NCBI RefSeq assembly: GCF_001984155.1 | Contig: NZ_MTQO01000021.1 | Coordinates: forward strand, 1-64,000 | From: Actinosynnema sp. ALI-1.44 | GTDB taxonomy: Bacteria; Actinomycetota; Actinomycetes; Mycobacteriales; Pseudonocardiaceae | Direction of reading: 5' to 3' | DNA length: 64,000 nt | In this document: positions 1 through 64,000 of the stretch, one piece after another | Layout: every line of letters begins with the position of its first letter | Position numbering within the stretch: position 1 is the stretch's first letter | The notes under the pieces: generated by a model | Database searches by the model: none | Seen by the model: the letters and a program-made list of their open reading frames with translations, nothing else | Told to the model about the DNA's origin: nothing | Position numbers and translations under genes: made by a program

Positions 1-39
1 GCCCCTTCAGGTACCACAACTGATCAACTTGTTAGGAAC

Positions 40-1401
40 TCAAAGACCCAATCCGATGCGGCTCGCCGCCGACTGCCACAACGTGCGTGACCGACATGGT
101 TGGTACGACGCGAAAGCGGGTGGCGGTGAAGCGCGCACCCCCGCCGCCCTGGCCTGGACGAGAACGTTGCCCAGCGCACTTGCCTCGACCGGCCCGGCCA
201 GCACCGGGAGCCCCGACGCGTCCGCGGTCAGCTGGCACAGCAACGAATTGCGCGCTCCGCCGCCGACGAGGTGGACGAAGTCGATGTCGTGCCCGGCCAG
301 ACGCGCGGCCGTCCGCAGCGCGCCGGCGTGTGCCAGTGCCAGCGATTCGATGATCGTGCGGACCGTCGCGGCCCGTGACGGCGGCTCCGGCTGCCCGGTC
401 CGCGCGCAGTACGCGGCGATCCGGGCGGGCATGTCGCCGGGTGCGAAGAACGACGGGTCGTCCGGGTCGACGACCGCCGCGAACGCCGGTGCGCCCGCGG
501 CTGCCGCCAGCAGCGGCGGCAGCGGCGTCCCCCACACCCGCAGGCATTCGTTGAGCAACCACAATCCCATGGTGTTTCGCAGGAACCGCACGGATCCGTC
601 AACACCGGCCTCGTTGGTGAAGTTCGCCGTCCGCGCGTCGGGGGTGAGCACGGGCGCGTCCAGCTTCACGCCGACGAGCGACCATGTCCCGCACGAGATG
701 TAGGCGGATGTCGGGCTGGCGAACGGGACGGCGGCGACGGCGGACGCTGTGTCGTGTGAGGCGACGGACACGACGCTGGTGGACTCGAAGTGCCCGATGT
801 GCTCGCCCGGCTGGCGCAACGGCGGTAGCAACGACTCCGGAAGGCCGAGTCGTGACACGACCGCGGGTGACCACTTTCGGGTGATCGCGTCGAGCATGCC
901 GGTGGTGGACGCGTTGGTCACCTCGGCACCCATCGAGCCGGTCAGCCAGTATCCGATCAGGTCGGGCAGCAGCAGCATGGTGTGCCCGACCAGGCGTTCG
1001 GGCGGTTCGGTCAGCAGCTGGTAGACCGTGTTGAACGGCAGGGGCTGGATCCCGGTGATCGCGTAGTGCTCCGGGAGCACGGCACGGACCCGCTCGGCCA
1101 CCCCGTCGACGCGGGGATCCCGGTAGCAGCGGACGTCCCCGTCCAGCGAGCCGGACGAGTCGACGAGGCCGTAGTCGACGGCCCACGAGTCGATGCCGAT
1201 CGACACCGGCTCCCCGGCCAGACGCAACCCGGCCACCACGGCGTCCCGGATCTGCCCGACGTCCCACCGCAGCCCGCCGCCAGGGCGGTCACGCGGCCCG
1301 GTGGGGAACCGGGTGAGCTCGGTCAACGACACCTCGCCGCCGTCCACCGTCCCCAGCATCACCCGCCCGCTGTTCGCCCCCAGGTCGACGGCGGCGAACA
1401 T
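40..1401 (-). CDS. rhaB: L-rhamnulokinase (FGGY family)
   Basis: Cytosolic sugar kinase that phosphorylates L-rhamnulose to L-rhamnulose-1-phosphate with ATP. Visible are the N-terminal phosphate-binding motif DLGANSGRV (residues 6-14), the sugar-contact stretch GIDSWAVDYG (69-78), CGTWSLVG in the second domain and the late adenosine motif LVGGGARN. At 453 aa it is slightly short for the family (about 470-490) but has all core motifs. Its ATG overlaps the stop of the upstream aldolase fusion by one base (TGATG), so it is the coupled third gene of the rhamnose operon. Only 39 bases lie between its stop and the window edge, too few to show a terminator. Confidence 0.9.
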   Translation of the reverse strand: MFAAVDLGANSGRVMLGTVDGGEVSLTELTRFPTGPRDRPGGGLRWDVGQIRDAVVAGLRLAGEPVSIGIDSWAVDYGLVDSSGSLDGDVRCYRDPRVDGVAERVRAVLPEHYAITGIQPLPFNTVYQLLTEPPERLVGHTMLLLPDLIGYWLTGSMGAEVTNASTTGMLDAITRKWSPAVVSRLGLPESLLPPLRQPGEHIGHFESTSVVSVASHDTASAVAAVPFASPTSAYISCGTWSLVGVKLDAPVLTPDARTANFTNEAGVDGSVRFLRNTMGLWLLNECLRVWGTPLPPLLAAAAGAPAFAAVVDPDDPSFFAPGDMPARIAAYCARTGQPEPPSRAATVRTIIESLALAHAGALRTAARLAGHDIDFVHLVGGGARNSLLCQLTADASGLPVLAGPVEASALGNVLVQARAAGVRASPPPAFASYQPCRSRTLWQSAASRIGLGL

Positions 1402-3425
1402 CAGCGCAGGAAGGCCGCGGCGACCCCGGCGTCGACCGGGATGTGAACTCCTGTGGTGTGCGACAGGTCGCCCGCGGTCAACGCGAAGACGGCGTTGGCC
1501 ACGTGTTCGGGCAGCACCTCTTGTTTCAGCAGCGTCCGCTGGGCGTAGAACTCGCCGAGCTTCTCCTCGGGCACGCCGTAGACCGCGGCTCGTCGCGCGC
1601 CCCACCCGGACGCGAAGATCCCGGATCCGCGCACCACACCGTCCGGGTTGACCCCGTTGACGCGGATGCCGTACTCGCCGAGTTCGGCGGCGAGCAGCCG
1701 GACCTGGTGCGCCTGGTCGGCTTTGGTCGCGCCGTACGCGATGTTGTTCGGCCCGGCGAAAACCGAGTTCTTGCTGACGACGTAGACGATGTCGCCGCCC
1801 ATGCCCTGCGCGATCATCACCCGTGCGGTCTCGCGGGACACCAGGAACGAGCCGCGGGCCATCACGTAGTGCTGGCGGTCCCAGTCCTCGACCGTGGTGT
1901 CCAGCAACGACTTCGACACCGACAGCCCGGCGTTGTTGACCACCAGGTCGACGCCGCCGTACGCCAGGCAAGCCTCGGCCACGGCTTCGGCGACCGCGTC
2001 CTCGGAGGTGACATCCGCGACGACAGCTGTGCCACCGATCTCGTCGGCCACGTCCGCGGCGGACTGGGCGTCGCGGTCGGCGACGACGACGCACGCGCCC
2101 TCGGCGGCCAGCCGCCGGGCGATCGCCTTGCCGATGCCGGACCCACCGCCGGTGACCAACGCGATCCGGGTGGCCAGCGGTTTGGGCGCGGGCATCCGGC
2201 GCAGCTTGGCCTCCTCCAGCTCCCAGTACTCGATCCGGAACTTCTCCGACTCCGGGATGGGGGAGTAGCGGGACACCGATTCGGCGCCGCGCATCACGGT
2301 GATCGCGTTGACGTAGAACTCGCCCGCGACCCGCGCGGTCTGCTTGTCCCGCCCGAAGCTGAACATCCCGACACCGGGCACCAGGACGATCGCCGGGTCC
2401 GCGCCGCGCATCGGCGGCGAGTCGGGTGTGGCGTGCCGCTGGTAGTAGGCGGCGTAGTCGGCCCGGTATCGCGCGTGCAGGGCGCCCAGCCGGGCGATCA
2501 CGTCGTCGACCGGTCCGGTCGGCGGCATGTCCAGCACCAGCGGCGCGATCTTGGTGCGCAGGAAGTGGTCCGGGCAGGACGTGCCGAGCGCGGCCAGTCG
2601 CGGGTGTTCGGCTCGGGACAGGAAATCCAGCACCTCGGCGCTGTCGGTGTAGTGCCCGATCTGGCGGTTGTCCGTGGACGCCAGCCGCCGCAGCACCGGG
2701 AACAGCGCCGCGGCCCACGCGTGCCGCGCGCGTTCCGGCAACGGCTCGTACCCGGGCACGACCGGCCCGAACGGCTCGGCTTTGCCGTTGCGCGCCAGGT
2801 AGTCCTCGGCCGTGCGGATGATCTCCAGCGAGTTCGCCTCGCACTCCGCGCTGGTCGCTCCCCACGCCGTGATCCCGTGCCCGCCGAGGACACAGCCGAT
2901 CGCGCCGGGGTTGCCCGCGTGGATCGCGGCGATGTCCAGCCCCAACTGGAAGCCCGGCCGCCGCCACGGCACCCACGCGACCCGGTCGCCGAAGACCTTG
3001 CGTGTCAGCTCCTCGCCGTCGGCCGCCGTGGCCAGCGCGATCCCCGAGTCTGGGTGCAGGTGGTCCACGTGGGGCGCGTCGACAAGGCCGTGCATCGCGG
3101 TGTCGATGCTCGGTGCCGCACCGCCTCGCCCGTGCAGGCAGTAGTCGAACGCGGCGACCATCTCGTCCTCGCGGTCCACACCCGGGTACACGTCGACCAG
3201 CGAACGCATCCGGTCCAGCCGCAACACCGCCAGACCGGAGGCGCTGAGCGTGGCCAGGTCGCCGCCGGACCCCTTGACCCACATCAGGTCGATGTCCGCA
3301 CCGGTCACCGGGTCCAGCCCCGTGCCCTTGGCCGAGACGTTCCCGCCCGCGTAGTTCGTGGTGCGCCGGTCGGCTCCCAGAGCGTGCGCCCTGGCCAGCA
3401 ACTCCTCCACGACTACGCTCCCCAT
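1401..3425 (-). CDS. rhaE: Bifunctional rhamnulose-1-phosphate aldolase / lactaldehyde dehydrogenase (SDR)
   Basis: Two-domain enzyme of 674 aa. The N-terminal half is a class II aldolase (zinc histidines in HVDHLHPDSG and GGHGITAWG) that splits L-rhamnulose-1-phosphate into dihydroxyacetone phosphate and L-lactaldehyde. From about residue 420 an SDR domain follows, with cofactor motif TGGGSGIG, NNAG and a catalytic Ser/Tyr-x3-Lys segment (YGATK near residue 564). It is expected to oxidise the lactaldehyde to lactate. This fusion is known from bacteria that lack separate RhaD and lactaldehyde dehydrogenase. The start overlaps the end of the isomerase gene by 13 bases and the stop overlaps the kinase start, so all three are translationally coupled. 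Confidence 0.9.
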   Translation of the reverse strand: MGSVVVEELLARAHALGADRRTTNYAGGNVSAKGTGLDPVTGADIDLMWVKGSGGDLATLSASGLAVLRLDRMRSLVDVYPGVDREDEMVAAFDYCLHGRGGAAPSIDTAMHGLVDAPHVDHLHPDSGIALATAADGEELTRKVFGDRVAWVPWRRPGFQLGLDIAAIHAGNPGAIGCVLGGHGITAWGATSAECEANSLEIIRTAEDYLARNGKAEPFGPVVPGYEPLPERARHAWAAALFPVLRRLASTDNRQIGHYTDSAEVLDFLSRAEHPRLAALGTSCPDHFLRTKIAPLVLDMPPTGPVDDVIARLGALHARYRADYAAYYQRHATPDSPPMRGADPAIVLVPGVGMFSFGRDKQTARVAGEFYVNAITVMRGAESVSRYSPIPESEKFRIEYWELEEAKLRRMPAPKPLATRIALVTGGGSGIGKAIARRLAAEGACVVVADRDAQSAADVADEIGGTAVVADVTSEDAVAEAVAEACLAYGGVDLVVNNAGLSVSKSLLDTTVEDWDRQHYVMARGSFLVSRETARVMIAQGMGGDIVYVVSKNSVFAGPNNIAYGATKADQAHQVRLLAAELGEYGIRVNGVNPDGVVRGSGIFASGWGARRAAVYGVPEEKLGEFYAQRTLLKQEVLPEHVANAVFALTAGDLSHTTGVHIPVDAGVAAAFLR

Positions 3426-4579
3426 CCGGCGGCGGTGCCGCCGACGCGCTGCGCCGCGATCCTGTCCTGGTGACCCGAACGCCGGTACGCGCCAAGCGGA
3501 TCCGGGTCGATGCCCATGTCCTCTCGCAGCCGCGCCAGCAACGGCCGGACGTCGGTGTTGTACGCGTCCATCATGACCTCGTTCGCGCCGAGCACGTCAC
3601 CGTCCATTTGGGACTTACGAAGCGCCTCGGCGTCGACGAGCAGCGCCTTCGCGGTCGCCTCCTGGACGTTGAGCACCGACCGGATCAGCGCGGGGATCCT
3701 CGGCTCGATGTTGTGGCACTGGTCGAGCATGAACGCGACGCCCGCGGCCGGGTCGAGCCCGGCGCCCAGCACGATCTCGGTCATGATCCGGAACAGTTGG
3801 AACGGGTCGGCCGCGCCGACCATCAGGTCGTCGTCGGCGTAGAACCGGGAGTTGAAGTGGAACCCGCCCAGCCGCGAGCGGTGCAGCAGGAAGGCCACGA
3901 TGAACTCGATGTTCGTGCCCGGCGCGTGGTGCCCGGTGTCCACGAGGACCCTGGCGCGCGGCCCGAGGTCCACGCAGTGGGCGAAGCTGGTTCCCCAGTC
4001 GGGGACGTCGGTCGCGTAGAAGGCGGGCTCGAACAGCTTGTACTCGAGCAACATCCGCTGGTCGCCGGTCAGCCGTTCGTACACCGCGCGCAGCGCGTCG
4101 GACAGCCGGTCCTGCCTGGCGGCGATCGAGTCCTGTCCCGGGTAGTTCGTACCGTCGGCGAACCACAGCGACAGGTCGCGCGATCCGGTGGCGTCCATGA
4201 CGTCGACGCAGTCCAGCAGGTGGCCGAGTGCCTTGCGGCGGACGGCCGGATCGGGGTTGCAGACGCTGCCCAGCCGGTAGTCGTCCTCCTGGAAGACGTT
4301 GGGGTTGATCGCGCCGAGGCTGATGCCCCGGTCGCGGGCGTGCACGGCCAGCGCCGCGTAGTCGTCCACCTTGTCCCACGGGATGTGCAGCGCCACGCTG
4401 GGCGCCACGCCGGTGTACTGGTGCACGGTCGCGGCGTCGTCGACCTTCTCGTAGGCGTCGCGGGGTGCCCCGGGCTGGGTGAAGACCTTGAACCTGGTGC
4501 CCGAATCGCCGAACGCCCACGACGGGGTCTCGATGCGCTGCGCCCGCAACGCGGCACGCACGGCCTGGCTGTCGGCCAT
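3413..4579 (-). CDS. rhaI: L-rhamnose isomerase (RhaI type)
   Basis: Metal-dependent TIM-barrel isomerase converting L-rhamnose to L-rhamnulose, the first step of the pathway encoded with its two downstream neighbours. The 388-aa length and internal motifs (LWFADGTNYPGQ, VLVDTGHHAPGTNIEF, GGFHFNSRFYADDDL) fit the Pseudomonas/actinobacterial RhaI group rather than the E. coli RhaA group. The ATG is preceded by a strong Shine-Dalgarno GGAGGG about 5 bases away. A perfect palindromic LacI-type operator lies 16-27 bases upstream, in the 147-base gap shared with the divergent regulator, so repression is expected to be relieved by a rhamnose metabolite (inference). Confidence 0.9.
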   Translation of the reverse strand: MADSQAVRAALRAQRIETPSWAFGDSGTRFKVFTQPGAPRDAYEKVDDAATVHQYTGVAPSVALHIPWDKVDDYAALAVHARDRGISLGAINPNVFQEDDYRLGSVCNPDPAVRRKALGHLLDCVDVMDATGSRDLSLWFADGTNYPGQDSIAARQDRLSDALRAVYERLTGDQRMLLEYKLFEPAFYATDVPDWGTSFAHCVDLGPRARVLVDTGHHAPGTNIEFIVAFLLHRSRLGGFHFNSRFYADDDLMVGAADPFQLFRIMTEIVLGAGLDPAAGVAFMLDQCHNIEPRIPALIRSVLNVQEATAKALLVDAEALRKSQMDGDVLGANEVMMDAYNTDVRPLLARLREDMGIDPDPLGAYRRSGHQDRIAAQRVGGTAAGWGA

Positions 4580-4594
4580 CCGCCCTCCTGGCGC

Positions 4595-4606
4595 TGAAAC
4601 GTTTCA
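4595..4606. promoter_or_regulatory. Palindromic LacI-family operator
   Basis: TGAAACGTTTCA is a perfect 12-base palindrome with the central CG step typical of LacI/GalR-family operators. It sits just upstream of the isomerase Shine-Dalgarno, so a bound repressor would block the start of the rhamnose operon. I see no second copy in the same gap. Confidence 0.8.
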
Positions 4607-4714
4607 CCACGCTCCGTGCCAAGTTAGCCCCGCGCCGAGCCGGGCGTCAAGGTGCCTGGTCACCCCCGTGATGATGGTGGTGGTGACGGGCGTGGTGATC
4701 GGCTCGGGGGTTGA

Positions 4715-4726
4715 TACCCTTCGGAA
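4715..4726 (+). promoter_or_regulatory. Putative leaderless promoter of the LacI regulator
   Basis: A TANNNT -10 box (TACCCT) ends six bases before the regulator's ATG, and no Shine-Dalgarno lies upstream. This matches the leaderless-transcript layout common in actinobacteria. No convincing -35 is visible, so the call rests on spacing alone. Confidence 0.4.
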
Positions 4727-5728
4727 ATGGCGCCGAGTATCAAGGATGTCGCCGTCCGCGCGGGTGTCTCCATCGGCACGGTGTCCAATGTGCTCAACCG
4801 GCCGGACAAGGTCGCCGAGGCCACGCGCGACCAGGTGCTCGCCGCCATCGCCGAGCTCGGGTTCGTGCGCAATTCCTCGGCGGCGCAGTTGCGCGCGGGC
4901 ACCAGCCGCTCGCTCGGCCTGATCGTGCTGGACATGGCGAACCCGTTCTTCCACGACGTGGCCAAGGGAGTCGAGGACATCGCCACGGAACTCGGCTACG
5001 CCGTGGTGCTGTGCAACTCCGACGAACAGGTCACGCGGGAGGACCGGTACCTGCAGGTCCTGGAGGAGCAGCGGGTCAGGGGAGTGCTGATCACCCCGGT
5101 CGAGGTCAGCTCCGAACGGCTGGACGCGCTGCGCAGGCGCGGCACGCCGACTGTGCTCGTCGACCGGCACGATCCCCGGGTCGACTGCTGCTCGGTCGCC
5201 GTCGACGACGTGGCGGGCGGCGAGCTCGCGGGCGGCCACCTGGTGGCGAAGGGGCATCGGCGGATCGCGTACTTCACCGGGCCGCTGACCATCCGGCAGT
5301 GCGCGGACCGGCTGCAGGGCCTGCGGGCCGCCGTGCGGGACGCGGGGCTCGACCCGGACACCGCGGTCGAAGTGGTCGAACTGCCCGCGTTGAAGGCCAG
5401 GATCTCCTACGAGGCCGCGCGCGAGGTGTTCGAGCGGGCAGTCGACGTCACGGCTGCCTTCTGCGCCAACGACCTGCTGGCCCTCGGCCTGTTGCGCGCC
5501 GCCGTCAGCACGGGCCGCCGCGTGCCCGACGACATCGCGATCATGGGGTACGACGACATCGAGTTCGCCGCCGACGCGGCCGTGCCGCTGTCGTCCGTGC
5601 GGCAGCCGACGCTCCACATAGGACGAAGCGCGGCCGGGTTGCTGGTGGAGGAATGCGACTACCCGGACACGCATTCCCACCAGCAGGTGATGTTCAAACC
5701 CGAACTGGTGGTGCGGGAATCCACCTGA
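4727..5728 (+). CDS. LacI-family transcriptional repressor of the rhamnose operon
   Basis: 333-aa regulator with an N-terminal helix-turn-helix (residues 4-24: KDVAVRAGVSIGTVSNVL), a hinge with a leucine/alanine-rich helix (SSAAQLRAGTSRS) and a periplasmic-binding-protein-like effector domain (GLIVLDMANPFF, CANDLLALGLL, IMGYDDIEFA). It is divergent from the isomerase-aldolase-kinase operon and shares with it the palindrome at 4595-4606. A role as its rhamnose-responsive repressor follows from context. It could also autoregulate. The start is fixed by homology to LacI proteins, which begin a few residues before the HTH. Confidence 0.88.
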   Translation: MAPSIKDVAVRAGVSIGTVSNVLNRPDKVAEATRDQVLAAIAELGFVRNSSAAQLRAGTSRSLGLIVLDMANPFFHDVAKGVEDIATELGYAVVLCNSDEQVTREDRYLQVLEEQRVRGVLITPVEVSSERLDALRRRGTPTVLVDRHDPRVDCCSVAVDDVAGGELAGGHLVAKGHRRIAYFTGPLTIRQCADRLQGLRAAVRDAGLDPDTAVEVVELPALKARISYEAAREVFERAVDVTAAFCANDLLALGLLRAAVSTGRRVPDDIAIMGYDDIEFAADAAVPLSSVRQPTLHIGRSAAGLLVEECDYPDTHSHQQVMFKPELVVREST

Positions 5729-5765
5729 CCGCGGTGCGTCGGGATCGAATCGGGGCCGCGGTCGG

Positions 5766-5778
5766 TAGGTTGGACTCC
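5766..5778 (+). promoter_or_regulatory. Putative leaderless promoter of the tannase-family gene
   Basis: TAGGTT fits a TANNNT -10 box and ends seven bases before the ATG. There is no purine-rich Shine-Dalgarno in between, which suggests a leaderless transcript. Confidence 0.35.
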
Positions 5779-7416
5779 ATGGCCTTGATCAGAAGGCGCG
5801 CTGGGGTGCTCGTGATCGCCGCGTTCGCGGCTTTCCTGACCGTCCCCGGCGCCGCACAAGCCGATGGAGCCACTTCGGTCCGACCGGTCCGCGCGTGCGA
5901 GGACCTGATCCGGACGTACGACATCCCGAAGACGACCGCGCACGTCGAGACCGCGAAACTCGTCCCGGCGACAGCGACCGAACCCGAGCACTGCGACGTG
6001 AGCGGCTATGTCGAAGCCGCCGTCCAGTTCCGCGTCAAACTCCCGACGACCACGTACACCGGCCGCTACCTCCAGCTCGGCTGTGGCGGGTTCTGCGGCG
6101 TGATCGAGGATCCCGCGTTCCCGAAGGACTGCCTGCCACGCGGCGGCCAGTTCGCGGTGGCCGCGACCGACGACGGGCACGTGGGCACCGGCGCGTTCCC
6201 CATGGGTGACGGCACGTGGGCCGCGAACAACCAGGCCGCGCGCGACGACTACTTCTACCGCGCGCCGCACGTGGTGTCGTTGGCGAGCAAGAAGATCATC
6301 GCCACCTTCTACGGCAACGCGCCGAAGCACTCGTACTTCTCCGGCTGCTCCAACGGCGGCCGTGAGGCGCTGCTGCTGGCGCAGCGCTACCCGGACGACT
6401 TCGACGGCATCGTCGCGGGCGCGCCCGCCGCGTACATGGGTCCGCTGGTGCTGCACCAAGCCTGGCTGTCGCGCTCGAACACGGCTGCCGACGGCTCGTC
6501 CATCCTGACTCCCGCCAAGCTGCCGGTGCTGCACAACGCCGTGCTGAAAGCGTGCGACAGCGTGGACGGCCTGGCGGACGGCCAGATCGACGACCCGCGC
6601 CGATGCGACTTCGACCCGGACACCGTGCGCTGCGCGGGTGCGGACCAGCCGACCTGCCTGACCGCGGCGCAGGTCGACGCGGCGAAGAAGCTCTACGCCG
6701 GACCCACGGACGAGCGCGGTCGCAGGCTCTACCCCGGCGGCGAGTCCTATGGCAGTGAACTGGCGTGGAACGGCTGGGTCCTGCCCTTCCCCGGGGTGGG
6801 GTCAGTGTCCGCGATCCTGGCGGACAACGGTCTGAAGCACATCTTCTACCCGATCGGCAAGCCGTCGTCGTCGCTGGCCGACGTCAAGTTCACCCGCGCC
6901 GAGTTCGACCGGCTGACGGCGGAGGGCCACAAGGCCAACGCGCTCAGCCTCGACCTGGACGCCTTCCGTCGTGCGGGCGGCAAACTGGTGCTCTGGCACG
7001 GCTGGTCCGACGAGGCCATCCCGCCGCTGGGCACGCTCGACTACTACCAGCGGCTCACCCAGCGCTCCGGCGGACCGGCCAGGACCCAGCAGTGGGCGCG
7101 GCTTTTCATGCCCCCGTCGATGTTCCACTGCGCGGGCGGGGACACGCTCACCGAGTTCGACCCGCTGAAGGAGACCGCGGCGTGGGTCGAGCGCGGCCAC
7201 GCGCCTGAGCGTGTGATCGCCACCGGCCGGGACAGCCAGGGCCAGGTCACCAGGACCCGCCCGGTGTTCCCGTACCCGTTGCGGGCCCGCTACGACGGCT
7301 CCGGCAGCGTCGACGACGCGAGCAACTTCGTGCCCGCGCCGCCGTCGGCGCCGCTGAACGACGCCATCGACTGGGTCGGCACGTACCTGCACCACATCCC
7401 AGGCCCGCGGGCCTGA
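5779..7416 (+). CDS. Secreted tannase/feruloyl-esterase-family hydrolase
   Basis: 545-aa extracellular esterase. Residues 1-28 form a signal peptide (Arg-Arg-Arg, hydrophobic core, AQA-DG cleavage region). The family's CS-D-HC catalytic arrangement is visible: GCSNGGRE (nucleophile Ser beside Cys), WHGWSDEA (Asp) and MFHCAGGD (His beside Cys), where the two neighbouring cysteines normally form a disulfide that holds the triad. Substrates in the family are galloyl or feruloyl esters of plant material; the exact one cannot be told here. It lies next to the rhamnose genes on the regulator's strand, which suggests but does not prove a shared role in using plant-derived material. A GC-rich hairpin follows the stop. 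Confidence 0.85.
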   Translation: MALIRRRAGVLVIAAFAAFLTVPGAAQADGATSVRPVRACEDLIRTYDIPKTTAHVETAKLVPATATEPEHCDVSGYVEAAVQFRVKLPTTTYTGRYLQLGCGGFCGVIEDPAFPKDCLPRGGQFAVAATDDGHVGTGAFPMGDGTWAANNQAARDDYFYRAPHVVSLASKKIIATFYGNAPKHSYFSGCSNGGREALLLAQRYPDDFDGIVAGAPAAYMGPLVLHQAWLSRSNTAADGSSILTPAKLPVLHNAVLKACDSVDGLADGQIDDPRRCDFDPDTVRCAGADQPTCLTAAQVDAAKKLYAGPTDERGRRLYPGGESYGSELAWNGWVLPFPGVGSVSAILADNGLKHIFYPIGKPSSSLADVKFTRAEFDRLTAEGHKANALSLDLDAFRRAGGKLVLWHGWSDEAIPPLGTLDYYQRLTQRSGGPARTQQWARLFMPPSMFHCAGGDTLTEFDPLKETAAWVERGHAPERVIATGRDSQGQVTRTRPVFPYPLRARYDGSGSVDDASNFVPAPPSAPLNDAIDWVGTYLHHIPGPRA

Positions 7417-7425
7417 CCCGCGTGT

Positions 7426-7452
7426 TCGGGGCCCCCGAGGGCGGGGCCCCGA
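7426..7452 (+). terminator. GC-rich hairpin terminator
   Basis: TCGGGGCCCC and GGGGCCCCGA form a perfect 10-base stem around a 7-base loop, starting 10 bases after the esterase stop. No U-run follows, as is usual in high-GC actinobacteria. Confidence 0.65.
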
Positions 7453-7877
7453 CACACCCCTCAAACGCCTCTGTCTCAAGCAGACGTTCAAGACGGGTGG
7501 CCTTTCTTTGCGTCCGTGAATCAGCGACGGCGTTTTCCCCGAACCCCCGGTGACAAAGGGGTGTCCACATTCTTGATGGGCGCTTTCCCGGCGTACCCGC
7601 GATCGCGCGCACACCCACCCCCACCACCCCTGATCACAGCCGGTCACGGGTGGCCCGTGGTCGGTGCACCCCCTGTGATCAAGGTGCTGACCTGCGAAAG
7701 CGGCGCTCAGGCCACACCTATGAGATTTTCATGATCCACGTATGTGTTCTTACTGTTCCGGGCAGTGACGGATCTGTGAACGCATTGATTAGGGCGACAC
7801 TGGTACCCACGTCGAGCACGGCGCAAACTTTTCTCCGGCACCAATTCCCAGTGGGAATCCCGAGATTGGGGTACATC
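7453..7877 (+). other. Non-coding leader region of the RiPP-type operon
   Basis: About 425 bases without a convincing gene. They hold a nested inverted repeat (7631-7681, listed separately) and, from about 7680 on, a less GC-rich stretch in which the promoter of the candidate precursor gene probably lies. The precursor reading frame stays open back to before 7731 but its third positions are not GC-rich there, so I treat this part as untranslated. Confidence 0.5.
7631..7681. repeat. Nested inverted repeat upstream of the RiPP-type operon
   Basis: TGATCACAG (7631-7639) and CTGTGATCA (7673-7681) are perfect 9-base inverted arms. Between them CACGGG-TGG-CCCGTG forms a second perfect 6-base hairpin. 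The structure ends about 200 bases before the candidate precursor start. It may be an operator pair, an attenuator or a terminator of upstream transcription. Confidence 0.5.
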
Positions 7878-8075
7878 GTGATCGCCACCGCCACCACCAG
7901 CCTGGCCGACACCATCGAGACCTACTTCGCGGGCATGGACCTGCGCCCGTCCGCCACCGATCTCGTCATCGACGAACTCGACCAGTGGCGCAACCCCGTG
8001 CACTCGGTCGCGGGCTTCACCCAGACCTTCAACCTCGTCGTGGTCGCCGACCGCGCCTTACCGGCGGGGCGCTGA
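7878..8075 (+). CDS. Candidate RiPP precursor peptide (65 aa, cysteine-free)
   Basis: Small protein directly upstream of the YcaO cyclodehydratase gene (6-base gap). The first half (SLADTIETYF...SATDLVIDELDQW) is acidic and probably helical, like a leader bound by an RRE domain. The second half (NPVHSVAGFTQTFNLVVV then ADRALPAGR) would be the core. I chose the GTG at 7878 because GC-rich third positions begin exactly there; the same frame is open upstream to an ATG at 7731 but with poor codon bias. The sequence has no Cys and few Ser/Thr, which is odd for a substrate of an azoline-forming enzyme. Codon 61 is TTA. It could instead be an accessory protein; the precursor role is inferred from position and layout. 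Confidence 0.55.
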   Translation: MIATATTSLADTIETYFAGMDLRPSATDLVIDELDQWRNPVHSVAGFTQTFNLVVVADRALPAGR

Positions 8076-8081
8076 TCGGCG

Positions 8082-10364
8082 ATGACCGGATCGGGTGCGC
8101 CGACAGGCCGGGTGGTCGGGTTCAAACGCCACCTGCGCGTCGAAGTGATCAAGGGCGAGGCCGTGTACCTCTTCTCGGAGCGCGGCGTGACGGCGCTGAA
8201 GGGCTCGGACGCCGAGGCCCTCGCGCCGCTGTTGGACAGCACCCGTGACTTCCCGGCACTGCTCAGGGATGTCCCCGCCGACGTGGCGCCCGAGCAGGTC
8301 GGCAGGTTCATCGCCCGGCTGGACGAAGCCGGGCTGATCACCCTCGGCCCGCCGCCGGGCACCGGGACCGCCGAGCGGGCCAGGGCGTACTGGGAAGCGG
8401 CAGGCACGGACGCGGACGCGGCCATGGCTGGCACAGCGAGCAAACGCGTCCAGGTGATCGTGGCGGGCGACGCCGACCCGGCCGCCACCGTCGCCGCGTT
8501 GCGGCAGGCCGGGCTCGCGACAAGGGTCAGCTCGGGTGAGTTGACCACCGACGACCCGGCCGACCTGTCGGTCGTGCTGTGCGACGACTACCTCGCGCCG
8601 GATCTCGCCGACATCGACGCGGTACACCGGACCATGCGCAAGCCGTGGCTGCTGGCCAAACCCACGGGCGCGCAGGTGTGGCTCGGCCCGGTCTTCGACT
8701 CGCCCGAACTGGGCTGCTGGCACTGCCTGGCCAGTCGCCTGTGGGCACACCGGGACGCCGAGGCGCACGTCCAGGCGTCGCTGGGACGCGTGGGCCCGGC
8801 GTCGCGGCCGGTCGCGTCCCTGCCGGCACTGGACGCGACGGCCGCCGGGATGCTGGCCATCGAGGTCACCAAATGGCTTGCCGGATACCGGTATCCGGGG
8901 CAGCGCTCGGTGCTGACGTTCGACAGCCTCGACCTGACCGCGCGGCACCACGAGTTCCACCGCCGTCCGCAGTGCGCGCTCTGCGGCGACCCGACGTACA
9001 TGCGGGCACAGGCCCACCGGCCGGTGCTGCTGTCGTCCCAGCCGAAGTCGTCGGACGACGCGGGCGGGCACCGTTCGCGTCCGCCGCACCAGGTCCTCGC
9101 CTCATACCAGCACCTGATCAGCCCGGTCACCGGCGTGATCAAGGAAATCACCCGGCACGAGACCGGGCCGGCGTTCTTCAACTCGTTCCGCGCCGGGCAC
9201 AACGTGGCCGTACGACAGCGCTGCCTGTTCAACCCGCACGCCGCGCCACGGGCGGAGAACGGCGGCAAGGGCGTGACCCCGTTGCACGGCAAGGTCAGCG
9301 CGATGTGCGAGGCGCTCGAACGGCACTCGGGGTTCTTCCACGGCGACGAGGAACGCGTCCGCGGCAGCTACAAGTCGTTCGGCGACCGCGCGATCCACCC
9401 GTCCAGCTGCCAACTTTTCGACGACCGGCAGTATCCGGGCCGGTCAGCGTGGAACGCGACCCACTCGCCGTTCCAGCACGTGCCGGATCCGTTCGACGAC
9501 AACGCCGTCCTCGATTGGACACCGGTATGGTCGCTGACGCGTGAGCGGCACCGACTGCTCCCCACGGCGATGCTGTACTACGGCGCGCCGCCGGAGGCGG
9601 GGTCGGTCTCGCTCTACGCGGACTCGAACGGCAACGCGGCTGGCAGCTGCCTGGAAGACGCTGTCCTGCAAGGACTGCTGGAACTGGTGGAGCGCGACTC
9701 GGCGGCGATGTGGTGGTACAACCGCACCCGGCGGCCCGAAGTGGACATGGCCGCGTTCGGCGATCCGTGGATCGACGAACTGCGGGAGGTCTACGCCGGT
9801 CTGGACCGCGAGGTCTGGGTGCTCGACGTGACCGCCGACTCCGGGATCCCGGTTCTGGTCGCGCTGTCCCGGCGGACCGGCGGGGGAAACGAGGACATCA
9901 TGTTCGGCTTCGGCGCACACCTCGACCCGAGGGTGGCGATGCGCCGGGCGCTGACCGAGATGAACCAGCTCATGCCGGTCGTGGTGGACGGCTACACCTG
10001 GACCGAGCCGGAACCGCTGAACTGGTGGCAGAACGCGACAGTCGCCAACCAGCCGTACCTGGTCCCGGACCCGGCAGTCCGGCCACTGGTCCCGTCGGAC
10101 TACGGCTACACGCCGTCGCGCGACCTGCTCGACGACGTCACGCGGGTCCGTGGCCTGGTCGAGGGACTCGGCCTGGAAGTGCTCGTGCTCGACCAGACCA
10201 GGCCGGACATCGGGCTGCCGGTGGTCAAGGTGGTCGTGCCCGGCATGCGCAGCTTCTGGGCGAGGTTCGCGCCGGGGCGGCTGTTCGACGTGCCGGTCGC
10301 ACTCGGCTGGCTCAGCGCACCCACCGCGTACGAGGACCTGAACCCCATTCCACTGTTCATATAG
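8082..10364 (+). CDS. Fused RRE/E1-like/YcaO cyclodehydratase (TOMM-type)
   Basis: 760-aa RiPP-modifying enzyme. Residues about 8-85 look like a winged-helix leader-binding RRE. Residues about 100-340 are E1-like with two zinc-type pairs, C212-x2-C215 and C298-x2-C301. The YcaO domain fills residues about 345-760. ATP/Mg-binding segments are visible: KGVTPLHGK (from 396) with E410-x2-E413-R, GNAAGS (517-522) and ELVERD (E534, E537). The protein ends LNPIPLFI, resembling the proline-rich C-terminus of cyclodehydratases. In this family ATP activates a backbone amide so that Cys/Ser/Thr side chains cyclise to azolines. It forms an operon with the small peptide upstream and the flavin dehydrogenase 23 bases downstream. 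Confidence 0.85.
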   Translation: MTGSGAPTGRVVGFKRHLRVEVIKGEAVYLFSERGVTALKGSDAEALAPLLDSTRDFPALLRDVPADVAPEQVGRFIARLDEAGLITLGPPPGTGTAERARAYWEAAGTDADAAMAGTASKRVQVIVAGDADPAATVAALRQAGLATRVSSGELTTDDPADLSVVLCDDYLAPDLADIDAVHRTMRKPWLLAKPTGAQVWLGPVFDSPELGCWHCLASRLWAHRDAEAHVQASLGRVGPASRPVASLPALDATAAGMLAIEVTKWLAGYRYPGQRSVLTFDSLDLTARHHEFHRRPQCALCGDPTYMRAQAHRPVLLSSQPKSSDDAGGHRSRPPHQVLASYQHLISPVTGVIKEITRHETGPAFFNSFRAGHNVAVRQRCLFNPHAAPRAENGGKGVTPLHGKVSAMCEALERHSGFFHGDEERVRGSYKSFGDRAIHPSSCQLFDDRQYPGRSAWNATHSPFQHVPDPFDDNAVLDWTPVWSLTRERHRLLPTAMLYYGAPPEAGSVSLYADSNGNAAGSCLEDAVLQGLLELVERDSAAMWWYNRTRRPEVDMAAFGDPWIDELREVYAGLDREVWVLDVTADSGIPVLVALSRRTGGGNEDIMFGFGAHLDPRVAMRRALTEMNQLMPVVVDGYTWTEPEPLNWWQNATVANQPYLVPDPAVRPLVPSDYGYTPSRDLLDDVTRVRGLVEGLGLEVLVLDQTRPDIGLPVVKVVVPGMRSFWARFAPGRLFDVPVALGWLSAPTAYEDLNPIPLFI

Positions 10365-10387
10365 AAACACACGGGAGAGTCGTACCT

Positions 10388-11890
10388 GTGCAGTTCACGC
10401 ACCCCACCGACGAGCCGGACCGCGTCCGGCTCTGGTCCTTGCGCGAGGACGCGTTGGTGGAGACCGGCTCGGACGACTCGCTGCTGGTGTTCACCCGGTG
10501 GGGCGACATCGAGATCGACGACCCGAGCCCGGTGGTGCGCGAATGGCTCTACCGGATGAGCCTCGGCCCGGTGTCGCTGGAGAACCTGCTGCCGCCCCGG
10601 CCGGGCAACCGCCGCAGGCCGGTGGAGGACGACCCGGACTACGGCCAGGTGCAGCGGGTGCTGACCAGACTGGGCAGCTGCGTGGTGCACTCGCTCGGCC
10701 TGGCCGACATGGGCGGTCCACTGCTGTCGGCCGTGCCGATCTCCCGCAGGGCGGCCTTCGAACTGCCGGTGATCGAGGCGGGCCGCCCGGTCCGGCTGTC
10801 CAGGTTCGCCGCCATGCGGGCCAGCGACGGCGAGGTCGTCCTCGAGTCGCCGCTGGCCCGCCACCGCGTGGTGTTCCACCGGTCGCTGGCCACCCGCGTG
10901 ATCGGTTCGCTCGGCAAGGCCACGACCGTGGCGGATCTGGCGCCCGCGCTCGACATCCCGGAGGCGCTGGTCGCCGACATCGTCACGTACGTGGCCGCGG
11001 TGGGCATGATCGTGTTGGGGGAGTACGGCGGCAGCGCGTTCACAGCCGAGTTCGCCGAGGACACCGACCCGTCGTTGACGGTCTGGTCGCACAACGAGTT
11101 GCTGTTCCACTCGCGCAGCAGGCTGAGCAGACCGGACGCCCCGCGCCGGGCGGTCTTCCCGCGTGGCGACAAGCTGCCGCCACCGCCCGCGGTCAAACCC
11201 GTGCCGGACGGGCCGCGGTATCCGTTGTACAAACCGGTGCTCGCGGAAATCACCGCGGCCGACCCGAAGTTCACCGAGGTGATTGAAAACCGGCGGTCGT
11301 TCCGCAAGTTCGCCCGGCGGCCGTTGTCCGCGCGGCGACTCGGCGAGTTGTTGTTCCGCTCGGCGCGCATTCGCTCGGTCCGCCCGGCGGAAGGCGGCGG
11401 GGTGAGTTACGCGGTTTCCGACCGGCCTTATCCGAGCAGTGCGAATCTGCACGAACTCGAGTTGTACGTGACTGTCGACCACTGCACCGATCTGCCGCGT
11501 GGTATATACCACTATGACCCGCTCGGGCACTCGTTGACACTTATCAACACGTCCGACGAAGAGGTCGGGGAATTACTGGACGACGCGAAGGCGGCGACGG
11601 GCGCAATGCAGCGGCCACCGGCGCTCATCACGATGACCGCGCGGATGGGAAGGGTGTCCTGGATGTACGACGGGATCGCCTATGCCACTACACTGCGGCA
11701 TGTCGGTGTACTGCAGCAGACGCTCTATCTGGTCGCTACCGCGATGGGGCTGGCGCCCTGTGCGCTTTCTCCCGGGGATATGGAAGTGGCGGACAGCGCG
11801 TTCCTGCTCCAGTGGCCGTCCGAAGTCACCGTCGGCGGGTTTGTGGTCGGGGTACGACCCGAAGTCGTGACCGAGATACCTACCGGTTGA
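10388..11890 (+). CDS. SagB-type FMN-dependent azoline dehydrogenase
   Basis: 500-aa protein. The C-terminal part (about 295-495) is a nitroreductase-fold SagB/ThcOx domain: IENRRSFRKF for FMN phosphate contact, SDRPYPSSANLHELELYV, GIYHYDPLGHSLTL, and ATAMGLAPCALSPGD. Such enzymes oxidise azolines made by a YcaO partner to azoles. Residues 1-290 lack flavin motifs and include a possible winged-helix segment (about 170-220), perhaps for leader binding. The GTG at 10388 has GGGAGAG about 10 bases upstream and fits the protein start better than the longer open frame from 9710, which overlaps the YcaO gene. Codon 396 is TTA. Coupled to the YcaO gene by a 23-base gap. Confidence 0.8.
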   Translation: MQFTHPTDEPDRVRLWSLREDALVETGSDDSLLVFTRWGDIEIDDPSPVVREWLYRMSLGPVSLENLLPPRPGNRRRPVEDDPDYGQVQRVLTRLGSCVVHSLGLADMGGPLLSAVPISRRAAFELPVIEAGRPVRLSRFAAMRASDGEVVLESPLARHRVVFHRSLATRVIGSLGKATTVADLAPALDIPEALVADIVTYVAAVGMIVLGEYGGSAFTAEFAEDTDPSLTVWSHNELLFHSRSRLSRPDAPRRAVFPRGDKLPPPPAVKPVPDGPRYPLYKPVLAEITAADPKFTEVIENRRSFRKFARRPLSARRLGELLFRSARIRSVRPAEGGGVSYAVSDRPYPSSANLHELELYVTVDHCTDLPRGIYHYDPLGHSLTLINTSDEEVGELLDDAKAATGAMQRPPALITMTARMGRVSWMYDGIAYATTLRHVGVLQQTLYLVATAMGLAPCALSPGDMEVADSAFLLQWPSEVTVGGFVVGVRPEVVTEIPTG

Positions 11891-11895
11891 CCGAC

Positions 11896-11915
11896 CTTGC
11901 TGCAGCTTGCTGCAG
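11896..11915 (+). repeat. Perfect 10-base tandem repeat
   Basis: CTTGCTGCAG occurs twice in direct tandem in the 92-base gap between the SagB-type gene and the sensor kinase. A -35-like TTGACG follows at 11932-11937. It may be a regulator site for a separate kinase promoter; nothing more can be shown. Confidence 0.45.
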
Positions 11916-11982
11916 GGACTGTCGACGCAGGTTGACGTGTACCCTCGTAGCATGCCGAGCGCGTGAAGCCCCTGGGGGGAGA

Positions 11983-13200
11983 ATGAGCCGAGACGCGGAC
12001 GGTGTCGACTTATCCGTCAGCTCGACACTCGCCCCGAAGGTGGCACGGTCGGTCGTCGCCACAGTCTTTAGTTGTATAGCTGTGCTTGCTTTTTTCCGCG
12101 TGCTGACTTCCGGCGTCGGCTTCGTCGGCACGGCGCTGTCGACGCTCTACCTCATCGCCCTGCTGTCGCTGCAGATTTTGTGGACTTCCCGGCGCGCCGC
12201 CGAACTCTCACCGGCGCTGCGCTATACGGCGCTGCTCGCCCAGGCCTGCCTGGTGTACCTGCCGTTGCTCCAGTTCAAGGAATCCTGGGTCGGATTGCCC
12301 GGATTCCTCGCGGGTAGCGCGCTCGTCGTGTTACGACCGCCGTATGGCTGGATCACGGCGGGACTCGTCGTGGTGAGTATGGCTTTCACGCAGGCCGCGC
12401 TCAGCCCGGACCAACTCGAGCCGATCGTCTACATAACACTGTCGACGACACTGACCGCGTTGCTGGTTTACGGACTGACCTGGTTGTCGACGTTGGTGAC
12501 GCAGTTGCATTCGGCACGCGAGGAATTGGCGAAGATGGCGGTCGCGCGGGAACGGCTGCGATTCGCCCGCGATCTGCACGACCTGCTCGGGTACAACCTC
12601 TCGGCCATCACCCTCAAGAGCGAGTTGACACACCGCCTTGTGCTGAAGCACCCGGCACGCGCCCGTGAGGAACTGGTCGAGATCCTGCAGATCTCCCGGC
12701 AGGCGCTGGCCGACGTGCGCGCGGTCGCCAGCGGCTACCGGGAGATGTCACTGGACGAGGAATGCGTGTCGGCCCGGTCGGTGCTCGCCGCGGCGGACGT
12801 CCATGTGCGGATGGAGGCGGACTACCGCGACCTGCCGGTGCGCGTGTCCACCGCGCTGGCGACAGTGTTGCGTGAAGGCATCACGAACCTGTTGCGGCAC
12901 AGCAAAGCCGAGTTCTGCGAGATCTCACTGCGGCAGGACGCCACGACGGTGACGATCACGATGGTCAACGACGGTGTGCCCGACGACCCGATCGACTCCC
13001 GTGAGGACAGTGGGCCCGGCGGCAGCGGGATCCACAACCTGTCGGCGAGAGTCGTCGAACTCGGCGGTGACCTGGTTGCCGAGTTCCTGCCGCGGAAGCG
13101 CTTCAAGCTGTGCGCGACACTGCCGTTGTCCCTCCAGCAGGACGTGCGAGACAAAGGCAAGGACGACGACCTCGAACCACCCCTGCGGGTGGTGTCGTGA
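11983..13200 (+). CDS. Membrane sensor histidine kinase (DesK/NarX-type, HisKA_3)
   Basis: 405-aa sensor kinase. About six transmembrane segments fill residues 20-175 with almost no extracellular loop, suggesting that it senses a membrane-associated signal. The dimerisation/phosphoacceptor helix is RERLRFARDLHDLLGYNL (His199), followed by a HATPase_c domain with N-box EGITNLLRHSKA and G-box GGSGIHNL. The ATG at 11983 has GGGGGGA four bases upstream. Codons 10 and 117 are TTA. It converges on the response-regulator gene, so the pair is split across strands. Its place directly after the SagB-type gene suggests that it controls, or senses the product of, the RiPP-type locus (inference). Confidence 0.85.
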   Translation: MSRDADGVDLSVSSTLAPKVARSVVATVFSCIAVLAFFRVLTSGVGFVGTALSTLYLIALLSLQILWTSRRAAELSPALRYTALLAQACLVYLPLLQFKESWVGLPGFLAGSALVVLRPPYGWITAGLVVVSMAFTQAALSPDQLEPIVYITLSTTLTALLVYGLTWLSTLVTQLHSAREELAKMAVARERLRFARDLHDLLGYNLSAITLKSELTHRLVLKHPARAREELVEILQISRQALADVRAVASGYREMSLDEECVSARSVLAAADVHVRMEADYRDLPVRVSTALATVLREGITNLLRHSKAEFCEISLRQDATTVTITMVNDGVPDDPIDSREDSGPGGSGIHNLSARVVELGGDLVAEFLPRKRFKLCATLPLSLQQDVRDKGKDDDLEPPLRVVS

Positions 13201-13245
13201 GTGGTTCTGACCCGATTTCCGCTCACGACAAGGGCACGACAGGGG

Positions 13246-13851
13246 TTACAGCCAGCCTGCTTCGGTGGCGATGCGAATCGCGTCGACGCGGTTGCGGGCG
13301 TTGAGTTTTCCGGCGATCGTCGTCAGGTAGTTGCGCACCGTTCCCACTGACAGGTACAGCTTCGCGGCTATTTCCGCCGCGTCGGCGCCGTGCGCGGCCA
13401 GCCGCAGCACTTCGCTTTCCCTGGTGGTCAACGGGCAGTCGGTGCTGTCCCACGCCGCGAGGGCCAGCTGGCTGTCCACGACACGCCTGCCCGCCGCGAC
13501 GCTGCGGATCGCGTCGGCCAGTTCGCTGGCCGGGGCGTCCTTGAGCATGAAACCGCTGACATGCGCCGACAACGCGCGGCGCAGCGTGCCAGGGCGGCCG
13601 AGGCCGGTGAGGATGAGCGTGCGCACCTGGGGCAGCGAGGCGCGGATCTCGGCGGCGGCGGTGAGGCCGTCCTTGCCGGGTAGGTCGATGTCGAGCAGCG
13701 CGACGTCCGGGCGGTGTTTGTGCGCGGCGGGCAGGATCTCGTCGCCGGAGGACATTTCCGCGACCACTTCGATATCCGGCTCCACGTTGAGCAACGCGAC
13801 GAGTGCGCCGCGGACCATGTGCATGTCCTCGGCGATCATCACCGTGATCAT
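13246..13851 (-). CDS. NarL/LuxR-type response regulator
   Basis: 201-aa response regulator with a receiver domain (acidic pair E8-D9, phosphoacceptor Asp54 in LLDIDLPGKDG, Lys in GFMLKD) and a C-terminal LuxR-type HTH (LTTRESEVLRLAAHGADAAE, then VGTVRNYLTTIAGKLNARNR). It is the natural partner of the convergent DesK-type kinase 45 bases away. Target genes are not visible; the adjacent RiPP-type operon is the obvious candidate. Confidence 0.88.
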   Translation of the reverse strand: MITVMIAEDMHMVRGALVALLNVEPDIEVVAEMSSGDEILPAAHKHRPDVALLDIDLPGKDGLTAAAEIRASLPQVRTLILTGLGRPGTLRRALSAHVSGFMLKDAPASELADAIRSVAAGRRVVDSQLALAAWDSTDCPLTTRESEVLRLAAHGADAAEIAAKLYLSVGTVRNYLTTIAGKLNARNRVDAIRIATEAGWL

Positions 13852-14046
13852 CGTGTGGCCCCCTTCCTGCGCCCACTATCAACTAGAGATCATAGGGGTT
13901 TCGCCGGTCATTCGGATCGGCTGTTAGGGGAAATCAGTGCCCTCACGCAGCTGGTCCACCCTTCGCCGACCGAGTGTATTCATCCGGTCACGCCCTGGTA
14001 ATTTTCCTGAATACGTCGTTTCGCAACACGCGAATCGAGTGACTGC

Positions 14047-14592
14047 TCAGGCTGAGGTGGTCACCGCGTCGGCGGATGGCCTATCAGGACCGCCCGGTGG
14101 TCGCACTCCGGCTTGCTCCGGTTCACGCCGCGCCGGAATCGCCACGAGCCGCCGCGCCGTGGCGACGACCGCGGGCCACGGTGGCAGCCGGGTCAGTGCG
14201 CGCGGCGGTTCGATCCACGGACACCCGGATTTCCCGTCGAATTCGCGCGGCACCACGACGCTGGTCCCACCGGGCACCGGGTGCATGTCCAACAGGCGCA
14301 GTTCGCCGTCGTGCCGCGCCGCGGCGCCGCCCGACGGCCGGGTCAGGAACACCCACCACTGGCCGGTGGTGTCGGCGAGCACCGGCCCGGCGAGCAGCGC
14401 GATCCTCAGTTCGGCCAGTACGGGGACACCGAGCCGCCGCGGCATCACCAGCGCGTCCGCGACGTCGCCGAGCCGCATCACCAGCCTGCCGCGCCGGACC
14501 TCGACGGTCACCGGCCAGCCGAACCGTTCCTCGTAGCGGGTCCGTGCGTCCGTGAGCGAACGCAGGAGTTCCAGTTTCGTCGCGTCTGCCAT
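14047..14592 (-). CDS. Uncharacterised actinobacterial protein
   Basis: 181-aa soluble protein that I cannot assign. The N-terminus (ATKLELLRSLTDARTRYEER) is helical. The middle (LVMPRRLGVPVLAELRIALL, AGPVLADTTGQWWVFLTRP) and WIEPPRALTRLPPWPAVVA resemble a family of short actinobacterial hypothetical proteins that I recall only by pattern. I place the start at 14592, where GGAGGG precedes the ATG; the longer frame to 14631 would add 13 residues without a ribosome site. It is divergent from the LAL regulator over a 198-base gap. No catalytic motif, signal peptide or membrane segment is visible. Confidence 0.65.
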   Translation of the reverse strand: MADATKLELLRSLTDARTRYEERFGWPVTVEVRRGRLVMRLGDVADALVMPRRLGVPVLAELRIALLAGPVLADTTGQWWVFLTRPSGGAAARHDGELRLLDMHPVPGGTSVVVPREFDGKSGCPWIEPPRALTRLPPWPAVVATARRLVAIPARREPEQAGVRPPGGPDRPSADAVTTSA

Positions 14593-14790
14593 CTTCGCCC
14601 TCCATATAAAGCAGGAAAAGGTATACGCCAACCCGTGCGGACCCGGCCAGTAGTCACTTCACGACGTCCCGTATGAAATTTCGGCGGTGGCAACTATGAA
14701 GAACACACCCACGTTGATGATCCCCGCACTGGAAATGACCCGGAGCAACGCTGAACATTTTTGGTGGGATATCGACGAAAGGCTGTGGCG

Positions 14791-17487
14791 ATGGAGCTGG
14801 TCGAGCGGAATGGCCCATGGGGCGCGTTGGCACGCCTGCACACACGTACCGCGGCGGGACAGGGCGTGGTCGCGCTGGTCACCGGCGGGATGGCCACGGG
14901 CAAGACCGAACTGCTGCGCGAGTTCACCGCCGACGCGGCGCGCGACGGCACGCTGGTGCTGTCCGCGACCGGTTCGCGCGCCGAGCAGTCGCTGCAGCTC
15001 GGCGTGGTGTGCCAGATCCTGCACGGCCCGTCGTTCCCGGACGTCCCGGTACCCGCACCGTCCGCTGTGGACAGCGTGCCGTGGGACCGGGTCGTCGAGG
15101 ACCCCGCTGTGGTCGGGCCGCACGACGCGCCGGTGATCCGTGACATGTGCGCCGCCTTGCTGAGCGCGGCCAAACACCGCACGGTGGTGCTCTGGATCGA
15201 CGACATCCAGTTCGTCGACAGTGCCACTCTGCGCGTGCTGCTGTACCTGCGGCGCCGCATGTCGGCCGCGTCGATCCTGCTGGTGCTGTCCGGCTGGGAA
15301 CAACGACGGCAGACCTGGCCGTCGTTCCGCGCCGAGATCACCCGCCAGCCGCACGAGAAGATCACGCTCGACCTGCTGTCGCTCGACGGCGTCGGCGAAC
15401 TGATCACCAAACGCCTCGACGGCCCGGCCGCGACCCGGTTCAGCCCCGGCTGCCACCGGCTCAGCGGCGGAAACCCGTTGCTGGTCCACGCCTTGCTTGA
15501 GGACATCAGGGACGGCGACCTGACCCCGCGCGCCGCGTACGGCCAGGCCGTGCTGACGAGCCTGCACCGCGCGGGGCCCCTGCCGTACGCCGTGGCGGGT
15601 GCTGTCGCCGTGCTCGGCGAGCACGCCACGCCCGAACTCGTCGGCCAGCTCGTGGACGAGAGCGCCGACGAGGTCACGTCCGCGCTCGACCTGTTGTCCG
15701 GCGCGGGAATGCTCGACCGGATGGCGTTCAGGCACCCCGTCGTCGCGTCGACTGTGCTCGGCGCACTGCCGCCCGGGGACCGCTCCCGGCTGCATTCGCG
15801 GGCCGCGCGGTCACTGCACCAGGAAGGCTTCGGCGCACTGGAGATCGCCCGGCACCTCGTGCACGCGGACGTCACCGGAGAGGACTGGGTGACCACACAA
15901 CTGGCCGAGGCGGCCGAACGGGCACTGGCCGACGACGACGTCGCCTGGGCGGGCCAGTGCCTGCGGCTGGCCCTGCGCGGCTGCACCGACCGGGCACGGC
16001 GGCGGGACATCGCGAAGTCCCTGGCCCGGACCGAATGGCGGGTCAACCCCGCCGCGGCGGCGTTGCACATGCCGTCGCTGCGGGAGGCGCTGGCCGAGGG
16101 CACCGTGGAAAACCGCGACGCCGTAGTACTGGCCCGGCACACGCTGTGGCACGGCGACAAGACCGCTGCGGTGGCCGCGCTCGGTGCTGTGACGGACCCG
16201 CAGGCCGCCGACGAACTGCGCCTGGCCTACGGGTGGCTGTACGGCACGCAGGATGACCTGCCAGCCAATGAAGCCAGCGGCACACCGTGGATCCAGGTCG
16301 GCGGCAGACTCGCCAGCCTGATGGTCAAGGGCCGCAGCGCTGACGTGGCCGTGGGCGCCGAGCACATCCTGCAAAGCTGTCAACTCGCCGACACCACAGT
16401 GGAGATCGTGGTGTCCGCGCTGATCGCCCTGTGCTACGCGGACAAGGCCGACAAAGCCGTGTTCTGGTGCGACACGCTGGCCGACGAGGCACAGCGCCGC
16501 AACGCGCGGACCTGGCAGGCCGTGCTGAGCGCGGCCCGTGCCGACATCGCGCAGCGGCAGGGAGACCTGGGGTTGGCCGAAGCGCAGGCGAGCGCCGCCT
16601 TGCGAATGCTGCCCGCCGACGGCTGGGGCGTCCTAATAGGACTGCCGAGGGCGACGTTGCTGCTGGCGTACACCGCGATGGGCCGGTTGGACCGCGCCGC
16701 CGAGGTGCTCAGGCAGTTCGTGCCCGACCGGATGGCGGATACGGTGATCGGCCTGCGGTGGCTGCACGCCAGGGGCCACTACCACCTGGCGACCGGCCGC
16801 CCGCTGGCGGCGCTGGACGACTTCCAGACGTGCGACCGGCAGATGCGGCAGTGGAACATCGACATACCCGCGCTCGTGCCCGCGCACTCCGACCTGGCAC
16901 AGGCGTACCTGCGTCTCGACCAGCGGAAGGTGGCGCGGGACATGGTGTGCCGCCAGCTCGACCGGCCACGGGCGATCAGCTCACGCACCCGGGGAACGGC
17001 GTTGCGGGTCCTCGCCGCCACCAGTGACTTGCGGCAGCGCCCCGGGATGCTGATGGAGGCGATCGAGGACCTGCACACGTGCGGGGACCGCCTGGAGTTG
17101 GCTCGGGCGTTGATCGACCTCAGCGAGGCCCACCAGGAACTCGGCGAATTCAGCAGGGCGCGGATGCACGCCCGCCGGGCCGCGGCCGAGGCGAAGGCGT
17201 GCCGGGCCGAACCCCTGACCAAGCTGCTGTCGCACGGCGGGTCGTTCGACACCAAGGACCAACGGGCCGAAGCCGAGGGCGTGCCGCCGCTCAGCGGGGC
17301 GGAGCGGCGCGTCGCGACCCTGGCCGCGCGCGGGTACAGCAACCGGGAGATCGGGCGGATGCTGTACATCACGGTGAGCACTGTCGAGCAGCACCTGACT
17401 CGGGTGTACCGCAAGCTGAACGTGGGCAGCCGGGCGGACCTGCCGGTCGGCCTGCTGCTCAGTCGCGTTCCGGTGAAGGGCGCCTAG
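14791..17487 (+). CDS. Large ATP-binding LuxR-family (LAL) transcriptional regulator
   Basis: 898-aa regulator: N-terminal AAA/NACHT-like ATPase with Walker A GGMATGKT (about residue 32) and Walker B VVLWIDDIQFVD, a long helical TPR-like middle, and a C-terminal LuxR HTH (LSGAERRVATLAARGYSNRE, then ISTVEQHLTRVYRKLNV-like helix). LAL proteins often act as pathway-specific activators in secondary metabolism. I chose the ATG at 14791 (GAAAGG upstream, conserved start MELVERNGPW) over a TTG 30 bases earlier. It lies between the RiPP-type locus and the PqqD-like gene and could control either (inference). Confidence 0.85.
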   Translation: MELVERNGPWGALARLHTRTAAGQGVVALVTGGMATGKTELLREFTADAARDGTLVLSATGSRAEQSLQLGVVCQILHGPSFPDVPVPAPSAVDSVPWDRVVEDPAVVGPHDAPVIRDMCAALLSAAKHRTVVLWIDDIQFVDSATLRVLLYLRRRMSAASILLVLSGWEQRRQTWPSFRAEITRQPHEKITLDLLSLDGVGELITKRLDGPAATRFSPGCHRLSGGNPLLVHALLEDIRDGDLTPRAAYGQAVLTSLHRAGPLPYAVAGAVAVLGEHATPELVGQLVDESADEVTSALDLLSGAGMLDRMAFRHPVVASTVLGALPPGDRSRLHSRAARSLHQEGFGALEIARHLVHADVTGEDWVTTQLAEAAERALADDDVAWAGQCLRLALRGCTDRARRRDIAKSLARTEWRVNPAAAALHMPSLREALAEGTVENRDAVVLARHTLWHGDKTAAVAALGAVTDPQAADELRLAYGWLYGTQDDLPANEASGTPWIQVGGRLASLMVKGRSADVAVGAEHILQSCQLADTTVEIVVSALIALCYADKADKAVFWCDTLADEAQRRNARTWQAVLSAARADIAQRQGDLGLAEAQASAALRMLPADGWGVLIGLPRATLLLAYTAMGRLDRAAEVLRQFVPDRMADTVIGLRWLHARGHYHLATGRPLAALDDFQTCDRQMRQWNIDIPALVPAHSDLAQAYLRLDQRKVARDMVCRQLDRPRAISSRTRGTALRVLAATSDLRQRPGMLMEAIEDLHTCGDRLELARALIDLSEAHQELGEFSRARMHARRAAAEAKACRAEPLTKLLSHGGSFDTKDQRAEAEGVPPLSGAERRVATLAARGYSNREIGRMLYITVSTVEQHLTRVYRKLNVGSRADLPVGLLLSRVPVKGA

Positions 17488-17551
17488 AACGGCACCCCAT
17501 CGCGGCGCTTAGGGGTGTCGGTCGTCGCCGCGCCCGCGCTGTAATGGCGGC

Positions 17552-17818
17552 ATGGCGGTCAGGCCGCACCCCTGGATCCAAGCCGCGGTGTCCGCCGACG
17601 GCCGGATGGAGCTGTCCGGGGCCGCCGACATCCGGTTCCACTGTGGACCGGTCGGCACCGCCATGTGGATCGCGTTGTGCCAACACGACTGGCAGATCGA
17701 CGCGGCCGCCGTGCTGCTGGCCGGGCAGTGGCGGCTCGACGTGGTGAACGCGCGCGCGGATCTGGAGATTTGGGTGGCCGAACTGTGGGACGCGGGCCTG
17801 CTGGCTTATCAGGAGTGA
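17552..17818 (+). CDS. PqqD-like small protein (possible stand-alone RRE)
   Basis: 88-aa protein. The layout (short strands around GRMELSGAADIRFHCG, helix VGTAMWIALCQHD, helix AAAVLLAGQWRL, helix RADLEIWVAELWDAGLL) matches the PqqD/RRE winged-helix pattern, in which a terminal WxxELxxxGLL-type helix is characteristic. Stand-alone RREs deliver RiPP precursors to their enzymes. It follows the LAL regulator by 64 bases on the same strand and overlaps the convergent TetR gene by 10 bases. No radical-SAM or other maturase is adjacent, so a partner would have to be the YcaO locus 7 kb upstream or lie outside the window. Assignment is by pattern only. Confidence 0.5.
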   Translation: MAVRPHPWIQAAVSADGRMELSGAADIRFHCGPVGTAMWIALCQHDWQIDAAAVLLAGQWRLDVVNARADLEIWVAELWDAGLLAYQE

Positions 17819-18408
17819 ACGGGTAGCGCCTGGCTGACGCCCGCGACCGCGCGGACCGCGTCGGCCAGGTCGCGGCCGTCGGGAGCTTTGCCGGGGTCCA
17901 CCAGCCACTGCGCGATCACACCGAACAACACGGCCAGGGCGAACGAGCCCGCGGACCGGACGGACCGCTCGTCGGCGGCCGGGTCGATCAGCCGCAGCAA
18001 GGTGGCCAGCGCACGCCGGGCGCTCTCCTGCGCCGCGGAGAAGTAGGGCCGCAGTTCGGGGGAGTGGTGCAGCTGGGTGAGGACCTCGAACTGCGTCACC
18101 CACAGCGCGCGGTGGTGCTCGACCAGGTCGAGGACGCGGGGCCAGATCGCTTCGAACCGGTCGAGCGGGGTGGCCGTGCCCGCCATGGTCTCGCTGACGG
18201 CCAGCAGGTGCGCGATGTCGGCCGCCCACTCCTCGGTCGCCTGGACCAGCGCCGCGTTCATCAACGCGTCCTTGGTGCCGAAGTGGTAGCCGATCGAGCC
18301 GAGGTTGGTCTTCGACGCCGCCACGATGTCCCGCGCGGTCGTGCGGGCGTATCCCTTGTCCAGCAAGCACCTCTTCGCGCCCGCCAGCAGCTGCTCCCGA
18401 TGTCCCAT
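17809..18408 (-). CDS. TetR-family transcriptional regulator
   Basis: 199-aa repressor. The HTH is in residues about 10-55 (LLDKGYARTTARDIVAASKT, then LGSIGYHFGTKDALMNAAL); the C-terminal ligand domain is Ala/Leu-rich and non-diagnostic. Its start faces the aminotransferase gene across a 193-base gap, which makes that gene the likely target. The 3' end overlaps the PqqD-like gene tail to tail. Confidence 0.85.
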   Translation of the reverse strand: MGHREQLLAGAKRCLLDKGYARTTARDIVAASKTNLGSIGYHFGTKDALMNAALVQATEEWAADIAHLLAVSETMAGTATPLDRFEAIWPRVLDLVEHHRALWVTQFEVLTQLHHSPELRPYFSAAQESARRALATLLRLIDPAADERSVRSAGSFALAVLFGVIAQWLVDPGKAPDGRDLADAVRAVAGVSQALPVHS

Positions 18409-18601
18409 CGCAGTCCCATCCGCCGCCGGAGGCCCTTCGCGGATTTCGAGTCTATAAGGGCGGATGCGGGGTGTGCCAGGGGACGAACGGCCTGTTCACG
18501 GGCCAACTGCGGACGACTCGAATTCGCCAGCCGACTGGGCGACCATGAACGGGTGCGGGAGTTTCCCTCCCGCGATCAGCGGATGAGGGGAGCTTTGCGC
18601 G

Positions 18602-19858
18602 ATGGCCGACTGGCGGGTCTCGCCCAGCCTGGCGCTCGACGAGCTGGTCGTCGAGCGCCTCGCCCTCGGGGAGTCCATTGTGCACCTCGGGTTCGGCGAG
18701 GTTCGGCTGCCCGCGTTCGAACCGTTGGTCGAGCGCCTGGTCGCCGGCGCGTACCGGACCGCCGCGGGTCCGGTGGCAGGCGGTCCGGCGTTGCGCGAAG
18801 CCGTGGCCGGATACTTCGCCCGGCGCCGGGTGCCGACCGGCGCGGACCAGATCGTGGCCGGCCCGGGGAGCAAACCGCTGCTGCTGGCGTTGAACCTGGT
18901 CGTGCGGGGCGACGTCATCGTGCCGAAGCCCGCGTGGAACACCTATGCGCCGCAGGCGGAACTGGCGGGCAAGAAGGCCTTCCGGGTGCCGATCCCGGCG
19001 CAGGCCGGCGGTGTCCCCGACCCAGGTGCGTTGCGGGACACCATCATCGCCGCACGGGCGCTCGGTCGTGACCCCAGGATCGTGATCCTCACCCTGCCGG
19101 ACGACTCGACCGGCACACTGGCGTCCCCGGAGCTCGTGCGGGAGATCTGCGTGATCGCGGAGCAGGAGGACCTGCTGATCGTCTCCGACGAGATCCACCG
19201 CGACGTCCTGCACGACCCGAGGACCCGGCTGACCAGCCCGGCGGAGCTGGCGCCGGCGCGAACCGTCGTCACCACGGGACTCTCCAAGAACCTGGCACTG
19301 GGCGGGTGGCGGATCGGCGTGGCCAGGTTCCCCGACGGGGTGTGGGGCAGGCGGATCCGCGACGGCGTGATCGCGTTCGCGAGCGAGGTGTGGTCCACTG
19401 TGGCCGAACCGATGCAGCGGGTGGCCGAGTACGCCTTCGCCGAGCCCCCGGAGATCCGCGGCCGCCTCGCCGACAGCGCCCGGCTGCACGGGTCGATCGC
19501 CCGCGCGGTGCACCGGATCATGGTCGACGCGGGCGCGGTGTGCCGCCCGCCGGTCGGCGCTTTCGCCGTGTACCCGGATTTCTCGCCGGTCCGCGAAAGA
19601 CTCGCCGGGCGTGGCGTCACGGATTCGGCGTCGCTGAGCCGTCAGCTGTTGGACGAGCACGGGATCGGCGTCCTGGCTGGGCACCTGCTCGGCGACGACG
19701 AGGACGCCCTGCGGTTCAAGGCTTCCACGAGCACGTTGTACGGAGACACCGCCGAGTTGCAGCGGCAGGCGCTCGACTCGGCGGACCCGGCCCGGCTCCC
19801 GCATGTGAGTGACTTGCTCACCAGAATCGGCGAGGCGTTCGGCAAGGTGTGCGGCTGA
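18602..19858 (+). CDS. PLP-dependent aminotransferase, class I/II
   Basis: 418-aa fold-type I aminotransferase. Seen: the N-terminal substrate/cofactor loop (AAGPVAGGPALREAVAGYF), PKPAWNTYAPQAEL, the Asp pairing with the PLP ring region (LLIVSDEIHRDVL) and the Schiff-base Lys229 in TTGLSKNLALGGWRIG. The family includes aspartate- and aromatic-type enzymes. The substrate cannot be told; the unusual PDDSTGTLAS in place of the common NPxNPTG motif argues for a divergent member. Divergent from TetR and followed by the frameshifted MHYT gene on the same strand. Confidence 0.82.
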   Translation: MADWRVSPSLALDELVVERLALGESIVHLGFGEVRLPAFEPLVERLVAGAYRTAAGPVAGGPALREAVAGYFARRRVPTGADQIVAGPGSKPLLLALNLVVRGDVIVPKPAWNTYAPQAELAGKKAFRVPIPAQAGGVPDPGALRDTIIAARALGRDPRIVILTLPDDSTGTLASPELVREICVIAEQEDLLIVSDEIHRDVLHDPRTRLTSPAELAPARTVVTTGLSKNLALGGWRIGVARFPDGVWGRRIRDGVIAFASEVWSTVAEPMQRVAEYAFAEPPEIRGRLADSARLHGSIARAVHRIMVDAGAVCRPPVGAFAVYPDFSPVRERLAGRGVTDSASLSRQLLDEHGIGVLAGHLLGDDEDALRFKASTSTLYGDTAELQRQALDSADPARLPHVSDLLTRIGEAFGKVCG

Positions 19859-20013
19859 GCCGGTCCAGTATGTTTCTCGTTCATTATTGACGGTTATCAC
19901 CCACACGTCATGAACTCTTCGCGTGCCCCTTGTCAACGCCGCCCGCCGGGCTATATTTAGCGCCACTATCCAGTTGCTTCAGGGAGTGGCGCTCATTCGG
20001 GAGGGCTGAGGCA

Positions 20014-20864
20014 ATGCAGGGTTTCAGTTTTGACGTCGTGACCGCCGTCCTCGCGTACGGGGTGTCCGTCGTCGGCTCGGCGCTGGGCTTGCTGTGCACG
20101 TCACGGGCCCGCGTGGTCGACGGGCGGGCCAGGGCGAGGTGGCTCGGGCTCGCCGCGACGTCCATTGGCGGGACCGGTATCTGGGTCATGCATTCATTGC
20201 CATGCTCGGGTCGGAAGTTCACGGAACACCGTTGCGATATGACGCGGCGACCACAATATTGAGCATGGTCCTCGCGATACTCGTGGTCGCGGTCGGGCTG
20301 TTCATCGTCGGGTTCAAGGCGGGCTCGGGATGGCTTTTCGTCGGCGGTGCGGCCACCGGCGCGGGCGTGGCGATCATGCATTACGTCGGAATGGCCGCGA
20401 TCGACTTGTACGGCGAGGTGCGCTACGACCCGTTCCTGGTGTTGCTCTCGGTCGTGATCGCCATCGTGGCCGCGACGGCGGCGTTGTGGGCCACGGTCAA
20501 CATCCGGGCGTTCGGCGCGATCGTGGCGGCCGCCTTGATCATGGGGGTCGCGGTCAACGGCATGCACCACGTCGGGATGGCCGCGGCGGAGGTGATGCCG
20601 AACATGGCGGCCGGGGGGCTGCACGGGATGAACGGGCGCGATCTGTTGCTGCCGCTGATCGTCGGCATCAGCTTCGTGACCGTCATGACGCTCGCGATCG
20701 TCACGCTTTCGCCCAACCCCAAGGAGATCGCCGAGGAACGCGCGCTGCAGGCGAGAATCGCCAACGCCACCGGCGCGGGTCAGGCTTCCACTGAGCGGAA
20801 ACCAGGGCTGACTGCCACCCATCCGGCGGGTAGACGTCTGCCGTATGGCGTTTCTCGACGATGA
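20014..20864 (+). pseudogene. MHYT-domain membrane sensor protein, frameshifted
   Basis: Seven-transmembrane MHYT signalling protein split by a single-base frameshift. The first frame (from ATG 20014, good GGGAGGG ribosome site) runs to GGTGIWVMH; the second continues FIAMLG...PLRYD without loss of homology. One T appears missing around 20191-20195 (ATGCATTC where ATGCATTTC would be expected). The second frame keeps the repeat motifs IMHYVGMAAI and NGMHHVGMAA. MHYT domains are proposed to bind copper and sense gases. Either a real pseudogene or a sequencing error. Its 3' end overlaps the aldehyde dehydrogenase start by 20 bases. Confidence 0.75.
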
Positions 20865-22305
20865 GACCTGGCGGGGACGGATCTTCACCGGCTCGTGGGT
20901 GACCTCGGCAGGCGGTGACACCGCGGTGGTGGAACCCGCGACCGGACGGGAGATCGGCCGGGCGGGCATGGCCGCGCCCGCCGATGTCGCGGACGCGGCG
21001 AAGGTGGCGGCGAACGCGCAACGCGCGTGGGCGGCGACACCGTTCCAGCAACGCGCCGCGGTGCTGCGCAAAGCCGCCGAACTGTGGCGCGTGCACAGCG
21101 AGGAGCTCGGTTCGTGGCTGGCACGGGAGTCCGGCAGCACGGCGGCCAAGGTCGGCTTCGAACTGCACGTGGCCGAACAGGAATGCCTCGAAGCGGCCGC
21201 GCTTCCCGGGCGGCCCAGCGGATCCGTGCTACCGAGTGAGGCGCCGCGGCTGAGCATGGCCCAGCGGGTGCCCGCGGGCGTGGTCGGCGTGATCGCGCCG
21301 TTCAACGCGCCGCTGATCCTCTCGATCCGTTCGGTGGCACCGGCTCTGGCGCTCGGCAACGCCGTGATCCTCAAGCCGGACCCGCGGACCGCGGTCTGCG
21401 GCGGCGTGGCGCTGGCGCGGGTCTTCGAGGACGCCGGTCTGCCGCCGGGCGTCCTGCACGTGCTGCCCGGTGGCCGGGAGACAGGTGAGGCGTTGGTGTC
21501 CGACCCGAACGTCCGGGTCATCTCGTTCACCGGCTCGACGGCCGCGGGCCGCAGCGTCGGGGAGGTCGCGGGCCGCCACCTCAAGCGCGCGCACCTGGAA
21601 CTCGGCGGCAACTCCGCCCTGATCGTCACGCGGGACGCCGATCTGGCGGGGGCGGTCGGCGCGGCGGCGTGGGGCTCGTTCTTCCACCAGGGCCAGATCT
21701 GCATGACCACCGGACGGCATCTGGTGCATGAGTCCCTTTTCGACGACTACGTGCGCCTGCTGGCCGAGAAGGCCGACAGCCTCGTCGTCGGCGACCCCGC
21801 CACCGGGGACGTCGCGCTCGGCCCGTTGATCGACGCGGGACAGCGCGACAAGATCCACGCTCTGGTGACCGACTCGGTGGCGGCGGGCGCGACCCTGGCC
21901 GCGGGCGGGACCTACACCGACTTGTACTACCGGCCCACGGTCCTCGCTGACCGCACCGCGAGCACGCGGGCCTACCGCGAGGAGATCTTCGGCCCCGTCG
22001 CGGTCGTCACGCCGTTCGAGTCCGAGGACGACGCGGTCAAGCTGGCAGGCGACAGCGAGTACGGCCTGTCGCTGGGGATCCTGACCGGGGACGCGATGCG
22101 GGGGCTGGCGCTCGCCGAGCGGATCCCGACCGGCATCGTGCATGTCAACGACCAGACGGTGAACGACGAGGCGCATGCGCCGTTCGGCGGTGTCCGTGCG
22201 TCCGGGACCGGGTCGCGGTTCGGTGGCGCGGAGGCCAACATCGAGGCATTCACCGAGACCAGGTGGATCACCGCGCGGGCGGGCATTCCCGGCTTTCCGT
22301 TGTAA
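20845..22305 (+). CDS. Aldehyde dehydrogenase, benzaldehyde/vanillin-type
   Basis: 486-aa NAD(P)-dependent aldehyde dehydrogenase. Catalytic Glu252 (LELGGNSALIV) and Cys286 (HQGQICMTTGRH), cofactor loop SFTGSTAAGR and substrate-channel motif PFNAPLILS are all visible; QGQICM and DQTVNDEAHAPFGG resemble benzaldehyde/vanillin dehydrogenases. Likely oxidises an aromatic aldehyde to the acid, which would fit with release of phenolics by the tannase-family esterases (inference). The start overlaps the frameshifted MHYT gene, and a strong hairpin lies 16 bases after the stop. Confidence 0.85.
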   Translation: MAFLDDETWRGRIFTGSWVTSAGGDTAVVEPATGREIGRAGMAAPADVADAAKVAANAQRAWAATPFQQRAAVLRKAAELWRVHSEELGSWLARESGSTAAKVGFELHVAEQECLEAAALPGRPSGSVLPSEAPRLSMAQRVPAGVVGVIAPFNAPLILSIRSVAPALALGNAVILKPDPRTAVCGGVALARVFEDAGLPPGVLHVLPGGRETGEALVSDPNVRVISFTGSTAAGRSVGEVAGRHLKRAHLELGGNSALIVTRDADLAGAVGAAAWGSFFHQGQICMTTGRHLVHESLFDDYVRLLAEKADSLVVGDPATGDVALGPLIDAGQRDKIHALVTDSVAAGATLAAGGTYTDLYYRPTVLADRTASTRAYREEIFGPVAVVTPFESEDDAVKLAGDSEYGLSLGILTGDAMRGLALAERIPTGIVHVNDQTVNDEAHAPFGGVRASGTGSRFGGAEANIEAFTETRWITARAGIPGFPL

Positions 22306-22320
22306 GAAGTGTCATGTGTC

Positions 22321-22350
22321 AAGGGGGTTCGGCCATAGCCGGACCCCCTT
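22321..22350 (+). terminator. Intrinsic-type terminator after the aldehyde dehydrogenase gene
   Basis: AAGGGGGTTCGGC and GCCGGACCCCCTT form a 13-base stem with one G-T wobble around the loop CATA, followed by TTTATC. It separates the aldehyde dehydrogenase transcript from the PKS operon. Confidence 0.8.
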
Positions 22351-22492
22351 TATCGTTTCAGTTGATTGACGGACTCACCATCGTGAGTGTTCGCCCTAGC
22401 GGATGCTGTGGTCCCCGGACAACCATCCCCCGCTCGATGAGAAATTCCCACAAGGGTGTGGACGGCGGTCGGGTTTGTTTGTACGGTGATCG

Positions 22493-22544
22493 GCGTACGA
22501 CAGTCCGTCATCATGTGCCCCCAATGTGCTGGGTCGTCGTACGC
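22493..22544. repeat. Inverted 9-base repeat upstream of the PKS operon
   Basis: GCGTACGAC (22493-22501) and GTCGTACGC (22536-22544) are perfect inverted copies 43 bases apart, each with a CGTACG core, about 160-210 bases before the PKS start. They may be paired operator half-sites; no candidate regulator is adjacent. Confidence 0.4.
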
Positions 22545-22592
22545 GGTGTCGAACAACGGCAACATTGTCGTTGCGGCGACGTTAACCCGTTG

Positions 22593-22620
22593 AAACGGTT
22601 GTAAACGGTCCGGAAACGCC
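22593..22620 (+). promoter_or_regulatory. Heptamer direct repeats, SARP-box-like
   Basis: AAACGGT (22593), AAACGGT (22603) and AAACGCC (22614) recur at 10-11-base spacing, about 80-108 bases before the PKS start. Heptamer repeats one helical turn apart are the known arrangement of SARP-family activator sites, but no SARP gene lies in this window. The rest of 22351-22700 shows no gene. Confidence 0.4.
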
Positions 22621-22700
22621 CCACCGGGGTGGCGCTCCGGTTGTTCACCACTGGTTTCCTTTCACATCCCAATTGCCCTGTAGGTGTGAGGAGGAACGAC

Positions 22701-25700
22701 TTGAGCGCGCTCTCATATCGTGACCTGGTCATCGGCGTCAGCCCGCTCGCCGAGCCCAATGCCGCGCTGGTCGTCGCCGTGGAGCGTGCCGGCGGTCTCG
22801 GCGTGCTCGACCTCGGCCGCGACCGCGCCAAGGCACTGGCGGCGCTCGACCTCGTGCGCCGCAGACTGGGAACCCCGTTCGGTGTCCGCGTCGGGCCCGA
22901 CTGTCCATTGGGGCCGGACGAGCTGCCCGACGACGTCGACGTGATCCTCACACCCCGGCCGATCCCCGGTCTTGGTCCCGTTCGAGGCCGTGGTGTCCTC
23001 GCCGAGGTGACCTCGCTGGACGAGGCGCGTGCCGCAGTCGGACACGGCGCCACCGGCCTGGTCGCGCGTGGCTCGGAATCGGGCGGGCGAGTGGGCGAGT
23101 CGACCACGTTCGTATTGCTGCAACGCCTGGTTGCCGAGTTCGACGTGCCGGTGTGGGCGGCCGGTGGGATCGGCCCGAATACCGCCGCCGCGGCCGTGGC
23201 CGGTGGTGCTCGCGGCGTCGTTCTGGACAGTCAGCTCGCGCTTCTCAGTGAAGTGCGGGATTGTCTCGACGCTGAGCTCGTCACCACTGTTATGGGTATG
23301 GACGGCGCGGATACGACTATTGTCGACGGCCGTCGGGTACTGGCACGTCCCGGCGCTGGTTATGTGGTCGAGATCGGGCAGGACGGCGCGCTGGCCGACG
23401 GTTTGTGGCGGTCTTGCCGCACAGTGGGCGGCGTAGTGCAAATGGTCGGCGAAACCGTGCGCGCCAATCTCGAATCGGCCGCGCGGAATCCGGCGCTGCG
23501 GCCGGGTGGTCCATTCTGCGAGCGCGCGCCGGGACTGCGGTATCCCCTCGCGCAAGGCCCGATGACCCGCGTGAGCGACCAGCCCGCGTTCGCCGCGGCC
23601 GTGGCTGAGGGCGGTGGGTTGCCGTTCCTTGCGCTCTCCTTGATGAACGGCGAGCAGACCCGGTCGCTGTTGACCCGAACAGCCGATCTTCTCGGCGACC
23701 GTCCGTGGGGCATCGGGATGCTCGGTTTCGCCGATCCGGACCTCAGACAGGCCCAGTTGGCCGAGGTCCTCGCGGCGAAACCGCGTTACGCCATCGTGGC
23801 GGGTGGCAACCCCGCGCAGGCCAAAGCCCTTGAGGACGCGGGGATCGAGGCGTACCTGCACGTCCCGTCGCCCGCGTTGCTGCGCAACTTCCTGGACGAC
23901 GGTGCGCGCAAGTTCGTCTTCGAAGGCTGGGAATGCGGTGGTCACACCGGCCCCCGGTCCAGCTTCACCCTGTGGGAGCAGCAGATCTCGGTGCTGCTCG
24001 ACCGGGGATCGCTCGCCGACGTCCGCGTCCTGTTCGCCGGTGGGATCCACGACGAACGCTCGGCTGCGATGGTGTCGGCGATGAGCGCGTCGCTGATCGA
24101 GCGCGGCGCCGCCGTCGGCGCGTTGATGGGCACGGCCTACCTGTTCACCCGTGAGGCTGTCGAGCTCGGCGCGATCACACCGGTGTTCCAGCAGGTGGCA
24201 CTCGAGTGCGCGGAGACAGCGCTGCTGGAGACCTCGCCGGGGCACAGCGTCCGCTGCGCCCAGTCGTCCTTTGTGGACACCTTCGGCGAAGCGAAGGCCG
24301 AGCTGGCGGGCGCGCCGCGCCAGGAGGCGTGGGAACGGCTGGAACAGCTCAACCTCGGCAGGCTGCGGATCGCCAGCCGCGCGCTCAAGCGCGTCGGCGT
24401 CGAGCTCGTCGCGGTCGACGAGGACGAGCAACGCGACACCGGCATGTTCATGATCGGCCAGGTGGCGACGCTGCGGTCCGAGCTGACCGACATCGCCACC
24501 CTGCACGAACAGGTCACCAGCACCGGGTTGGTGCGTGCCAGGCACGCCGAACTGGCGCGTGCGCCGAAGGCGGAGGGCGTCCGGCCGCTGGACGTCGCCA
24601 TCGTCGGGATGGCCGCGATGCTGCCCGGCGCGGGCGACGTGGCACGGTTCTGGAGCAACGTGGTCTCGGGCGCCGACGCGATCCGCGAGGTGCCGTCCGA
24701 CAGGTGGAATCCGGAGCTGTACCAGGGCGCCACCCCGTCGCGGTGGGGCGGTTTTCTCGACCCGGTCCCGTTCGACCCGCTCGCGTACGGCATCCCACCG
24801 GCGTCGCTGACGTCGATCGAACCCGCGCAACTGCTCGCGCTCGAAGCGGCCGCGCGAGCACTGACCGACGCCGGATACCAGACGAGGCAGTTCGACCGTG
24901 ATCGCACGTCGGTGATCTTCGGCGCGGAGGCGGGCGCCGACCTGGCCAACGCCTACACCGTCCGGTCCGCGTTGCCCGCTCTGTTCGGCGGCACACCGGA
25001 CGGGCTCGACGACTTCCTGCCCAAGCTGACCGAGGACTCGTTCCCCGGCGTGCTGGGCAACGTGATCGCCGGGCGGATCGCCAACCGGCTCGACCTCGGC
25101 GGCGCGAACTACACCGTGGACGCGGCGTGCGCGTCCAGCCTCGCCGCGCTTGACGTGGCCTGCAAGGAACTGCGCACGGGCACCAGCGACATGGTTCTGT
25201 GTGGCGCGGTCGACCTGCACAACAGCGCGCACGACTACCTGATGTTCGCCTCGGTGCAGGCTTTGTCGCCCAGTGGCCGGTGCGCCACATTCGACTCGGC
25301 CGCCGACGGCATCGCGTTGGGTGAAGGCGTCGCGTGCGTGGTGCTCAAGCGACTGGCCGACGCCGAACGCGACGGAGACCGGATCTACGCGGTGATCAAG
25401 GGGATCGGCGCGTCCAGCGACGGCAAGTCGTTGGGCCTGACCGCACCCCGGGCTGACGGGCAACGCCGCGCGCTGCGCCGGGCTTACACCTCGGCAGGCG
25501 TGTCCATGGAGGAGGTCGGGCTTGTCGAGGCGCACGGCACCGGCACGGTCGTCGGCGACCGGACTGAACTGGCCGCGTTGACCGAGATGTTCACCGAGGC
25601 CGGTGCGGACACCGCGGGCTGCACGGTCGGCTCGGTGAAATCCCAGATCGGGCACACCAAGTGCGCCGCGGGCCTGGCCGGGCTGATCAAGGCGGCCACG

Positions 25701-28700
25701 GCCGTGCACACCGGCATCCGGCCGGGCACGCTGCACGTCACCGCGCCGAACGCCTACTACCAGAAGGAAACCAGCCCGTTCGCCTTCGGCAGGCGAACCT
25801 GGTCGGCCCCGGCCGGGCAGCGCACCGCGGGTGTCAGCGCGTTCGGTTTCGGCGGTACCAACTTCCACGCCGTCATCACCGGTTACGACGGCGTCGACGA
25901 GCCACGGCACGGCCTGCGGGAATGGCCCGCGGAACTGCTCGTGTTCCGCGGCGCCGACCAGGCCGCCGCACAGCGTGCGGCCGACCGGCTGGCGCGGCTG
26001 GTGCGCGCCAACGATGAGGCGGGCCGCCCACGCGACCTGCGCGACCTGGCGGCCACGGCGGCGGCCATGTCCCCGGGGCAGCCGATCCAGGCAGCGGCTG
26101 TGGTGGAGACCTTCGAGCAGCTGGCCGTTGCGGTGGCCGATGTTCAGGCGTGGCGCGCATCGGATGCCGTCCAGCTGCGCAGCGACGCGACCACGCCGAC
26201 CGTCGCGTTCCTCTACCCGGGCCAGGGCAGCCAGCGGCCGGGCATGCTGCTCGACCTGTTCACCGCGTTCCCCTGGTTGCAGGAAACCCTGCGACTGGCC
26301 GGTGGCCGGTACGAGGACGTCATGTTCCCACCGGCCGCGACGACACCCGACGACGCCGCGCGGCAGAAGGCCGCCATCACCGACACGACCGTCGCCCAGC
26401 CCACGCTGGGCATCGCGGGCCTGGCTGTGACCCGGCTGCTGGAATGGCTCGGCGTCCGGCCGGACATGGCGGGCGGGCACAGCTACGGCGAACTCGTCGC
26501 GTTGACCGCCGCCGGGGTGTTCGAGCCGGAACAACTGCTGGAGCTGAGCGAGGCACGAGCCAAGGCGATCGTGAGCGCGGTCGGGGACGATCCGGGGACC
26601 ATGGCCGCGGTCAGCGGCGCCGTCGACGAGGTCCGCGCGCTCGTCCCGGACGACGTCGTGGTGGCCAACCACAATTCGCCGACCCAGGCGGTGATCTCCG
26701 GCGGCACCGACGCGGTCGCCGAAGCCGTCCGGCGCCTGTCCGGTGCGGGCCTGTCCGCACGGGCGATCCCGGTCGCCGCCGCGTTCCACAGCCCAGTGGT
26801 CGCGCGGGCCGAAGGCGTCTTCGCGGAGGTGCTGGCCACGCAGGAGATCGGCGAACCCGCCATCCCGGTTTGGTCCAATGTGGACGCCCGGCCGCACCGC
26901 GACGTGCGCGCGACGCTGGCCCGTCAGGTCGCAGCCGAGGTCAGGTTCGTCGACCAGATCGAGGCCATGTACGCCGCCGGTGCGCGGGTGTTCGTGGAGG
27001 CGGGACCGGGCTCGGTGCTGACCGGGCTGGTCGGCGGGATTCTCGGCGACCGGCCGTTCACGGCTGTGGCCTGCGACGGCCGTGCCGGGATGGCCGCTTT
27101 CCTGCGCGCGTTGGCCGGGCTCGCCGTCGCCGGTGTGCCGGTGACCGTGACGCCGCTGTTCACCGGCCGGGCCGAACCGGTCCGGCTCGAAGAGATCCCG
27201 GCTCGGCCCCAGTGGTTCGTCGATGGAGGACTCGTGCGTGACATCAACGGCAAGGCGCTCGGTGGCGGCCTGCGCCCGGCCACCGAGCAGCCGCGAATCA
27301 CCATGGCAGGCCAGGCGAACCGCGAAGTGATCGTCAAGGAGTTCCTGGACGGCATGCGGGAAGCCGTTGCCGCGCAACGTGACGTGCTACTCGGCTACCT
27401 CGGCACGGCACCCGCGGCGCCCGCTCCGCTGCCCGCGCCGCATCCGGTCGTCGTGCCGGAGGCCGTTGCGGAACCGGTCCCCGAGCCGCACCGGCCGACA
27501 CTGGACGTCGGCACGGTCGTGCTGGAAACCATCAGCGCGCGCACCGGCTACCCGCCCGAGATGCTGGAACCGGGCCTTGACCTGGAAGCGGACCTGTCGA
27601 TCGACTCGATCAAGCGGACCGAGATCATCGGCGAGCTGGCCACGGCGCTCGGCGTGACCGGCGACGGCGCCGCCGTGGAGGCGCTGACCGGGATCAAGAC
27701 CATCGAGGGCATCGTCGGCTGGTTCACCCGAACCGAACCGGCGCCCGCCCAGGCGAAGATCGGTGACACCCCGGTCCGCCAGGTACCCAGCCTGGTCGCG
27801 ATCGACGCCTGCCCGGCACCCGGTTCGCTGGCGGGCCAGCGGATCCTGATCGTGGACGACGGCGGAGACGTCGGGCTGGAACTGGCCGACCGGATCGAAC
27901 GGCTCGGCGGCACGGCGCACACGACCCAGCACGTCACCACCGTCGACGCCGACTACGTGCTGTACCTGAGCGCGTTGCGTTCGACCGGTGAGCCCACGTT
28001 GCCCGAAGCCTACGAGGAAATCCGCACGAGCCTGCTGTCCGGCGTCAAGGGCTTGATCGTGGCGACCGCGGGTGGCGGGACGTTCGGCTTCGACGAACCG
28101 GAGGACGACCACGAGCCGCTGGACCTCGGCATGCACGGCCTGATCCGCACGGTCGCCGCGGAGTACCCGGACCTGCACGTGCGCGCGGTCGACGTGAGCA
28201 CGAAGGAAAGCCACCGCGTGATCGCGGCGTCCCTGCTGGCCGAGCTGACCACAGTGGACGGACCAGCGGTCGTCGGGCACGCGTCCGGCACACGCCACGC
28301 CATCGAACTCGACACCGCCGAACTCGACACCGAGCTGGCCGGTGACGGGCAGGTGGACCTGGACGAGGACAGCGTGGTGCTGCTGACCGGCGGAGCACGC
28401 GGGATCACGGCACTCGCCGCGATCGAGATGGCCGAGCGGACCGGGTGCCGGATCGAGCTGATCGGCCGGACCGCGCCGCCGAAGGGACCGGAGGACGCGC
28501 GGACAGCCGCCGCGGCGACCGAGGCCGATCTGCGCCGGGCGCTGATCGAGACGGGCCTGACCGACCGCGAGGAGATCGCCACGGCGGCCCGCAAGATCCT
28601 GGCCGAACGCGAGGTCCGGACGACCATGGACGCACTTCGCGCCGCGGCGGCGTCCGTGCGCTACCACGCTTGCGACGTGCAGGACGCCGACGCGGTGCAC

Positions 28701-29174
28701 GCGGTGATCGGTGACATCGTCGGCCGCTTCGGCCGGATCGACGGCGTGGTGCACGGCGCCGGGGTGCTGGACGACAAACTGCTGGCCGACAAGACCCCCG
28801 AGGCGTTCGCCCGCGTGTACAACACCAAGGTCGGCGGCGCGCGGGCCTTGGCGAAGGCGCTGGAGCACGACCCGAAGTTCATGGTGCTGTTCGGCAGCAT
28901 CAGCGGTGTGCTCGGCAACCGCGGCCAGGCCGACTACTCCGCGGCCAACGACACACTGGACCGGATCGCCCGGTTCTGGGCCACCCGGACCAGTGCCCGT
29001 GTGGTGAGCGTCGACTGGGGCCCGTGGGCGGGCAGCGGGATGGCCGCCGGACTGGCCGAAGAGTACGCCCGGCGCGGTATCCGGCTGATCGACCCGGAGG
29101 CGGGCGTCGCGGCTCTGCTGCGCGAGATCGCCATCGGTGACGCGGTCCAGGTGGTCTACCAATGCGCCCGCTAG
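22701..29174 (+). CDS. Iterative type I PKS, PUFA/hglE-like: tandem PfaD-like barrels-KS-AT-ACP-KR
   Basis: 2157-aa synthase. Residues about 5-235 and 279-495 are two nitronate-monooxygenase/PfaD-like TIM barrels (PVWAAGGIGPN; KFVFEGWECGGHTGPRSS), the fold used as enoyl reductase in PUFA synthases. KS from about 631: Cys810 in DAACASS, His945 in EAHGTGT, His985 in IGHTKC. AT about 1165-1470: GQGSQ, Ser1261 in GHSYGE, His1363 in AFHS. One ACP with Ser1636 in LSIDSIKRTE, the form typical of PUFA and heterocyst-glycolipid synthases. KR about 1730-2157: TGGARGIT, Tyr2079. The TTG at 22701 is chosen for its GAGGAGG ribosome site. It overlaps the next gene by 13 bases. Expected role: iterative acyl-chain assembly. 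Confidence 0.88.
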   Translation: MSALSYRDLVIGVSPLAEPNAALVVAVERAGGLGVLDLGRDRAKALAALDLVRRRLGTPFGVRVGPDCPLGPDELPDDVDVILTPRPIPGLGPVRGRGVLAEVTSLDEARAAVGHGATGLVARGSESGGRVGESTTFVLLQRLVAEFDVPVWAAGGIGPNTAAAAVAGGARGVVLDSQLALLSEVRDCLDAELVTTVMGMDGADTTIVDGRRVLARPGAGYVVEIGQDGALADGLWRSCRTVGGVVQMVGETVRANLESAARNPALRPGGPFCERAPGLRYPLAQGPMTRVSDQPAFAAAVAEGGGLPFLALSLMNGEQTRSLLTRTADLLGDRPWGIGMLGFADPDLRQAQLAEVLAAKPRYAIVAGGNPAQAKALEDAGIEAYLHVPSPALLRNFLDDGARKFVFEGWECGGHTGPRSSFTLWEQQISVLLDRGSLADVRVLFAGGIHDERSAAMVSAMSASLIERGAAVGALMGTAYLFTREAVELGAITPVFQQVALECAETALLETSPGHSVRCAQSSFVDTFGEAKAELAGAPRQEAWERLEQLNLGRLRIASRALKRVGVELVAVDEDEQRDTGMFMIGQVATLRSELTDIATLHEQVTSTGLVRARHAELARAPKAEGVRPLDVAIVGMAAMLPGAGDVARFWSNVVSGADAIREVPSDRWNPELYQGATPSRWGGFLDPVPFDPLAYGIPPASLTSIEPAQLLALEAAARALTDAGYQTRQFDRDRTSVIFGAEAGADLANAYTVRSALPALFGGTPDGLDDFLPKLTEDSFPGVLGNVIAGRIANRLDLGGANYTVDAACASSLAALDVACKELRTGTSDMVLCGAVDLHNSAHDYLMFASVQALSPSGRCATFDSAADGIALGEGVACVVLKRLADAERDGDRIYAVIKGIGASSDGKSLGLTAPRADGQRRALRRAYTSAGVSMEEVGLVEAHGTGTVVGDRTELAALTEMFTEAGADTAGCTVGSVKSQIGHTKCAAGLAGLIKAATAVHTGIRPGTLHVTAPNAYYQKETSPFAFGRRTWSAPAGQRTAGVSAFGFGGTNFHAVITGYDGVDEPRHGLREWPAELLVFRGADQAAAQRAADRLARLVRANDEAGRPRDLRDLAATAAAMSPGQPIQAAAVVETFEQLAVAVADVQAWRASDAVQLRSDATTPTVAFLYPGQGSQRPGMLLDLFTAFPWLQETLRLAGGRYEDVMFPPAATTPDDAARQKAAITDTTVAQPTLGIAGLAVTRLLEWLGVRPDMAGGHSYGELVALTAAGVFEPEQLLELSEARAKAIVSAVGDDPGTMAAVSGAVDEVRALVPDDVVVANHNSPTQAVISGGTDAVAEAVRRLSGAGLSARAIPVAAAFHSPVVARAEGVFAEVLATQEIGEPAIPVWSNVDARPHRDVRATLARQVAAEVRFVDQIEAMYAAGARVFVEAGPGSVLTGLVGGILGDRPFTAVACDGRAGMAAFLRALAGLAVAGVPVTVTPLFTGRAEPVRLEEIPARPQWFVDGGLVRDINGKALGGGLRPATEQPRITMAGQANREVIVKEFLDGMREAVAAQRDVLLGYLGTAPAAPAPLPAPHPVVVPEAVAEPVPEPHRPTLDVGTVVLETISARTGYPPEMLEPGLDLEADLSIDSIKRTEIIGELATALGVTGDGAAVEALTGIKTIEGIVGWFTRTEPAPAQAKIGDTPVRQVPSLVAIDACPAPGSLAGQRILIVDDGGDVGLELADRIERLGGTAHTTQHVTTVDADYVLYLSALRSTGEPTLPEAYEEIRTSLLSGVKGLIVATAGGGTFGFDEPEDDHEPLDLGMHGLIRTVAAEYPDLHVRAVDVSTKESHRVIAASLLAELTTVDGPAVVGHASGTRHAIELDTAELDTELAGDGQVDLDEDSVVLLTGGARGITALAAIEMAERTGCRIELIGRTAPPKGPEDARTAAAATEADLRRALIETGLTDREEIATAARKILAEREVRTTMDALRAAAASVRYHACDVQDADAVHAVIGDIVGRFGRIDGVVHGAGVLDDKLLADKTPEAFARVYNTKVGGARALAKALEHDPKFMVLFGSISGVLGNRGQADYSAANDTLDRIARFWATRTSARVVSVDWGPWAGSGMAAGLAEEYARRGIRLIDPEAGVAALLREIAIGDAVQVVYQCAR

Positions 29175-32100
29175 ACGTCGCCATCGTCGGGATGGGGGCG
29201 TTGTTCCCCGGTGCGGACGACACGCCGGGGTTCTGGCGCAACATCGCCGGATCGGTCGACGCGATCGGCACGATCCCGGCGCACCGCTGGGACCCGGACG
29301 TCCACTACGACCCGTCGGCGAGCCCGGCCAGTGACCGGTTCTACTGCAGGCGAGGCGGTTTCCTCGACGAGCAGGCCGTGTTCGACCCGACCAGGTTCGG
29401 CATCATGCCGTCCACAGTGGATGACGCCGAACCGGACCAGCTGCTCGCACTCGGGGTGGCCGCCGAGGCGATCGCGGACGCGGGCGGCGAGCAGGCGTTG
29501 CCGGACCGGGCCAGGATCGGTGTCGTCGTCGGCAGGGGCGGCTACCTCACCCCCGGCTGCGCGCGGCTCGACCAGCGGGTCCAGGTGGGGCAGCTCATCT
29601 CGGTCGTCAAGGACCTCATCCCCGGTGTGGACACGGCCGCGTTGCGGGAAGCCATCCGGGCACGGCTCGGCCCGGAGCAGCCGGAGGCGTCCATCGGCCT
29701 CGTGCCGAACCTGGCCGCGTCCCGGATCGCCAACCGGTTCGACCTGCGCGGCGCGGCATACACAGTGGACGCCGCGTGTGCGTCCGGCCTGGTCGCGGTC
29801 GAGCACGCCGTCCGCGAGCTGGCCTCGGGCCGGTGTGACGCGGTGCTCGCCGGTGCGGTGCACGTGTCGCACCACCCGACGTTGTGGAGCGTGTTCACGC
29901 AACTGCGGGCGCTCAGTCGCAAGGAACAGATCCGCCCGTTCGACCGTGCGGCGGACGGGACTCTGCTGTCCGAAGGCGTCGGCATGGTGCTGCTCAAGCG
30001 TTTGCGTGACGCCGAAGCGAGCGGTGACCGGATCTACGCCGTGATCCGCGGCGTCGGCACGGCCAGCGACGGCCGCGCGACCAGCATGATGACACCCAAC
30101 CCGGACGGCCAGCTGCTGGCCGTGCGGCGGGCATGGCAGGACGCGGGGCTGGAACCCGGCGAGGGCCTTGGCCTGATCGAGGCGCACGGGACCGCGACCC
30201 CAGCCGGTGACGCGGCCGAGCTGACGACCATGATCACCGCGTTCGGCGGCGGCGGTGCTCCCGTCGGCATCGGCACGGTCAAGTCCATGATCGGCCACGC
30301 GATGCCCGCGGCCGGGATGGCCGGGCTGATCAAGGCCGCGCTCGCTGTGCACCACGCGACCCTGCCGCCCACCCTGCACATCGACGATCCCCACCCCGCC
30401 ATGACCGGCACCCGGTTCGCGCCCGTCGTCGAGCCGAGGGCGTGGGAGGGACCACGTCGGGCGGGTGTGAACGCGTTCGGCTTCGGCGGGATCAACGCGC
30501 ACGTCGTGCTCGAGCAGACCGGTGATTCCCGCGCGGTCGACGTGAACCCGCTCGCGCCTGTCCTGCTGCTGTCGGCCAACTCGCCGGAGGACCTGGAACG
30601 GGAACTGCTGGCCGACGACGGCGACCTGATCGGCCGCGCCGCGCGCCGGGTCAGGGCCGATGACCTGCCGTGCCGCCTGGCGATCTGGCAGCCGGACGCC
30701 CGCAGGCTCAAGATCGCGCGGCAGGTCGTGGCCAGGGGCAGGAAGTGGACCGGCAGGCACGACATCTGGTTCTCGCCCCGGCCGTTGCTGACCGGCGACG
30801 ACCAGATCGCCTTCCTGTTCCCCGGGTTCGAGCAGCGCGGCACGGCCGAGCTCGCGGGCGAGGAGTCCGTCGTCGAGCACGCACTGGACTTGCTGCGAGC
30901 AGGCCGCAGGCAGGCGAACAAGCTGCGCGAAGCCGGGATCGTGCCGAGCGCCATGGCCGGGCACAGCATGGGGGAGTGGACCGCGATGATCGTCGCGGGG
31001 ATCTACCCCACGATCGACGAGTTCGTCGACTCGTTGCGGCCGGGCATGGTCGCGGTGGCCGACGTCGTCTACGCCGCACTCGGCTGTTCCGCCGAGAAGG
31101 CGCAGGCCGTGCTGAACGAACTGACTGGGCCGGCGGACGTGGTGATCAGCCACGACAACTGCCCGCACCAGTCGGTGATCTGCGGTCCGGCGGACCACCT
31201 GGCCACGGCCGTGGCCAGCCTGAAGGAACACGGCGTGATGGCGCAGATCATGCCGTTCCGCACCGGCTTCCACACCCCGGCGCTGGCCCCGCACCTCGCG
31301 GCGGCCCGCGCGACCGTCGAAGCCCTCGCGGTGCACCCGCCGTCCATCCCGGTCTGGTCGGCCACCTCACTCGCCCCGATGCCCGGCGACCCGGCCGGGA
31401 TCAGGGAACTCGTTCTGCGGCACCTCGTCGAACCCGTCCGGTTCCGGCCGTTGCTGCACCGCCTGCACGCGAGCGGAATCCGGGCCTTCGTCCAGGTCGG
31501 CCCCGGCAGCCTGCCCGGGTTCGTCGAGGACACCCTCGGCGGCGAGCAGTTCGTGACCATCGCGGGCGACGACGAACACCGAGCCGCGTCGGCACTGTGG
31601 GCTTTCGGACTGAACCGGCCCACACGGGGCAGGAAGCTGTCGCTCGGTCTCACACCGGTCCGGCTCGACCCGATCTCGATCGACCAGCCCGTCGCGGTGG
31701 ATGTGAGCACACCCGTGGGCGCGGCCTTGAACGCCGTGCTCACGCAGACCACAGCGGTGGCCCGAGAAGTGGCCCTGGCTTTGGCGGAGCCTGTTCCGGC
31801 AGGATCCGAGCGGGCCGAGGTCTTCTCGTTGCGGACGATGCCGTACCTGGTGGACCACTCGGTGTTCCCCCAGGCGGAGGGGTGGCCGGACCCGTCGGAC
31901 GGGTTCCCGATCGTGCCGATCACCGGCCTCGCCGACGTGATCAAGGACGCTGCCCGCGCGCTCGTGCCCGGTGGTGTCGTGACCGCGGTCGAATCGGTCA
32001 AGGCGATCCGGTGGCTGGAAGTCGAACCGGCACAAGAGGTCCGGATCACCGCCGAGCGGGACGGCGACCTCGTCCGCGTCCGCGTCGCCGGGTACGCCGA

Positions 32101-33109
32101 AGGGCTGGTCCGGATCGAGGCCGCGTACCCCATGCCGGACGAGCCGGTTTACCCGCCGTTGCGGGCACCGCGCCCCGCGCCGGTGTCGGCGGCCGAACTG
32201 TACGACGACGGCTGGATGTTCCACGGTCCCCGGTTCGCCGGGGTCAGCGAGATCACCACACTGGCGGACAACGGGATCACCGGCGCGCTGACCGTCCTGC
32301 CGTCGCCCGGCGCGCTGCTGGACTGCGCGGGCCAGCTGATCGGGCACTGGATGCAGGTCAGCAAGGACGTCGACCAGACCGTGCTGCCCACCGGCATCGA
32401 CCGGGTCCGGTACTACGGACCCGATCCCGAGCCGGGCACGCGGATCGACTGCGACGCGCGGATCGTGGAAGTCACCGACGAGGTCATGCGCGCGGACGCG
32501 CGGTTGCGGACCGCGGACGGCAGGCTGTGGTGCCGCGTCGACGGGTGGACGACCCGCCGGTTCACCACCGACGACCGGATCTGGCAGGTCAAACTCCGCG
32601 CCGAGCACAACACCCTGGCCGAGCCGCGCGACGGCGGCTGGGTGCTCGTCACCGAGAAATGGGCCGACGACAGCGCGACCCGGGAACTGATGGCGCGCAG
32701 GTACCTGACCGCGGCCGAACGGGCCGGTTACGCCACTTTGGACCTGCGGACCCGGCGCCAGTGGCTGCTGCGCCGGATCGCGGCCAAGGACGCGGTCCGG
32801 CGCTGGCTGTGGAACCGCGGCGCCGGTGCGATCTTCCCCGCCGAGTTGACCGTCGCCGACGACGGCACCGAGGTCCGGGTCCGCGGCGCGTTCGCGACGC
32901 CGAAGGTCTCGGTCGCGCACTGCGCCGACCCCGGCAGACCGTCGGCAGCGGGCTGCGCGGTCGCCATCGCGGGCGACGGCGACGTGGTGATCGACATCAG
33001 ACCCGGCACGGCGGCCACCCCGGGCGGTGCCGTCGTCACGGGCCAAGGAACGTCCTATGTGGTCGAATGGCAGACGGGAGAGCGGCGTGTCCGAACCGAA
33101 CGTGCTTGA
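29162..33109 (+). CDS. Second PKS subunit: KS-(short AT)-DH with C-terminal PPTase-like remnant
   Basis: 1315-aa partner synthase. The KS has Cys206 (DAACASG), EAHGTATPAG and MIGHAMPAAG and looks active. The AT keeps Ser602 (GHSMGE) and His704 (FHTPAL), but the usual GQGSQ is FPGFEQR and the stretch to the active Ser is about 40 residues shorter than normal. A double-hotdog DH has His899 in VDHSVF and Asp1054 in DCAGQLIGHW. After about residue 1190, RRIAAKDAVRRWL and VSVAHC...VVIDIRP recall a phosphopantetheinyl transferase that ends before its WxxKEA helix and has Arg in place of the metal-binding Glu. It begins inside the first PKS gene and overlaps the ACP gene by 23 bases. Confidence 0.83.
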   Translation: MRPLDVAIVGMGALFPGADDTPGFWRNIAGSVDAIGTIPAHRWDPDVHYDPSASPASDRFYCRRGGFLDEQAVFDPTRFGIMPSTVDDAEPDQLLALGVAAEAIADAGGEQALPDRARIGVVVGRGGYLTPGCARLDQRVQVGQLISVVKDLIPGVDTAALREAIRARLGPEQPEASIGLVPNLAASRIANRFDLRGAAYTVDAACASGLVAVEHAVRELASGRCDAVLAGAVHVSHHPTLWSVFTQLRALSRKEQIRPFDRAADGTLLSEGVGMVLLKRLRDAEASGDRIYAVIRGVGTASDGRATSMMTPNPDGQLLAVRRAWQDAGLEPGEGLGLIEAHGTATPAGDAAELTTMITAFGGGGAPVGIGTVKSMIGHAMPAAGMAGLIKAALAVHHATLPPTLHIDDPHPAMTGTRFAPVVEPRAWEGPRRAGVNAFGFGGINAHVVLEQTGDSRAVDVNPLAPVLLLSANSPEDLERELLADDGDLIGRAARRVRADDLPCRLAIWQPDARRLKIARQVVARGRKWTGRHDIWFSPRPLLTGDDQIAFLFPGFEQRGTAELAGEESVVEHALDLLRAGRRQANKLREAGIVPSAMAGHSMGEWTAMIVAGIYPTIDEFVDSLRPGMVAVADVVYAALGCSAEKAQAVLNELTGPADVVISHDNCPHQSVICGPADHLATAVASLKEHGVMAQIMPFRTGFHTPALAPHLAAARATVEALAVHPPSIPVWSATSLAPMPGDPAGIRELVLRHLVEPVRFRPLLHRLHASGIRAFVQVGPGSLPGFVEDTLGGEQFVTIAGDDEHRAASALWAFGLNRPTRGRKLSLGLTPVRLDPISIDQPVAVDVSTPVGAALNAVLTQTTAVAREVALALAEPVPAGSERAEVFSLRTMPYLVDHSVFPQAEGWPDPSDGFPIVPITGLADVIKDAARALVPGGVVTAVESVKAIRWLEVEPAQEVRITAERDGDLVRVRVAGYAEGLVRIEAAYPMPDEPVYPPLRAPRPAPVSAAELYDDGWMFHGPRFAGVSEITTLADNGITGALTVLPSPGALLDCAGQLIGHWMQVSKDVDQTVLPTGIDRVRYYGPDPEPGTRIDCDARIVEVTDEVMRADARLRTADGRLWCRVDGWTTRRFTTDDRIWQVKLRAEHNTLAEPRDGGWVLVTEKWADDSATRELMARRYLTAAERAGYATLDLRTRRQWLLRRIAAKDAVRRWLWNRGAGAIFPAELTVADDGTEVRVRGAFATPKVSVAHCADPGRPSAAGCAVAIAGDGDVVIDIRPGTAATPGGAVVTGQGTSYVVEWQTGERRVRTERA

Positions 33110-33374
33110 CGAGGTGGTCCGGCTGATCGTCGACGTCGTCGGCGAGGACGTGCTCGTCGGTGTGGAGATCACCCCGGAGACGACCTTCAGCGACGACCTC
33201 GGCCTGGAGAGCATCGAGTTCGTCGCGCTCGCGGACAAGCTGCGCGAGCGGTACGGCGACCGGGTCGACCTGGTGGCGTTCCTCGGCGAGATGGACATCG
33301 ACGAGATCATGGCGATGACCGTCGGCAGGCTCGTCGACCACATCGCCGCCCAGCCCGTCCCGAGCACCGGCTGA
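33087..33374 (+). CDS. Stand-alone acyl carrier protein
   Basis: 95-aa carrier protein with phosphopantetheine-attachment Ser42 in DDLGLESIEFV and the usual four-helix pattern. The GTG at 33087 has GGGAG seven bases upstream and lies within the end of the second PKS gene. It may carry the finished chain to the hydrolase or glycosyltransferase, or supply a starter, separately from the in-line ACP of the first subunit. Confidence 0.88.
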   Translation: MSEPNVLDEVVRLIVDVVGEDVLVGVEITPETTFSDDLGLESIEFVALADKLRERYGDRVDLVAFLGEMDIDEIMAMTVGRLVDHIAAQPVPSTG

Positions 33375-33377
33375 CCC

Positions 33378-34162
33378 GTGGCCGAGATCCACGCCCGCGG
33401 CCTGAAGTTCCACGTCCAGCAACTGGGAGCCGAGAACACCGGGCCCACAGTCGTGTTCGTGCACGGCCTCGTGATGGACAACCTGTCCAGCTTCTACTAC
33501 ACGCTGGCCGCGCCGCTGGCCAAGGCGGGCGTCCGCACGATCCTGTTCGACCTGCGCGGGCACGGCATGTCCGCCCGGCCGGAATCCGGCTACTCCCCGC
33601 GGGACAGCGCGCTCGACCTGGTGGCGATCCTGGACGAACTCGGCGTCGACCAACCGGTTCACCTGCTGGGCAACAGCTACGGCGGTGTGGTCGCGATGCA
33701 CGCGGCGCTCAAGGCCGCCCACCGGGTGGCCGGTGTGGTCGTGGTGGAGGCGGCGTGCGCGGGCGTTCCGGGGAGCTGTGGGTGGAGGACATCGTCAACA
33801 CGCTCAGCGTCGCCGCGCTGGGCCTGGAATACGACCGGACTGGCGAGCAGTTGCTGAAACTCGGTCAGCGCAAGGTCGCGAAGCTTGCCAACAACGCGGA
33901 CGCGCTGCTCAACCGGACCTCGCTGATCGACGACCTCGTGGCGGGGGCGTTGCTGTCCGAGGCGGATCTCACCCAGGTCGGCTGTCCCGTGCTCGGCGTG
34001 TTCGGCGCGGAGTCGGAACTGGCGGGCGCGGCGGCGGATCTCGACCGGTTCGTCCCCGACTGCGAGACGCACGTCATCCCCGGCCTCGGGCACACCGTCC
34101 TGCGCGAGGCCACCGGTGAACTGATTCAGCGCGTGCTCACGTGGTTGGAGAAGCACTCGTGA
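33378..34162 (+). pseudogene. Alpha/beta hydrolase (thioesterase-like), frameshifted
   Basis: Alpha/beta-hydrolase whose frame breaks between about 33750 and 33790. The first part holds the oxyanion region (VVFVHGL), FDLRGHGMSA and nucleophile Ser100 in LLGNSYGGVV. The second frame holds the acid-loop region VLGVFGAESEL and the catalytic His in PGLGHTVLRE. Together they give about 260 aa, full length for the family; one base appears lost in the GC-rich run near 33755. It starts 3 bases after the ACP stop and its end overlaps the glycosyltransferase start, so a chain-release or editing role for the PKS is likely. Whether the break is real or a read error cannot be told. Confidence 0.75.
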
Positions 34163-35295
34163 CCCGGTTCCTGTTCGTCGTGCCGCCGTTGACCGGGCAC
34201 GTCAACCCGACGGTCGGTGTCGGCGGGGAGTTGCTCTCCCGTGGCCACGATGTCGCGTGGGTCGGTCACCCGGCGACGCTGGAACCGTTGCTGCCGCCGG
34301 GTTCCCGGATCTACCCCGCGCTGGATGACCGGCTGGAAGCGGACATCAGGGAAGCGCGGCAGCGGTGGCTTGAGCTCAAAGGCATCGCGGTGCTGAAGTT
34401 CCTGTGGGAGGAGTTCCTGATCCCGCTCGCGCACGCGATGATCCCCGGTGCCCACGACGCGGTGAAGCACTTCCTGCCGGACGTGCTCGTCGCCGACCAG
34501 CAGGCGTTGGCCGGGCCGATCGTGGCCGGTGATCTCGGTGTGCCGTGGGTGACCAGTGCGAGCACACCGGCCGAGTTGATCCGTCCGCTCAAGAGCATGC
34601 CGAAGGTCGACGAGTGGGTCACCGCGCAGCTGCGCGAGCTCAGCCGGTCTGATGTGGACATCCGGTTCTCCGAGTTGCTGGTGCTGGTGTTCACCTCGCC
34701 GCTGCTCGTCGGCGAGACCTTCCCGCCGCACTACGCCTTCACCGGGCCCGCGTTGGCGCACCGGCCGGAGCCGACCGGGTTCCCCTGGGAATGGCTGGCC
34801 CCGGATACGCGTAAAGTACTGGTGTCGCTGGGAACGCTGAACGGTGCCGCCGGGCACAGGTTCTTCGGCGAGGTGGTCGAAGCGGTCACGGACATGCCGG
34901 ACGTGCAGGTGGTCATGGTCGCCCCGCCTCTCAGCGTGCCGCGCAATGTTCTTGTGCGAGAACGTGTTCCGCAGCTGGCGCTGATGGAACACATGCACGC
35001 GGTGATCTCGCACGGCGGGCACAACACTGTCTGCGAGGCGCTGGCGCACGGACTTCCGCTTGTGGTGGCGCCGATCCGGGACGACCAGCCGATCATCGCC
35101 GACCAGGTCGTGTCCGCCGGTGCGGGGATACGCCTGAAGTACCAACGGGTCCGCGCCGAAGAGATCCGCTCGGCGCTGGACAGCGTGCTGTACGACCCCG
35201 GCTTCGCGGCCAACGCGCGCCGGGTGCGGGAGTCCTTCCGGCTCGGTGGCGGCGCCCGTGCCGCCGCCGATCGACTCGAGGCGGTGGCGGCGTGA
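34159..35295 (+). CDS. GT-B glycosyltransferase, MGT/UGT-like (GT1)
   Basis: 378-aa nucleotide-sugar-dependent glycosyltransferase. The N-terminus (TRFLFVVPPLTGHVNPTVGV) is the acceptor domain with a GHVNP motif; the C-terminal donor domain has HGGHNTVCEALAHGLPLVV (from His285) and DDQPIIADQVV. Relatives add sugars to macrolides, flavonoids or lipids. In this operon the likely acceptor is the PKS-made chain, which would make a glycolipid. GTG start with GGAGAAG upstream, overlapping the hydrolase stop (GTGA). Confidence 0.87.
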   Translation: MTRFLFVVPPLTGHVNPTVGVGGELLSRGHDVAWVGHPATLEPLLPPGSRIYPALDDRLEADIREARQRWLELKGIAVLKFLWEEFLIPLAHAMIPGAHDAVKHFLPDVLVADQQALAGPIVAGDLGVPWVTSASTPAELIRPLKSMPKVDEWVTAQLRELSRSDVDIRFSELLVLVFTSPLLVGETFPPHYAFTGPALAHRPEPTGFPWEWLAPDTRKVLVSLGTLNGAAGHRFFGEVVEAVTDMPDVQVVMVAPPLSVPRNVLVRERVPQLALMEHMHAVISHGGHNTVCEALAHGLPLVVAPIRDDQPIIADQVVSAGAGIRLKYQRVRAEEIRSALDSVLYDPGFAANARRVRESFRLGGGARAAADRLEAVAA

Positions 35296-37097
35296 TCGCG
35301 TGGATCCTGTTCGGCTTGGTGGTTGCCTGGACGCTGCTGGATGCCCTGCGCCTGCGGGGAAAGGCGAACCAGTTGGCGGTGCTGCCCGAACTGGGCGGTG
35401 ATCGCGGGGATTTCCAGTCCTACCCCCAGGACCTGGCCGACGGCGTGCGGCAGCGGGCGGTCGCGTTCGCCCGGATCGGGAACCTCGGCCTCGTCGATCT
35501 CGTCCCGGCCACCCTCCCGACCGTCGCCGCGGTCGACCTGCTCAACCAGGTCAACCCCAGGACCTACCGGACGGGACGCTGGGAGCGCGGAATCAGCGCC
35601 GGTGTGGCGATCCTGTTCGACCCCAAGGCCGTCAAGGGCCTCGGCATCACGCCACCGGCCGACCCCACGGAGTTCATCTCCGTGGCACGGCGTGTGAAGG
35701 ACCGCGACGGCGTCAGCGTCGACCTGGCGGTCTCCCGCGACCTGCCCGCCGGTCCGTACGACCTGTCGACGCGGGCGGCCCGGTTGCGCAAGCTGGGCAA
35801 GCGCCCCGCGCTGTGGACGGCCGGATCCGTACTCGGGTATCTCGCGGTTCTCGGTGTCACCCTCTGGACGTGGCCGTGGGGGTTGATCGCGGCAGGTCTC
35901 TACAGCCTCCAGCCGCTGCTGGCGTTCGCCGGCACCCCGTTGCGACCCAGGGACCTGTGGCTGACGTCGGTGTTCCGCGTGGCCTACCAGCCGTACCTGT
36001 GGGTCAGGACGCTGGCCGGGCGGTGGCGCACGGCAGCGGAGATCCAGCAGGAGAAGGACATGCTGGCCGCTGTCCCGGCGTACGCCGACGAGATCGAGCG
36101 CGGCACCGAGCGGTTCTTCGAGCCGCGCAGGCAGGACTGCCCGTCCTGTTCGAGCACGTCGTTGGCGCGGCACGTCCGCAGCGTCGACCTGGTGCAGCGC
36201 AAACCGGGCGAGTTCACCATGGACCGCTGTGTCTCGTGTGGACTCGTCTTCCAGAACCCCCGGTTGTCCACGGCGGGACTGGACTTCTACTACCGGGACT
36301 TCTACGACGGCCACGGCGCCGCCGCGGCCGAAGCCGTGTTCTCCGGCAAGCCCGAGCCGTACTACGACCGAGCCAGGATGGTCCAGCCGTTCACCACGCC
36401 ACGCACCTGGCTGGACGTCGGCGGCGGACACGGGCACTTCTGCCGCGGTGCCAAGGAGATACTGCCCGGCACCCGGTTCGACGGGCTCGACCAGGGCGCG
36501 GCCATCGAGGACGCGGAGACGCTCGGCTGGGTCACCCGCGGGTACCGGGGCAACTTCAAGGACTTCGCCGACGGGTTGCGCGGCCGGTACGACGTGATCA
36601 GCATGCACCACTACCTCGAGCACGTCCGTGACCCGTGGGAGGAGTTGGACATCGTCGCGGACACGCTGCCGGACGGCGGATACCTGCTGATCGAGGTGCC
36701 GGACCCGGAATGGCGGCTGGCCAAGCTGTTCGGCAGGTACTGGATGCCGTGGTTCCAGCCGCAGCACCAGAACATGCTGCCGATCGGCGTTCTGAAGAAG
36801 GCGCTGGCGGAGCGCGGCCTACGCCCGGTTGCCGAGGAACGCGCCCAAGCGCACCAGTGCAACGACTTCGCCCTGTCGAGTTACCTGATGCTCGCCGACA
36901 TCGCGCCGCGCTCACCGGCGCCGTGGCGTCCGGGCAAGCCGAAGGTCAAGGGGTTGCGCAGCCTGGTCGTGTGGTCTTTCGGCATCCCGTGGCTTGTGGT
37001 GGCCGGGCTGCTGGACAAGACGATCAACCGGGCCATCGCCAACCGAAGCGACTGCGGCAACGCCTACCGCGTGCTGGCGCACAAGGAGACCGAATGA
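35292..37097 (+). CDS. Membrane-anchored SAM methyltransferase with unknown N-terminal half
   Basis: 601-aa protein. A transmembrane helix at residues 2-20, an unrecognised soluble stretch (25-165), and one or two membrane segments at about 173-215 precede the C-terminal methyltransferase. The latter begins with a zinc-ribbon-like C283-x2-C286 ... C313-x2-C316 and has SAM motif I DVGGGHGHF (from Asp375) and an HHYLEHVRDPWEEL segment typical of Methyltransf_23. The N-terminal layout (helix, soluble part, paired helices) could be a worn-down GT2-type glycosyltransferase, but its DxD-type motifs are absent. GTGA overlap with the glycosyltransferase and ATGA overlap with the next gene. Probably methylates the sugar or lipid at the membrane face. 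Confidence 0.75.
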   Translation: MIAWILFGLVVAWTLLDALRLRGKANQLAVLPELGGDRGDFQSYPQDLADGVRQRAVAFARIGNLGLVDLVPATLPTVAAVDLLNQVNPRTYRTGRWERGISAGVAILFDPKAVKGLGITPPADPTEFISVARRVKDRDGVSVDLAVSRDLPAGPYDLSTRAARLRKLGKRPALWTAGSVLGYLAVLGVTLWTWPWGLIAAGLYSLQPLLAFAGTPLRPRDLWLTSVFRVAYQPYLWVRTLAGRWRTAAEIQQEKDMLAAVPAYADEIERGTERFFEPRRQDCPSCSSTSLARHVRSVDLVQRKPGEFTMDRCVSCGLVFQNPRLSTAGLDFYYRDFYDGHGAAAAEAVFSGKPEPYYDRARMVQPFTTPRTWLDVGGGHGHFCRGAKEILPGTRFDGLDQGAAIEDAETLGWVTRGYRGNFKDFADGLRGRYDVISMHHYLEHVRDPWEELDIVADTLPDGGYLLIEVPDPEWRLAKLFGRYWMPWFQPQHQNMLPIGVLKKALAERGLRPVAEERAQAHQCNDFALSSYLMLADIAPRSPAPWRPGKPKVKGLRSLVVWSFGIPWLVVAGLLDKTINRAIANRSDCGNAYRVLAHKETE

Positions 37098-37981
37098 TCG
37101 ATCTGGCGGACAGGCCGGACGTGGCACCGGAGCTTCGTCTTGTGCCCCATGCCTTCCGTGAGGCGTTCGGCCGCTCGGCCGAAGGCGTCTGGTACGCGCC
37201 CGGTGTGGTGGCTCTGACATCCGAACTGGCGGTGTGCGGGCGGTGGGGTGCGATCGTCGCGGGCGAACGGCGGACCGACGGCGTCATCGAACTGCGGTCC
37301 ATCAACAAACCAGCGGAACCCGTTGTCCTGCCGACGGAGGACGTTCCCGCGTGGGCTCTGCCCGTTGCCAACGTGGTCGATGCGTTGCGTCCCTGCGGAG
37401 CGACGCTGCTGTGCAGTGTGGACCTTCCCGCGGGCGCAGGGCTTTCCGCGCGGACCGCGTTGGCGTGCGCGGCGGCGCTGGCATTGCGTGACCTGTGCGA
37501 CCCGGATATTCCACTCGACTATCTCGTGGACGTCGTCACGCGATCCCACGCGCAATTGCATTCGCACGTTCGCGTCGAAGCGGCATTCGCCGGATACGAA
37601 GTCGGTGTCGCTTTGGGTGATGCGCGGCTGCTGATCGTCGACACCAGGATCCGCCGCGACACGCCAGCCCGACTGGCGGATTTCGCGATGCCCGACAGCG
37701 GATCGCCCGGACGACTCGGGCCGGCGCTGACCGAATTCCACCGCGCCCAGCAACCCGAAGCGGCGCAGGACATCGCGGTGACCGCGGCGGTCGAAGCCGG
37801 TGCGCTCGGCGCAACGATGCTGGTCGACGAGCCCGGCAGGCCGATCGCCGCACTCGTGAGGCCAGAATCGCTCGCCGCGGTTCGCGCCGGTGTTTCCGGT
37901 GCTTTCCGGCGGGAACGGCTGACCGCGCCGAGGTACCTCACCATCCGCCCGAGTCAGGGGGCAAGAAGAATCACCCCATAA
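37094..37981 (+). CDS. Degenerate galactokinase-like GHMP protein (probable pseudokinase)
   Basis: 295-aa protein with the order of GHMP motifs but eroded residues. APGVVALTSE (from Ala35) stands where galactokinases have APGRVNLIGEHTDY. GAGLSAR (114-120) replaces the ATP loop GAGLSSS. The Met-Asp-Gln segment carrying the catalytic Asp is FAGYEVGVAL. EAGALGATMLVDEPG (about 233-247) corresponds to the third motif. It is about 90 residues shorter than a true galactokinase. A non-catalytic sugar- or nucleotide-binding or scaffold role is possible. Last gene of the PKS operon, joined by an ATGA overlap with AAGGAG upstream of its start. No hairpin is obvious after it. Confidence 0.7.
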   Translation: MIDLADRPDVAPELRLVPHAFREAFGRSAEGVWYAPGVVALTSELAVCGRWGAIVAGERRTDGVIELRSINKPAEPVVLPTEDVPAWALPVANVVDALRPCGATLLCSVDLPAGAGLSARTALACAAALALRDLCDPDIPLDYLVDVVTRSHAQLHSHVRVEAAFAGYEVGVALGDARLLIVDTRIRRDTPARLADFAMPDSGSPGRLGPALTEFHRAQQPEAAQDIAVTAAVEAGALGATMLVDEPGRPIAALVRPESLAAVRAGVSGAFRRERLTAPRYLTIRPSQGARRITP

Positions 37982-38058
37982 AATCCGTATGCCACCCGTC
38001 GCGCTGCGTGAACCCGTATTGTATGCAGTGAACGGCTGCAAACAGACGGGGACTGCGG

Positions 38059-38901
38059 ATGACTCGGGGTGAGGAATCGCCGGATGTACGGGACGCACCT
38101 GCCCGTGTCAACATCGCCAGGGCGAGCATCACCCGGGTCTACGACGCGTTGCTCGGCGGCAAGGACAACTTCCAGGTCGACCGGGACGTGATGGCCCGCT
38201 TCCTCAGGCTGGACCCGGAGTTCGTCCGGGTCGTGCGGGACCGGCGCGACTTCATCATGCGGGCCACCCGCTACCTGGCCGGGCAGCGCGGCGTGACCCA
38301 GTTCCTCGATGTCGGCGCGACCTTGCCGGAGAAGGACAACCCGCACGACGTCGCGCAACGCCTCAACCGGGAAGCGACCATGGTCTACGCCTCCATGGAC
38401 CCGGGCGTGCTCGCGCACGGCCGTGCGCAGGTCGCCGACAACGACCGGACTCACATGGCGGAAGCGGACTTCCGCAACCCGCGGCAGATGGTCGAGCACC
38501 CGGTCGTGGCCAAGCACCTGAACTTCGACGAGCCCGTGGCCCTGTTCATCGTGAGCACGTTGCAGCACGTCCGTCCCGAAAAGGACCCCGCGGGGATCAT
38601 GGCCGGATACGTCGACCTGCTCGCACCCGGTTCCTATGTGGTCTTCGGGCACTGGACCGACCCGGGACCCAGTGATCCGCAACTGTCCCAACTGGCCCGT
38701 GACCTCAACGGTGTCTACCGCGACGCCGGTGTCGGCGCGTGGCCGCGGTCCCGTGACGAGATCGAAGGCATGCTCGCCGGACTGGAGCTGCTCGATCCCG
38801 GCTTGGCGATCTGCGCCGACTGGTGGCCGGACGGCCCCCGGCTGCACCCGCTCGCCCCCAGCCAGCGCCTGGCGCTCGGCGCGGTCGGCGTCAAACGCTG
38901 A
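38059..38901 (+). CDS. SAM-dependent methyltransferase, former DUF574 family
   Basis: 280-aa protein of the actinobacterial Methyltransf_19 group. Hallmarks: VNIARASITRVYDALLGGKDNF near the N-terminus, QFLDVGATLP at the SAM site (family DxGxGLP; here Ala replaces Gly), YASMDPGVLAHGRA and a C-terminal DWWPDGP segment. These proteins are very abundant in filamentous actinobacteria and mostly of unknown substrate. It begins 77 bases after the PKS operon on the same strand and may have its own promoter; membership of the PKS pathway is uncertain. Confidence 0.82.
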   Translation: MTRGEESPDVRDAPARVNIARASITRVYDALLGGKDNFQVDRDVMARFLRLDPEFVRVVRDRRDFIMRATRYLAGQRGVTQFLDVGATLPEKDNPHDVAQRLNREATMVYASMDPGVLAHGRAQVADNDRTHMAEADFRNPRQMVEHPVVAKHLNFDEPVALFIVSTLQHVRPEKDPAGIMAGYVDLLAPGSYVVFGHWTDPGPSDPQLSQLARDLNGVYRDAGVGAWPRSRDEIEGMLAGLELLDPGLAICADWWPDGPRLHPLAPSQRLALGAVGVKR

Positions 38902-38936
38902 TGTCACTTTTCTGATCGCTGTCTCGTCCTCCAGAT

Positions 38937-39782
38937 GTGCGTGAGTTTCTCGAAGCGAAGGACCGGCTGCTGGGCATCGCCTACGGCATCACCGGTGACC
39001 TCGGCGCGGCCGAGGACATCGTGCAGGAGGCGTGGGTACGGCTGAGCCGCACCGAGGGGATCGAGGACACCACCGGCTGGTTGGTGGTCACGACCTCGCG
39101 GCTGGCGTTGGACCACGTCCGGTCGGCCAGGGTCCGGCGTGAGCAGTACGTCGGACCGTGGCTGCCGGAGCCGTTGGTCGACGGCCCGGAGGACCGGGTC
39201 ACCATGGCCGAGTCGGTGAACATGGCGCTGCTCGTGGTGCTGGAGACGTTGTCACCAGCCGAGCGGACCGTGTTCGTGCTGCACGAGGTGTTCGGCATGC
39301 CGTTCGCCGAGGTCACCGAGGCGGTCGGCCGCACACCCGCCGCGGTGCGGCAGCTGGCGACGCGGGCCCGTAAGCACGTTCGTGCCAGGACACCGCGTTA
39401 CGACCTGGACCCCGAGCAGCAGAAACGCGTCGTGACGGCGTTCGCCGAGGCGTGCGTGGGTCGTGACCTGGAAGGACTGGTGCGGCTGCTCGATCCGGAC
39501 GTCGTACTCAACAGCGACGGCGGTGGCCTGGTGAAAGCGGCCCGCAACCCCGTGTACGGCGCCGACAAGGTCGCGAGGTTCCTGGTCGGGATCGGCCGGA
39601 GCAGGGCGGTGGACTTCCGCTCGGTCACGGTCAACGGCTGGGCCGGGCTGATCCGGGTGGTCGACGGGCAGTTGCACAGCGTCATGGCGTTGTCCACCGC
39701 CGACAGCCGCGTGACGGCGATCGACCTTGTGGCCAACCCGGAGAAACTCACGCGGGTATCGATCAACGAGAGGAATGAGTGA
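38937..39782 (+). CDS. sigJ: ECF41-family RNA polymerase sigma factor (SigJ-like)
   Basis: 281-aa ECF sigma factor with region 2 (LLGIAYGITGDLGAAEDIVQ, then EAWVRLSR), region 4 (LSPAERTVFVLHEVFGMPFA, then VRQLATRARKHV) and a C-terminal SnoaL-like domain. The ECF41 signatures DGGG (LNSDGGGLVKA) and NPEKL near the end are present; in this group the C-terminal domain modulates activity in place of an anti-sigma factor. It overlaps by four bases (GTGA) a carboxymuconolactone-decarboxylase-type gene, the standard partner and main target of ECF41 factors. The GTG at 38937 is the likely start. Confidence 0.9.
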   Translation: MREFLEAKDRLLGIAYGITGDLGAAEDIVQEAWVRLSRTEGIEDTTGWLVVTTSRLALDHVRSARVRREQYVGPWLPEPLVDGPEDRVTMAESVNMALLVVLETLSPAERTVFVLHEVFGMPFAEVTEAVGRTPAAVRQLATRARKHVRARTPRYDLDPEQQKRVVTAFAEACVGRDLEGLVRLLDPDVVLNSDGGGLVKAARNPVYGADKVARFLVGIGRSRAVDFRSVTVNGWAGLIRVVDGQLHSVMALSTADSRVTAIDLVANPEKLTRVSINERNE

Positions 39783-40249
39783 CAGTGGAACCGCGGATGA
39801 CGGCACCCGCCGAGGCGTACAAGCACATGTTCGCGCTTGAGCAGTGGCAGCAGAAAAGCGCGTTGTCCGAGACGATCCGGCACCTGGTCAAGCTCCGGGT
39901 CAGTCAGATCAACGGCTGCGCGTTCTGCGTGGACATGCACTCGCACGACATGAAGGCGGAGGGCGAGACCGACGAGCGGCTGTACAGCCTGGTCACCTGG
40001 CAGGAGACGCCGTTCTTCACCGAGCAGGAGCGGGCAGCGCTCCGGCTGGCCGAGGAGGGCACCCGGCTGGAGTCCGGGCACGTGTCCGACGAGGCGTTCG
40101 AGGAGGCGCGCAAGCACTTCAGCGAGGAGGAACTGGGCGCGCTGGTGGTGACCATCGCGACCATCAACGCGTGGAACCGGTACGGCACGATCATGCGGAC
40201 CGTTCCCGGTTCGCTGCGCAAGGCCGCCGGGCACGCCGGTTCAGCCTGA
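39779..40249 (+). CDS. Carboxymuconolactone decarboxylase/AhpD-family protein (ECF41 partner)
   Basis: 156-aa all-helical protein with the AhpD-like redox motif CAFCVDMHSHD (CxxC followed by His), probably a peroxidase or antioxidant-type enzyme. Genes of this family next to ECF41 sigma factors are usually under their direct control. GTG start overlapping the sigma-factor stop. It ends inside the last codons of the convergent symporter gene. Confidence 0.88.
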   Translation: MTVEPRMTAPAEAYKHMFALEQWQQKSALSETIRHLVKLRVSQINGCAFCVDMHSHDMKAEGETDERLYSLVTWQETPFFTEQERAALRLAEEGTRLESGHVSDEAFEEARKHFSEEELGALVVTIATINAWNRYGTIMRTVPGSLRKAAGHAGSA

Positions 40250-41836
40250 CCCGATCCCGGTCACCGACCGGACATCCATCTCGTCACGGCGTTCGGGGTC
40301 GCCGGAGCCCTTGCGTTCACCGACGAACGTGCCCGCGACCCCCAGCGCGAACGACAGCGGGATGGACACGAGCCCCGGATTGGACAACGGGAACACCGCG
40401 AAGTCGACGCCGGGGATGATCGACGTCGGCGTGCCGGACACGACCGGTGAGAACAGGATCAGCACGAGGCAGCTCGCCAGGCCGCCGTAGATCGACCACA
40501 GCGTCCCGGTCGTGTTGAACCTACGCCAGAACAGCGTGTACAGGATCGCGGGCAGGTTCGCCGAGGCGGCGAGCGCGAACGCCAGCGCCACCAGGAAAGC
40601 CACGTTCTGGCCGGTGGCGAGGATGCCGCCGCCGACGGCGAGGCAGCCGATCACGATCGCGGTCAGCCGGGCGACCTTGATCTCCGAGCCGGGTTCGGGG
40701 TTGCCGCGCTTGAGCACGTTGGCGTACACGTCGTGGGCGAACGACGCCGACGCGGTCAGCGTCAGCCCGGCGACCACGGCGAGGATCGTGGTGAACGCGA
40801 TGGCCGACACCAGTCCGAGTAGGACAGTCCCGCCGATGTGGAACGCGAGCAGCGGCACCGCGGAGTTCTCGCCGCCGGGCGCGTTGATGATCGCGTCGGA
40901 GCCGACGAGCGCGCTCGCGCCGTACCCGATCACCAACGTGCTCAGGTAGAACAGCACCATGGTCCAAATGGCCCAGACCGCCGAACGGCGTGCCTGGTAG
41001 GCGTTGGGCACGGTGTAGAACCGCATCAGCACGTGCGGCAGCGCGGCCGCGCCGAGCACCAACGCCAGCGACAGCGAGACGAAGTCCAGTTTGGTGGTCT
41101 CGGTCTTGCCGTAGCGGGCACCGGGTTCCAGCACCAGGCCGCTCAGCGCGTTGTTCTCCGCGGCGCGGCCGAGCAGCGAGCCGAGGTCGAAGCCGAACTT
41201 GCCCAACAGGAACACGCTCATCAGGCTCACGCAGACCAGCAGCAGTGCGGCTTTCACGATCTGCACCCACGTGGTGCCCTTCATACCGCCGATGAGCACG
41301 TACAGCACCATGATCGCGCCGACGACACAGATCACCAGCGCCTGGCCGCCTTTGGTGTGCACGTCGAGCAGCAGCGCGACGAGACCACCGGCACCGGCCA
41401 TTTGGGCGAGCATGTAGAAGAAGGAGATCACCAGTGTGGCGTTGGCCGCGGCGGCGCGCACCGGGCGCTGGCGCATCCGGAAGCTGACCACGTCGCCCAT
41501 GGTGAACCGGCCGGTGTTGCGGAACCGTTCCGCCACAAGGAGCAACGGCACCAGCCAGGCGACGAGGAAGCCGATGGAGAACAGGAACCCGTCGTAGCCG
41601 TACACGGCGATCGCGCCCGCGATGCCGAGGAAGGACGCGGCGGACAGGTAGTCGCCGGACAACGCGATGCCGTTCTGCATGCCGCTGAACGCGCCGCCCG
41701 CGGCGTAGTAGTCGGCCGTGGTGGTATTCCTGCTGCTCACGCGATAGACGATGAACAGCGTGATCGCCACGACGCCGACGAAGATGCTGACATTCAGACC
41801 CGGATTGCCCGCCGCGGCGGCGAGATTAATGGTCAT
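40241..41836 (-). CDS. Sodium:solute symporter, acetate/monocarboxylate type (ActP-like)
   Basis: 531-aa inner-membrane transporter of the SSS family with about 13 transmembrane segments. Typical stretches: NGIALSGDYLSAASFLGIAG for sodium and substrate binding, GDVVSFRMRQRPVRAAAA, LPHVLMRFYTVPNAYQARRS and ANLPAILYTLFWRRFNTTG. ActP-type members import acetate, propionate or pyruvate. Its start overlaps the stop of the DUF485 gene by four bases, the usual pairing for this transporter subgroup. Confidence 0.9.
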   Translation of the reverse strand: MTINLAAAAGNPGLNVSIFVGVVAITLFIVYRVSSRNTTTADYYAAGGAFSGMQNGIALSGDYLSAASFLGIAGAIAVYGYDGFLFSIGFLVAWLVPLLLVAERFRNTGRFTMGDVVSFRMRQRPVRAAAANATLVISFFYMLAQMAGAGGLVALLLDVHTKGGQALVICVVGAIMVLYVLIGGMKGTTWVQIVKAALLLVCVSLMSVFLLGKFGFDLGSLLGRAAENNALSGLVLEPGARYGKTETTKLDFVSLSLALVLGAAALPHVLMRFYTVPNAYQARRSAVWAIWTMVLFYLSTLVIGYGASALVGSDAIINAPGGENSAVPLLAFHIGGTVLLGLVSAIAFTTILAVVAGLTLTASASFAHDVYANVLKRGNPEPGSEIKVARLTAIVIGCLAVGGGILATGQNVAFLVALAFALAASANLPAILYTLFWRRFNTTGTLWSIYGGLASCLVLILFSPVVSGTPTSIIPGVDFAVFPLSNPGLVSIPLSFALGVAGTFVGERKGSGDPERRDEMDVRSVTGIGSG

Positions 41837-42201
41837 CTCGATGCCTTGCCCGCGTGCTCACGCAATTGCGCGGTCGCCGGGTCGATGCGGCGCTTCGCGA
41901 ACACCACGTACCCGATCATGATCGCCACAGTGGTCGCGAACTGGGACAACCCCAGCAGCAGGCCCACCGTGATGTTGTCGCCGACGCGGATGCTCATGAA
42001 CTCGGGCGCGTACGCGGCGAGCACCACGTAAATGAGGTACCACCCGAGGAACAAGCCGGTCATCGGGAGGACGAACCGCAGTATCCGACGGCGCAACTGG
42101 ACGAATTCGGCACTCCCGGCGATCGCGGAGAAATCCGGCTGACCGTCGTTCTCCTCCTCGGTGAAATCGTGGTCCCGTGAAAAGGACGTCATCGTTTTCA
42201 T
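41833..42201 (-). CDS. DUF485 membrane protein, symporter partner
   Basis: 122-aa protein with two transmembrane helices (VLPMTGLFLGWYLIYVVLAA and the stretch LLGLSQFATTVAIMIGYVVF) and the DUF485 pattern RRRILRFVLP...VFAKRRIDP. It is nearly always encoded directly before ActP-type symporters and is assumed to assist them. I start it at 42201, where GGAGG precedes the ATG; an in-frame ATG 51 bases earlier lacks one. Confidence 0.88.
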   Translation of the reverse strand: MKTMTSFSRDHDFTEEENDGQPDFSAIAGSAEFVQLRRRILRFVLPMTGLFLGWYLIYVVLAAYAPEFMSIRVGDNITVGLLLGLSQFATTVAIMIGYVVFAKRRIDPATAQLREHAGKASR

Positions 42202-42464
42202 CGGGGATTGTCCTCCGCGGGGTTCTTCGGCGTGCCAGGGGGTGGAAGTCAAGCTAGGCCGTCGTCCCTACGACGTCAAGCACTGTTCCGGTTGTCGGGC
42301 GACCGGATGGCGCGTTGGTTTGAAAAGTTCCAACACCAATGTTGTCACGCCGAATACCGCTCCATTGACCGACAGTATCGGGGTCGTGGCTTAATTGACA
42401 CTTGAACAAATGGGCGACAGTTACCTAGGTTATCCGCGATGTCGTATTTGTATTCGAGGTTCTC

Positions 42465-45059
42465 GTGACCGCACGGCGCTCCTGGTCCACCGCCGCCGTG
42501 CAGTGGCGGAACTGGCCTGTGCTCGTCAAGATCGGCGCCGTCCTGGTGGTGCCGGTCATTGGCGCGATGACGCTCGGCACCCTGCGGGTCCGGGCGGACC
42601 TTGACCTGGCCGCCTCGTACGCCGAGGTCGAGCGGTTCGCGCACCTGCGGGAAGAGCTCGTGCCCACCATCGGCCTGCTGCAGACCGAGCGCAGCCTGGC
42701 CATGGAGCCGCAGGGTGACGCGTACCGCCGTGCCCAGTGGACGCAGACGGACACGCTGATCGACACCGTGCACTGGATGGCGGCCAACACGGAGGACCTC
42801 GGTCCGGTGGCCACCGCCGGTTACGACAAACTCCGCAAGGAACTCGGCTCGTTGCCGCAGTTGCGCCAGCAGGTGGTCGCCGGGGCCGACACGCAGGTCC
42901 TGCTCGCCGGGTACGCCGCGATCATCCAGGCGATGGTGGACTTCGACCGGTCGCTGACGAGCAAGTTCCCCGACGAGGGGCTGACCGGCTCGTCCTCCGC
43001 CCTGTTCGACCTGCAGGTGGCTCGGGAGCAGGTTTCGTTCCAGCAGTCGCTGGTGCTCGTGGGAATCCGGCGTGGCGAGCTCAACGCCCCGGAACGCGAG
43101 CGGCTGATCGAAGCGGACGTCCGGCTGTCGGACGTGGTCGCCGACATGCGGTCGGTCGCGCCGCCCGCCCTGTGGCAGCGCTACCTCGACACGGTCGCCG
43201 GGTCGGAGGTCGCGCAGCGCCAGGAGTTCGTCCGGCAGGCGCGGGCCGATGTGCCGCAGGGGCAACGCAAACCTGGCACCCGCGCGACGATGCCGTTCAA
43301 GGCCGAGGACTGGTCGCGCACGTCCAACCAGACCACTTCGCTGATGACGGGTGTGGCCAGGCAGGCCGCGGCCGACCTGCGGGCGGGCGCGGCCCGGCTG
43401 CAGGACGAGACGAGCAACCGCGCGGGCGCGGAGTCGGTGCTGCTGCTGGCGATGGTGTTGCTCGCCACAGGCATCGGCGGTGTCGTCGGCCGGTACCTGT
43501 TGCGTTCGCTGAGTTCCCTGCGCAGGGCCGCCCTGGACGTCGCGTCCAACCAGCTGCCGTCCGCGGTGGCCGACATCCGCGCGGGCCGTGCCGCGAAGAT
43601 CGACCCGATGCCGGTCCGCACGAGCGAGGAGTTCGGCCAATTGGCCCGTGCCTTCGACACCGTGCAGAACCAGGCGGTGCGTTCGGCCGAGGAAGAAGCC
43701 GAGTTGCGGGGCAACCTGCGCAACATCTTCGTCAACCTGTCCCGGCGCAGCCAGGGTCTCGTCGAGCGCCAGCTGCGCCTGATGGAGCAGCTCGAGCAGA
43801 AGGAAGACGATCCCGACCAGCTGGCCAACCTGTTCAAGCTGGACCACCTGGCCACGCGGATGCGGCGCAACAACGAGAACCTGGTGGTGCTCTCCGGTGC
43901 GGACCTCGGCCGCCGGTTCACCGAACACGTGCCGCTCGCCGACGTGCTGCGCGCTGCCGTGTCCGAAGTGGAGCACTACGAGCGCGCGACGGTGCGCTCG
44001 GTGCCGAAGGTGGACGTGCTCGGCTACGCCGCGGGCGACCTGGTCCGCACGGTGGCCGAGTTGGTGGAGAACGCCACCGCGTTCTCGCCACCGGACTCCC
44101 AGGTGGTCATCCAGACCGCGGTCAGGGCCGACCGGTCGGTGCTGATCGAGATCGTCGACGAGGGCATCGGCATGGGCGACGCCGAACTGGCCGACGCCAA
44201 CGCCAGGGTGGCGGCCGGTGGCGGGGTGGACGTCCCGGTGTCCCGGCAGATGGGGCTGTTCGTGGTCGGCAGCCTGGCCGGGCGGCACCGCATCGAGGTG
44301 GTGCTGGGGCGCAGGGACAACGGCGAGGACGGCATGGTCGCGTCTGTTGCCGTGCCACCGGAGCTGATCACCGGTACGGCACCCGCCGGCACGGCGGATC
44401 CGGCTGAGACGGCGGTTCTCCCGGTGGACCGGTGGGAAGAGCGGCCGGTCGAGGACGGGAGCCTGACCGGCAAGCTGAGCTCGGTGGGGATCGCGGTGCG
44501 GTTGCCGCGGCTGCCGCTGGCCAGTTCCCCGGCGTCGATCCTGTTCCGTTCGCACAAACCGGTGCCCGTACCGGCCTCCGCCGAGCCTCGGCACGCGGCC
44601 CCGGCGCGACCGTCGGCCGAATCCGTGCCCCAGGCGGCGGTCCACCCAGGCGCCCGACCACCGGCGGCCCCGCCGGTGTCTCAGTCGATGCCGCAACCGC
44701 AGGGCCCCGCGGACTTCGCCTGGCTCGGCGGGCCGGGTGGATCGGGGGCGGGTGCGACTGCCGCACGACCCGCGCCGCCGTCGGTGCCGCGGGCGAGGCA
44801 GGCGGCCACGCCGCCACCGCAGCCGGAGAACGGGGCACTGCCCAAGCGGGTGCCCAAGGCGATGTTGTTCGTCACCCCGATGGATCCCGCCAAGGCCGAC
44901 GGCGGGGGCCCGGGGAACGGCTCAGGGAACGGCTCGGGGAACGGTGGCGTGCACCGCCAACCGGGTCCGCGCAACGCCGACCGGGCGAGGGGACTGCTCA
45001 ACAGCTTCCAGGCGGGCATCCGCCAGAGCAAGACCGACGAGGGGGATGGGGAGACATGA
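42465..45059 (+). CDS. cvnA: Conservon sensor kinase-like protein (CvnA) with NIT sensor domain
   Basis: 864-aa membrane sensor. A transmembrane helix (about 18-40), an extracellular nitrate/nitrite-sensing-type helical domain (about 45-300, LVPTIGLLQTERSLAM), a second helix (about 322-345), HAMP, and a HATPase_c domain (ELVENATAFSPPDS, DEGIGMGDAEL, QMGLFVVGSLAGRH). A low-complexity Pro/Ala tail follows (640-864) with a Gly-Asn-Gly-Ser repeat near its end. No classical H-box is evident, as in other CvnA proteins. Conservons relay a membrane signal through CvnB (roadblock), CvnC (DUF742) and CvnD (small GTPase). It overlaps the cvnB start by four bases. Confidence 0.88.
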   Translation: MTARRSWSTAAVQWRNWPVLVKIGAVLVVPVIGAMTLGTLRVRADLDLAASYAEVERFAHLREELVPTIGLLQTERSLAMEPQGDAYRRAQWTQTDTLIDTVHWMAANTEDLGPVATAGYDKLRKELGSLPQLRQQVVAGADTQVLLAGYAAIIQAMVDFDRSLTSKFPDEGLTGSSSALFDLQVAREQVSFQQSLVLVGIRRGELNAPERERLIEADVRLSDVVADMRSVAPPALWQRYLDTVAGSEVAQRQEFVRQARADVPQGQRKPGTRATMPFKAEDWSRTSNQTTSLMTGVARQAAADLRAGAARLQDETSNRAGAESVLLLAMVLLATGIGGVVGRYLLRSLSSLRRAALDVASNQLPSAVADIRAGRAAKIDPMPVRTSEEFGQLARAFDTVQNQAVRSAEEEAELRGNLRNIFVNLSRRSQGLVERQLRLMEQLEQKEDDPDQLANLFKLDHLATRMRRNNENLVVLSGADLGRRFTEHVPLADVLRAAVSEVEHYERATVRSVPKVDVLGYAAGDLVRTVAELVENATAFSPPDSQVVIQTAVRADRSVLIEIVDEGIGMGDAELADANARVAAGGGVDVPVSRQMGLFVVGSLAGRHRIEVVLGRRDNGEDGMVASVAVPPELITGTAPAGTADPAETAVLPVDRWEERPVEDGSLTGKLSSVGIAVRLPRLPLASSPASILFRSHKPVPVPASAEPRHAAPARPSAESVPQAAVHPGARPPAAPPVSQSMPQPQGPADFAWLGGPGGSGAGATAARPAPPSVPRARQAATPPPQPENGALPKRVPKAMLFVTPMDPAKADGGGPGNGSGNGSGNGGVHRQPGPRNADRARGLLNSFQAGIRQSKTDEGDGET

Positions 45060-45487
45060 CCGAGACGCCGACGAAAGGCCGCCAGGTCAGCAGGTTCGGG
45101 TGGCTGGTGGACAACTTCACCGAGCGGGTGCCCGGGGTGGCGCACTCCGTGGTGATCTCGGTCGACGGGCTGCTGCTCACCGCGTCGAGCCGGTTGCCGG
45201 AGGACCGGGCCGACCAGATGGCCGCGATCGCCGCGGGCATCGTCAGCCTGAACACCGGTGCGGCGAAGTGCCTTGGTGCGGACACTGTGCACCGCACGAT
45301 TGTGGAGATGGACTACGGCGTGCTGTTGCTGACGTCCATCAGGGACGGTTCGTGCCTTGCTGTGCTTGCTCGCCGTGACAGCGACATCGCGCAGATCGCG
45401 TACGAGATGACTGTGCTGGTCGACCAGGTCGGCCAGATGCTGACCCCGGAACTGCGTGCCGAACTGAGCGGGGCAGTGCGGCGGTGA
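45056..45487 (+). CDS. cvnB: Roadblock/LC7-domain protein (CvnB)
   Basis: 143-aa roadblock/LC7 protein: FGWLVDNFTERVPGVAHSVV, SVDGLLLTASSRLP and DQMAAIAAGIVSL are the family's typical opening. In conservons such proteins work with a small GTPase as its regulator or GAP. ATG with GGGGAGA upstream, overlapping the cvnA stop (ATGA). Followed after 12 bases by the DUF742 gene. Confidence 0.92.
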   Translation: MTETPTKGRQVSRFGWLVDNFTERVPGVAHSVVISVDGLLLTASSRLPEDRADQMAAIAAGIVSLNTGAAKCLGADTVHRTIVEMDYGVLLLTSIRDGSCLAVLARRDSDIAQIAYEMTVLVDQVGQMLTPELRAELSGAVRR

Positions 45488-45499
45488 GCGAGGTGATCG

Positions 45500-46009
45500 G
45501 TGGGTGCAGGTGAGGATCGAGGATTCGCGGATGTGCTCAACGGCTTCAGCCTGAACTTCCGTGCGGGTGGCCGCGCCGCGCGGCTGCCCGCCGGTCCGGT
45601 GCCGCCGAAACCGGCGGCGGACGCCGCCGAAGCGGACTCCGACTACCCGGTCGAGCAGGCGGCGAGTGTCCGTGCCTACGCGTGGACCGGCGGCCGGACC
45701 CGCTCGACCCACCGGTTCGAGATCGAGACGCTGGTCACCACCAGCGCCCGTGCGCTCGAGCTGATGTGGGAGCTCAAGGACGAGCACCAGGAGATCGCCG
45801 AGCTGTGCCGCAGCTCCAAGTCGGTCGCGGAGATCGGCGCGCTGCTGCGGCTGCCGCTCGGGGTGGTGAAGGTCGTGCTCGGCGACATGGCGGCGCTCGG
45901 CCTGGTCATCGTGCACGAGAGCTCGTCGACCAGCCCGGACATGGCGCTGCTCGAACGTGTCCTGAAAGGACTGACCAACCTCAGGGCCGGAGCTGTCCCC
46001 ACAGGGTGA
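45500..46009 (+). CDS. cvnC: DUF742 protein (CvnC)
   Basis: 169-aa protein. After a variable Pro/Ala-rich N-terminus the DUF742 domain begins at about residue 55 (VRAYAWTGGRTRSTHRFEIE) and holds a winged-helix-like ending (IAELCRSSKSVAEIGALLRL, VVKVVLGDMAALGLVIVHE). The GTG at 45500 is the first start after the cvnB stop. The usual next gene, the cvnD GTPase, is missing: an SDR gene on the opposite strand ends 54 bases downstream. Confidence 0.9.
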   Translation: MGAGEDRGFADVLNGFSLNFRAGGRAARLPAGPVPPKPAADAAEADSDYPVEQAASVRAYAWTGGRTRSTHRFEIETLVTTSARALELMWELKDEHQEIAELCRSSKSVAEIGALLRLPLGVVKVVLGDMAALGLVIVHESSSTSPDMALLERVLKGLTNLRAGAVPTG

Positions 46010-46063
46010 TCGTCCGGCTCTGCTCCTCGGCGTCACCGACCGGGACGGCGTCGTCCGACGGGC

Positions 46064-46984
46064 TCAGACGGGGAACTTGACCCCGGTCAGCTCCTCCGAG
46101 ACCGTCCACAAGTGACGCTGCAGCTCGGTGTCGTGCGACTGGGCGCTGGACTTGACCAGCGTGGGCGCGCCCTTGCCTTCGCCGATGCCGGACGGGCCGT
46201 AGTACTGGCCGCCGAGGGCGTGCGGATCCGTGGCCGCGCGCAGCGTCGGCAGCGATCCGTTGTGGCTGTCCTGGGAGAAGAACGGTTCGATCAGGAGTTT
46301 GTAGGGCAAGTGCATCATGGTCGGCACGTGGCGCGTGAGTTCCGTGCGGCTCAGGCCGGGGTGCGCGGCGGTCGCGATCGTCTTGCCGTTTCCGGAAAGC
46401 CTGTGCTGCAGCTGGTACGTGAACAGCAGGTTGGCCAGTTTGGACTGCCCGTACGCGGCCACCCGGTCGTAGGACCGTTCCCACTGCAGGTCGTCGAAGT
46501 TGATCCGCGCCTTGATCCGGTGGCCCGCGCTGCTGACCGTCACCACGCGCGAGTCCGGCACCGGCAGCAGCATGTCCAGCAGCAGGCCGGTGAACGCGAA
46601 GTGGCCGAGGTGGTTCGTGCCGAACTGGAGCTCGAAGCCGTCCGACGTCGTCTGCTTCGGCGTGTACATCACCCCGGCGTTGTTGATCAGCAGGTCGATC
46701 TGGCTGTGCGAGGCACGCAGCTCGTCGGCGGCTTTCCTGACCGAGTCCAACGAGCTCAGGTCGAGGCGCTGCACCCGGACGTCGGCGCCGGGGTGGTCGG
46801 CCTTGATCCGGTGGCACGCCGCTTCGCCCTTGGCGAGGTCGCGCACGCCGAGCACCACGGTGGCGCCGCGGGCGGCGAGCACCTTCGCGGCCTCGAAGCC
46901 GATGCCGGTGTTGGCTCCGGTGACGATCGCGGTGCGGCCGTCCTGGGCGGGGACGTCGGTTGCCGTCCACTTCTGTTTGGCCAT
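46064..46984 (-). CDS. Short-chain dehydrogenase, retinol-dehydrogenase-like
   Basis: 306-aa classical SDR with cofactor motif TGANTGIG, NNAGVMYTPKQ, catalytic Ser in VTVSSAGH and Tyr-x3-Lys in YGQSK. The FELQFGTNHLGHFAFTG stretch is typical of the retinol-dehydrogenase-like/WW-oxidoreductase group, very common in actinobacteria and of unknown substrate. Divergent from a TetR gene across 100 bases, so probably its target. Confidence 0.88.
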   Translation of the reverse strand: MAKQKWTATDVPAQDGRTAIVTGANTGIGFEAAKVLAARGATVVLGVRDLAKGEAACHRIKADHPGADVRVQRLDLSSLDSVRKAADELRASHSQIDLLINNAGVMYTPKQTTSDGFELQFGTNHLGHFAFTGLLLDMLLPVPDSRVVTVSSAGHRIKARINFDDLQWERSYDRVAAYGQSKLANLLFTYQLQHRLSGNGKTIATAAHPGLSRTELTRHVPTMMHLPYKLLIEPFFSQDSHNGSLPTLRAATDPHALGGQYYGPSGIGEGKGAPTLVKSSAQSHDTELQRHLWTVSEELTGVKFPV

Positions 46985-47084
46985 GATCCCTCCACGCGTA
47001 GAATCGGGGCGAGCGTTCCGGTTCCGAATATACGGAACGCACGCCCCGTTTGTCGAGGACGGGACATGAGGAGAGGTGGGTCAC

Positions 47085-47630
47085 ATGTCAGGGCGGCCGT
47101 TGCGAGCCGACGCCGCGCGCAACAGGGACAAGGTCCTGCGGGTGGCGTACGAGACCTTCGCGGCGGAAGGTCTCGGCGTGCCGATCGACGAGATCGCCAG
47201 GCGCGCCGGAGTCGGCGCGGGCACCGTCTACCGGCACTTCCCGACCAAGGACCTGCTGTTCCAGGCGATCGTGCGAGACCGCGTCGGACAGTTGACCGAC
47301 GCCGCGCGGGCGCTGGCCGCCGAGGAACCGGGGGAGGCGGTGTACCACTTCCTGCGCCTGATGGTCGACGAGGCCGCGGTGGACCAGGGACTGGTCGACG
47401 CGCTGGCCGGGATCGGGATCGACCTGTCGGTCGTGCTGCCCGAGGCCGAACGCGCGTTCCTCGACGTGCTGGCCGACCTCGTCGGGCGCGCGCAGCGGGC
47501 AGGCGCGATGCGGTCCGATGTGGACGTGATGGACGTCAAGGCGTTGATGGTGGGGTTGCAGGCGATGCGGCGCTACCGGGGCGACATCGACAAGGCGTTC
47601 CAGGTCGTGCGGGACGGCTTGACGCCGTGA
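47085..47630 (+). CDS. TetR-family transcriptional regulator
   Basis: 181-aa repressor. HTH in residues about 10-55 (AAEGLGVPIDEIARRAGVGA, then GTVYRHFPTKDLLF), C-terminal domain of the SCO-type TetR group (AGAMRSDVDVMDVKALMVGL). The ATG at 47085 lies about 10 bases after AGGAGAGG; a GTG at 47076 is too close to it. Faces the SDR gene, which it probably represses. Confidence 0.87.
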   Translation: MSGRPLRADAARNRDKVLRVAYETFAAEGLGVPIDEIARRAGVGAGTVYRHFPTKDLLFQAIVRDRVGQLTDAARALAAEEPGEAVYHFLRLMVDEAAVDQGLVDALAGIGIDLSVVLPEAERAFLDVLADLVGRAQRAGAMRSDVDVMDVKALMVGLQAMRRYRGDIDKAFQVVRDGLTP

Positions 47631-47690
47631 TGACCTGGGCCTACGGTCCCCTCGGGACTGAACAGGTCTGAACCGGGTCGAGGAGCGGTC

Positions 47691-49130
47691 ATGGCGGACG
47701 TGCCGGTCGGCGGTAGACCGTTCCAGGTCGAGGCCAACGGGATCAACGTGATCACCGACGCGGAACGCAGGGGCACGCCGCGCCAGCTGTTCTGGCCGTG
47801 GTTCGCGGCCAACGTGTCGGTGTTCGGGCTGAGCTACGGCTCGTTCGTGCTCGGCTTCGGCATCTCCTTCTGGCAGGCCGTGCTCGTCGGGATCGTCGGC
47901 ATCACGGTCTCGTTCCTGCTCTGCGGGCTGATCGCGGTCGCGGGCAAACGCGGCTCCGCGCCGACGATGGTGCTGTCCCGCGCGGCGTTCGGCGTGCGCG
48001 GCAACAGGTTGCCGTCGCTGATCTCGTGGATGCTCACCGTCGGCTGGGAGACCGTGCTGACGATCCTGGCGACGTTCGCGACCGCCACGGTGTTCGAACG
48101 GCTCGGGTGGGGCGGCGGCACGGCGACGAAGATCGTCGCACTGGTCGTGGTGAGCGCGCTCGCCGTCGCGGGCGGTGTGCTCGGGTTCGACCTGATCATG
48201 CGGATGCAGACGTGGATCACGGTCATCACGGGTGCCCTCACGATCGGGTACATCGCCTTCGTCGCGCACCGGATCGACTTCGCGGCGGTGTCGGCGTTGC
48301 CGTCAGGCTCGGCGCAGAATGTGGTCGGCGCGTTGGTGTTCGTGATGACCGGTTTCGGGCTCGGCTGGGTGAACGCCGCCGCGGACTACTCGCGGTACCT
48401 GCCACGCGGCACCTCCGGTCGCGCTGTGGTCGGCTGGACGGCGTTCTCGTCGTCGCTGGCGCCGATCGTGTTGCTGCTGTTCGGTTTGCTGCTGGCCGGG
48501 TCGTCGCCCGAGTTGAACGCGTCGATCGCGACGGACCCGATCGGGGCGCTCGCCGCGATCCTGCCGACCTGGTACCTGGTCCCGTTCGCGGTGGTCGCCG
48601 TGCTGGGTCTCGTCGGCGGCGCTGTGCTGAACATCTACTCGTCCGGTTTGACGCTGCTTGCGCTTGGTGTCCGGATCCCGCGCTACGCGGCGTCGTTCGT
48701 CGACGGCGTCGTCGTGGTCGCGGGCACGGTGTACGTCGTCTTCTTCGCCGGTGCGTTCTTCGGGCAGTTTCAGGGATTTCTGATCACACTCGGTGTGCCC
48801 ATCGCGGTATGGTGCGGCGTCATGCTGGCCGATATCGCGCTGCGCCGAAGCGATTACGCTCAAGCCGACCTCTACACGCCCTCCGGGCGATACGGCGACG
48901 TCCGCGTCCTGCCGATCGTCACCGTGCTCGCCGGGACCGCGATCGGTTGGGGTCTGGTCACCAACACCGGCGCGGCGTGGCTCGGCTGGCAGGGTTACCT
49001 GCTGTCCCCGCTGGGTCTGGCAGACGGCTGGTCGGGAGCGAACCTCGGCGTGCTCGTGGCCTTGGTGACCGGTTTCCTGGTGACGTTCCTGGCGGGCCGT
49101 GGCCGGGTCGTGGCGCAGGAGCGGATGTGA
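47691..49130 (+). CDS. NCS1-family purine/cytosine permease
   Basis: 479-aa transporter with about 12 transmembrane segments. The NCS1/CodB pattern is visible: short soluble N-terminus, RQLFWPWFAANVSVFGLSYG, GFGISFWQAVLVG, NAAADYSRYLPRGTS and NIYSSGLTLLALGVRIPR. These import cytosine, purines, allantoin, thiamine or hydantoins by cation symport; the exact substrate cannot be told. Strong GAGGAG ribosome site. Its last codons overlap the GntR gene. Confidence 0.88.
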   Translation: MADVPVGGRPFQVEANGINVITDAERRGTPRQLFWPWFAANVSVFGLSYGSFVLGFGISFWQAVLVGIVGITVSFLLCGLIAVAGKRGSAPTMVLSRAAFGVRGNRLPSLISWMLTVGWETVLTILATFATATVFERLGWGGGTATKIVALVVVSALAVAGGVLGFDLIMRMQTWITVITGALTIGYIAFVAHRIDFAAVSALPSGSAQNVVGALVFVMTGFGLGWVNAAADYSRYLPRGTSGRAVVGWTAFSSSLAPIVLLLFGLLLAGSSPELNASIATDPIGALAAILPTWYLVPFAVVAVLGLVGGAVLNIYSSGLTLLALGVRIPRYAASFVDGVVVVAGTVYVVFFAGAFFGQFQGFLITLGVPIAVWCGVMLADIALRRSDYAQADLYTPSGRYGDVRVLPIVTVLAGTAIGWGLVTNTGAAWLGWQGYLLSPLGLADGWSGANLGVLVALVTGFLVTFLAGRGRVVAQERM

Positions 49131-49831
49131 ACGACCGAGTCGGCAAGCTCAAGCACGAGCGGATCGTCGAGCACCTGGCCAAGGAGATCCAGTCCGGCCG
49201 GCTGGCGCACGGCGCGCAGTTGCCGGGGGAGAACGCGCTGGCGGCGCGGTTCAGCGTCAGCCGCAACACCGTCCGGCAGGCGTTGACCGAACTGGGCAAC
49301 CAGGGCCTGATCGCCACGCACTCCGGCAAAGGCTCGTTCGTGACGTTCGACGGCCGCCCGATCGACGACCGCCTCGGCTGGACCCGTGCGCTGGCCGACC
49401 AGGGAGTGCGCACCACGATCGTGCGCGTGGAACTGGTCGAGGACGCCGAACTGGCCGCCCGGTTCGGCCTCGACTCGGCCGAGCTGGTCGCGGTCGACCG
49501 GCTGCGTTCCAGTGTGGACGGCGAGGCGATCTCCTTCGAGCGCAGCCGTGTCCCGGCCATCGGGACCCTGCGCGACCTGCCCGAGCGCGGCCTCGGCGAG
49601 TCGTTGTACGAGGAGTTGCGCGCGGTCGGCCTGGTGCCCGACTCGGGCGAGGAGTGGTGCGAACTCGCCCGCCTCGGCGCCGTCGAGGCGAGGCTCCTCG
49701 GACGGCCCGAAGGCGAGCGGTTTCTGCGCACCCGCCGGGTGACCAGGGATCTCAACGGCCGGTTCGTCGAGCACGTCGAAAGCCTGCTCGACCCCGACCG
49801 GTTCCGCCTGCACCTGGTCTTCGGCGGCTAG
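49127..49831 (+). CDS. GntR/HutC-family regulator with UTRA domain
   Basis: 234-aa regulator. N-terminal winged helix (IVEHLAKEIQSGRLAHGAQL, SVSRNTVRQALTELGNQGLI, SGKGSFV) and C-terminal UTRA ligand domain (AFERSRVPA-like ISFERSRVPA, GLGESLYEELRAVGL, RRVTRDLNGRFVEHVESLLD). Coupled by overlap to the permease gene, so it probably senses that transporter's substrate or its metabolite. The final TAG straddles the left boundary of the IS630 element: TA is host target sequence and G is the first base of the element, so the protein end is unchanged. Confidence 0.88.
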   Translation: MNDRVGKLKHERIVEHLAKEIQSGRLAHGAQLPGENALAARFSVSRNTVRQALTELGNQGLIATHSGKGSFVTFDGRPIDDRLGWTRALADQGVRTTIVRVELVEDAELAARFGLDSAELVAVDRLRSSVDGEAISFERSRVPAIGTLRDLPERGLGESLYEELRAVGLVPDSGEEWCELARLGAVEARLLGRPEGERFLRTRRVTRDLNGRFVEHVESLLDPDRFRLHLVFGG

Positions 49832-49849
49832 TGCCGCGTCAAGCAACGT
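49831..49849 (+). repeat. IS630 left inverted repeat
   Basis: GTGCCGCGTCAAGCAACGT; matches the complement of the right end except G/A at position 8. It includes the transposase stop codon. Confidence 0.9.
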
Positions 49850-50981
49850 TGGGTAGGTAATCAGGTCTGCGGATCTTGGAGTTGACCGCGAAGTGTTGTT
49901 TGGGTGCGGTGTGCTTGTTGGCCCACCGGATGTAGCGGGCGATTGCGGTCTGTTGGGCGGTGTGGGAGGGGTAGTCGCTGCCGTCGAGGGTGAAGTAGCG
50001 CAGCGCGGTGAACTCGCACTCGATCCAGTTCAGCCAGGATGCGTTGGTCGGTGTGAACACCAACTCGACATCGTGACCAGCGCACCATGCCCGGACCTCG
50101 GCCTTTTGGTGTGGGCCGTAGTTGTCACAGATCAGATACAACCGCCCGGCCGGGAACCGACGCCGTAGTTGTTTGCAGAAGTCGAGGAACTGCGGCCAGC
50201 GTTTGCGGTGGCGGAACCGGTAGAACAGCTGCCCGGTGGCCAGGTCCAGGGCGGCGAACATCTGCCGCACTCCGGCGGCGCGGGTGTAGGTGGCCCGCAG
50301 CCGGGCTGGGCGGCCGCGGGGGAACCAGCCGTGGCCTGGCCGGGGTTGCAGGTTCAGCGGACCGAACTCATCGACACAAATGACCCGCCCGTCGGTGGGT
50401 GGATGGTCGTAGAGGTCCAGGATCCGGGCCATCTTGCTGGCGAAATCGGGATCCTTGCTGGTCTTCCACGTCTTCGTGCGCTGCCAAGTGATGCCCGCGG
50501 CACGCAGGATTTGACGGACGGTCTCCGTGCTCACCCGTAACCAGTGGTACTCCGCCAGATAGGCCACGAGCTTGGACAGGCTCCACGTGGTGAACGGCTG
50601 CCCCAGACCAGTGGGGGCGGCTTGGGCGACGCGGCAGATCAACTCTCGGGCGGCCGACCCGAACTTACGAGGTCGGCCGCCGCTCCATTTTGGGTCCAGT
50701 GCCGCGAACCCCAACTCGTTGAACGCGTGGATCACCTCCCGCACATGCCCCTCGGTCGCGGCGAACATCATCGCGATATCGACCGCGCTGCGGCCCTGCA
50801 TCGAGGCCAGCACGATCCCGGCTCGCCGCAATCGGACGCGGTCGCGGGTGGAACGGGTGATCTTGACCAGGCGCTGGGCCTCCTCGGGCTCCAGCGGGCG
50901 AACGAACACTTCAGGCTGACGCCCCACTCGACCACCACCTCCAGCGGCCCAGCCTGAACCATCACTCAACCCCACGTCCAC
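49839..50981 (-). CDS. IS630-family transposase
   Basis: Up to 380 aa. N-terminal helix-turn-helix (RLRRAGIVLASMQGRSAVDI, GHVREVIHAFNELGF) and the Tc1/mariner-like DDE catalytic core: Asp in VICVDEFGPLNL, Asp in LYLICDNYGPHQ and Glu in ASWLNWIECEF. The true start may be the GTG at 50927 (VGRQPEVFVRPLEPEEAQRL), since relatives begin near there and the first 18 residues are Gly/Ala-rich. The stop codon lies in the left terminal repeat. Read toward the 3' end of the GntR gene. Confidence 0.9.
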   Translation of the reverse strand: MDVGLSDGSGWAAGGGGRVGRQPEVFVRPLEPEEAQRLVKITRSTRDRVRLRRAGIVLASMQGRSAVDIAMMFAATEGHVREVIHAFNELGFAALDPKWSGGRPRKFGSAARELICRVAQAAPTGLGQPFTTWSLSKLVAYLAEYHWLRVSTETVRQILRAAGITWQRTKTWKTSKDPDFASKMARILDLYDHPPTDGRVICVDEFGPLNLQPRPGHGWFPRGRPARLRATYTRAAGVRQMFAALDLATGQLFYRFRHRKRWPQFLDFCKQLRRRFPAGRLYLICDNYGPHQKAEVRAWCAGHDVELVFTPTNASWLNWIECEFTALRYFTLDGSDYPSHTAQQTAIARYIRWANKHTAPKQHFAVNSKIRRPDYLPNVA

Positions 50982-51001
50982 ACGACACGATTACAACGTC
51001 G

Positions 51002-51020
51002 ACGTTGCTTGATGCGGCAC
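51002..51020 (-). repeat. IS630 right inverted repeat
   Basis: The complement reads GTGCCGCATCAAGCAACGT, identical to the left end at 18 of 19 positions; followed by the TA target copy. Confidence 0.9.
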
Positions 51021-51023
51021 TAG

Positions 51024-52523
51024 TTAGCGGCCCGGTGCGTATGCCGGAATCGAGCGCGGCCCGCCGGGGTACTGGACGGTGATGGTGTCCGGCGCGACGC
51101 CGCGCTTGACCCAGTCCTCCAGCAGGCGCAACGGGTCCGCGGTCTCGCCGAGCCCGGCGCCGGAGCAGTGGTTCTTGCCGGGCACCATGAACAGCCGGTA
51201 GAACCGCTGGGTCGCGGCCACGCCGCCGTTGACGTGCGCGGCCCGGTCGTAGTACTTCAGCGACGACCGGGGAGACAGGACACCGTCGGCGAAGTCGGCT
51301 GTCATGAGCAGTTTGCCGCCGGACGCGCGGAACGCCGACAGGTCGGGATTCTCCGCGCTGACGAGTTCGTCCCTGCGCTTCATCTTCGCCGGGTCGGTGT
51401 CGAAGTCGAACGCGCGGGGGTTGTAGCCGGGGCCGGGTGGGGTGTCGAACGCCAGGTAGCGCAGCATGCCGTCGGCGAGAACCTGGGCCAGCGGCGGGAA
51501 TCCGCCGCTTCCGGTCAGCCACGTCGGCCAGTCGCCCTCGCTGCCGGGCAGCAGGCCGCCGTCGGTCAGTTCCTCGCCGCGCGAGTTCACCGGCGTCTGG
51601 TACATCCGGCGCAGTGCCGCGATCTTGCGTCCGTCAAGGCATTTCGGCGTGTGTGCGCAGTCGAGTGCCGACACGTCGAACCGGCATCGCCGTGGGTCGT
51701 CGAGCACGCCGTCGACCCGGCCGTCGAGGTTGTCGCACTGCGCCAGCACGGCGTCGTGGATCAGCGGGACGTCCGCCTCGACGATGATCGGTTCGCCGTT
51801 CTGGCCGAGGTTGGCGTTCGCCGCCCACACCCAGTTCAGCGTGACCGTGCGGTAGTCGATCCCGGAGTCGCCCGCCCAGATGCCGTCGAAGTCGTCCGGG
51901 TACCGCTGTGCCTCCACCATCGCCTGACGGCCGCCGTTCGAGCAGCCGAGGAAGTAGGAGAGCTTGGGGGCACGGCGGTAGAAGGACTCCGTGATCTTCT
52001 TCGTGGCGAGTGTCGCGACGTGCACACCGCGATGCGCCCAGTCCACGACGGCGGGCTCGTTGCCGTAGGCCCACAACGCGTCGGTGACGACCGTGCCCAG
52101 CCCCAACGGGTCCGCCCCGACGTGACCGGTGTCCGTGGTCGCCGACGCGTAGCCGCGGGACACGCCCTCGACGCACGTCGCGGAGTCGATGCTCCCGCAC
52201 AGGCCACCGCAGCCGCCGAAGAGGAAGTCCCCGTTCCACCCGGCCGGGTCGGGCAGCCGCAGCTCGAACTGGACCTGCGGGGCGACGTACCCGGTGACGC
52301 GGCAGTGGCTCGGCGTGGCCTGCGTGGCGGGCACTACTTCGGCGTTCGCCATCCGTGTCGGCGCGCCGGGCAGCGTCTCCAGGTTGAGATCACGCAGCGC
52401 CGTGCACTGCTCCGGTGCGGAGAAGGCCTGTTCGGCCGCGGTCGACGGTGACGCGTTCGCCAACGGGATGAGCAGGAGTGTCGTGAGAGCCAGTACCGTG
52501 TTCCTGCCTGGGCTTCTGCGCAT
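51024..52523 (-). CDS. Secreted tannase/feruloyl-esterase-family hydrolase (second copy)
   Basis: 499-aa exported esterase. A signal peptide covers about residues 1-31 (MRRSPGRN, hydrophobic core, ANASPSTAA). The CS-D-HC layout of the family is present: LGCSNGGRQ, MTADFADGVLSP for the Asp, and GKNHCSGAG for the His with its Cys. The start at 52523 fits the signal peptide and has AAGGAACG upstream; an open frame 27 codons longer has no export signal. It is a distant paralogue of the enzyme at 5.8-7.4 kb. Its stop codon was originally immediately next to the GntR stop, and the IS630 element now separates them. Confidence 0.85.
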   Translation of the reverse strand: MRRSPGRNTVLALTTLLLIPLANASPSTAAEQAFSAPEQCTALRDLNLETLPGAPTRMANAEVVPATQATPSHCRVTGYVAPQVQFELRLPDPAGWNGDFLFGGCGGLCGSIDSATCVEGVSRGYASATTDTGHVGADPLGLGTVVTDALWAYGNEPAVVDWAHRGVHVATLATKKITESFYRRAPKLSYFLGCSNGGRQAMVEAQRYPDDFDGIWAGDSGIDYRTVTLNWVWAANANLGQNGEPIIVEADVPLIHDAVLAQCDNLDGRVDGVLDDPRRCRFDVSALDCAHTPKCLDGRKIAALRRMYQTPVNSRGEELTDGGLLPGSEGDWPTWLTGSGGFPPLAQVLADGMLRYLAFDTPPGPGYNPRAFDFDTDPAKMKRRDELVSAENPDLSAFRASGGKLLMTADFADGVLSPRSSLKYYDRAAHVNGGVAATQRFYRLFMVPGKNHCSGAGLGETADPLRLLEDWVKRGVAPDTITVQYPGGPRSIPAYAPGR

Positions 52524-52551
52524 GATCAGTCGTTCCTTCGCGGTGAGCTGG

Positions 52552-53157
52552 TCAGCCGGTGTAGAGCTGGCGGGTGCACGCGCCCTCTTCGACGACGTCG
52601 ACACTCCGGACGTCCTGTGCGTCGAACCGGAGCGTCCACTGCTTGGTGCCGTCGAGGATCACGGTGCCGTTCCCGGCGAAGCGCGCCGAACCGAACGTGT
52701 GACCCGACTCGGAGTTGAAACAGCCGAGGTAGGCGCGTTTGCTGAACGGACCACCGGTGGTCTGCACGTACAGCGCGTCCACGGGGTCGATGACGTCGCT
52801 GGTGTCGTGCACGATGATCTCGAACCTGCCGTCGCCGGACGTCGCCACGACCCGCATCTCGTGGTCGTGCAGCGCCAGCCCGAGCAGCCCGAGTCCGCCC
52901 GCCACCATGCCCACCAGCAGCAGGCAGACCATGGCCAACGCGGGCGGCACCCGCCGCGGACCCGGCCGGGCGAGCATCAGCAGCAGGAAGCTGACGCTGA
53001 GCGCGGCGAACCCGACGGCCGCCACGAGCAGCCAGAGCCACGGCCGGTCGCCGCTCCAGGTCCACCGGAACGGGTTGAGCAGCGCCACAACGGCCTCGAC
53101 GACCAACACGCCACCGACGACGCCGACAGCACTGGCGGTGGTCGTTCGCGTCTTCAT
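52552..53157 (-). CDS. Membrane protein of unknown function
   Basis: 201-aa protein. Three transmembrane segments (about residues 9-27, 40-62, 75-97) precede a soluble C-terminal domain (about 100-201) rich in beta strands (MRVVATSGDGRFEIIVHDTS, GTVILDGTKQWTLRFDA), with cysteines in LGCFNSESG and GACTRQL that could pair outside the cell. No family recognised. The start at 53157 is where membrane-protein character begins; the ribosome site is weak. Same strand as the second tannase-family gene, 28 bases upstream of it. Confidence 0.65.
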   Translation of the reverse strand: MKTRTTTASAVGVVGGVLVVEAVVALLNPFRWTWSGDRPWLWLLVAAVGFAALSVSFLLLMLARPGPRRVPPALAMVCLLLVGMVAGGLGLLGLALHDHEMRVVATSGDGRFEIIVHDTSDVIDPVDALYVQTTGGPFSKRAYLGCFNSESGHTFGSARFAGNGTVILDGTKQWTLRFDAQDVRSVDVVEEGACTRQLYTG

Positions 53158-53301
53158 TTCGGGTGCACACCACCAATGGGGAATCCGTGCCTGCAGGGCA
53201 GGGGAAGAACTACCACAACGCGGAGCCGACCCGGTTTGTTTTCGACTTCTGACTCGATACAGCTGAGCAAGAGCTGAGCGGTTTTCGGACATCACGAGGG
53301 C

Positions 53302-53313
53302 TAGGCTCACGCT
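53302..53313 (+). promoter_or_regulatory. Putative leaderless promoter of the HIT gene
   Basis: TAGGCT, a TANNNT -10 box, ends six bases before the GTG start, and there is no Shine-Dalgarno. Same layout as upstream of the LacI regulator. Confidence 0.4.
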
Positions 53314-53721
53314 GTGGCTTGCTTGTTCTGTGAAATCGTGGCCGGGCGTGAGCCGGCTTTCGTGGTCGCCGCCGAATCCGACGGCACGGCGTTCCTCGAC
53401 ACCAGGCCGGTGTTCAAGGGGCATGTGCTCGTCGTCCCGCCGACGCACATCGAGACCCTCGCCGACCTGCCCGCGACCGACCTGGCCGGGTACTTCGGCT
53501 TCGTGCAACGCATCGCCGTCGCGGTCAAGGAAGGACTCGGCGCGCAGGGCACGTTCGTCGCGATGAACAACACCGTGAGCCAGAGCGTGCCGCACCTGCA
53601 CACGCACGTCGTGCCCCGCACCAAGGGCGACGGCCTGCGCGGGTTCTTCTGGCCGAGGACGAAGTACGCATCGGACGAGGAAGCCGAGTCCTACGCCGCC
53701 GACATCCGCGCGAAGGTGTGA
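53314..53721 (+). CDS. HIT-family nucleotide hydrolase/transferase
   Basis: 135-aa histidine-triad protein of the HINT/protein-kinase-C-interacting type. N-terminal CLFCEIVAGREPAFVV with CxxC-like start, FLDTRPVFKGHVLVVPPTH, and the catalytic triad HLHTHVVP. Such enzymes cleave adenosine phosphoramidates or AMP-linked dinucleotides. One base separates it from the next gene, so they share a transcript. Confidence 0.9.
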   Translation: MACLFCEIVAGREPAFVVAAESDGTAFLDTRPVFKGHVLVVPPTHIETLADLPATDLAGYFGFVQRIAVAVKEGLGAQGTFVAMNNTVSQSVPHLHTHVVPRTKGDGLRGFFWPRTKYASDEEAESYAADIRAKV

Positions 53722-53722
53722 C

Positions 53723-54736
53723 ATGCCGATCGACCTGTCGGCGCACCCCCGCGTCCCGCTCGGCCACTGGCCGACGCCCGTCGAGGACTGCCCGAGGCTG
53801 ACCGAGGCGCTCGGCGGCCCCCGGATCCTGGTCAAGCGCGATGACGTGAACGGTCTCGGCGTCGGCGGCAACAAGCTGCGCAAGGCCGAGTTCCTGCTCG
53901 GCGAGGCGCTCGCCGACGGCGCGGACACCGTGATCACGTTCGGTGCCGTGCAGACCAACCACGGGCGGCAGACCGCGGCCGCGTGCGCCCGGCTCGGCCT
54001 GCGGTGCGAACTCGTCCTGACGAAGTCGGTGCCGATGTCGGGCGAGGCCTACGAGCGGTCCGGCAACATCGTCCTGGACGACCTGTACGGCGCCCACGTC
54101 CACCTCTGCGACACGCCGGAGCAGACGGACGAGGTCTACGACCGGATCGTCGCTGAGGCGCGGGCGGAAGGCCGCAGGACGGCCACCGTCCCGGTCGGCG
54201 GCTCCAACGCCGTCGGCGTGCTGGGCTACGTGGCCGCCGCGGCGGAGTTGCGCACCCAGGTGGCGGACGAGGCGGTCGACCGGATCGTGGTGGCGGTGGG
54301 CAGCGCGGGCACCGCGGCGGGTCTCGCGCTGGGGATCCACCTGCTGGACTGGCCGGTGATCCTGGACGGCGCGTGCATTTCGCACACAACCGACGAGTCG
54401 ATGGCCGACATCCGCAGGCTGGTCGGCGAGACGGCGGACCTGCTCGGCGCGACCACCGGGGACCTGGCGCACGTGCGCCTGTCCGACGGCGCGGTCGGTC
54501 CTGGTTACGGCATTCCGACACCGCAGATGTGGGAAGCGTTGCGGCTGTTCGCCCGAACGGAGGGAATCACCCTCGACCCGGTCTACTCGGGCAAAGCGGC
54601 TGCCGCACTGGTGGCGGCTGTGCGCAGTGGTGCCATTGGTGCTGATGAAACCGTTGTGTTCCTCCACACCGGTGGATTGCCGGGTTTGTTCGCCTATGCT
54701 CCGGAACTGGTTCGTTTGAGGGAAAACCTGCCGTAG
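53723..54736 (+). CDS. PLP-dependent D-cysteine desulfhydrase / ACC-deaminase-family enzyme
   Basis: 337-aa fold-type II PLP enzyme. Schiff-base Lys51 in GVGGNKLRKAEFLLG, phosphate and substrate motifs FGAVQTNHGRQTAAAC, VPVGGSNAVGVLGYV, VAVGSAGTAAGLALG and FLHTGGLPGLFAY. It belongs to the D-cysteine desulfhydrase group (DcyD) more than to strict ACC deaminases, whose extra active-site residues I cannot confirm. Would release pyruvate, ammonia and sulfide from D-cysteine. Forms a two-gene unit with the HIT gene. Confidence 0.85.
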   Translation: MPIDLSAHPRVPLGHWPTPVEDCPRLTEALGGPRILVKRDDVNGLGVGGNKLRKAEFLLGEALADGADTVITFGAVQTNHGRQTAAACARLGLRCELVLTKSVPMSGEAYERSGNIVLDDLYGAHVHLCDTPEQTDEVYDRIVAEARAEGRRTATVPVGGSNAVGVLGYVAAAAELRTQVADEAVDRIVVAVGSAGTAAGLALGIHLLDWPVILDGACISHTTDESMADIRRLVGETADLLGATTGDLAHVRLSDGAVGPGYGIPTPQMWEALRLFARTEGITLDPVYSGKAAAALVAAVRSGAIGADETVVFLHTGGLPGLFAYAPELVRLRENLP

Positions 54737-54777
54737 GTATCCCATCGGAGGCGGATCGCACGGGAACATGGGCCCGG

Positions 54778-55728
54778 GTGGGGCTACGAAAGGCAGGTCC
54801 CGAGGTGCCCAGTGGCAACCACAGCGACAAGACCCGGCTGGCCGTTTTCACCGCGGTGCTGACGACCCTTGCCGTATTGGCGTTGAGTCTTCTGCTGACC
54901 GCACCGGTATGGGTGTGGGCGGCTGTGATGGTCGGCGGGAACGGAATCGCTGTTCTGCTTTCGATCCAGTTCGTGCACCGGCGGGAACAGGCCGAACTGC
55001 GCAAGGTGCTGGCGGAGCAGCGAGCGGCCAAGGCGGGCGCGGACCAACCGGGGCCGGACCAGGCGGGCGCGGACCAGGCGGCGTCGCCGTCCAGCGAACC
55101 CGAGGCGCCGACGCACGTGCAGTACCCGGTGTCCGCGGTGCCTTTGCCCAGTTCCGAGGTGGACTACCGGTTCCTGTTCTCGGCGACCGTGTGCTGGCGG
55201 CAGGCGAGTCCCCAGGCCGCCGTGCCGCACGCCAGCCCCGGCGACCTAGCCGTGCACTGGATCCTGACCCGGGCCCGTGAGCTCACCGTGCTGGAGAAGC
55301 CCGAGGAGTACCGAGTGGTCCAGCACCGGCTGGCGGTGGCGCTCGGGACAGCGCTGGCTGAGCCGTACGGACATGTGGTCGCCTGGGCCGTCGACGTTTC
55401 GCTCACGATGACCGACGACGATTCCCGTCGACTGGATCGCCTCGCGGAATTGCGCAAACACGAGCGGATGTGGGACCAGGAACGGCGAATGGAGATCAGC
55501 ATGCGCCGTTACCTCAGTGAGGACGTGCTGAAGGACACCGGAAGCGCGGTTGTGTGGTGGTTGGCCCGGCACACCGAGGAGATCGAGAACAGCGTGGAGA
55601 TGATCGGGCACCTCGCGCAATTGACCGCCGCGGCCAACAGCAGGGAAATTCCCGGTCCGGAACTGCTCCGCGCGATTCAGGCCGCCGAGAACGGCAGGCA
55701 CATCAACGGCTCCGCCCAGGATCGGTAG
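54778..55728 (+). CDS. Membrane protein with cytoplasmic helical domain, unknown function
   Basis: Up to 316 aa. Two close transmembrane helices (about residues 21-42 and 45-66), an acidic Ala/Asp/Gln-rich linker with a GADQ repeat, and a soluble C-terminal half rich in charged helices (LDRLAELRKHERMWDQERR, EEIENSVEMIGHLAQL). No family recognised; the YRFLFSATVCWR stretch and the long helix suggest a band-7/flotillin-like scaffold only vaguely. A GTG at 54805 (VPSGNHSDKTRL) is an equally plausible start, with AGGCAGG upstream. Confidence 0.65.
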   Translation: MGLRKAGPEVPSGNHSDKTRLAVFTAVLTTLAVLALSLLLTAPVWVWAAVMVGGNGIAVLLSIQFVHRREQAELRKVLAEQRAAKAGADQPGPDQAGADQAASPSSEPEAPTHVQYPVSAVPLPSSEVDYRFLFSATVCWRQASPQAAVPHASPGDLAVHWILTRARELTVLEKPEEYRVVQHRLAVALGTALAEPYGHVVAWAVDVSLTMTDDDSRRLDRLAELRKHERMWDQERRMEISMRRYLSEDVLKDTGSAVVWWLARHTEEIENSVEMIGHLAQLTAAANSREIPGPELLRAIQAAENGRHINGSAQDR

Positions 55729-55790
55729 GCCAGTCCACGGCGCGCGTATGCGTCGTGAACAGGATCACCCCTGATCAGGGCACCTGAGGG

Positions 55791-55802
55791 TATCGTCGAG
55801 GC
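55791..55802 (+). promoter_or_regulatory. Putative leaderless promoter of the lipoprotein gene
   Basis: TATCGT fits a TANNNT -10 box and ends six bases before the ATG; only a too-close CGAGG lies between. Confidence 0.35.
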
Positions 55803-56372
55803 ATGATCCGGATCGGTCTCTGCGCACTGGCGGGCGTCGCCCTGCTGGTGCTGGGCGGCTGCGGCTCGCCGCCGGGGCACGGGATCGTCATGGCGACGCC
55901 GCCACCGAGCCCGAGCAGGCTCGCACCGGAGGTTCCGCTGCCGCTGGAAGTCAAGCGGTACGCCACCGAGCCGTGTTCGATGCTCCGCCCGGACCAGCCG
56001 GTCACCAAGGACTTGGTCCCCGGCAGCAACGAAGGCGGCAACACCTGCGTGTGGCGGGCGAGGACGCCACAGCAGCCGCTGATGACCGCGACGGTCGACC
56101 TGGCATCCGGTGGTCTGGAAGGGCTGTACCGCAAGCGCAACAGGCTGCCGTACTTCGAGCCGACCGAGATCCAGGGCTACCCGGCGGTGCGCCACGACCC
56201 GGAACGGGCCATCCCCGACCAGGGGCGCTGCACGGTCAGCGTCGGCGTGGCCGAGGACGCCCTGCTCACGGTCACCACCACCATCGCGGACCCGAAGACC
56301 CTGAACTACCCCGTTCCCTGCCCGGACGCGGACCTGCTGGCCAACGCCATCATCGGGGATGTCACGTCCTAG
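55803..56372 (+). CDS. DUF3558-type lipoprotein
   Basis: 189-aa exported lipoprotein. Signal peptide with lipobox LGGC (Cys20), a Pro/Ser-rich tether, then the DUF3558 pattern: EPCSMLRPDQ, a central GNTCVWRAR, GYPAVRHDPE, RCTVSVGVAEDALLTVTTT and a final PVPCPDADLLANAI. These cysteines are typical of the family, found on the surface of actinobacteria with unknown role. It overlaps the end of the convergent LAL gene by four bases. Confidence 0.85.
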   Translation: MIRIGLCALAGVALLVLGGCGSPPGHGIVMATPPPSPSRLAPEVPLPLEVKRYATEPCSMLRPDQPVTKDLVPGSNEGGNTCVWRARTPQQPLMTATVDLASGGLEGLYRKRNRLPYFEPTEIQGYPAVRHDPERAIPDQGRCTVSVGVAEDALLTVTTTIADPKTLNYPVPCPDADLLANAIIGDVTS

Positions 56373-59014
56373 CCCAGGTTGTCCGCGCCCCAGCGGGCCA
56401 GCGCGACCCGTGAGGCGAGGCCCAGCTTGGCGTAGCTGTTGCGCAGGTGGGTTTCCACGGTTCGCTGGCTCAGGAACAGACGGCTCGCGATGTCGGCATT
56501 GGACAGGCCCTCGGCCAACAGCCGGACGACATCCGTTTCCCGGGTGGACAGTGGACCTGTCCCGCGCGCCGAACGGATCCGCACACCCAGAGCCCTGGCC
56601 ACGTGCCGGGCGCGGTTGACCCACGGCGCGGCACCGGCGTGTTCGAACACTTCCAGCGCCGCCAGCACCGCGCCGGGGTCGGCCAGGTCGAGCTTGGCCT
56701 GTGCGGCGAACAGGACCGCGCCGAAGCTCTCCAGGCGGCTGACGGCGTCGGCCAACAGGTCCTGGTCGCCCGTCCGCACCGCGGTGAACCGGTCGGCGAG
56801 CGCCACTGCCAGGGTTGCCTGGTCGCCGAACGCCCGAAATGCCTTCTCCGCGTACGAGGGGGAGAACAGCGGGCGGATCATGGCCGCGTACGGGTCGCAG
56901 AACAGCGGGAACAACCGGAAGTCCGGATCGGGCTCGGCTTGGGCCCGGTTCTCCGAATGCAGTGCGATCGTGTTGGCCGCCAACCTGGTCACTTCGACGA
57001 CTCCGAGATCGGGCGCCCGGCACACCTGATGCGCCTGGTCGAGATCGGCGGCCGCCTCGGTCAGCTCTCCTCGTTCCGCGCGGAGGAACGCGCGTTGCGC
57101 CAGCGACCTCGCCCGGTGCCGGGGCAGCCCGGCGGACAGTTCCAGTGCCTTGTCGATCTCGGCGAGGGCGGCGGTCATGTCACCGCTCAGGTAACGCGCG
57201 CACGACAACACATACCGGGAATAGCACGCGTGCGTGGGTATCTCGATCGAATGCTTGGTGTCCACGGCCTCCAGCGCGAACTCGATCGCGCGGGCGACGT
57301 TTCCGGTCAGCGCGTGCAACGGGCTCAGCACCACACTGATGCGCTGGCCCTGGAACGCCTGCTCGGCGTCGCACTGCCTGGCGTACCCGATGGCCTGTTC
57401 CCCGTACCCGACCGCGTCGGTGAACTGGCCGTCGAGCATCGCCGTGATGGCCTTGCCCAGGTATCCGATCGCCTGTGCGGCAACGGGACGGCTGGTGTCG
57501 TCGGCGAGTTTCGCCATCCGCGCGGTCGCCGCGCGGAGGTCGGGTTCCTGGTCGTGCCGCGCCACGTAGATGAACTGGTGGACGCCCGCTTCCGGGTACC
57601 GATCGCTGATCGCCTCGGCCGTGGTGGACAGATGGGACCGGGCATCCGGGTTGTCCTGGCGTTCCGCGTTGAGCAGCGCGAGCCGGAACCGCAGCTTGCC
57701 CGCGGCGGCCTCCATGCCGTGCTTGAGCGCCGTGTCCAGGCCGTCGGCCCACGCGCGCACCGCGTCGTCGAACTTGCCCATTCCCTGGTAGGCGCGGCCG
57801 ATGCCCTCGGCGAGTTCCGGGACGTCCGCCGGGTCCGCGATCTCGGCGGACGCCCGCAGGTAGCGGATCGCCTCGTCGGTGGCCCGCATCGCCAGCGCGC
57901 GCCACCCCGCTTTGGCCATGACCCGTGCCGCTCTGCCGGGATCGACCAGGTCACCTGCCTCCCGGTAGTGCGGCGCCAGGGTGAGCACGTCGTCGGGGTT
58001 GGCGTTCTCGACCGCTGTGATGACCGCCGCGTGCAGTGCCCGCCGCTCGGAGAGCGTCATCTCCGCGTACGCGACCTCCGCGTACAGCGGGTGCGCGACC
58101 CGGTAGGTCAGGCTCCGGCCCGACGCGTGCTCGATGACCACTCCCTCGGTGATCAGCCTCTTCAACGCCACCGGGGCGTCGCAGATCGCGCGCAGCACCT
58201 CGCCGCTGGCGGCTTGGCCGGCCACGGCAACGGTTTCCAGCACCGTGCGTTCGGTGTCGTCGAGGGTGCGGAGCCGGTCGAGCACGACGTCACGCACGAT
58301 CACCGGGATGGCCCCGGAACGGTTGAGACCACTGTGGACGAGTGCGGTGACGAACAGCGGTACACCCTTGGCGCGCCGGGTGATGTCGTCGAGCAGCTCC
58401 GGCGACGGCGGCACGCCGAGCAGGTCGGCCACGAGCTCCGCGACGGCCGCGTCGGCCAGCGGTGCCACCGTGATCTCGGTGCCGGTGCGGCGGACCGTCG
58501 CGCCGAGGCTGTCCAACGACGGATTGGCGTCCCCTGGCCGGTACGCGCCGACGACGAGCACGTCGGCGGCGTTGCGGCCGAGGTAGTGGACGAGTTCGAC
58601 GGTGCCGCGGTCGGCCCAGTGCAGGTCGTCGACGAAGAACACGGCAGGCGCCATGCTCTGCACGAGCCGTGCCACCGCGTCGAACATCCTGGTGCGGTTG
58701 AGGTCCGGGTCGCCGTCCAGGTACGCGGCCGGGATTTCCCGGTGGGCCAGCAGCCTGCCGATGCAGTCGTCGGCGAGCGCGTCCGCGTGCGGCCGGATGG
58801 CCTCCACGATCGGCCCGTAGGCCAGCCCGGTCTGCAGCGGATGGGCCTGGGCGCGCAGCACGGTCACCCCACGCCCGGCCGCCACGTCCAGGATGTGGGC
58901 GGCCAGCCGGGACTTGCCGATCCCCGCATCGCCGCGCAGCAACACCATGCCGTGCAACGAGTCGAGCGCCGCGTGCAGCGCGGCCAGCTCGGTGTCCCGC
59001 CCGAGGAGTCTCAC
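56369..59014 (-). CDS. Large ATP-binding LuxR-family (LAL) transcriptional regulator
   Basis: 881-aa regulator with Walker [10 protein letters not shown] (about residue 27), Walker [12 protein letters not shown], a long TPR-like helical region (about 330-800) and a C-terminal LuxR HTH ([20 protein letters not shown], then [16 protein letters not shown]). The start overlaps by four bases the stop of a short LuxR paralogue upstream, so the two are translated together. Targets unknown. Confidence 0.88.
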
Positions 59015-59433
59015 GGCAGGTTCTCCGTCGCCCAGCGCGCGAGCGCGACCCGCGTGGTCAACCCGAGTTTGGCGTAGCTGTTGCGCAAGTGGCTCTCCAC
59101 GGTCCGTCCACTGAGGAACAATCGGGCGGCGATGTCCGCGTTGGCCAGCCCGTCGCCGAGCAGTCGCACCACTTCGGTCTCGCGTCCGGTGACGAGCCCG
59201 TCGGCGACCAACGCGTGCAGCGTGTCCGGCTCGGGGGACAGGTACCGCAGCACCGAACCGGTCGCCGCCTCGCCCGCCACCGCGACGACCTCGATCAGCC
59301 TGCGCTCGGGCTCGTCCAGACGGCGCAGCCGCCCGAGAACCACGTCCCGCACGATCATGGCGTCGCGGTCCCCGCCGCGCACAAGGGCGCTGGCGAACAG
59401 GGGGACGCGCCCGAAGACCTGGGATTTCATCAA
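59011..59433 (-). CDS. Internally deleted LAL-type LuxR mini-protein
   Basis: 140 aa. Residues about 8-80 match the middle of the neighbouring 881-aa LAL protein ([40 protein letters not shown]), and residues about 81-140 match its C-terminal LuxR HTH ([36 protein letters not shown]). The Walker motifs and the roughly 600-residue TPR region are absent. It looks like a paralogue that suffered a large in-frame deletion but kept an intact DNA-binding domain; it could act as an unregulated or competing regulator. Coupled to the full-length gene by ATGA overlap. Confidence 0.75.
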
Positions 59434-59442
59434 CCCCCGAGC

Positions 59443-60639
59443 TTACTCACGGCGTCGATCGGATTTCGGGCGATTTCCGGGGATTTCGGCCAGCACTATC
59501 CCGCTGCGGGGTTTCGGCGTGAAATATGTCGCTTTCCTCGGCATTTGCCGACCTGTCGCGTGCACCGCGAGAACGTCGGCCACCGGGACCGGTGCGATCA
59601 GCACCACCGCGTCGGCGTCCGGTCGTGCCGGGCGGCCCGGTGGCAGCGGCCGCAGCGCCGGGCCCACGGGATCCAGTCCCAGCGCGCGCTCGACCATGAG
59701 CTGCTCGACGAGCCGGTGGTCGATGGCCAAGCCGTTGCGGGGCAACGTCACCCGCAGCGCCTCGGTCCCGCTGACCACGACGACGGTGCCCGGCGTGCTC
59801 GGCGCCGCCGGATCGCAACCGCGCCGGACGTCCAGACCGGCCAGCCGCCAGCGCTCGGCGAGTTCGCCGAGACCGAGCCCGGTACCGGTGAGCACCCGGT
59901 GGATCGGGCCGACCCGCAGGTCCGGTCCCGCGGTGATCAGGGCGAGCAGCGAGCCGTGCCCGGCCCGTGCCGCCGCCGCGACCCGGTGGTTGCCGTCGGC
60001 GACCAGCAGCGACTGCGCGCCCGCGGCGGCGAGCAGTTCGTCCTGCAGCTCTCCTTCGCCTGCCAGCCACATCCGGTTTCGCCTGCCCGCGGAATCGGTC
60101 ATGGACACCGCTGGTTCGCCGAGCCGCGCGACCGCGTCACACATCAGCTTGGTGAACTGCTCGCCACCATCGGTGGGTACGAGCATGGCCGCGCTCGTGG
60201 CGCAGCGCAGACCGCTGAGCATCGCGGCGCGTTCGGCGACGACGTCCGGGTAGACCTCCTCGGTGTGCCGGACGTGGGTCAGCCCGTCCGCGCCGACCGC
60301 TGCGGGGTCGACCACGCACAACAACCCCAGCGCCGAGCCCTCCGGACCGTCACCCCACGACAGTCCCACGACGTCGGTGACCTGTTCGTAGTGGCTGTCC
60401 CGCAGCTGGTCCAGCGCGGCGTGGGCGATCGGCAGCGCGGACAGCACGTCCAGCCCCCTCGCGCGGGCGGCGGGGGTCCGGTGGGGGTGCTGCACGGCCA
60501 GCAACGTCCCGTCGGCCGCGCCCGGCTGGGCCAGTGCCGCGATCACCTGGTCGGGCTCGGCGAACTCGTCGACGCCTGGACCGGGAATGGCGTCCCGCAC
60601 GATCCAGCCGCGACGGATCGGCGATACCCACGTGTCCAC
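59443..60639 (-). CDS. DUF1015-family protein
   Basis: 398-aa cytosolic protein of the widely conserved DUF1015 family, of unknown biochemical role. Family marks: PYDVI-like N-terminal part, TAVQHPHRT-like LLAVQHPHRTP, LLVADGNHRVAAA in the centre and a final segment with ATGRQMPRKATYF and PKPRSGIVL. The GTG at 60639 (VDTWVSPIRRGW) is the probable start. Divergent from the SDR gene with a 46-base gap. Confidence 0.8.
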   Translation of the reverse strand: MDTWVSPIRRGWIVRDAIPGPGVDEFAEPDQVIAALAQPGAADGTLLAVQHPHRTPAARARGLDVLSALPIAHAALDQLRDSHYEQVTDVVGLSWGDGPEGSALGLLCVVDPAAVGADGLTHVRHTEEVYPDVVAERAAMLSGLRCATSAAMLVPTDGGEQFTKLMCDAVARLGEPAVSMTDSAGRRNRMWLAGEGELQDELLAAAGAQSLLVADGNHRVAAAARAGHGSLLALITAGPDLRVGPIHRVLTGTGLGLGELAERWRLAGLDVRRGCDPAAPSTPGTVVVVSGTEALRVTLPRNGLAIDHRLVEQLMVERALGLDPVGPALRPLPPGRPARPDADAVVLIAPVPVADVLAVHATGRQMPRKATYFTPKPRSGIVLAEIPGNRPKSDRRRE

Positions 60640-60685
60640 CGCACCAACGTTAGCCCCGAATGAGGGATAAGACAGAATCGCGGCC

Positions 60686-61414
60686 GTGACGGTGCTCGTA
60701 CTCGGTGGACGCAGTGAGATCGGCCTGGCGGTGGCCCGACGCCTCGTTTCGGAGAAGATCGTGCTGGCCGCGCGGCGCAGCGCGTCGCTCGACGCCGAGG
60801 TGCGGGCCCTGCTGGACGCGGGCGCGCCGTCGGTCGAACGCGTCGAGTTCGACGCCGACGTGCTGGACGCGCATGGCCCGTTCCTCGACGACGTCGTCGA
60901 ACGGTTCGGCCCGATCTCGATCGTGGTCGTCGCGTTCGGCGTCCTCGGTTCCCAGGAGCGGGCGGCGCAGGACGCCGAGCACGCACTGTCGATCGTGCAC
61001 ACCGACTACGTCGCGCACGTCAGCGTGCTGACGCACCTGGTCGGCTTGCTGCGGAAACAGGGCAACGGGACGATCGTGGTGTTCTCGTCGATCGCCGGTG
61101 GACGGGTGCGCAAGGCGAACTACGTCTACGGGTCGGCCAAGGCCGGGCTGGACGGGTTCGCCTCCGGCCTGGCCGACTCGTTGCACGGGACGGGTGTGCG
61201 GGTGCTGACCGTCCGCCCGGGATTCGTGATCGGCCGGATGGCCGCGGGCATGCCGCCCGCGCCCTTCGCCAGCACCCCCGACGAGGTCGCGGCGGCGACC
61301 GTGAAAGCGTTGCGCGGCAAACGCGACGACATCTGGGTGCCGGGAATCCTGCGCTGGGTCAACGCTGTCTTCCGCGTTCTGCCGCGTGCTGTGTGGCGCC
61401 GCATGCCGCGCTGA
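60686..61414 (+). CDS. SDR oxidoreductase, DprE2-like
   Basis: 242-aa SDR. Cofactor motif LVLGGRSEIGLAVARR, catalytic Ser in VFSSIAGG and Tyr-x3-Lys in YVYGSAKAGLDGF. The C-terminus (ILRWVNAVFRVLPRAVWRRM) closely resembles DprE2, the reductase of decaprenylphosphoryl-keto-arabinose synthesis for cell-wall arabinan. The partner flavoenzyme DprE1 is not next to it, so it may be a paralogue with another substrate. Ends 2 bases before the convergent FAD oxidoreductase gene. Confidence 0.8.
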   Translation: MTVLVLGGRSEIGLAVARRLVSEKIVLAARRSASLDAEVRALLDAGAPSVERVEFDADVLDAHGPFLDDVVERFGPISIVVVAFGVLGSQERAAQDAEHALSIVHTDYVAHVSVLTHLVGLLRKQGNGTIVVFSSIAGGRVRKANYVYGSAKAGLDGFASGLADSLHGTGVRVLTVRPGFVIGRMAAGMPPAPFASTPDEVAAATVKALRGKRDDIWVPGILRWVNAVFRVLPRAVWRRMPR

Positions 61415-61416
61415 GG

Positions 61417-62571
61417 TCAGACCACGTTGCGCTCCGGGCGTACCGCGTCCGTGCCGAACCGCGTCACGTCCAAAGAGGACACGTCAACCACCGGCGGGCG
61501 ACGCAGCACCAGGTCCCGCATCACCTCGCCGACCGCCGGGCCCTGCAGGAAGCCGTGCCCGGAGAACCCGGTGGCGTACAGGAACCGGGACACCGCACGG
61601 GACTCCCCGATGATCGCGTTGTGGTCGGGGGAGACCTCGTACAGCCCGGCCCAGCCGCGGGCGATGCCGACCTCGGTGAGCGCCGGAGCCCGCCGGGCGG
61701 CCGCGGCACCGAGCCGTTCGAGCCACTCGTCGGACGTCCGCGTGTCGAAACCGTACTCCTGGTCGGGATCCGACATGCCGATCAGCAGCCCCGGTCCTTC
61801 GGCGTGGAAGTAGAACGTGGTGCCGAAGTCGATCGTGAACGGCAGACCCGGTGGCACGGCAAGCGGTTCGGTGACCCGGATCTGCCTGCGCAACGGCCTG
61901 ACTGGCAACGAGACGCCGACCATGTCGCCGACCGCGCCCGACCACGCGCCCGCCGCGCACACCACGGTCGACGCCTCGACGAACCCCTGATCGGTCCGCA
62001 CACCGGTGATGTCGCCGCCGTCGACGACGATTCCCGTGACAGCGCAGTGCTGGCGGATCGTGGCGCCCAACCGGCGGGCCGCGGCCGCGTATCCCTGGAC
62101 CACGGCTTCGGGCGTGCAGTGCCCGTCGCGGGGTGACAAGGTCGCGGCCAACAGGCCGTCGGTCGAGATGAACGGCGACAGCCCGCGTGCCTCGGCGGGC
62201 GAGATCATCCGGCTCGGCACGCCCAGCGAGTTCTGCAACGACACGCCCGCTTCGAAGGCGGCCACGTCGCCCGGATCGTCCAGCAGGAACAGGTAGCCGT
62301 TCTGGCGCAGGTCGATCTCGGCCCCCGGCCGGGTGCCGAACCGTTCGAACGCCTCGATGCTGCGCAGCCCCAGCGCGATGTTCACCGGATCGGAGAACGT
62401 CGCCCGCACGCCACCCGCCGCGCGGCTGGTGCTGCCGGAGCCGAGCACGTCGCGCTCCAGCAGCGTCACCGCGACACCCGCCTCGGCGAGGTGGAACGCG
62501 GTACTCACGCCCACCACGCCGCCACCGATGACCACGATGTCGGCCATCGGGTCGGCCATCGGGTCTGTCAT
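61417..62571 (-). CDS. FAD-dependent amine/amino-acid oxidase (DAO family)
   Basis: 384-aa flavoprotein of the glycine oxidase/sarcosine oxidase fold. FAD motif DIVVIGGGVVGVSTAFHLAE, substrate-domain segment YFHAEGPGLLIGMSDPDQ, and late GLYEVSPDHNAIIG...GFSGHGFLQGPAVG typical of the family. Three in-frame ATGs lie within the first nine codons (MTDPMADPMAD); I use the first, which overlaps the aldehyde dehydrogenase stop (ATGA). Together they could oxidise an amine to an aldehyde and then to an acid. Confidence 0.85.
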   Translation of the reverse strand: MTDPMADPMADIVVIGGGVVGVSTAFHLAEAGVAVTLLERDVLGSGSTSRAAGGVRATFSDPVNIALGLRSIEAFERFGTRPGAEIDLRQNGYLFLLDDPGDVAAFEAGVSLQNSLGVPSRMISPAEARGLSPFISTDGLLAATLSPRDGHCTPEAVVQGYAAAARRLGATIRQHCAVTGIVVDGGDITGVRTDQGFVEASTVVCAAGAWSGAVGDMVGVSLPVRPLRRQIRVTEPLAVPPGLPFTIDFGTTFYFHAEGPGLLIGMSDPDQEYGFDTRTSDEWLERLGAAAARRAPALTEVGIARGWAGLYEVSPDHNAIIGESRAVSRFLYATGFSGHGFLQGPAVGEVMRDLVLRRPPVVDVSSLDVTRFGTDAVRPERNVV

Positions 62572-64000
62572 AGGCGGAAGTCCGTGTCCGGCACGATCTC
62601 CGCGACGTCCATCTGCGCCTTCTGCAACTTGCCGGAGAAGTCCCAGTTCATCGACTGCCAGCGGGTGAACTGGTCGAGCACCCAGATCCCGGACTGGCGG
62701 CTGCCGTTGCCGGACTTGCCGTTGCCCCCGAACGGCAGGTGCGCCTCGGCGCCGGACGTGGAGTTGTTCACGCTGACCATGCCCGCGCCGATGCCTTGCC
62801 GGAAACGGAAAGCGTTCGCCGGGTCGGTCGTGTAGATCGACGACGACAGCCCGTAGCCCGGCTTGTTCGCCAGTTCGATCGCCTCGTCGAGCGTGCGGTA
62901 GGTGGCCACGCCGACGAGCGGCCCGAACGTCTCCTCCAGGAAGACGCGGTCGTCGGGGCGGACACCGTCCAGGATCACCGGGTGGTAGAACAGGCCCTTC
63001 GACGCGTCCCCGGCGAAGCCTTCGCGCGGGTTGTCCGCGGTGATCCGGCCTGTGCCGGTGGAGCCGTGCACGGTGTGGTGCTCGCCGATCCAGCCGAGGT
63101 ACTGCTCGTAGGACTCGGCGAACTTCCGGTCCAGCAACGGTCCGAACAGGACATCGCCGTCCGGTGCGCCCGCCGTCGCCGCGCGGGTGGCCGCGTCGAA
63201 CCGGCGGACGAACTCGTCGTGCACGCTTTCGTGGACGATCACCGTGCCCAGCGAGGTGCACCGCTGACCGGCCGTGCCGAACCCGGAGAACAGCGCGCCT
63301 TCGACGGCGAGGTCGAGATCGGCGTCCTCGGTGACCACCATCGGGTTCTTGCCGCCCAACTCCAGGCACGGCGACTGCAGGTGCCGTCCGCACAGTTCGC
63401 CGATCCGGGCGCCGACCGCGCTCGACCCGGTGAACCCGACCTTGTCGACCAGACCGGCGGCCAGCGCCGATTCCAGGCCGTCGAAAGTGGACTGGCCGTC
63501 GGTGAACACCAGGTTCAGCACGCCGTCGGGCAGCCCGGCGTGCCAGATCAGGTCGGCGAACGCCTTCGCGCTGGCGGCGGCGTACTCCGCGGGCTTCCAG
63601 ACCACGGCGTTGCCGCACAGCAACGCGGGCACCAGGTACCAGGACGGCACGGCCACGGGGAAGTTGCCCGCAGTGATGATCGTGGCGACCCCGACGGGCA
63701 CACGGAACGTGAACAGTTGCTTGTCCGGCATCTCCGACGGCACGGTCTGGCCGTAGAGCCGCCGCCCCTCGCCGAGGAAGAAGTCGCAGGTGTCCACGAT
63801 CTCCTGCACCTCGCCGCGTGCCTCGGCGATCGGCTTGCCGATCTCCCGGGTGACGAGCCGGGCCAGTGTCTCCTTGTTGGCGGCGACCAACCGGCCGAGC
63901 GCGGCGACGAACTGGCCGCGCACCGGTGCGGGCACCGCCGCCCACTCGCGCTGGGCCCGCCTGCCGGATTCGGCGGCGGCCCGCAGGGCGTCCGGACCAG
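62568..64000 (-). CDS. Aldehyde dehydrogenase, aminoadipate-semialdehyde-like (partial, start outside window)
   Basis: About 477 visible residues of an NAD(P)-dependent aldehyde dehydrogenase; the frame is open to the right edge, so the start lies beyond. Catalytic Glu in CLELGGKNPMVV and Cys in TAGQRCTSLGT, cofactor loop GFTGSSAVG, and HLPFGGNGKSGNGSRQSG. AGQRCTS and the overall pattern resemble the ALDH7/piperideine-6-carboxylate dehydrogenase group of lysine breakdown. First of two coupled genes, with the FAD oxidase downstream. Confidence 0.85.
   Translation of the reverse strand, partial: GPDALRAAAESGRRAQREWAAVPAPVRGQFVAALGRLVAANKETLARLVTREIGKPIAEARGEVQEIVDTCDFFLGEGRRLYGQTVPSEMPDKQLFTFRVPVGVATIITAGNFPVAVPSWYLVPALLCGNAVVWKPAEYAAASAKAFADLIWHAGLPDGVLNLVFTDGQSTFDGLESALAAGLVDKVGFTGSSAVGARIGELCGRHLQSPCLELGGKNPMVVTEDADLDLAVEGALFSGFGTAGQRCTSLGTVIVHESVHDEFVRRFDAATRAATAGAPDGDVLFGPLLDRKFAESYEQYLGWIGEHHTVHGSTGTGRITADNPREGFAGDASKGLFYHPVILDGVRPDDRVFLEETFGPLVGVATYRTLDEAIELANKPGYGLSSSIYTTDPANAFRFRQGIGAGMVSVNNSTSGAEAHLPFGGNGKSGNGSRQSGIWVLDQFTRWQSMNWDFSGKLQKAQMDVAEIVPDTDFRL

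Follow-up and report, generated by a model that had tools for sequence, protein, structure and literature searches.

Background

Phenolic-lipid synthases of the ArsA/ArsD type (Type P) are described as producing C22–26 chains (PMC3098273), and ArsA as producing C23–C25 acids (PMC4824345). The catalogue of Shulse and Allen (2011) also contains a Type M, from Frankia, Actinosynnema, Renibacterium and S. avermitilis, with an uncharacterised product; it gives the phosphopantetheinyl transferase (PPTase) motif P1b' as hShxH in Types M–T and as (F/S)NxSH in Types A–L, associates the P1a motif x(G/D)xP with Type M and, in its main text, does not mention a glycosyl- or methyltransferase (PMC3098273). 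In Lentzea, 15 hglE-KS clusters were reported among 692 (PMC9120177).

The window examined here, a stretch of 64,000 nucleotides from Actinosynnema sp. ALI-1.44, contains one copy of a cassette of seven tightly packed genes (22629–37981, forward strand), which an earlier note had interpreted as a new glycolipid pathway built on a synthase close to PUFA and heterocyst-glycolipid synthases. That interpretation is partly supported: every component that it named is present, and we likewise found no characterised product for this gene set in the open-access literature, but among characterised types the synthase is nearest to ArsA/ArsD, and what is new is the combination of genes and the proposal that it forms a glycolipid cassette; the class of synthase is not.

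Results

Gene organization

The cassette encodes two polyketide synthases (PKS1 and PKS2), a free ACP, an alpha/beta hydrolase, a UGT-like glycosyltransferase (GT), a membrane methyltransferase and a galactokinase-like protein (Table 1). Adjacent genes overlap or sit within a few bases of each other and, because their order is repeated across bacterial orders in the locus comparison, a chance assembly is excluded.

Table 1. Features of the cassette (positions in the window)
Feature	Position	Strand	Evidence
PKS1	22629..29174	+	Pfam/NCBIfam, motifs, KS tree
KS1, active site DAACASS	24591..25739	+	Pfam, motif
AT1, GHSYGE and AAFHS	26208..27023	+	Pfam, motif
ACP1, single, LSIDSIKRTE	27519..27716	+	Pfam, motif
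KR, GSISG...DYSAAN	28374..29030	+	Pfam, motif
PKS2	29162..33109	+	Pfam, motifs, alignment of tails
DH region (PS-DH; YLVDHSVF, LLDCAGQL)	31799..32611	+	Pfam, motifs
Truncated Sfp-type PPTase	32660..33106	+	PF01648, tail alignment, motif count
Free ACP	33087..33374 (ORF from 33027; start codon unsure)	+	ORF list, Pfam
Alpha/beta hydrolase (GNSYGG)	33378..34162, two frames	+	ORFs, Pfam
GT-B glycosyltransferase, MGT/UGT-like (ISHGGHNTVCEALAHGLPLVVAPIRDDQ)	34141..35295; start perhaps 34159	+	Pfam/NCBIfam, PDB
Methyltransferase	35292..37097	+	Pfam, hydrophobic stretches
Galactokinase-like pseudokinase	37094..37981	+	Pfam, PDB alignment, relatives' alignment

Domain content of the synthase

PKS1 (2181 aa) has the order barrel (GGR)-barrel (GGH)-KS-AT-ACP-KR, with Pfam matches to NMO, ketoacyl-synt N and C, Acyl_transf_1, PP-binding and KR; its start codon is unsure, the start assumed earlier (22701) lying after a GAGGAGGA stretch. 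Both PfaD-like barrels that had been noted are present, but the first is probably inactive, judging from its GGR, whereas the second shows the canonical GGH; the NMOa and NMOb profiles were each built from one sequence. The ACP carries the motif DLSIDSIKRTEII. In the window, KS, AT, KR, DH, the second ER barrel and ACP1 all retain their consensus motifs. Strict patterns matched only 12 of 34 sequences for KR, 28/34 for the KS cysteine and 0/101 for the GT, values that were not counted as losses because the patterns were too strict.

PKS2 (1315 aa) was previously described as KS-AT-DH and does contain these three domains, with DAACASG and GHSMGE in KS and AT, but a plain KS-AT-DH protein is ruled out by an overlooked tail: its last ~150 residues correspond to the N-terminal half of an Sfp-type PPTase (PF01648, 14.3 bits, under the cut-off of 25). 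This remnant retains RIAAKDAVRRW and VSVAH and has lost GIDIE and RxWxAKEA; many other cassette members retain the catalytic half in a comparison of tails. A strict pattern for H-ended, hShxH-like motifs, represented by VSVAH in the window, matched 58 of 113 PPTase tails, and the GIDIE counts (57/95 and 39/95) are upper values from a loose pattern. GRP occupies the P1a position in many of 20 aligned tails; the truncated copy in the window has no such P. Relatives whose frames are open share both the truncation and the loss of kinase motifs (see below), so these changes are old and tolerated. A domain search revealed neither a chain-length factor (CLF) nor a further KS-like domain in PKS2, whereas the comparison loci L104, L108, L183 and L184 have a second KS-like domain that matches more weakly, in line with a CLF.

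KS phylogeny

The 35 KS1 rows formed a single clade (100/99) whose sister was Type P (99/95), followed by the PfaA-like rows (96/90), in a tree where Type P is represented by a Beijerinckia homologue of predicted function instead of the characterised Azotobacter ArsA, the PfaA-like rows are named by domain content, and HglE, a named PfaA and a named Type M are not included. When a second Type P-like synthase (L199) was present, this long-branch row fell between KS1 and Type P, and the three grouped together at 100/96 with a bootstrap that had not settled. KS1 and KS2 denote gene position in the trees; scores against the KS1 and KS2 profiles were not used as labels, as truncation of KS1 at many loci left the 'KS1' profile with mostly KS2 domains.

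By its sequence, the PKS1 KS is placed outside all the reference pathways compared, and among characterised types it comes closest to the phenolic-lipid synthase ArsA/ArsD. The tree thus agrees with an iterative, lipid-type synthase, as had been claimed, and, together with the domain content, leads us to reject a modular PKS and a strict PUFA synthase; an enediyne PKS is rejected in the same way, since KS1 does not group with SgcE and the domain content is also against it. The phylogeny proposed in the earlier note as a check separates KS1 from the PfaA-like and enediyne groups and does not support a nearest relationship to the PUFA type.

Distribution and conserved core

The synthase-found loci that we compared are a chosen set of 32, comprising 17 from relatives, seven in genomes reached through methyltransferase loci, six from Myxococcota and two from plasmids that share protein accessions; these are loci, not genomes, as G026 contributes three, and G029 and G060 two each. 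This set leaves out L149, L151, L152 and L191 (short or of other type) and L153–L159 (repeat methyltransferase-found loci or genus), and some named loci repeat one genome under its G handle (e.g. L003/L010 and L008/L036). Hydrolase, ACP and GT were found in 28, 27 and 27 of the 32 loci, supporting the view that a GT regularly belongs to the pathway, whereas the methyltransferase (12/32) and the pseudokinase (2/32), both assigned previously to the pathway and present here, are optional and thus do not define it. The core is PKS1, PKS2, ACP, hydrolase and GT. Removal of the seven loci whose genomes were picked via the methyltransferase left the GT in 20 of 25 loci; it was not seen in L134, L140, L187, L190 and L192, and L190 ends at a contig end.

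The cassette is widespread among soil bacteria: of 120 genomes sampled from the family of the window (Pseudonocardiaceae), 50 encode its PKS1, which also occurs in some Myxococcota, and two Frankia genomes (QA3 and AgB32) carry cassettes whose KS1 falls in the same clade. One genome survey, scoring two candidates per genome, gave at least 10 of 396, and another comparison was limited to the best 80 of 123. In three genomes (G010, G022 and G026) the cassette is directly followed by an mce lipid-transport operon, with a partial set in G015, and an ABC exporter is encoded downstream in L127 and L144; scanning loci larger than 8 kb, MlaE/Mce genes appeared only at L130, L136 and L142 plus extensions. 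The operon in the window contains neither mce genes nor an exporter.

Hydrolase, methyltransferase and pseudokinase

The hydrolase named earlier is present, but its frame is broken in this assembly, with ORFs at 33378–33857 and 33755–34162 and the break at ~33760–33860. Among 111 loci above the score cut, several of which repeat one genome, the only short copy is that of the window, which appears under two names (WIN and L001), and the break was not seen in genus relatives; it may be a sequencing error. The hydrolase of L141, scoring under that cut, also looks broken.

The methyltransferase has an N-terminal domain of ~250 aa and conserved cysteines, matches Methyltransf_23 and contains three hydrophobic stretches. 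The galactokinase-like protein shows a GHMP fold by sequence (PF00288, 27.1 bits; cut-off 22.3), and PF00288 matched 17 of 19 relatives at E up to 1. Galactokinases carry the substrate motif GEHTDY and the glycine motif GGGFGG; both are replaced in the window's protein in the PDB alignment and absent, by eye, from all 27 cassette rows. The earlier description as a dead kinase thus holds, the loss being conserved, and from these missing motifs we reject a predicted kinase activity. A separate, true galactokinase is encoded elsewhere in the genome (L185), outside the 27-row alignment, whose GalK_own row, an antisense reading frame, was disregarded.

Discussion

On balance, we slightly favour a glycolipid cassette whose central enzyme is an iterative type I synthase resembling ArsA/ArsD. 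PKS1, which carries its enoyl reductase together with KS-AT-ACP-KR, and the PKS2 DH would convert malonyl units into a very long, mostly reduced or hydroxylated acyl chain, probably longer than C20 by analogy with ArsA. The KS-AT of PKS2 and the free ACP would probably serve in priming or in a last extension that leaves an oxygen function. Because the built-in PPTase is decayed, the ACPs would be activated by a PPTase encoded elsewhere in the genome. The hydrolase may then free or transfer the chain, the GT would glycosylate it from an NDP-sugar donor and the membrane methyltransferase could, in this genus, cap the sugar or the chain end, with the pseudokinase as a putative non-catalytic helper, perhaps of the GT. 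Chain length and state, step order, sugar, methylation site and an envelope location are what we infer from this gene content. In favour of this reading are the KS placement, the tandem barrels and DH-PPTase shared with Type P, the frequency of GT, ACP and hydrolase, and the mce operons or ABC exporters downstream in some genomes; the L199 row between KS1 and Type P, the few loci with MlaE/Mce genes, the five loci where no GT was seen and the broken hydrolase count against it. More tentatively, and with more doubt than conviction, Pseudonocardiaceae and several other lineages might share an unrecognised class of envelope glycolipids, namely glycosides of very long acyl or hydroxyacyl chains produced by a synthase of ArsA/ArsD type to which a further KS-AT has been added, with Mce handling in some genera and a galactokinase-derived GT partner in others.

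Soluble macrolides are frequent substrates of MGT-type GTs, and a product other than a lipid is therefore conceivable. It could be a diffusible glycosylated polyketide (an antibiotic, a signal or similar), with the GT providing self-protection or activity and methylation as tailoring. The GT resembles macrolide-type enzymes (TIGR01426, 176 bits, below the cut-off of 260; PDB matches including YjiC, oleandomycin GTs and CalG2), Streptomyces plasmids typed as mobilizable carry the cassette, and ABC exporters lie downstream of it in L127 and L144. However, the KS is closest to a fatty-acyl synthase type, the reductive set is full, and the cassette is retained in 8/8 genus members. Nor is a shared tailoring set visible, as no accessory family occurs in more than 11 of 45 loci (the top one being an ABC ATPase family), although most accessory ORFs are unannotated. 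We consider such a product unlikely.

It is very unlikely that this is strictly a synthase of the PUFA or heterocyst-glycolipid kind, even though PfaA (TIGR02813) is the best NCBIfam match of PKS1 (847 bits, under the cut-off of 1010.1) and the cassette shares with PfaABCD the ACP form, an iterative KS-AT-ACP-KR and a PfaD-type ER. Instead of multiple tandem ACPs and a KS-CLF with two DHs, there is one ACP in the window, PKS2 has a single KS and one PKS-type DH, the ER is fused, KS1 lies outside the PfaA-like clade in a comparison without HglE, and no thioester reductase was found among the seven genes. Also very unlikely is a decaying, non-functional copy, to which the broken hydrolase frame, the half-lost PPTase and the dead kinase would point; the latter two are common to open-frame relatives, the remaining motifs are intact and the frame break is peculiar to this copy within the genus.

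For the favoured glycolipid reading, the constant core, in which a synthase akin to the phenolic-lipid type is joined by ACP, hydrolase and GT, offers a testable product class for Type M. Routine mining is likely to report similar clusters as 'hglE-KS' or 'PUFA' with no product assigned, and such matches should not be equated with PUFA or heterocyst-glycolipid synthesis. The stepwise decay of the PPTase within PKS2 and the conserved pseudokinase are also tractable questions in enzyme evolution.

Comparison with known systems

The Hgl system, a long-chain synthase plus a GT leading to a glycolipid, serves as a working analogy; the cassette differs in having a hydrolase instead of a thioester reductase and, in place of an HglC-type KS-CLF-AT without DH, a KS-AT-DH. 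In five cyanobacterial plasmid records, no synthase was identified as HglE. Enediyne SgcE (L102) shares the iterative KS-AT-ACP-KR core, but its KS is 37% identical and far apart in the tree, and the cassette DH is on a second protein. Type P is closer: in Beijerinckia indica (L101), tandem PfaD-like barrels also precede KS-AT-ACP-KR, the DH is fused to an Sfp-type PPTase, and the KS is 55% identical to that of the cassette. Only Type P, however, has type III PKSs between the genes, with no second KS-AT; Pfam found no type III PKS among the seven genes of the window, where a KS-AT is fused before the DH and its truncated PPTase, and a free ACP, hydrolase and GT are present. With Type M, the cassette shares taxa (the two Frankia genomes), a PPTase with the hShxH motif and a place beside Type P, from which we infer that its synthase is most probably the Type M catalogued in 2011 (PMC3098273).

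Organization of the cassette

The seven genes of the operon, which lies in an actinobacterial genome of 11.7 Mb, either overlap their neighbours or are only a few bases apart (Table). Domain assignment with Pfam and NCBIfam recovered every part listed in the earlier note, namely the synthase subunits, free ACP, hydrolase, glycosyltransferase (GT), methyltransferase and galactokinase-like protein. The usual catalytic motifs are intact in the ketosynthase (KS), AT, KR, DH and second ER barrel. Of the tandem PfaD-like barrels of PKS1, the second contains GGH and the first GGR at the same site; GGH occurs in 34/34 distinct PKS1-type frames, a set including the Beijerinckia Type P synthase and some repeats of one genome, and most of them carry a residue other than His in the first barrel, with locus L126 having His there too. 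The methyltransferase contains hydrophobic stretches at residues 1-19, 173-191 and 557-575. The break in the hydrolase frame is either a sequencing error or a recent mutation, and the SAM methyltransferase gene directly downstream is probably unrelated to the cassette.

Features of the window and of compared loci
Feature	Record	Position	Strand	Observation
Operon	Window	22629-37981	+	PKS1, PKS2, ACP, hydrolase, GT, methyltransferase, GHMP-like protein, in this order
Hydrolase	Window	33378-34162	+	Frame broken in assembly; 159 aa to stop versus at least 248 in other loci passing the score cut
Aldehyde dehydrogenase	Window	20845-22305	+	Upstream of PKS1, as in genome G002 (L159)
SAM methyltransferase (PF04672)	Window	38059-38901	+	Among named loci, matches only in the genus and Actinocrispum
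YcaO protein	Window	8082-10364	+	760 aa; winged-helix start, YcaO domain (PF02624, 341.7 bits)
Second cassette	L140 (G003, window's genus)	6653-9211		GH13 enzyme and MFS transporter at the place of GT
Myxococcota locus	L187	12843-17328		GT not detected; a Pfam-assigned hydrolase is followed by two overlapping nitrogenase-component-1-like frames and by a radical SAM protein
Related synthase	L199 (Rhodobacteraceae SC52 plasmid)	7892-22511		With TauD-type dioxygenase, methyltransferase, AT-DH-PPTase-like protein
Type P cluster	L101 (Beijerinckia indica)	23069-27692		Near glycosyltransferase and ABC/RND-adaptor export genes, as is the Type P-like L198

PKS2 ends in a PPTase-related tail

PKS2 has the KS-AT-DH domains previously attributed to it, but profile, Pfam and alignment analyses revealed, beyond the DH, a tail related to phosphopantetheinyl transferases (PPTases). 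A profile of this tail picked up the DH-PPTase protein encoded in the Beijerinckia cluster of Type P (ArsA/ArsD-like phenolic-lipid synthases), whose own tail scored 57.8 bits with PF01648; the tail from the window scored 14.3 bits, weakly and below the cut-off. At the sequence level the kinship is plain, because in an alignment of 20 tails none departs from the KDAxR residues and at least 90% share the H of VSxAH. GIDIE and RxWxAKEA, which most of the longer tails retain, are absent from those of the window, its genus, Lentzea, Umezawaea, Amycolatopsis suaedae and Actinocrispum. By a loose pattern, both catalytic PPTase motifs appeared in 39 of 95 distinct tails, and the N-terminal one in 82/95. 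The genome of the window has one PF01648 match at E ≤0.001, over the cut-off and outside the cassette, which is a candidate for activating the ACPs.

The GHMP-like protein is a pseudokinase

The last gene product matched GHMP_kinases_N with 27.1 bits and PDB galactokinases weakly (best E 8.4e-5); in the PDB alignment the GEHTDY region is a gap and GGGFGG lies opposite VDEPGRP. Inspection by eye found both motifs absent from 27/27 aligned cassette proteins, spanning Kibdelosporangium, Lentzea, Umezawaea, Actinomadura, Streptomyces and others. Of 19 relatives, 17 matched the N-domain at E ≤1 and 6 the C-domain. The dead kinase suspected earlier is supported. An ordinary galactokinase, over the cut-off, is encoded elsewhere in the genome. 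The role of the pseudokinase is likely structural or regulatory, and we would guess that it is a partner of the GT.

Core and optional genes

The cassette is real and conserved. Kibdelosporangium-named records L009 and L011-L013 show 65-89% identity to it, part by part, as the Kibdelosporangium-like cassette of L010, titled Rhodococcus rhodnii NRRL B-16535, does at 73-88%; the PKS2 figures of L010 are those of G003, from the genus of the window, and its record name looks wrong. In the best 80 of 123 loci found through the methyltransferase, GT was present in 70 and PKS parts in 62 of the fetched stretches. This sample is biased and we therefore also took 32 loci from synthase queries, seven of them in genomes originally picked via the methyltransferase. 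These contained KR (32), second barrel (31), DH (30), hydrolase (28), ACP (27), GT (27; 20/25 once those seven are set aside), methyltransferase (12) and pseudokinase (2). From these counts, PKS1-PKS2-ACP-hydrolase-GT is the core, and methyltransferase and pseudokinase are options; thus, of the glycosylation and methylation genes proposed earlier, the former is a regular part but the latter optional.

According to their annotation, two Streptomyces plasmid copies carry the core and a 355 aa methyltransferase without the N-terminal domain. We detected no GT after the hydrolase in L134 and L140, no free ACP in L140 and no PKS2 in L192; L190, a further exception, is cut short by the end of its contig. 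In L141 and L144, hydrolase, DH, AT or GT are split over frames, these being either decaying copies or assembly errors. Loci L066, L067, L073, L077 and L085 have methyltransferase homologues and no synthase part in the stretch fetched.

Distribution and neighbourhood

Using PKS1 KS-AT as query (E ≤1e-200), and counting the genome of the window, we obtained matches in 50/120 genomes and 19/46 genera of Pseudonocardiaceae, and in at least 10/396 genomes of Actinomycetota. PKS2 occurs in 8/8 members of the genus (73-100% identity). At least 8/140 Myxococcota genomes, one of the eight being a centre chosen via the methyltransferase, matched at 52-61% identity; among the matches listed, the next long ones reached at most 47%, and short KS-only ones up to 50%.

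In G010, a stretch on the same strand, starting 141 bp past GT, encodes an AMP-ligase, a small protein, an ABC ATPase, two MlaE permeases and Mce proteins. Relatives of its ligase, small protein and ATPase extend to the contig end in G015, and both G022 and G026 have mce operons no more than about 5 kb downstream of the cassette, with other ORFs in between. This arrangement may have more than one origin, because L130 (G022) and L139/L142 (G015, G026) are apart in the KS tree; the proximity may also be due to chance, mce operons being common in Pseudonocardiaceae. ABC exporters occur near L127 and L144, and no accessory family appeared in more than 11 of 45 loci compared.

Predicted pathway

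By family, KS1 would condense malonyl units and KR reduce them, with dehydration by the PKS2 DH and then reduction by the second barrel. KS2-AT2 and the free ACP might serve special priming or the last step, the hydrolase might release the chain, GT attach a sugar and the methyltransferase cap the product at the membrane. The same condensation and reduction scheme applies to ArsA, whose reported products are C23-C25 acids (PMC4824345). Gene set, order, motifs and kinship are established from sequence. The cassette probably makes a glycolipid. In the open-access literature we found no product described for this gene set, in agreement with the earlier note.

Relationship to known synthases

In a 78-row KS tree, 35 KS1 rows formed one clade (100/99) and 14 KS2 rows a separate one (100/99), with enediyne SgcE, modular KS and PfaC KS placed elsewhere. 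Sister to KS1 (99/95) was the single Type P row, from Beijerinckia, which is listed as Type P with no phenolic lipids found for it, the characterized Azotobacter member being absent from the tree; PfaA-like rows came next (96/90). The KS phylogeny thus separates the cassette from SgcE and modular KS, as anticipated, but Type P rather than PfaA-like synthases adjoins KS1. In a second tree, whose bootstrap had not settled, with the Type P-like L198 (Methylosinus) and an alphaproteobacterial relative, L199, added, 31 KS1 rows stayed together (100/98), L199 joined them on a long branch of unsure place (99/89) and Type P came next (100/96). KS1 of the window shows 61-95% identity to other KS1, 55% to Type P, 38-50% to PfaA-like and 37% to SgcE.

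Two Frankia genomes (records QA3 and AgB32) carry the cassette, and also hold other PfaA-like synthases; in Frankia alni, FRAAL4072, annotated 'polyketide synthase' and possibly part of such a cassette, was reported as 4.56-fold overabundant in nodules (PMC8951365). Shulse and Allen (PMC3098273) list Type M, a secondary-lipid synthase class given there as of unknown product, for Frankia, Actinosynnema, Renibacterium and S. avermitilis. The PPTase associated with it has the hShxH motif and falls on the M-T side in their tree; the main text of that source contains no match for glycosyl- or methyltransferase. Compared by this published description rather than by named sequences, the cassette fits Type M. 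The synthase type is most probably one already catalogued, of which the cassette would be a new, better defined variant.
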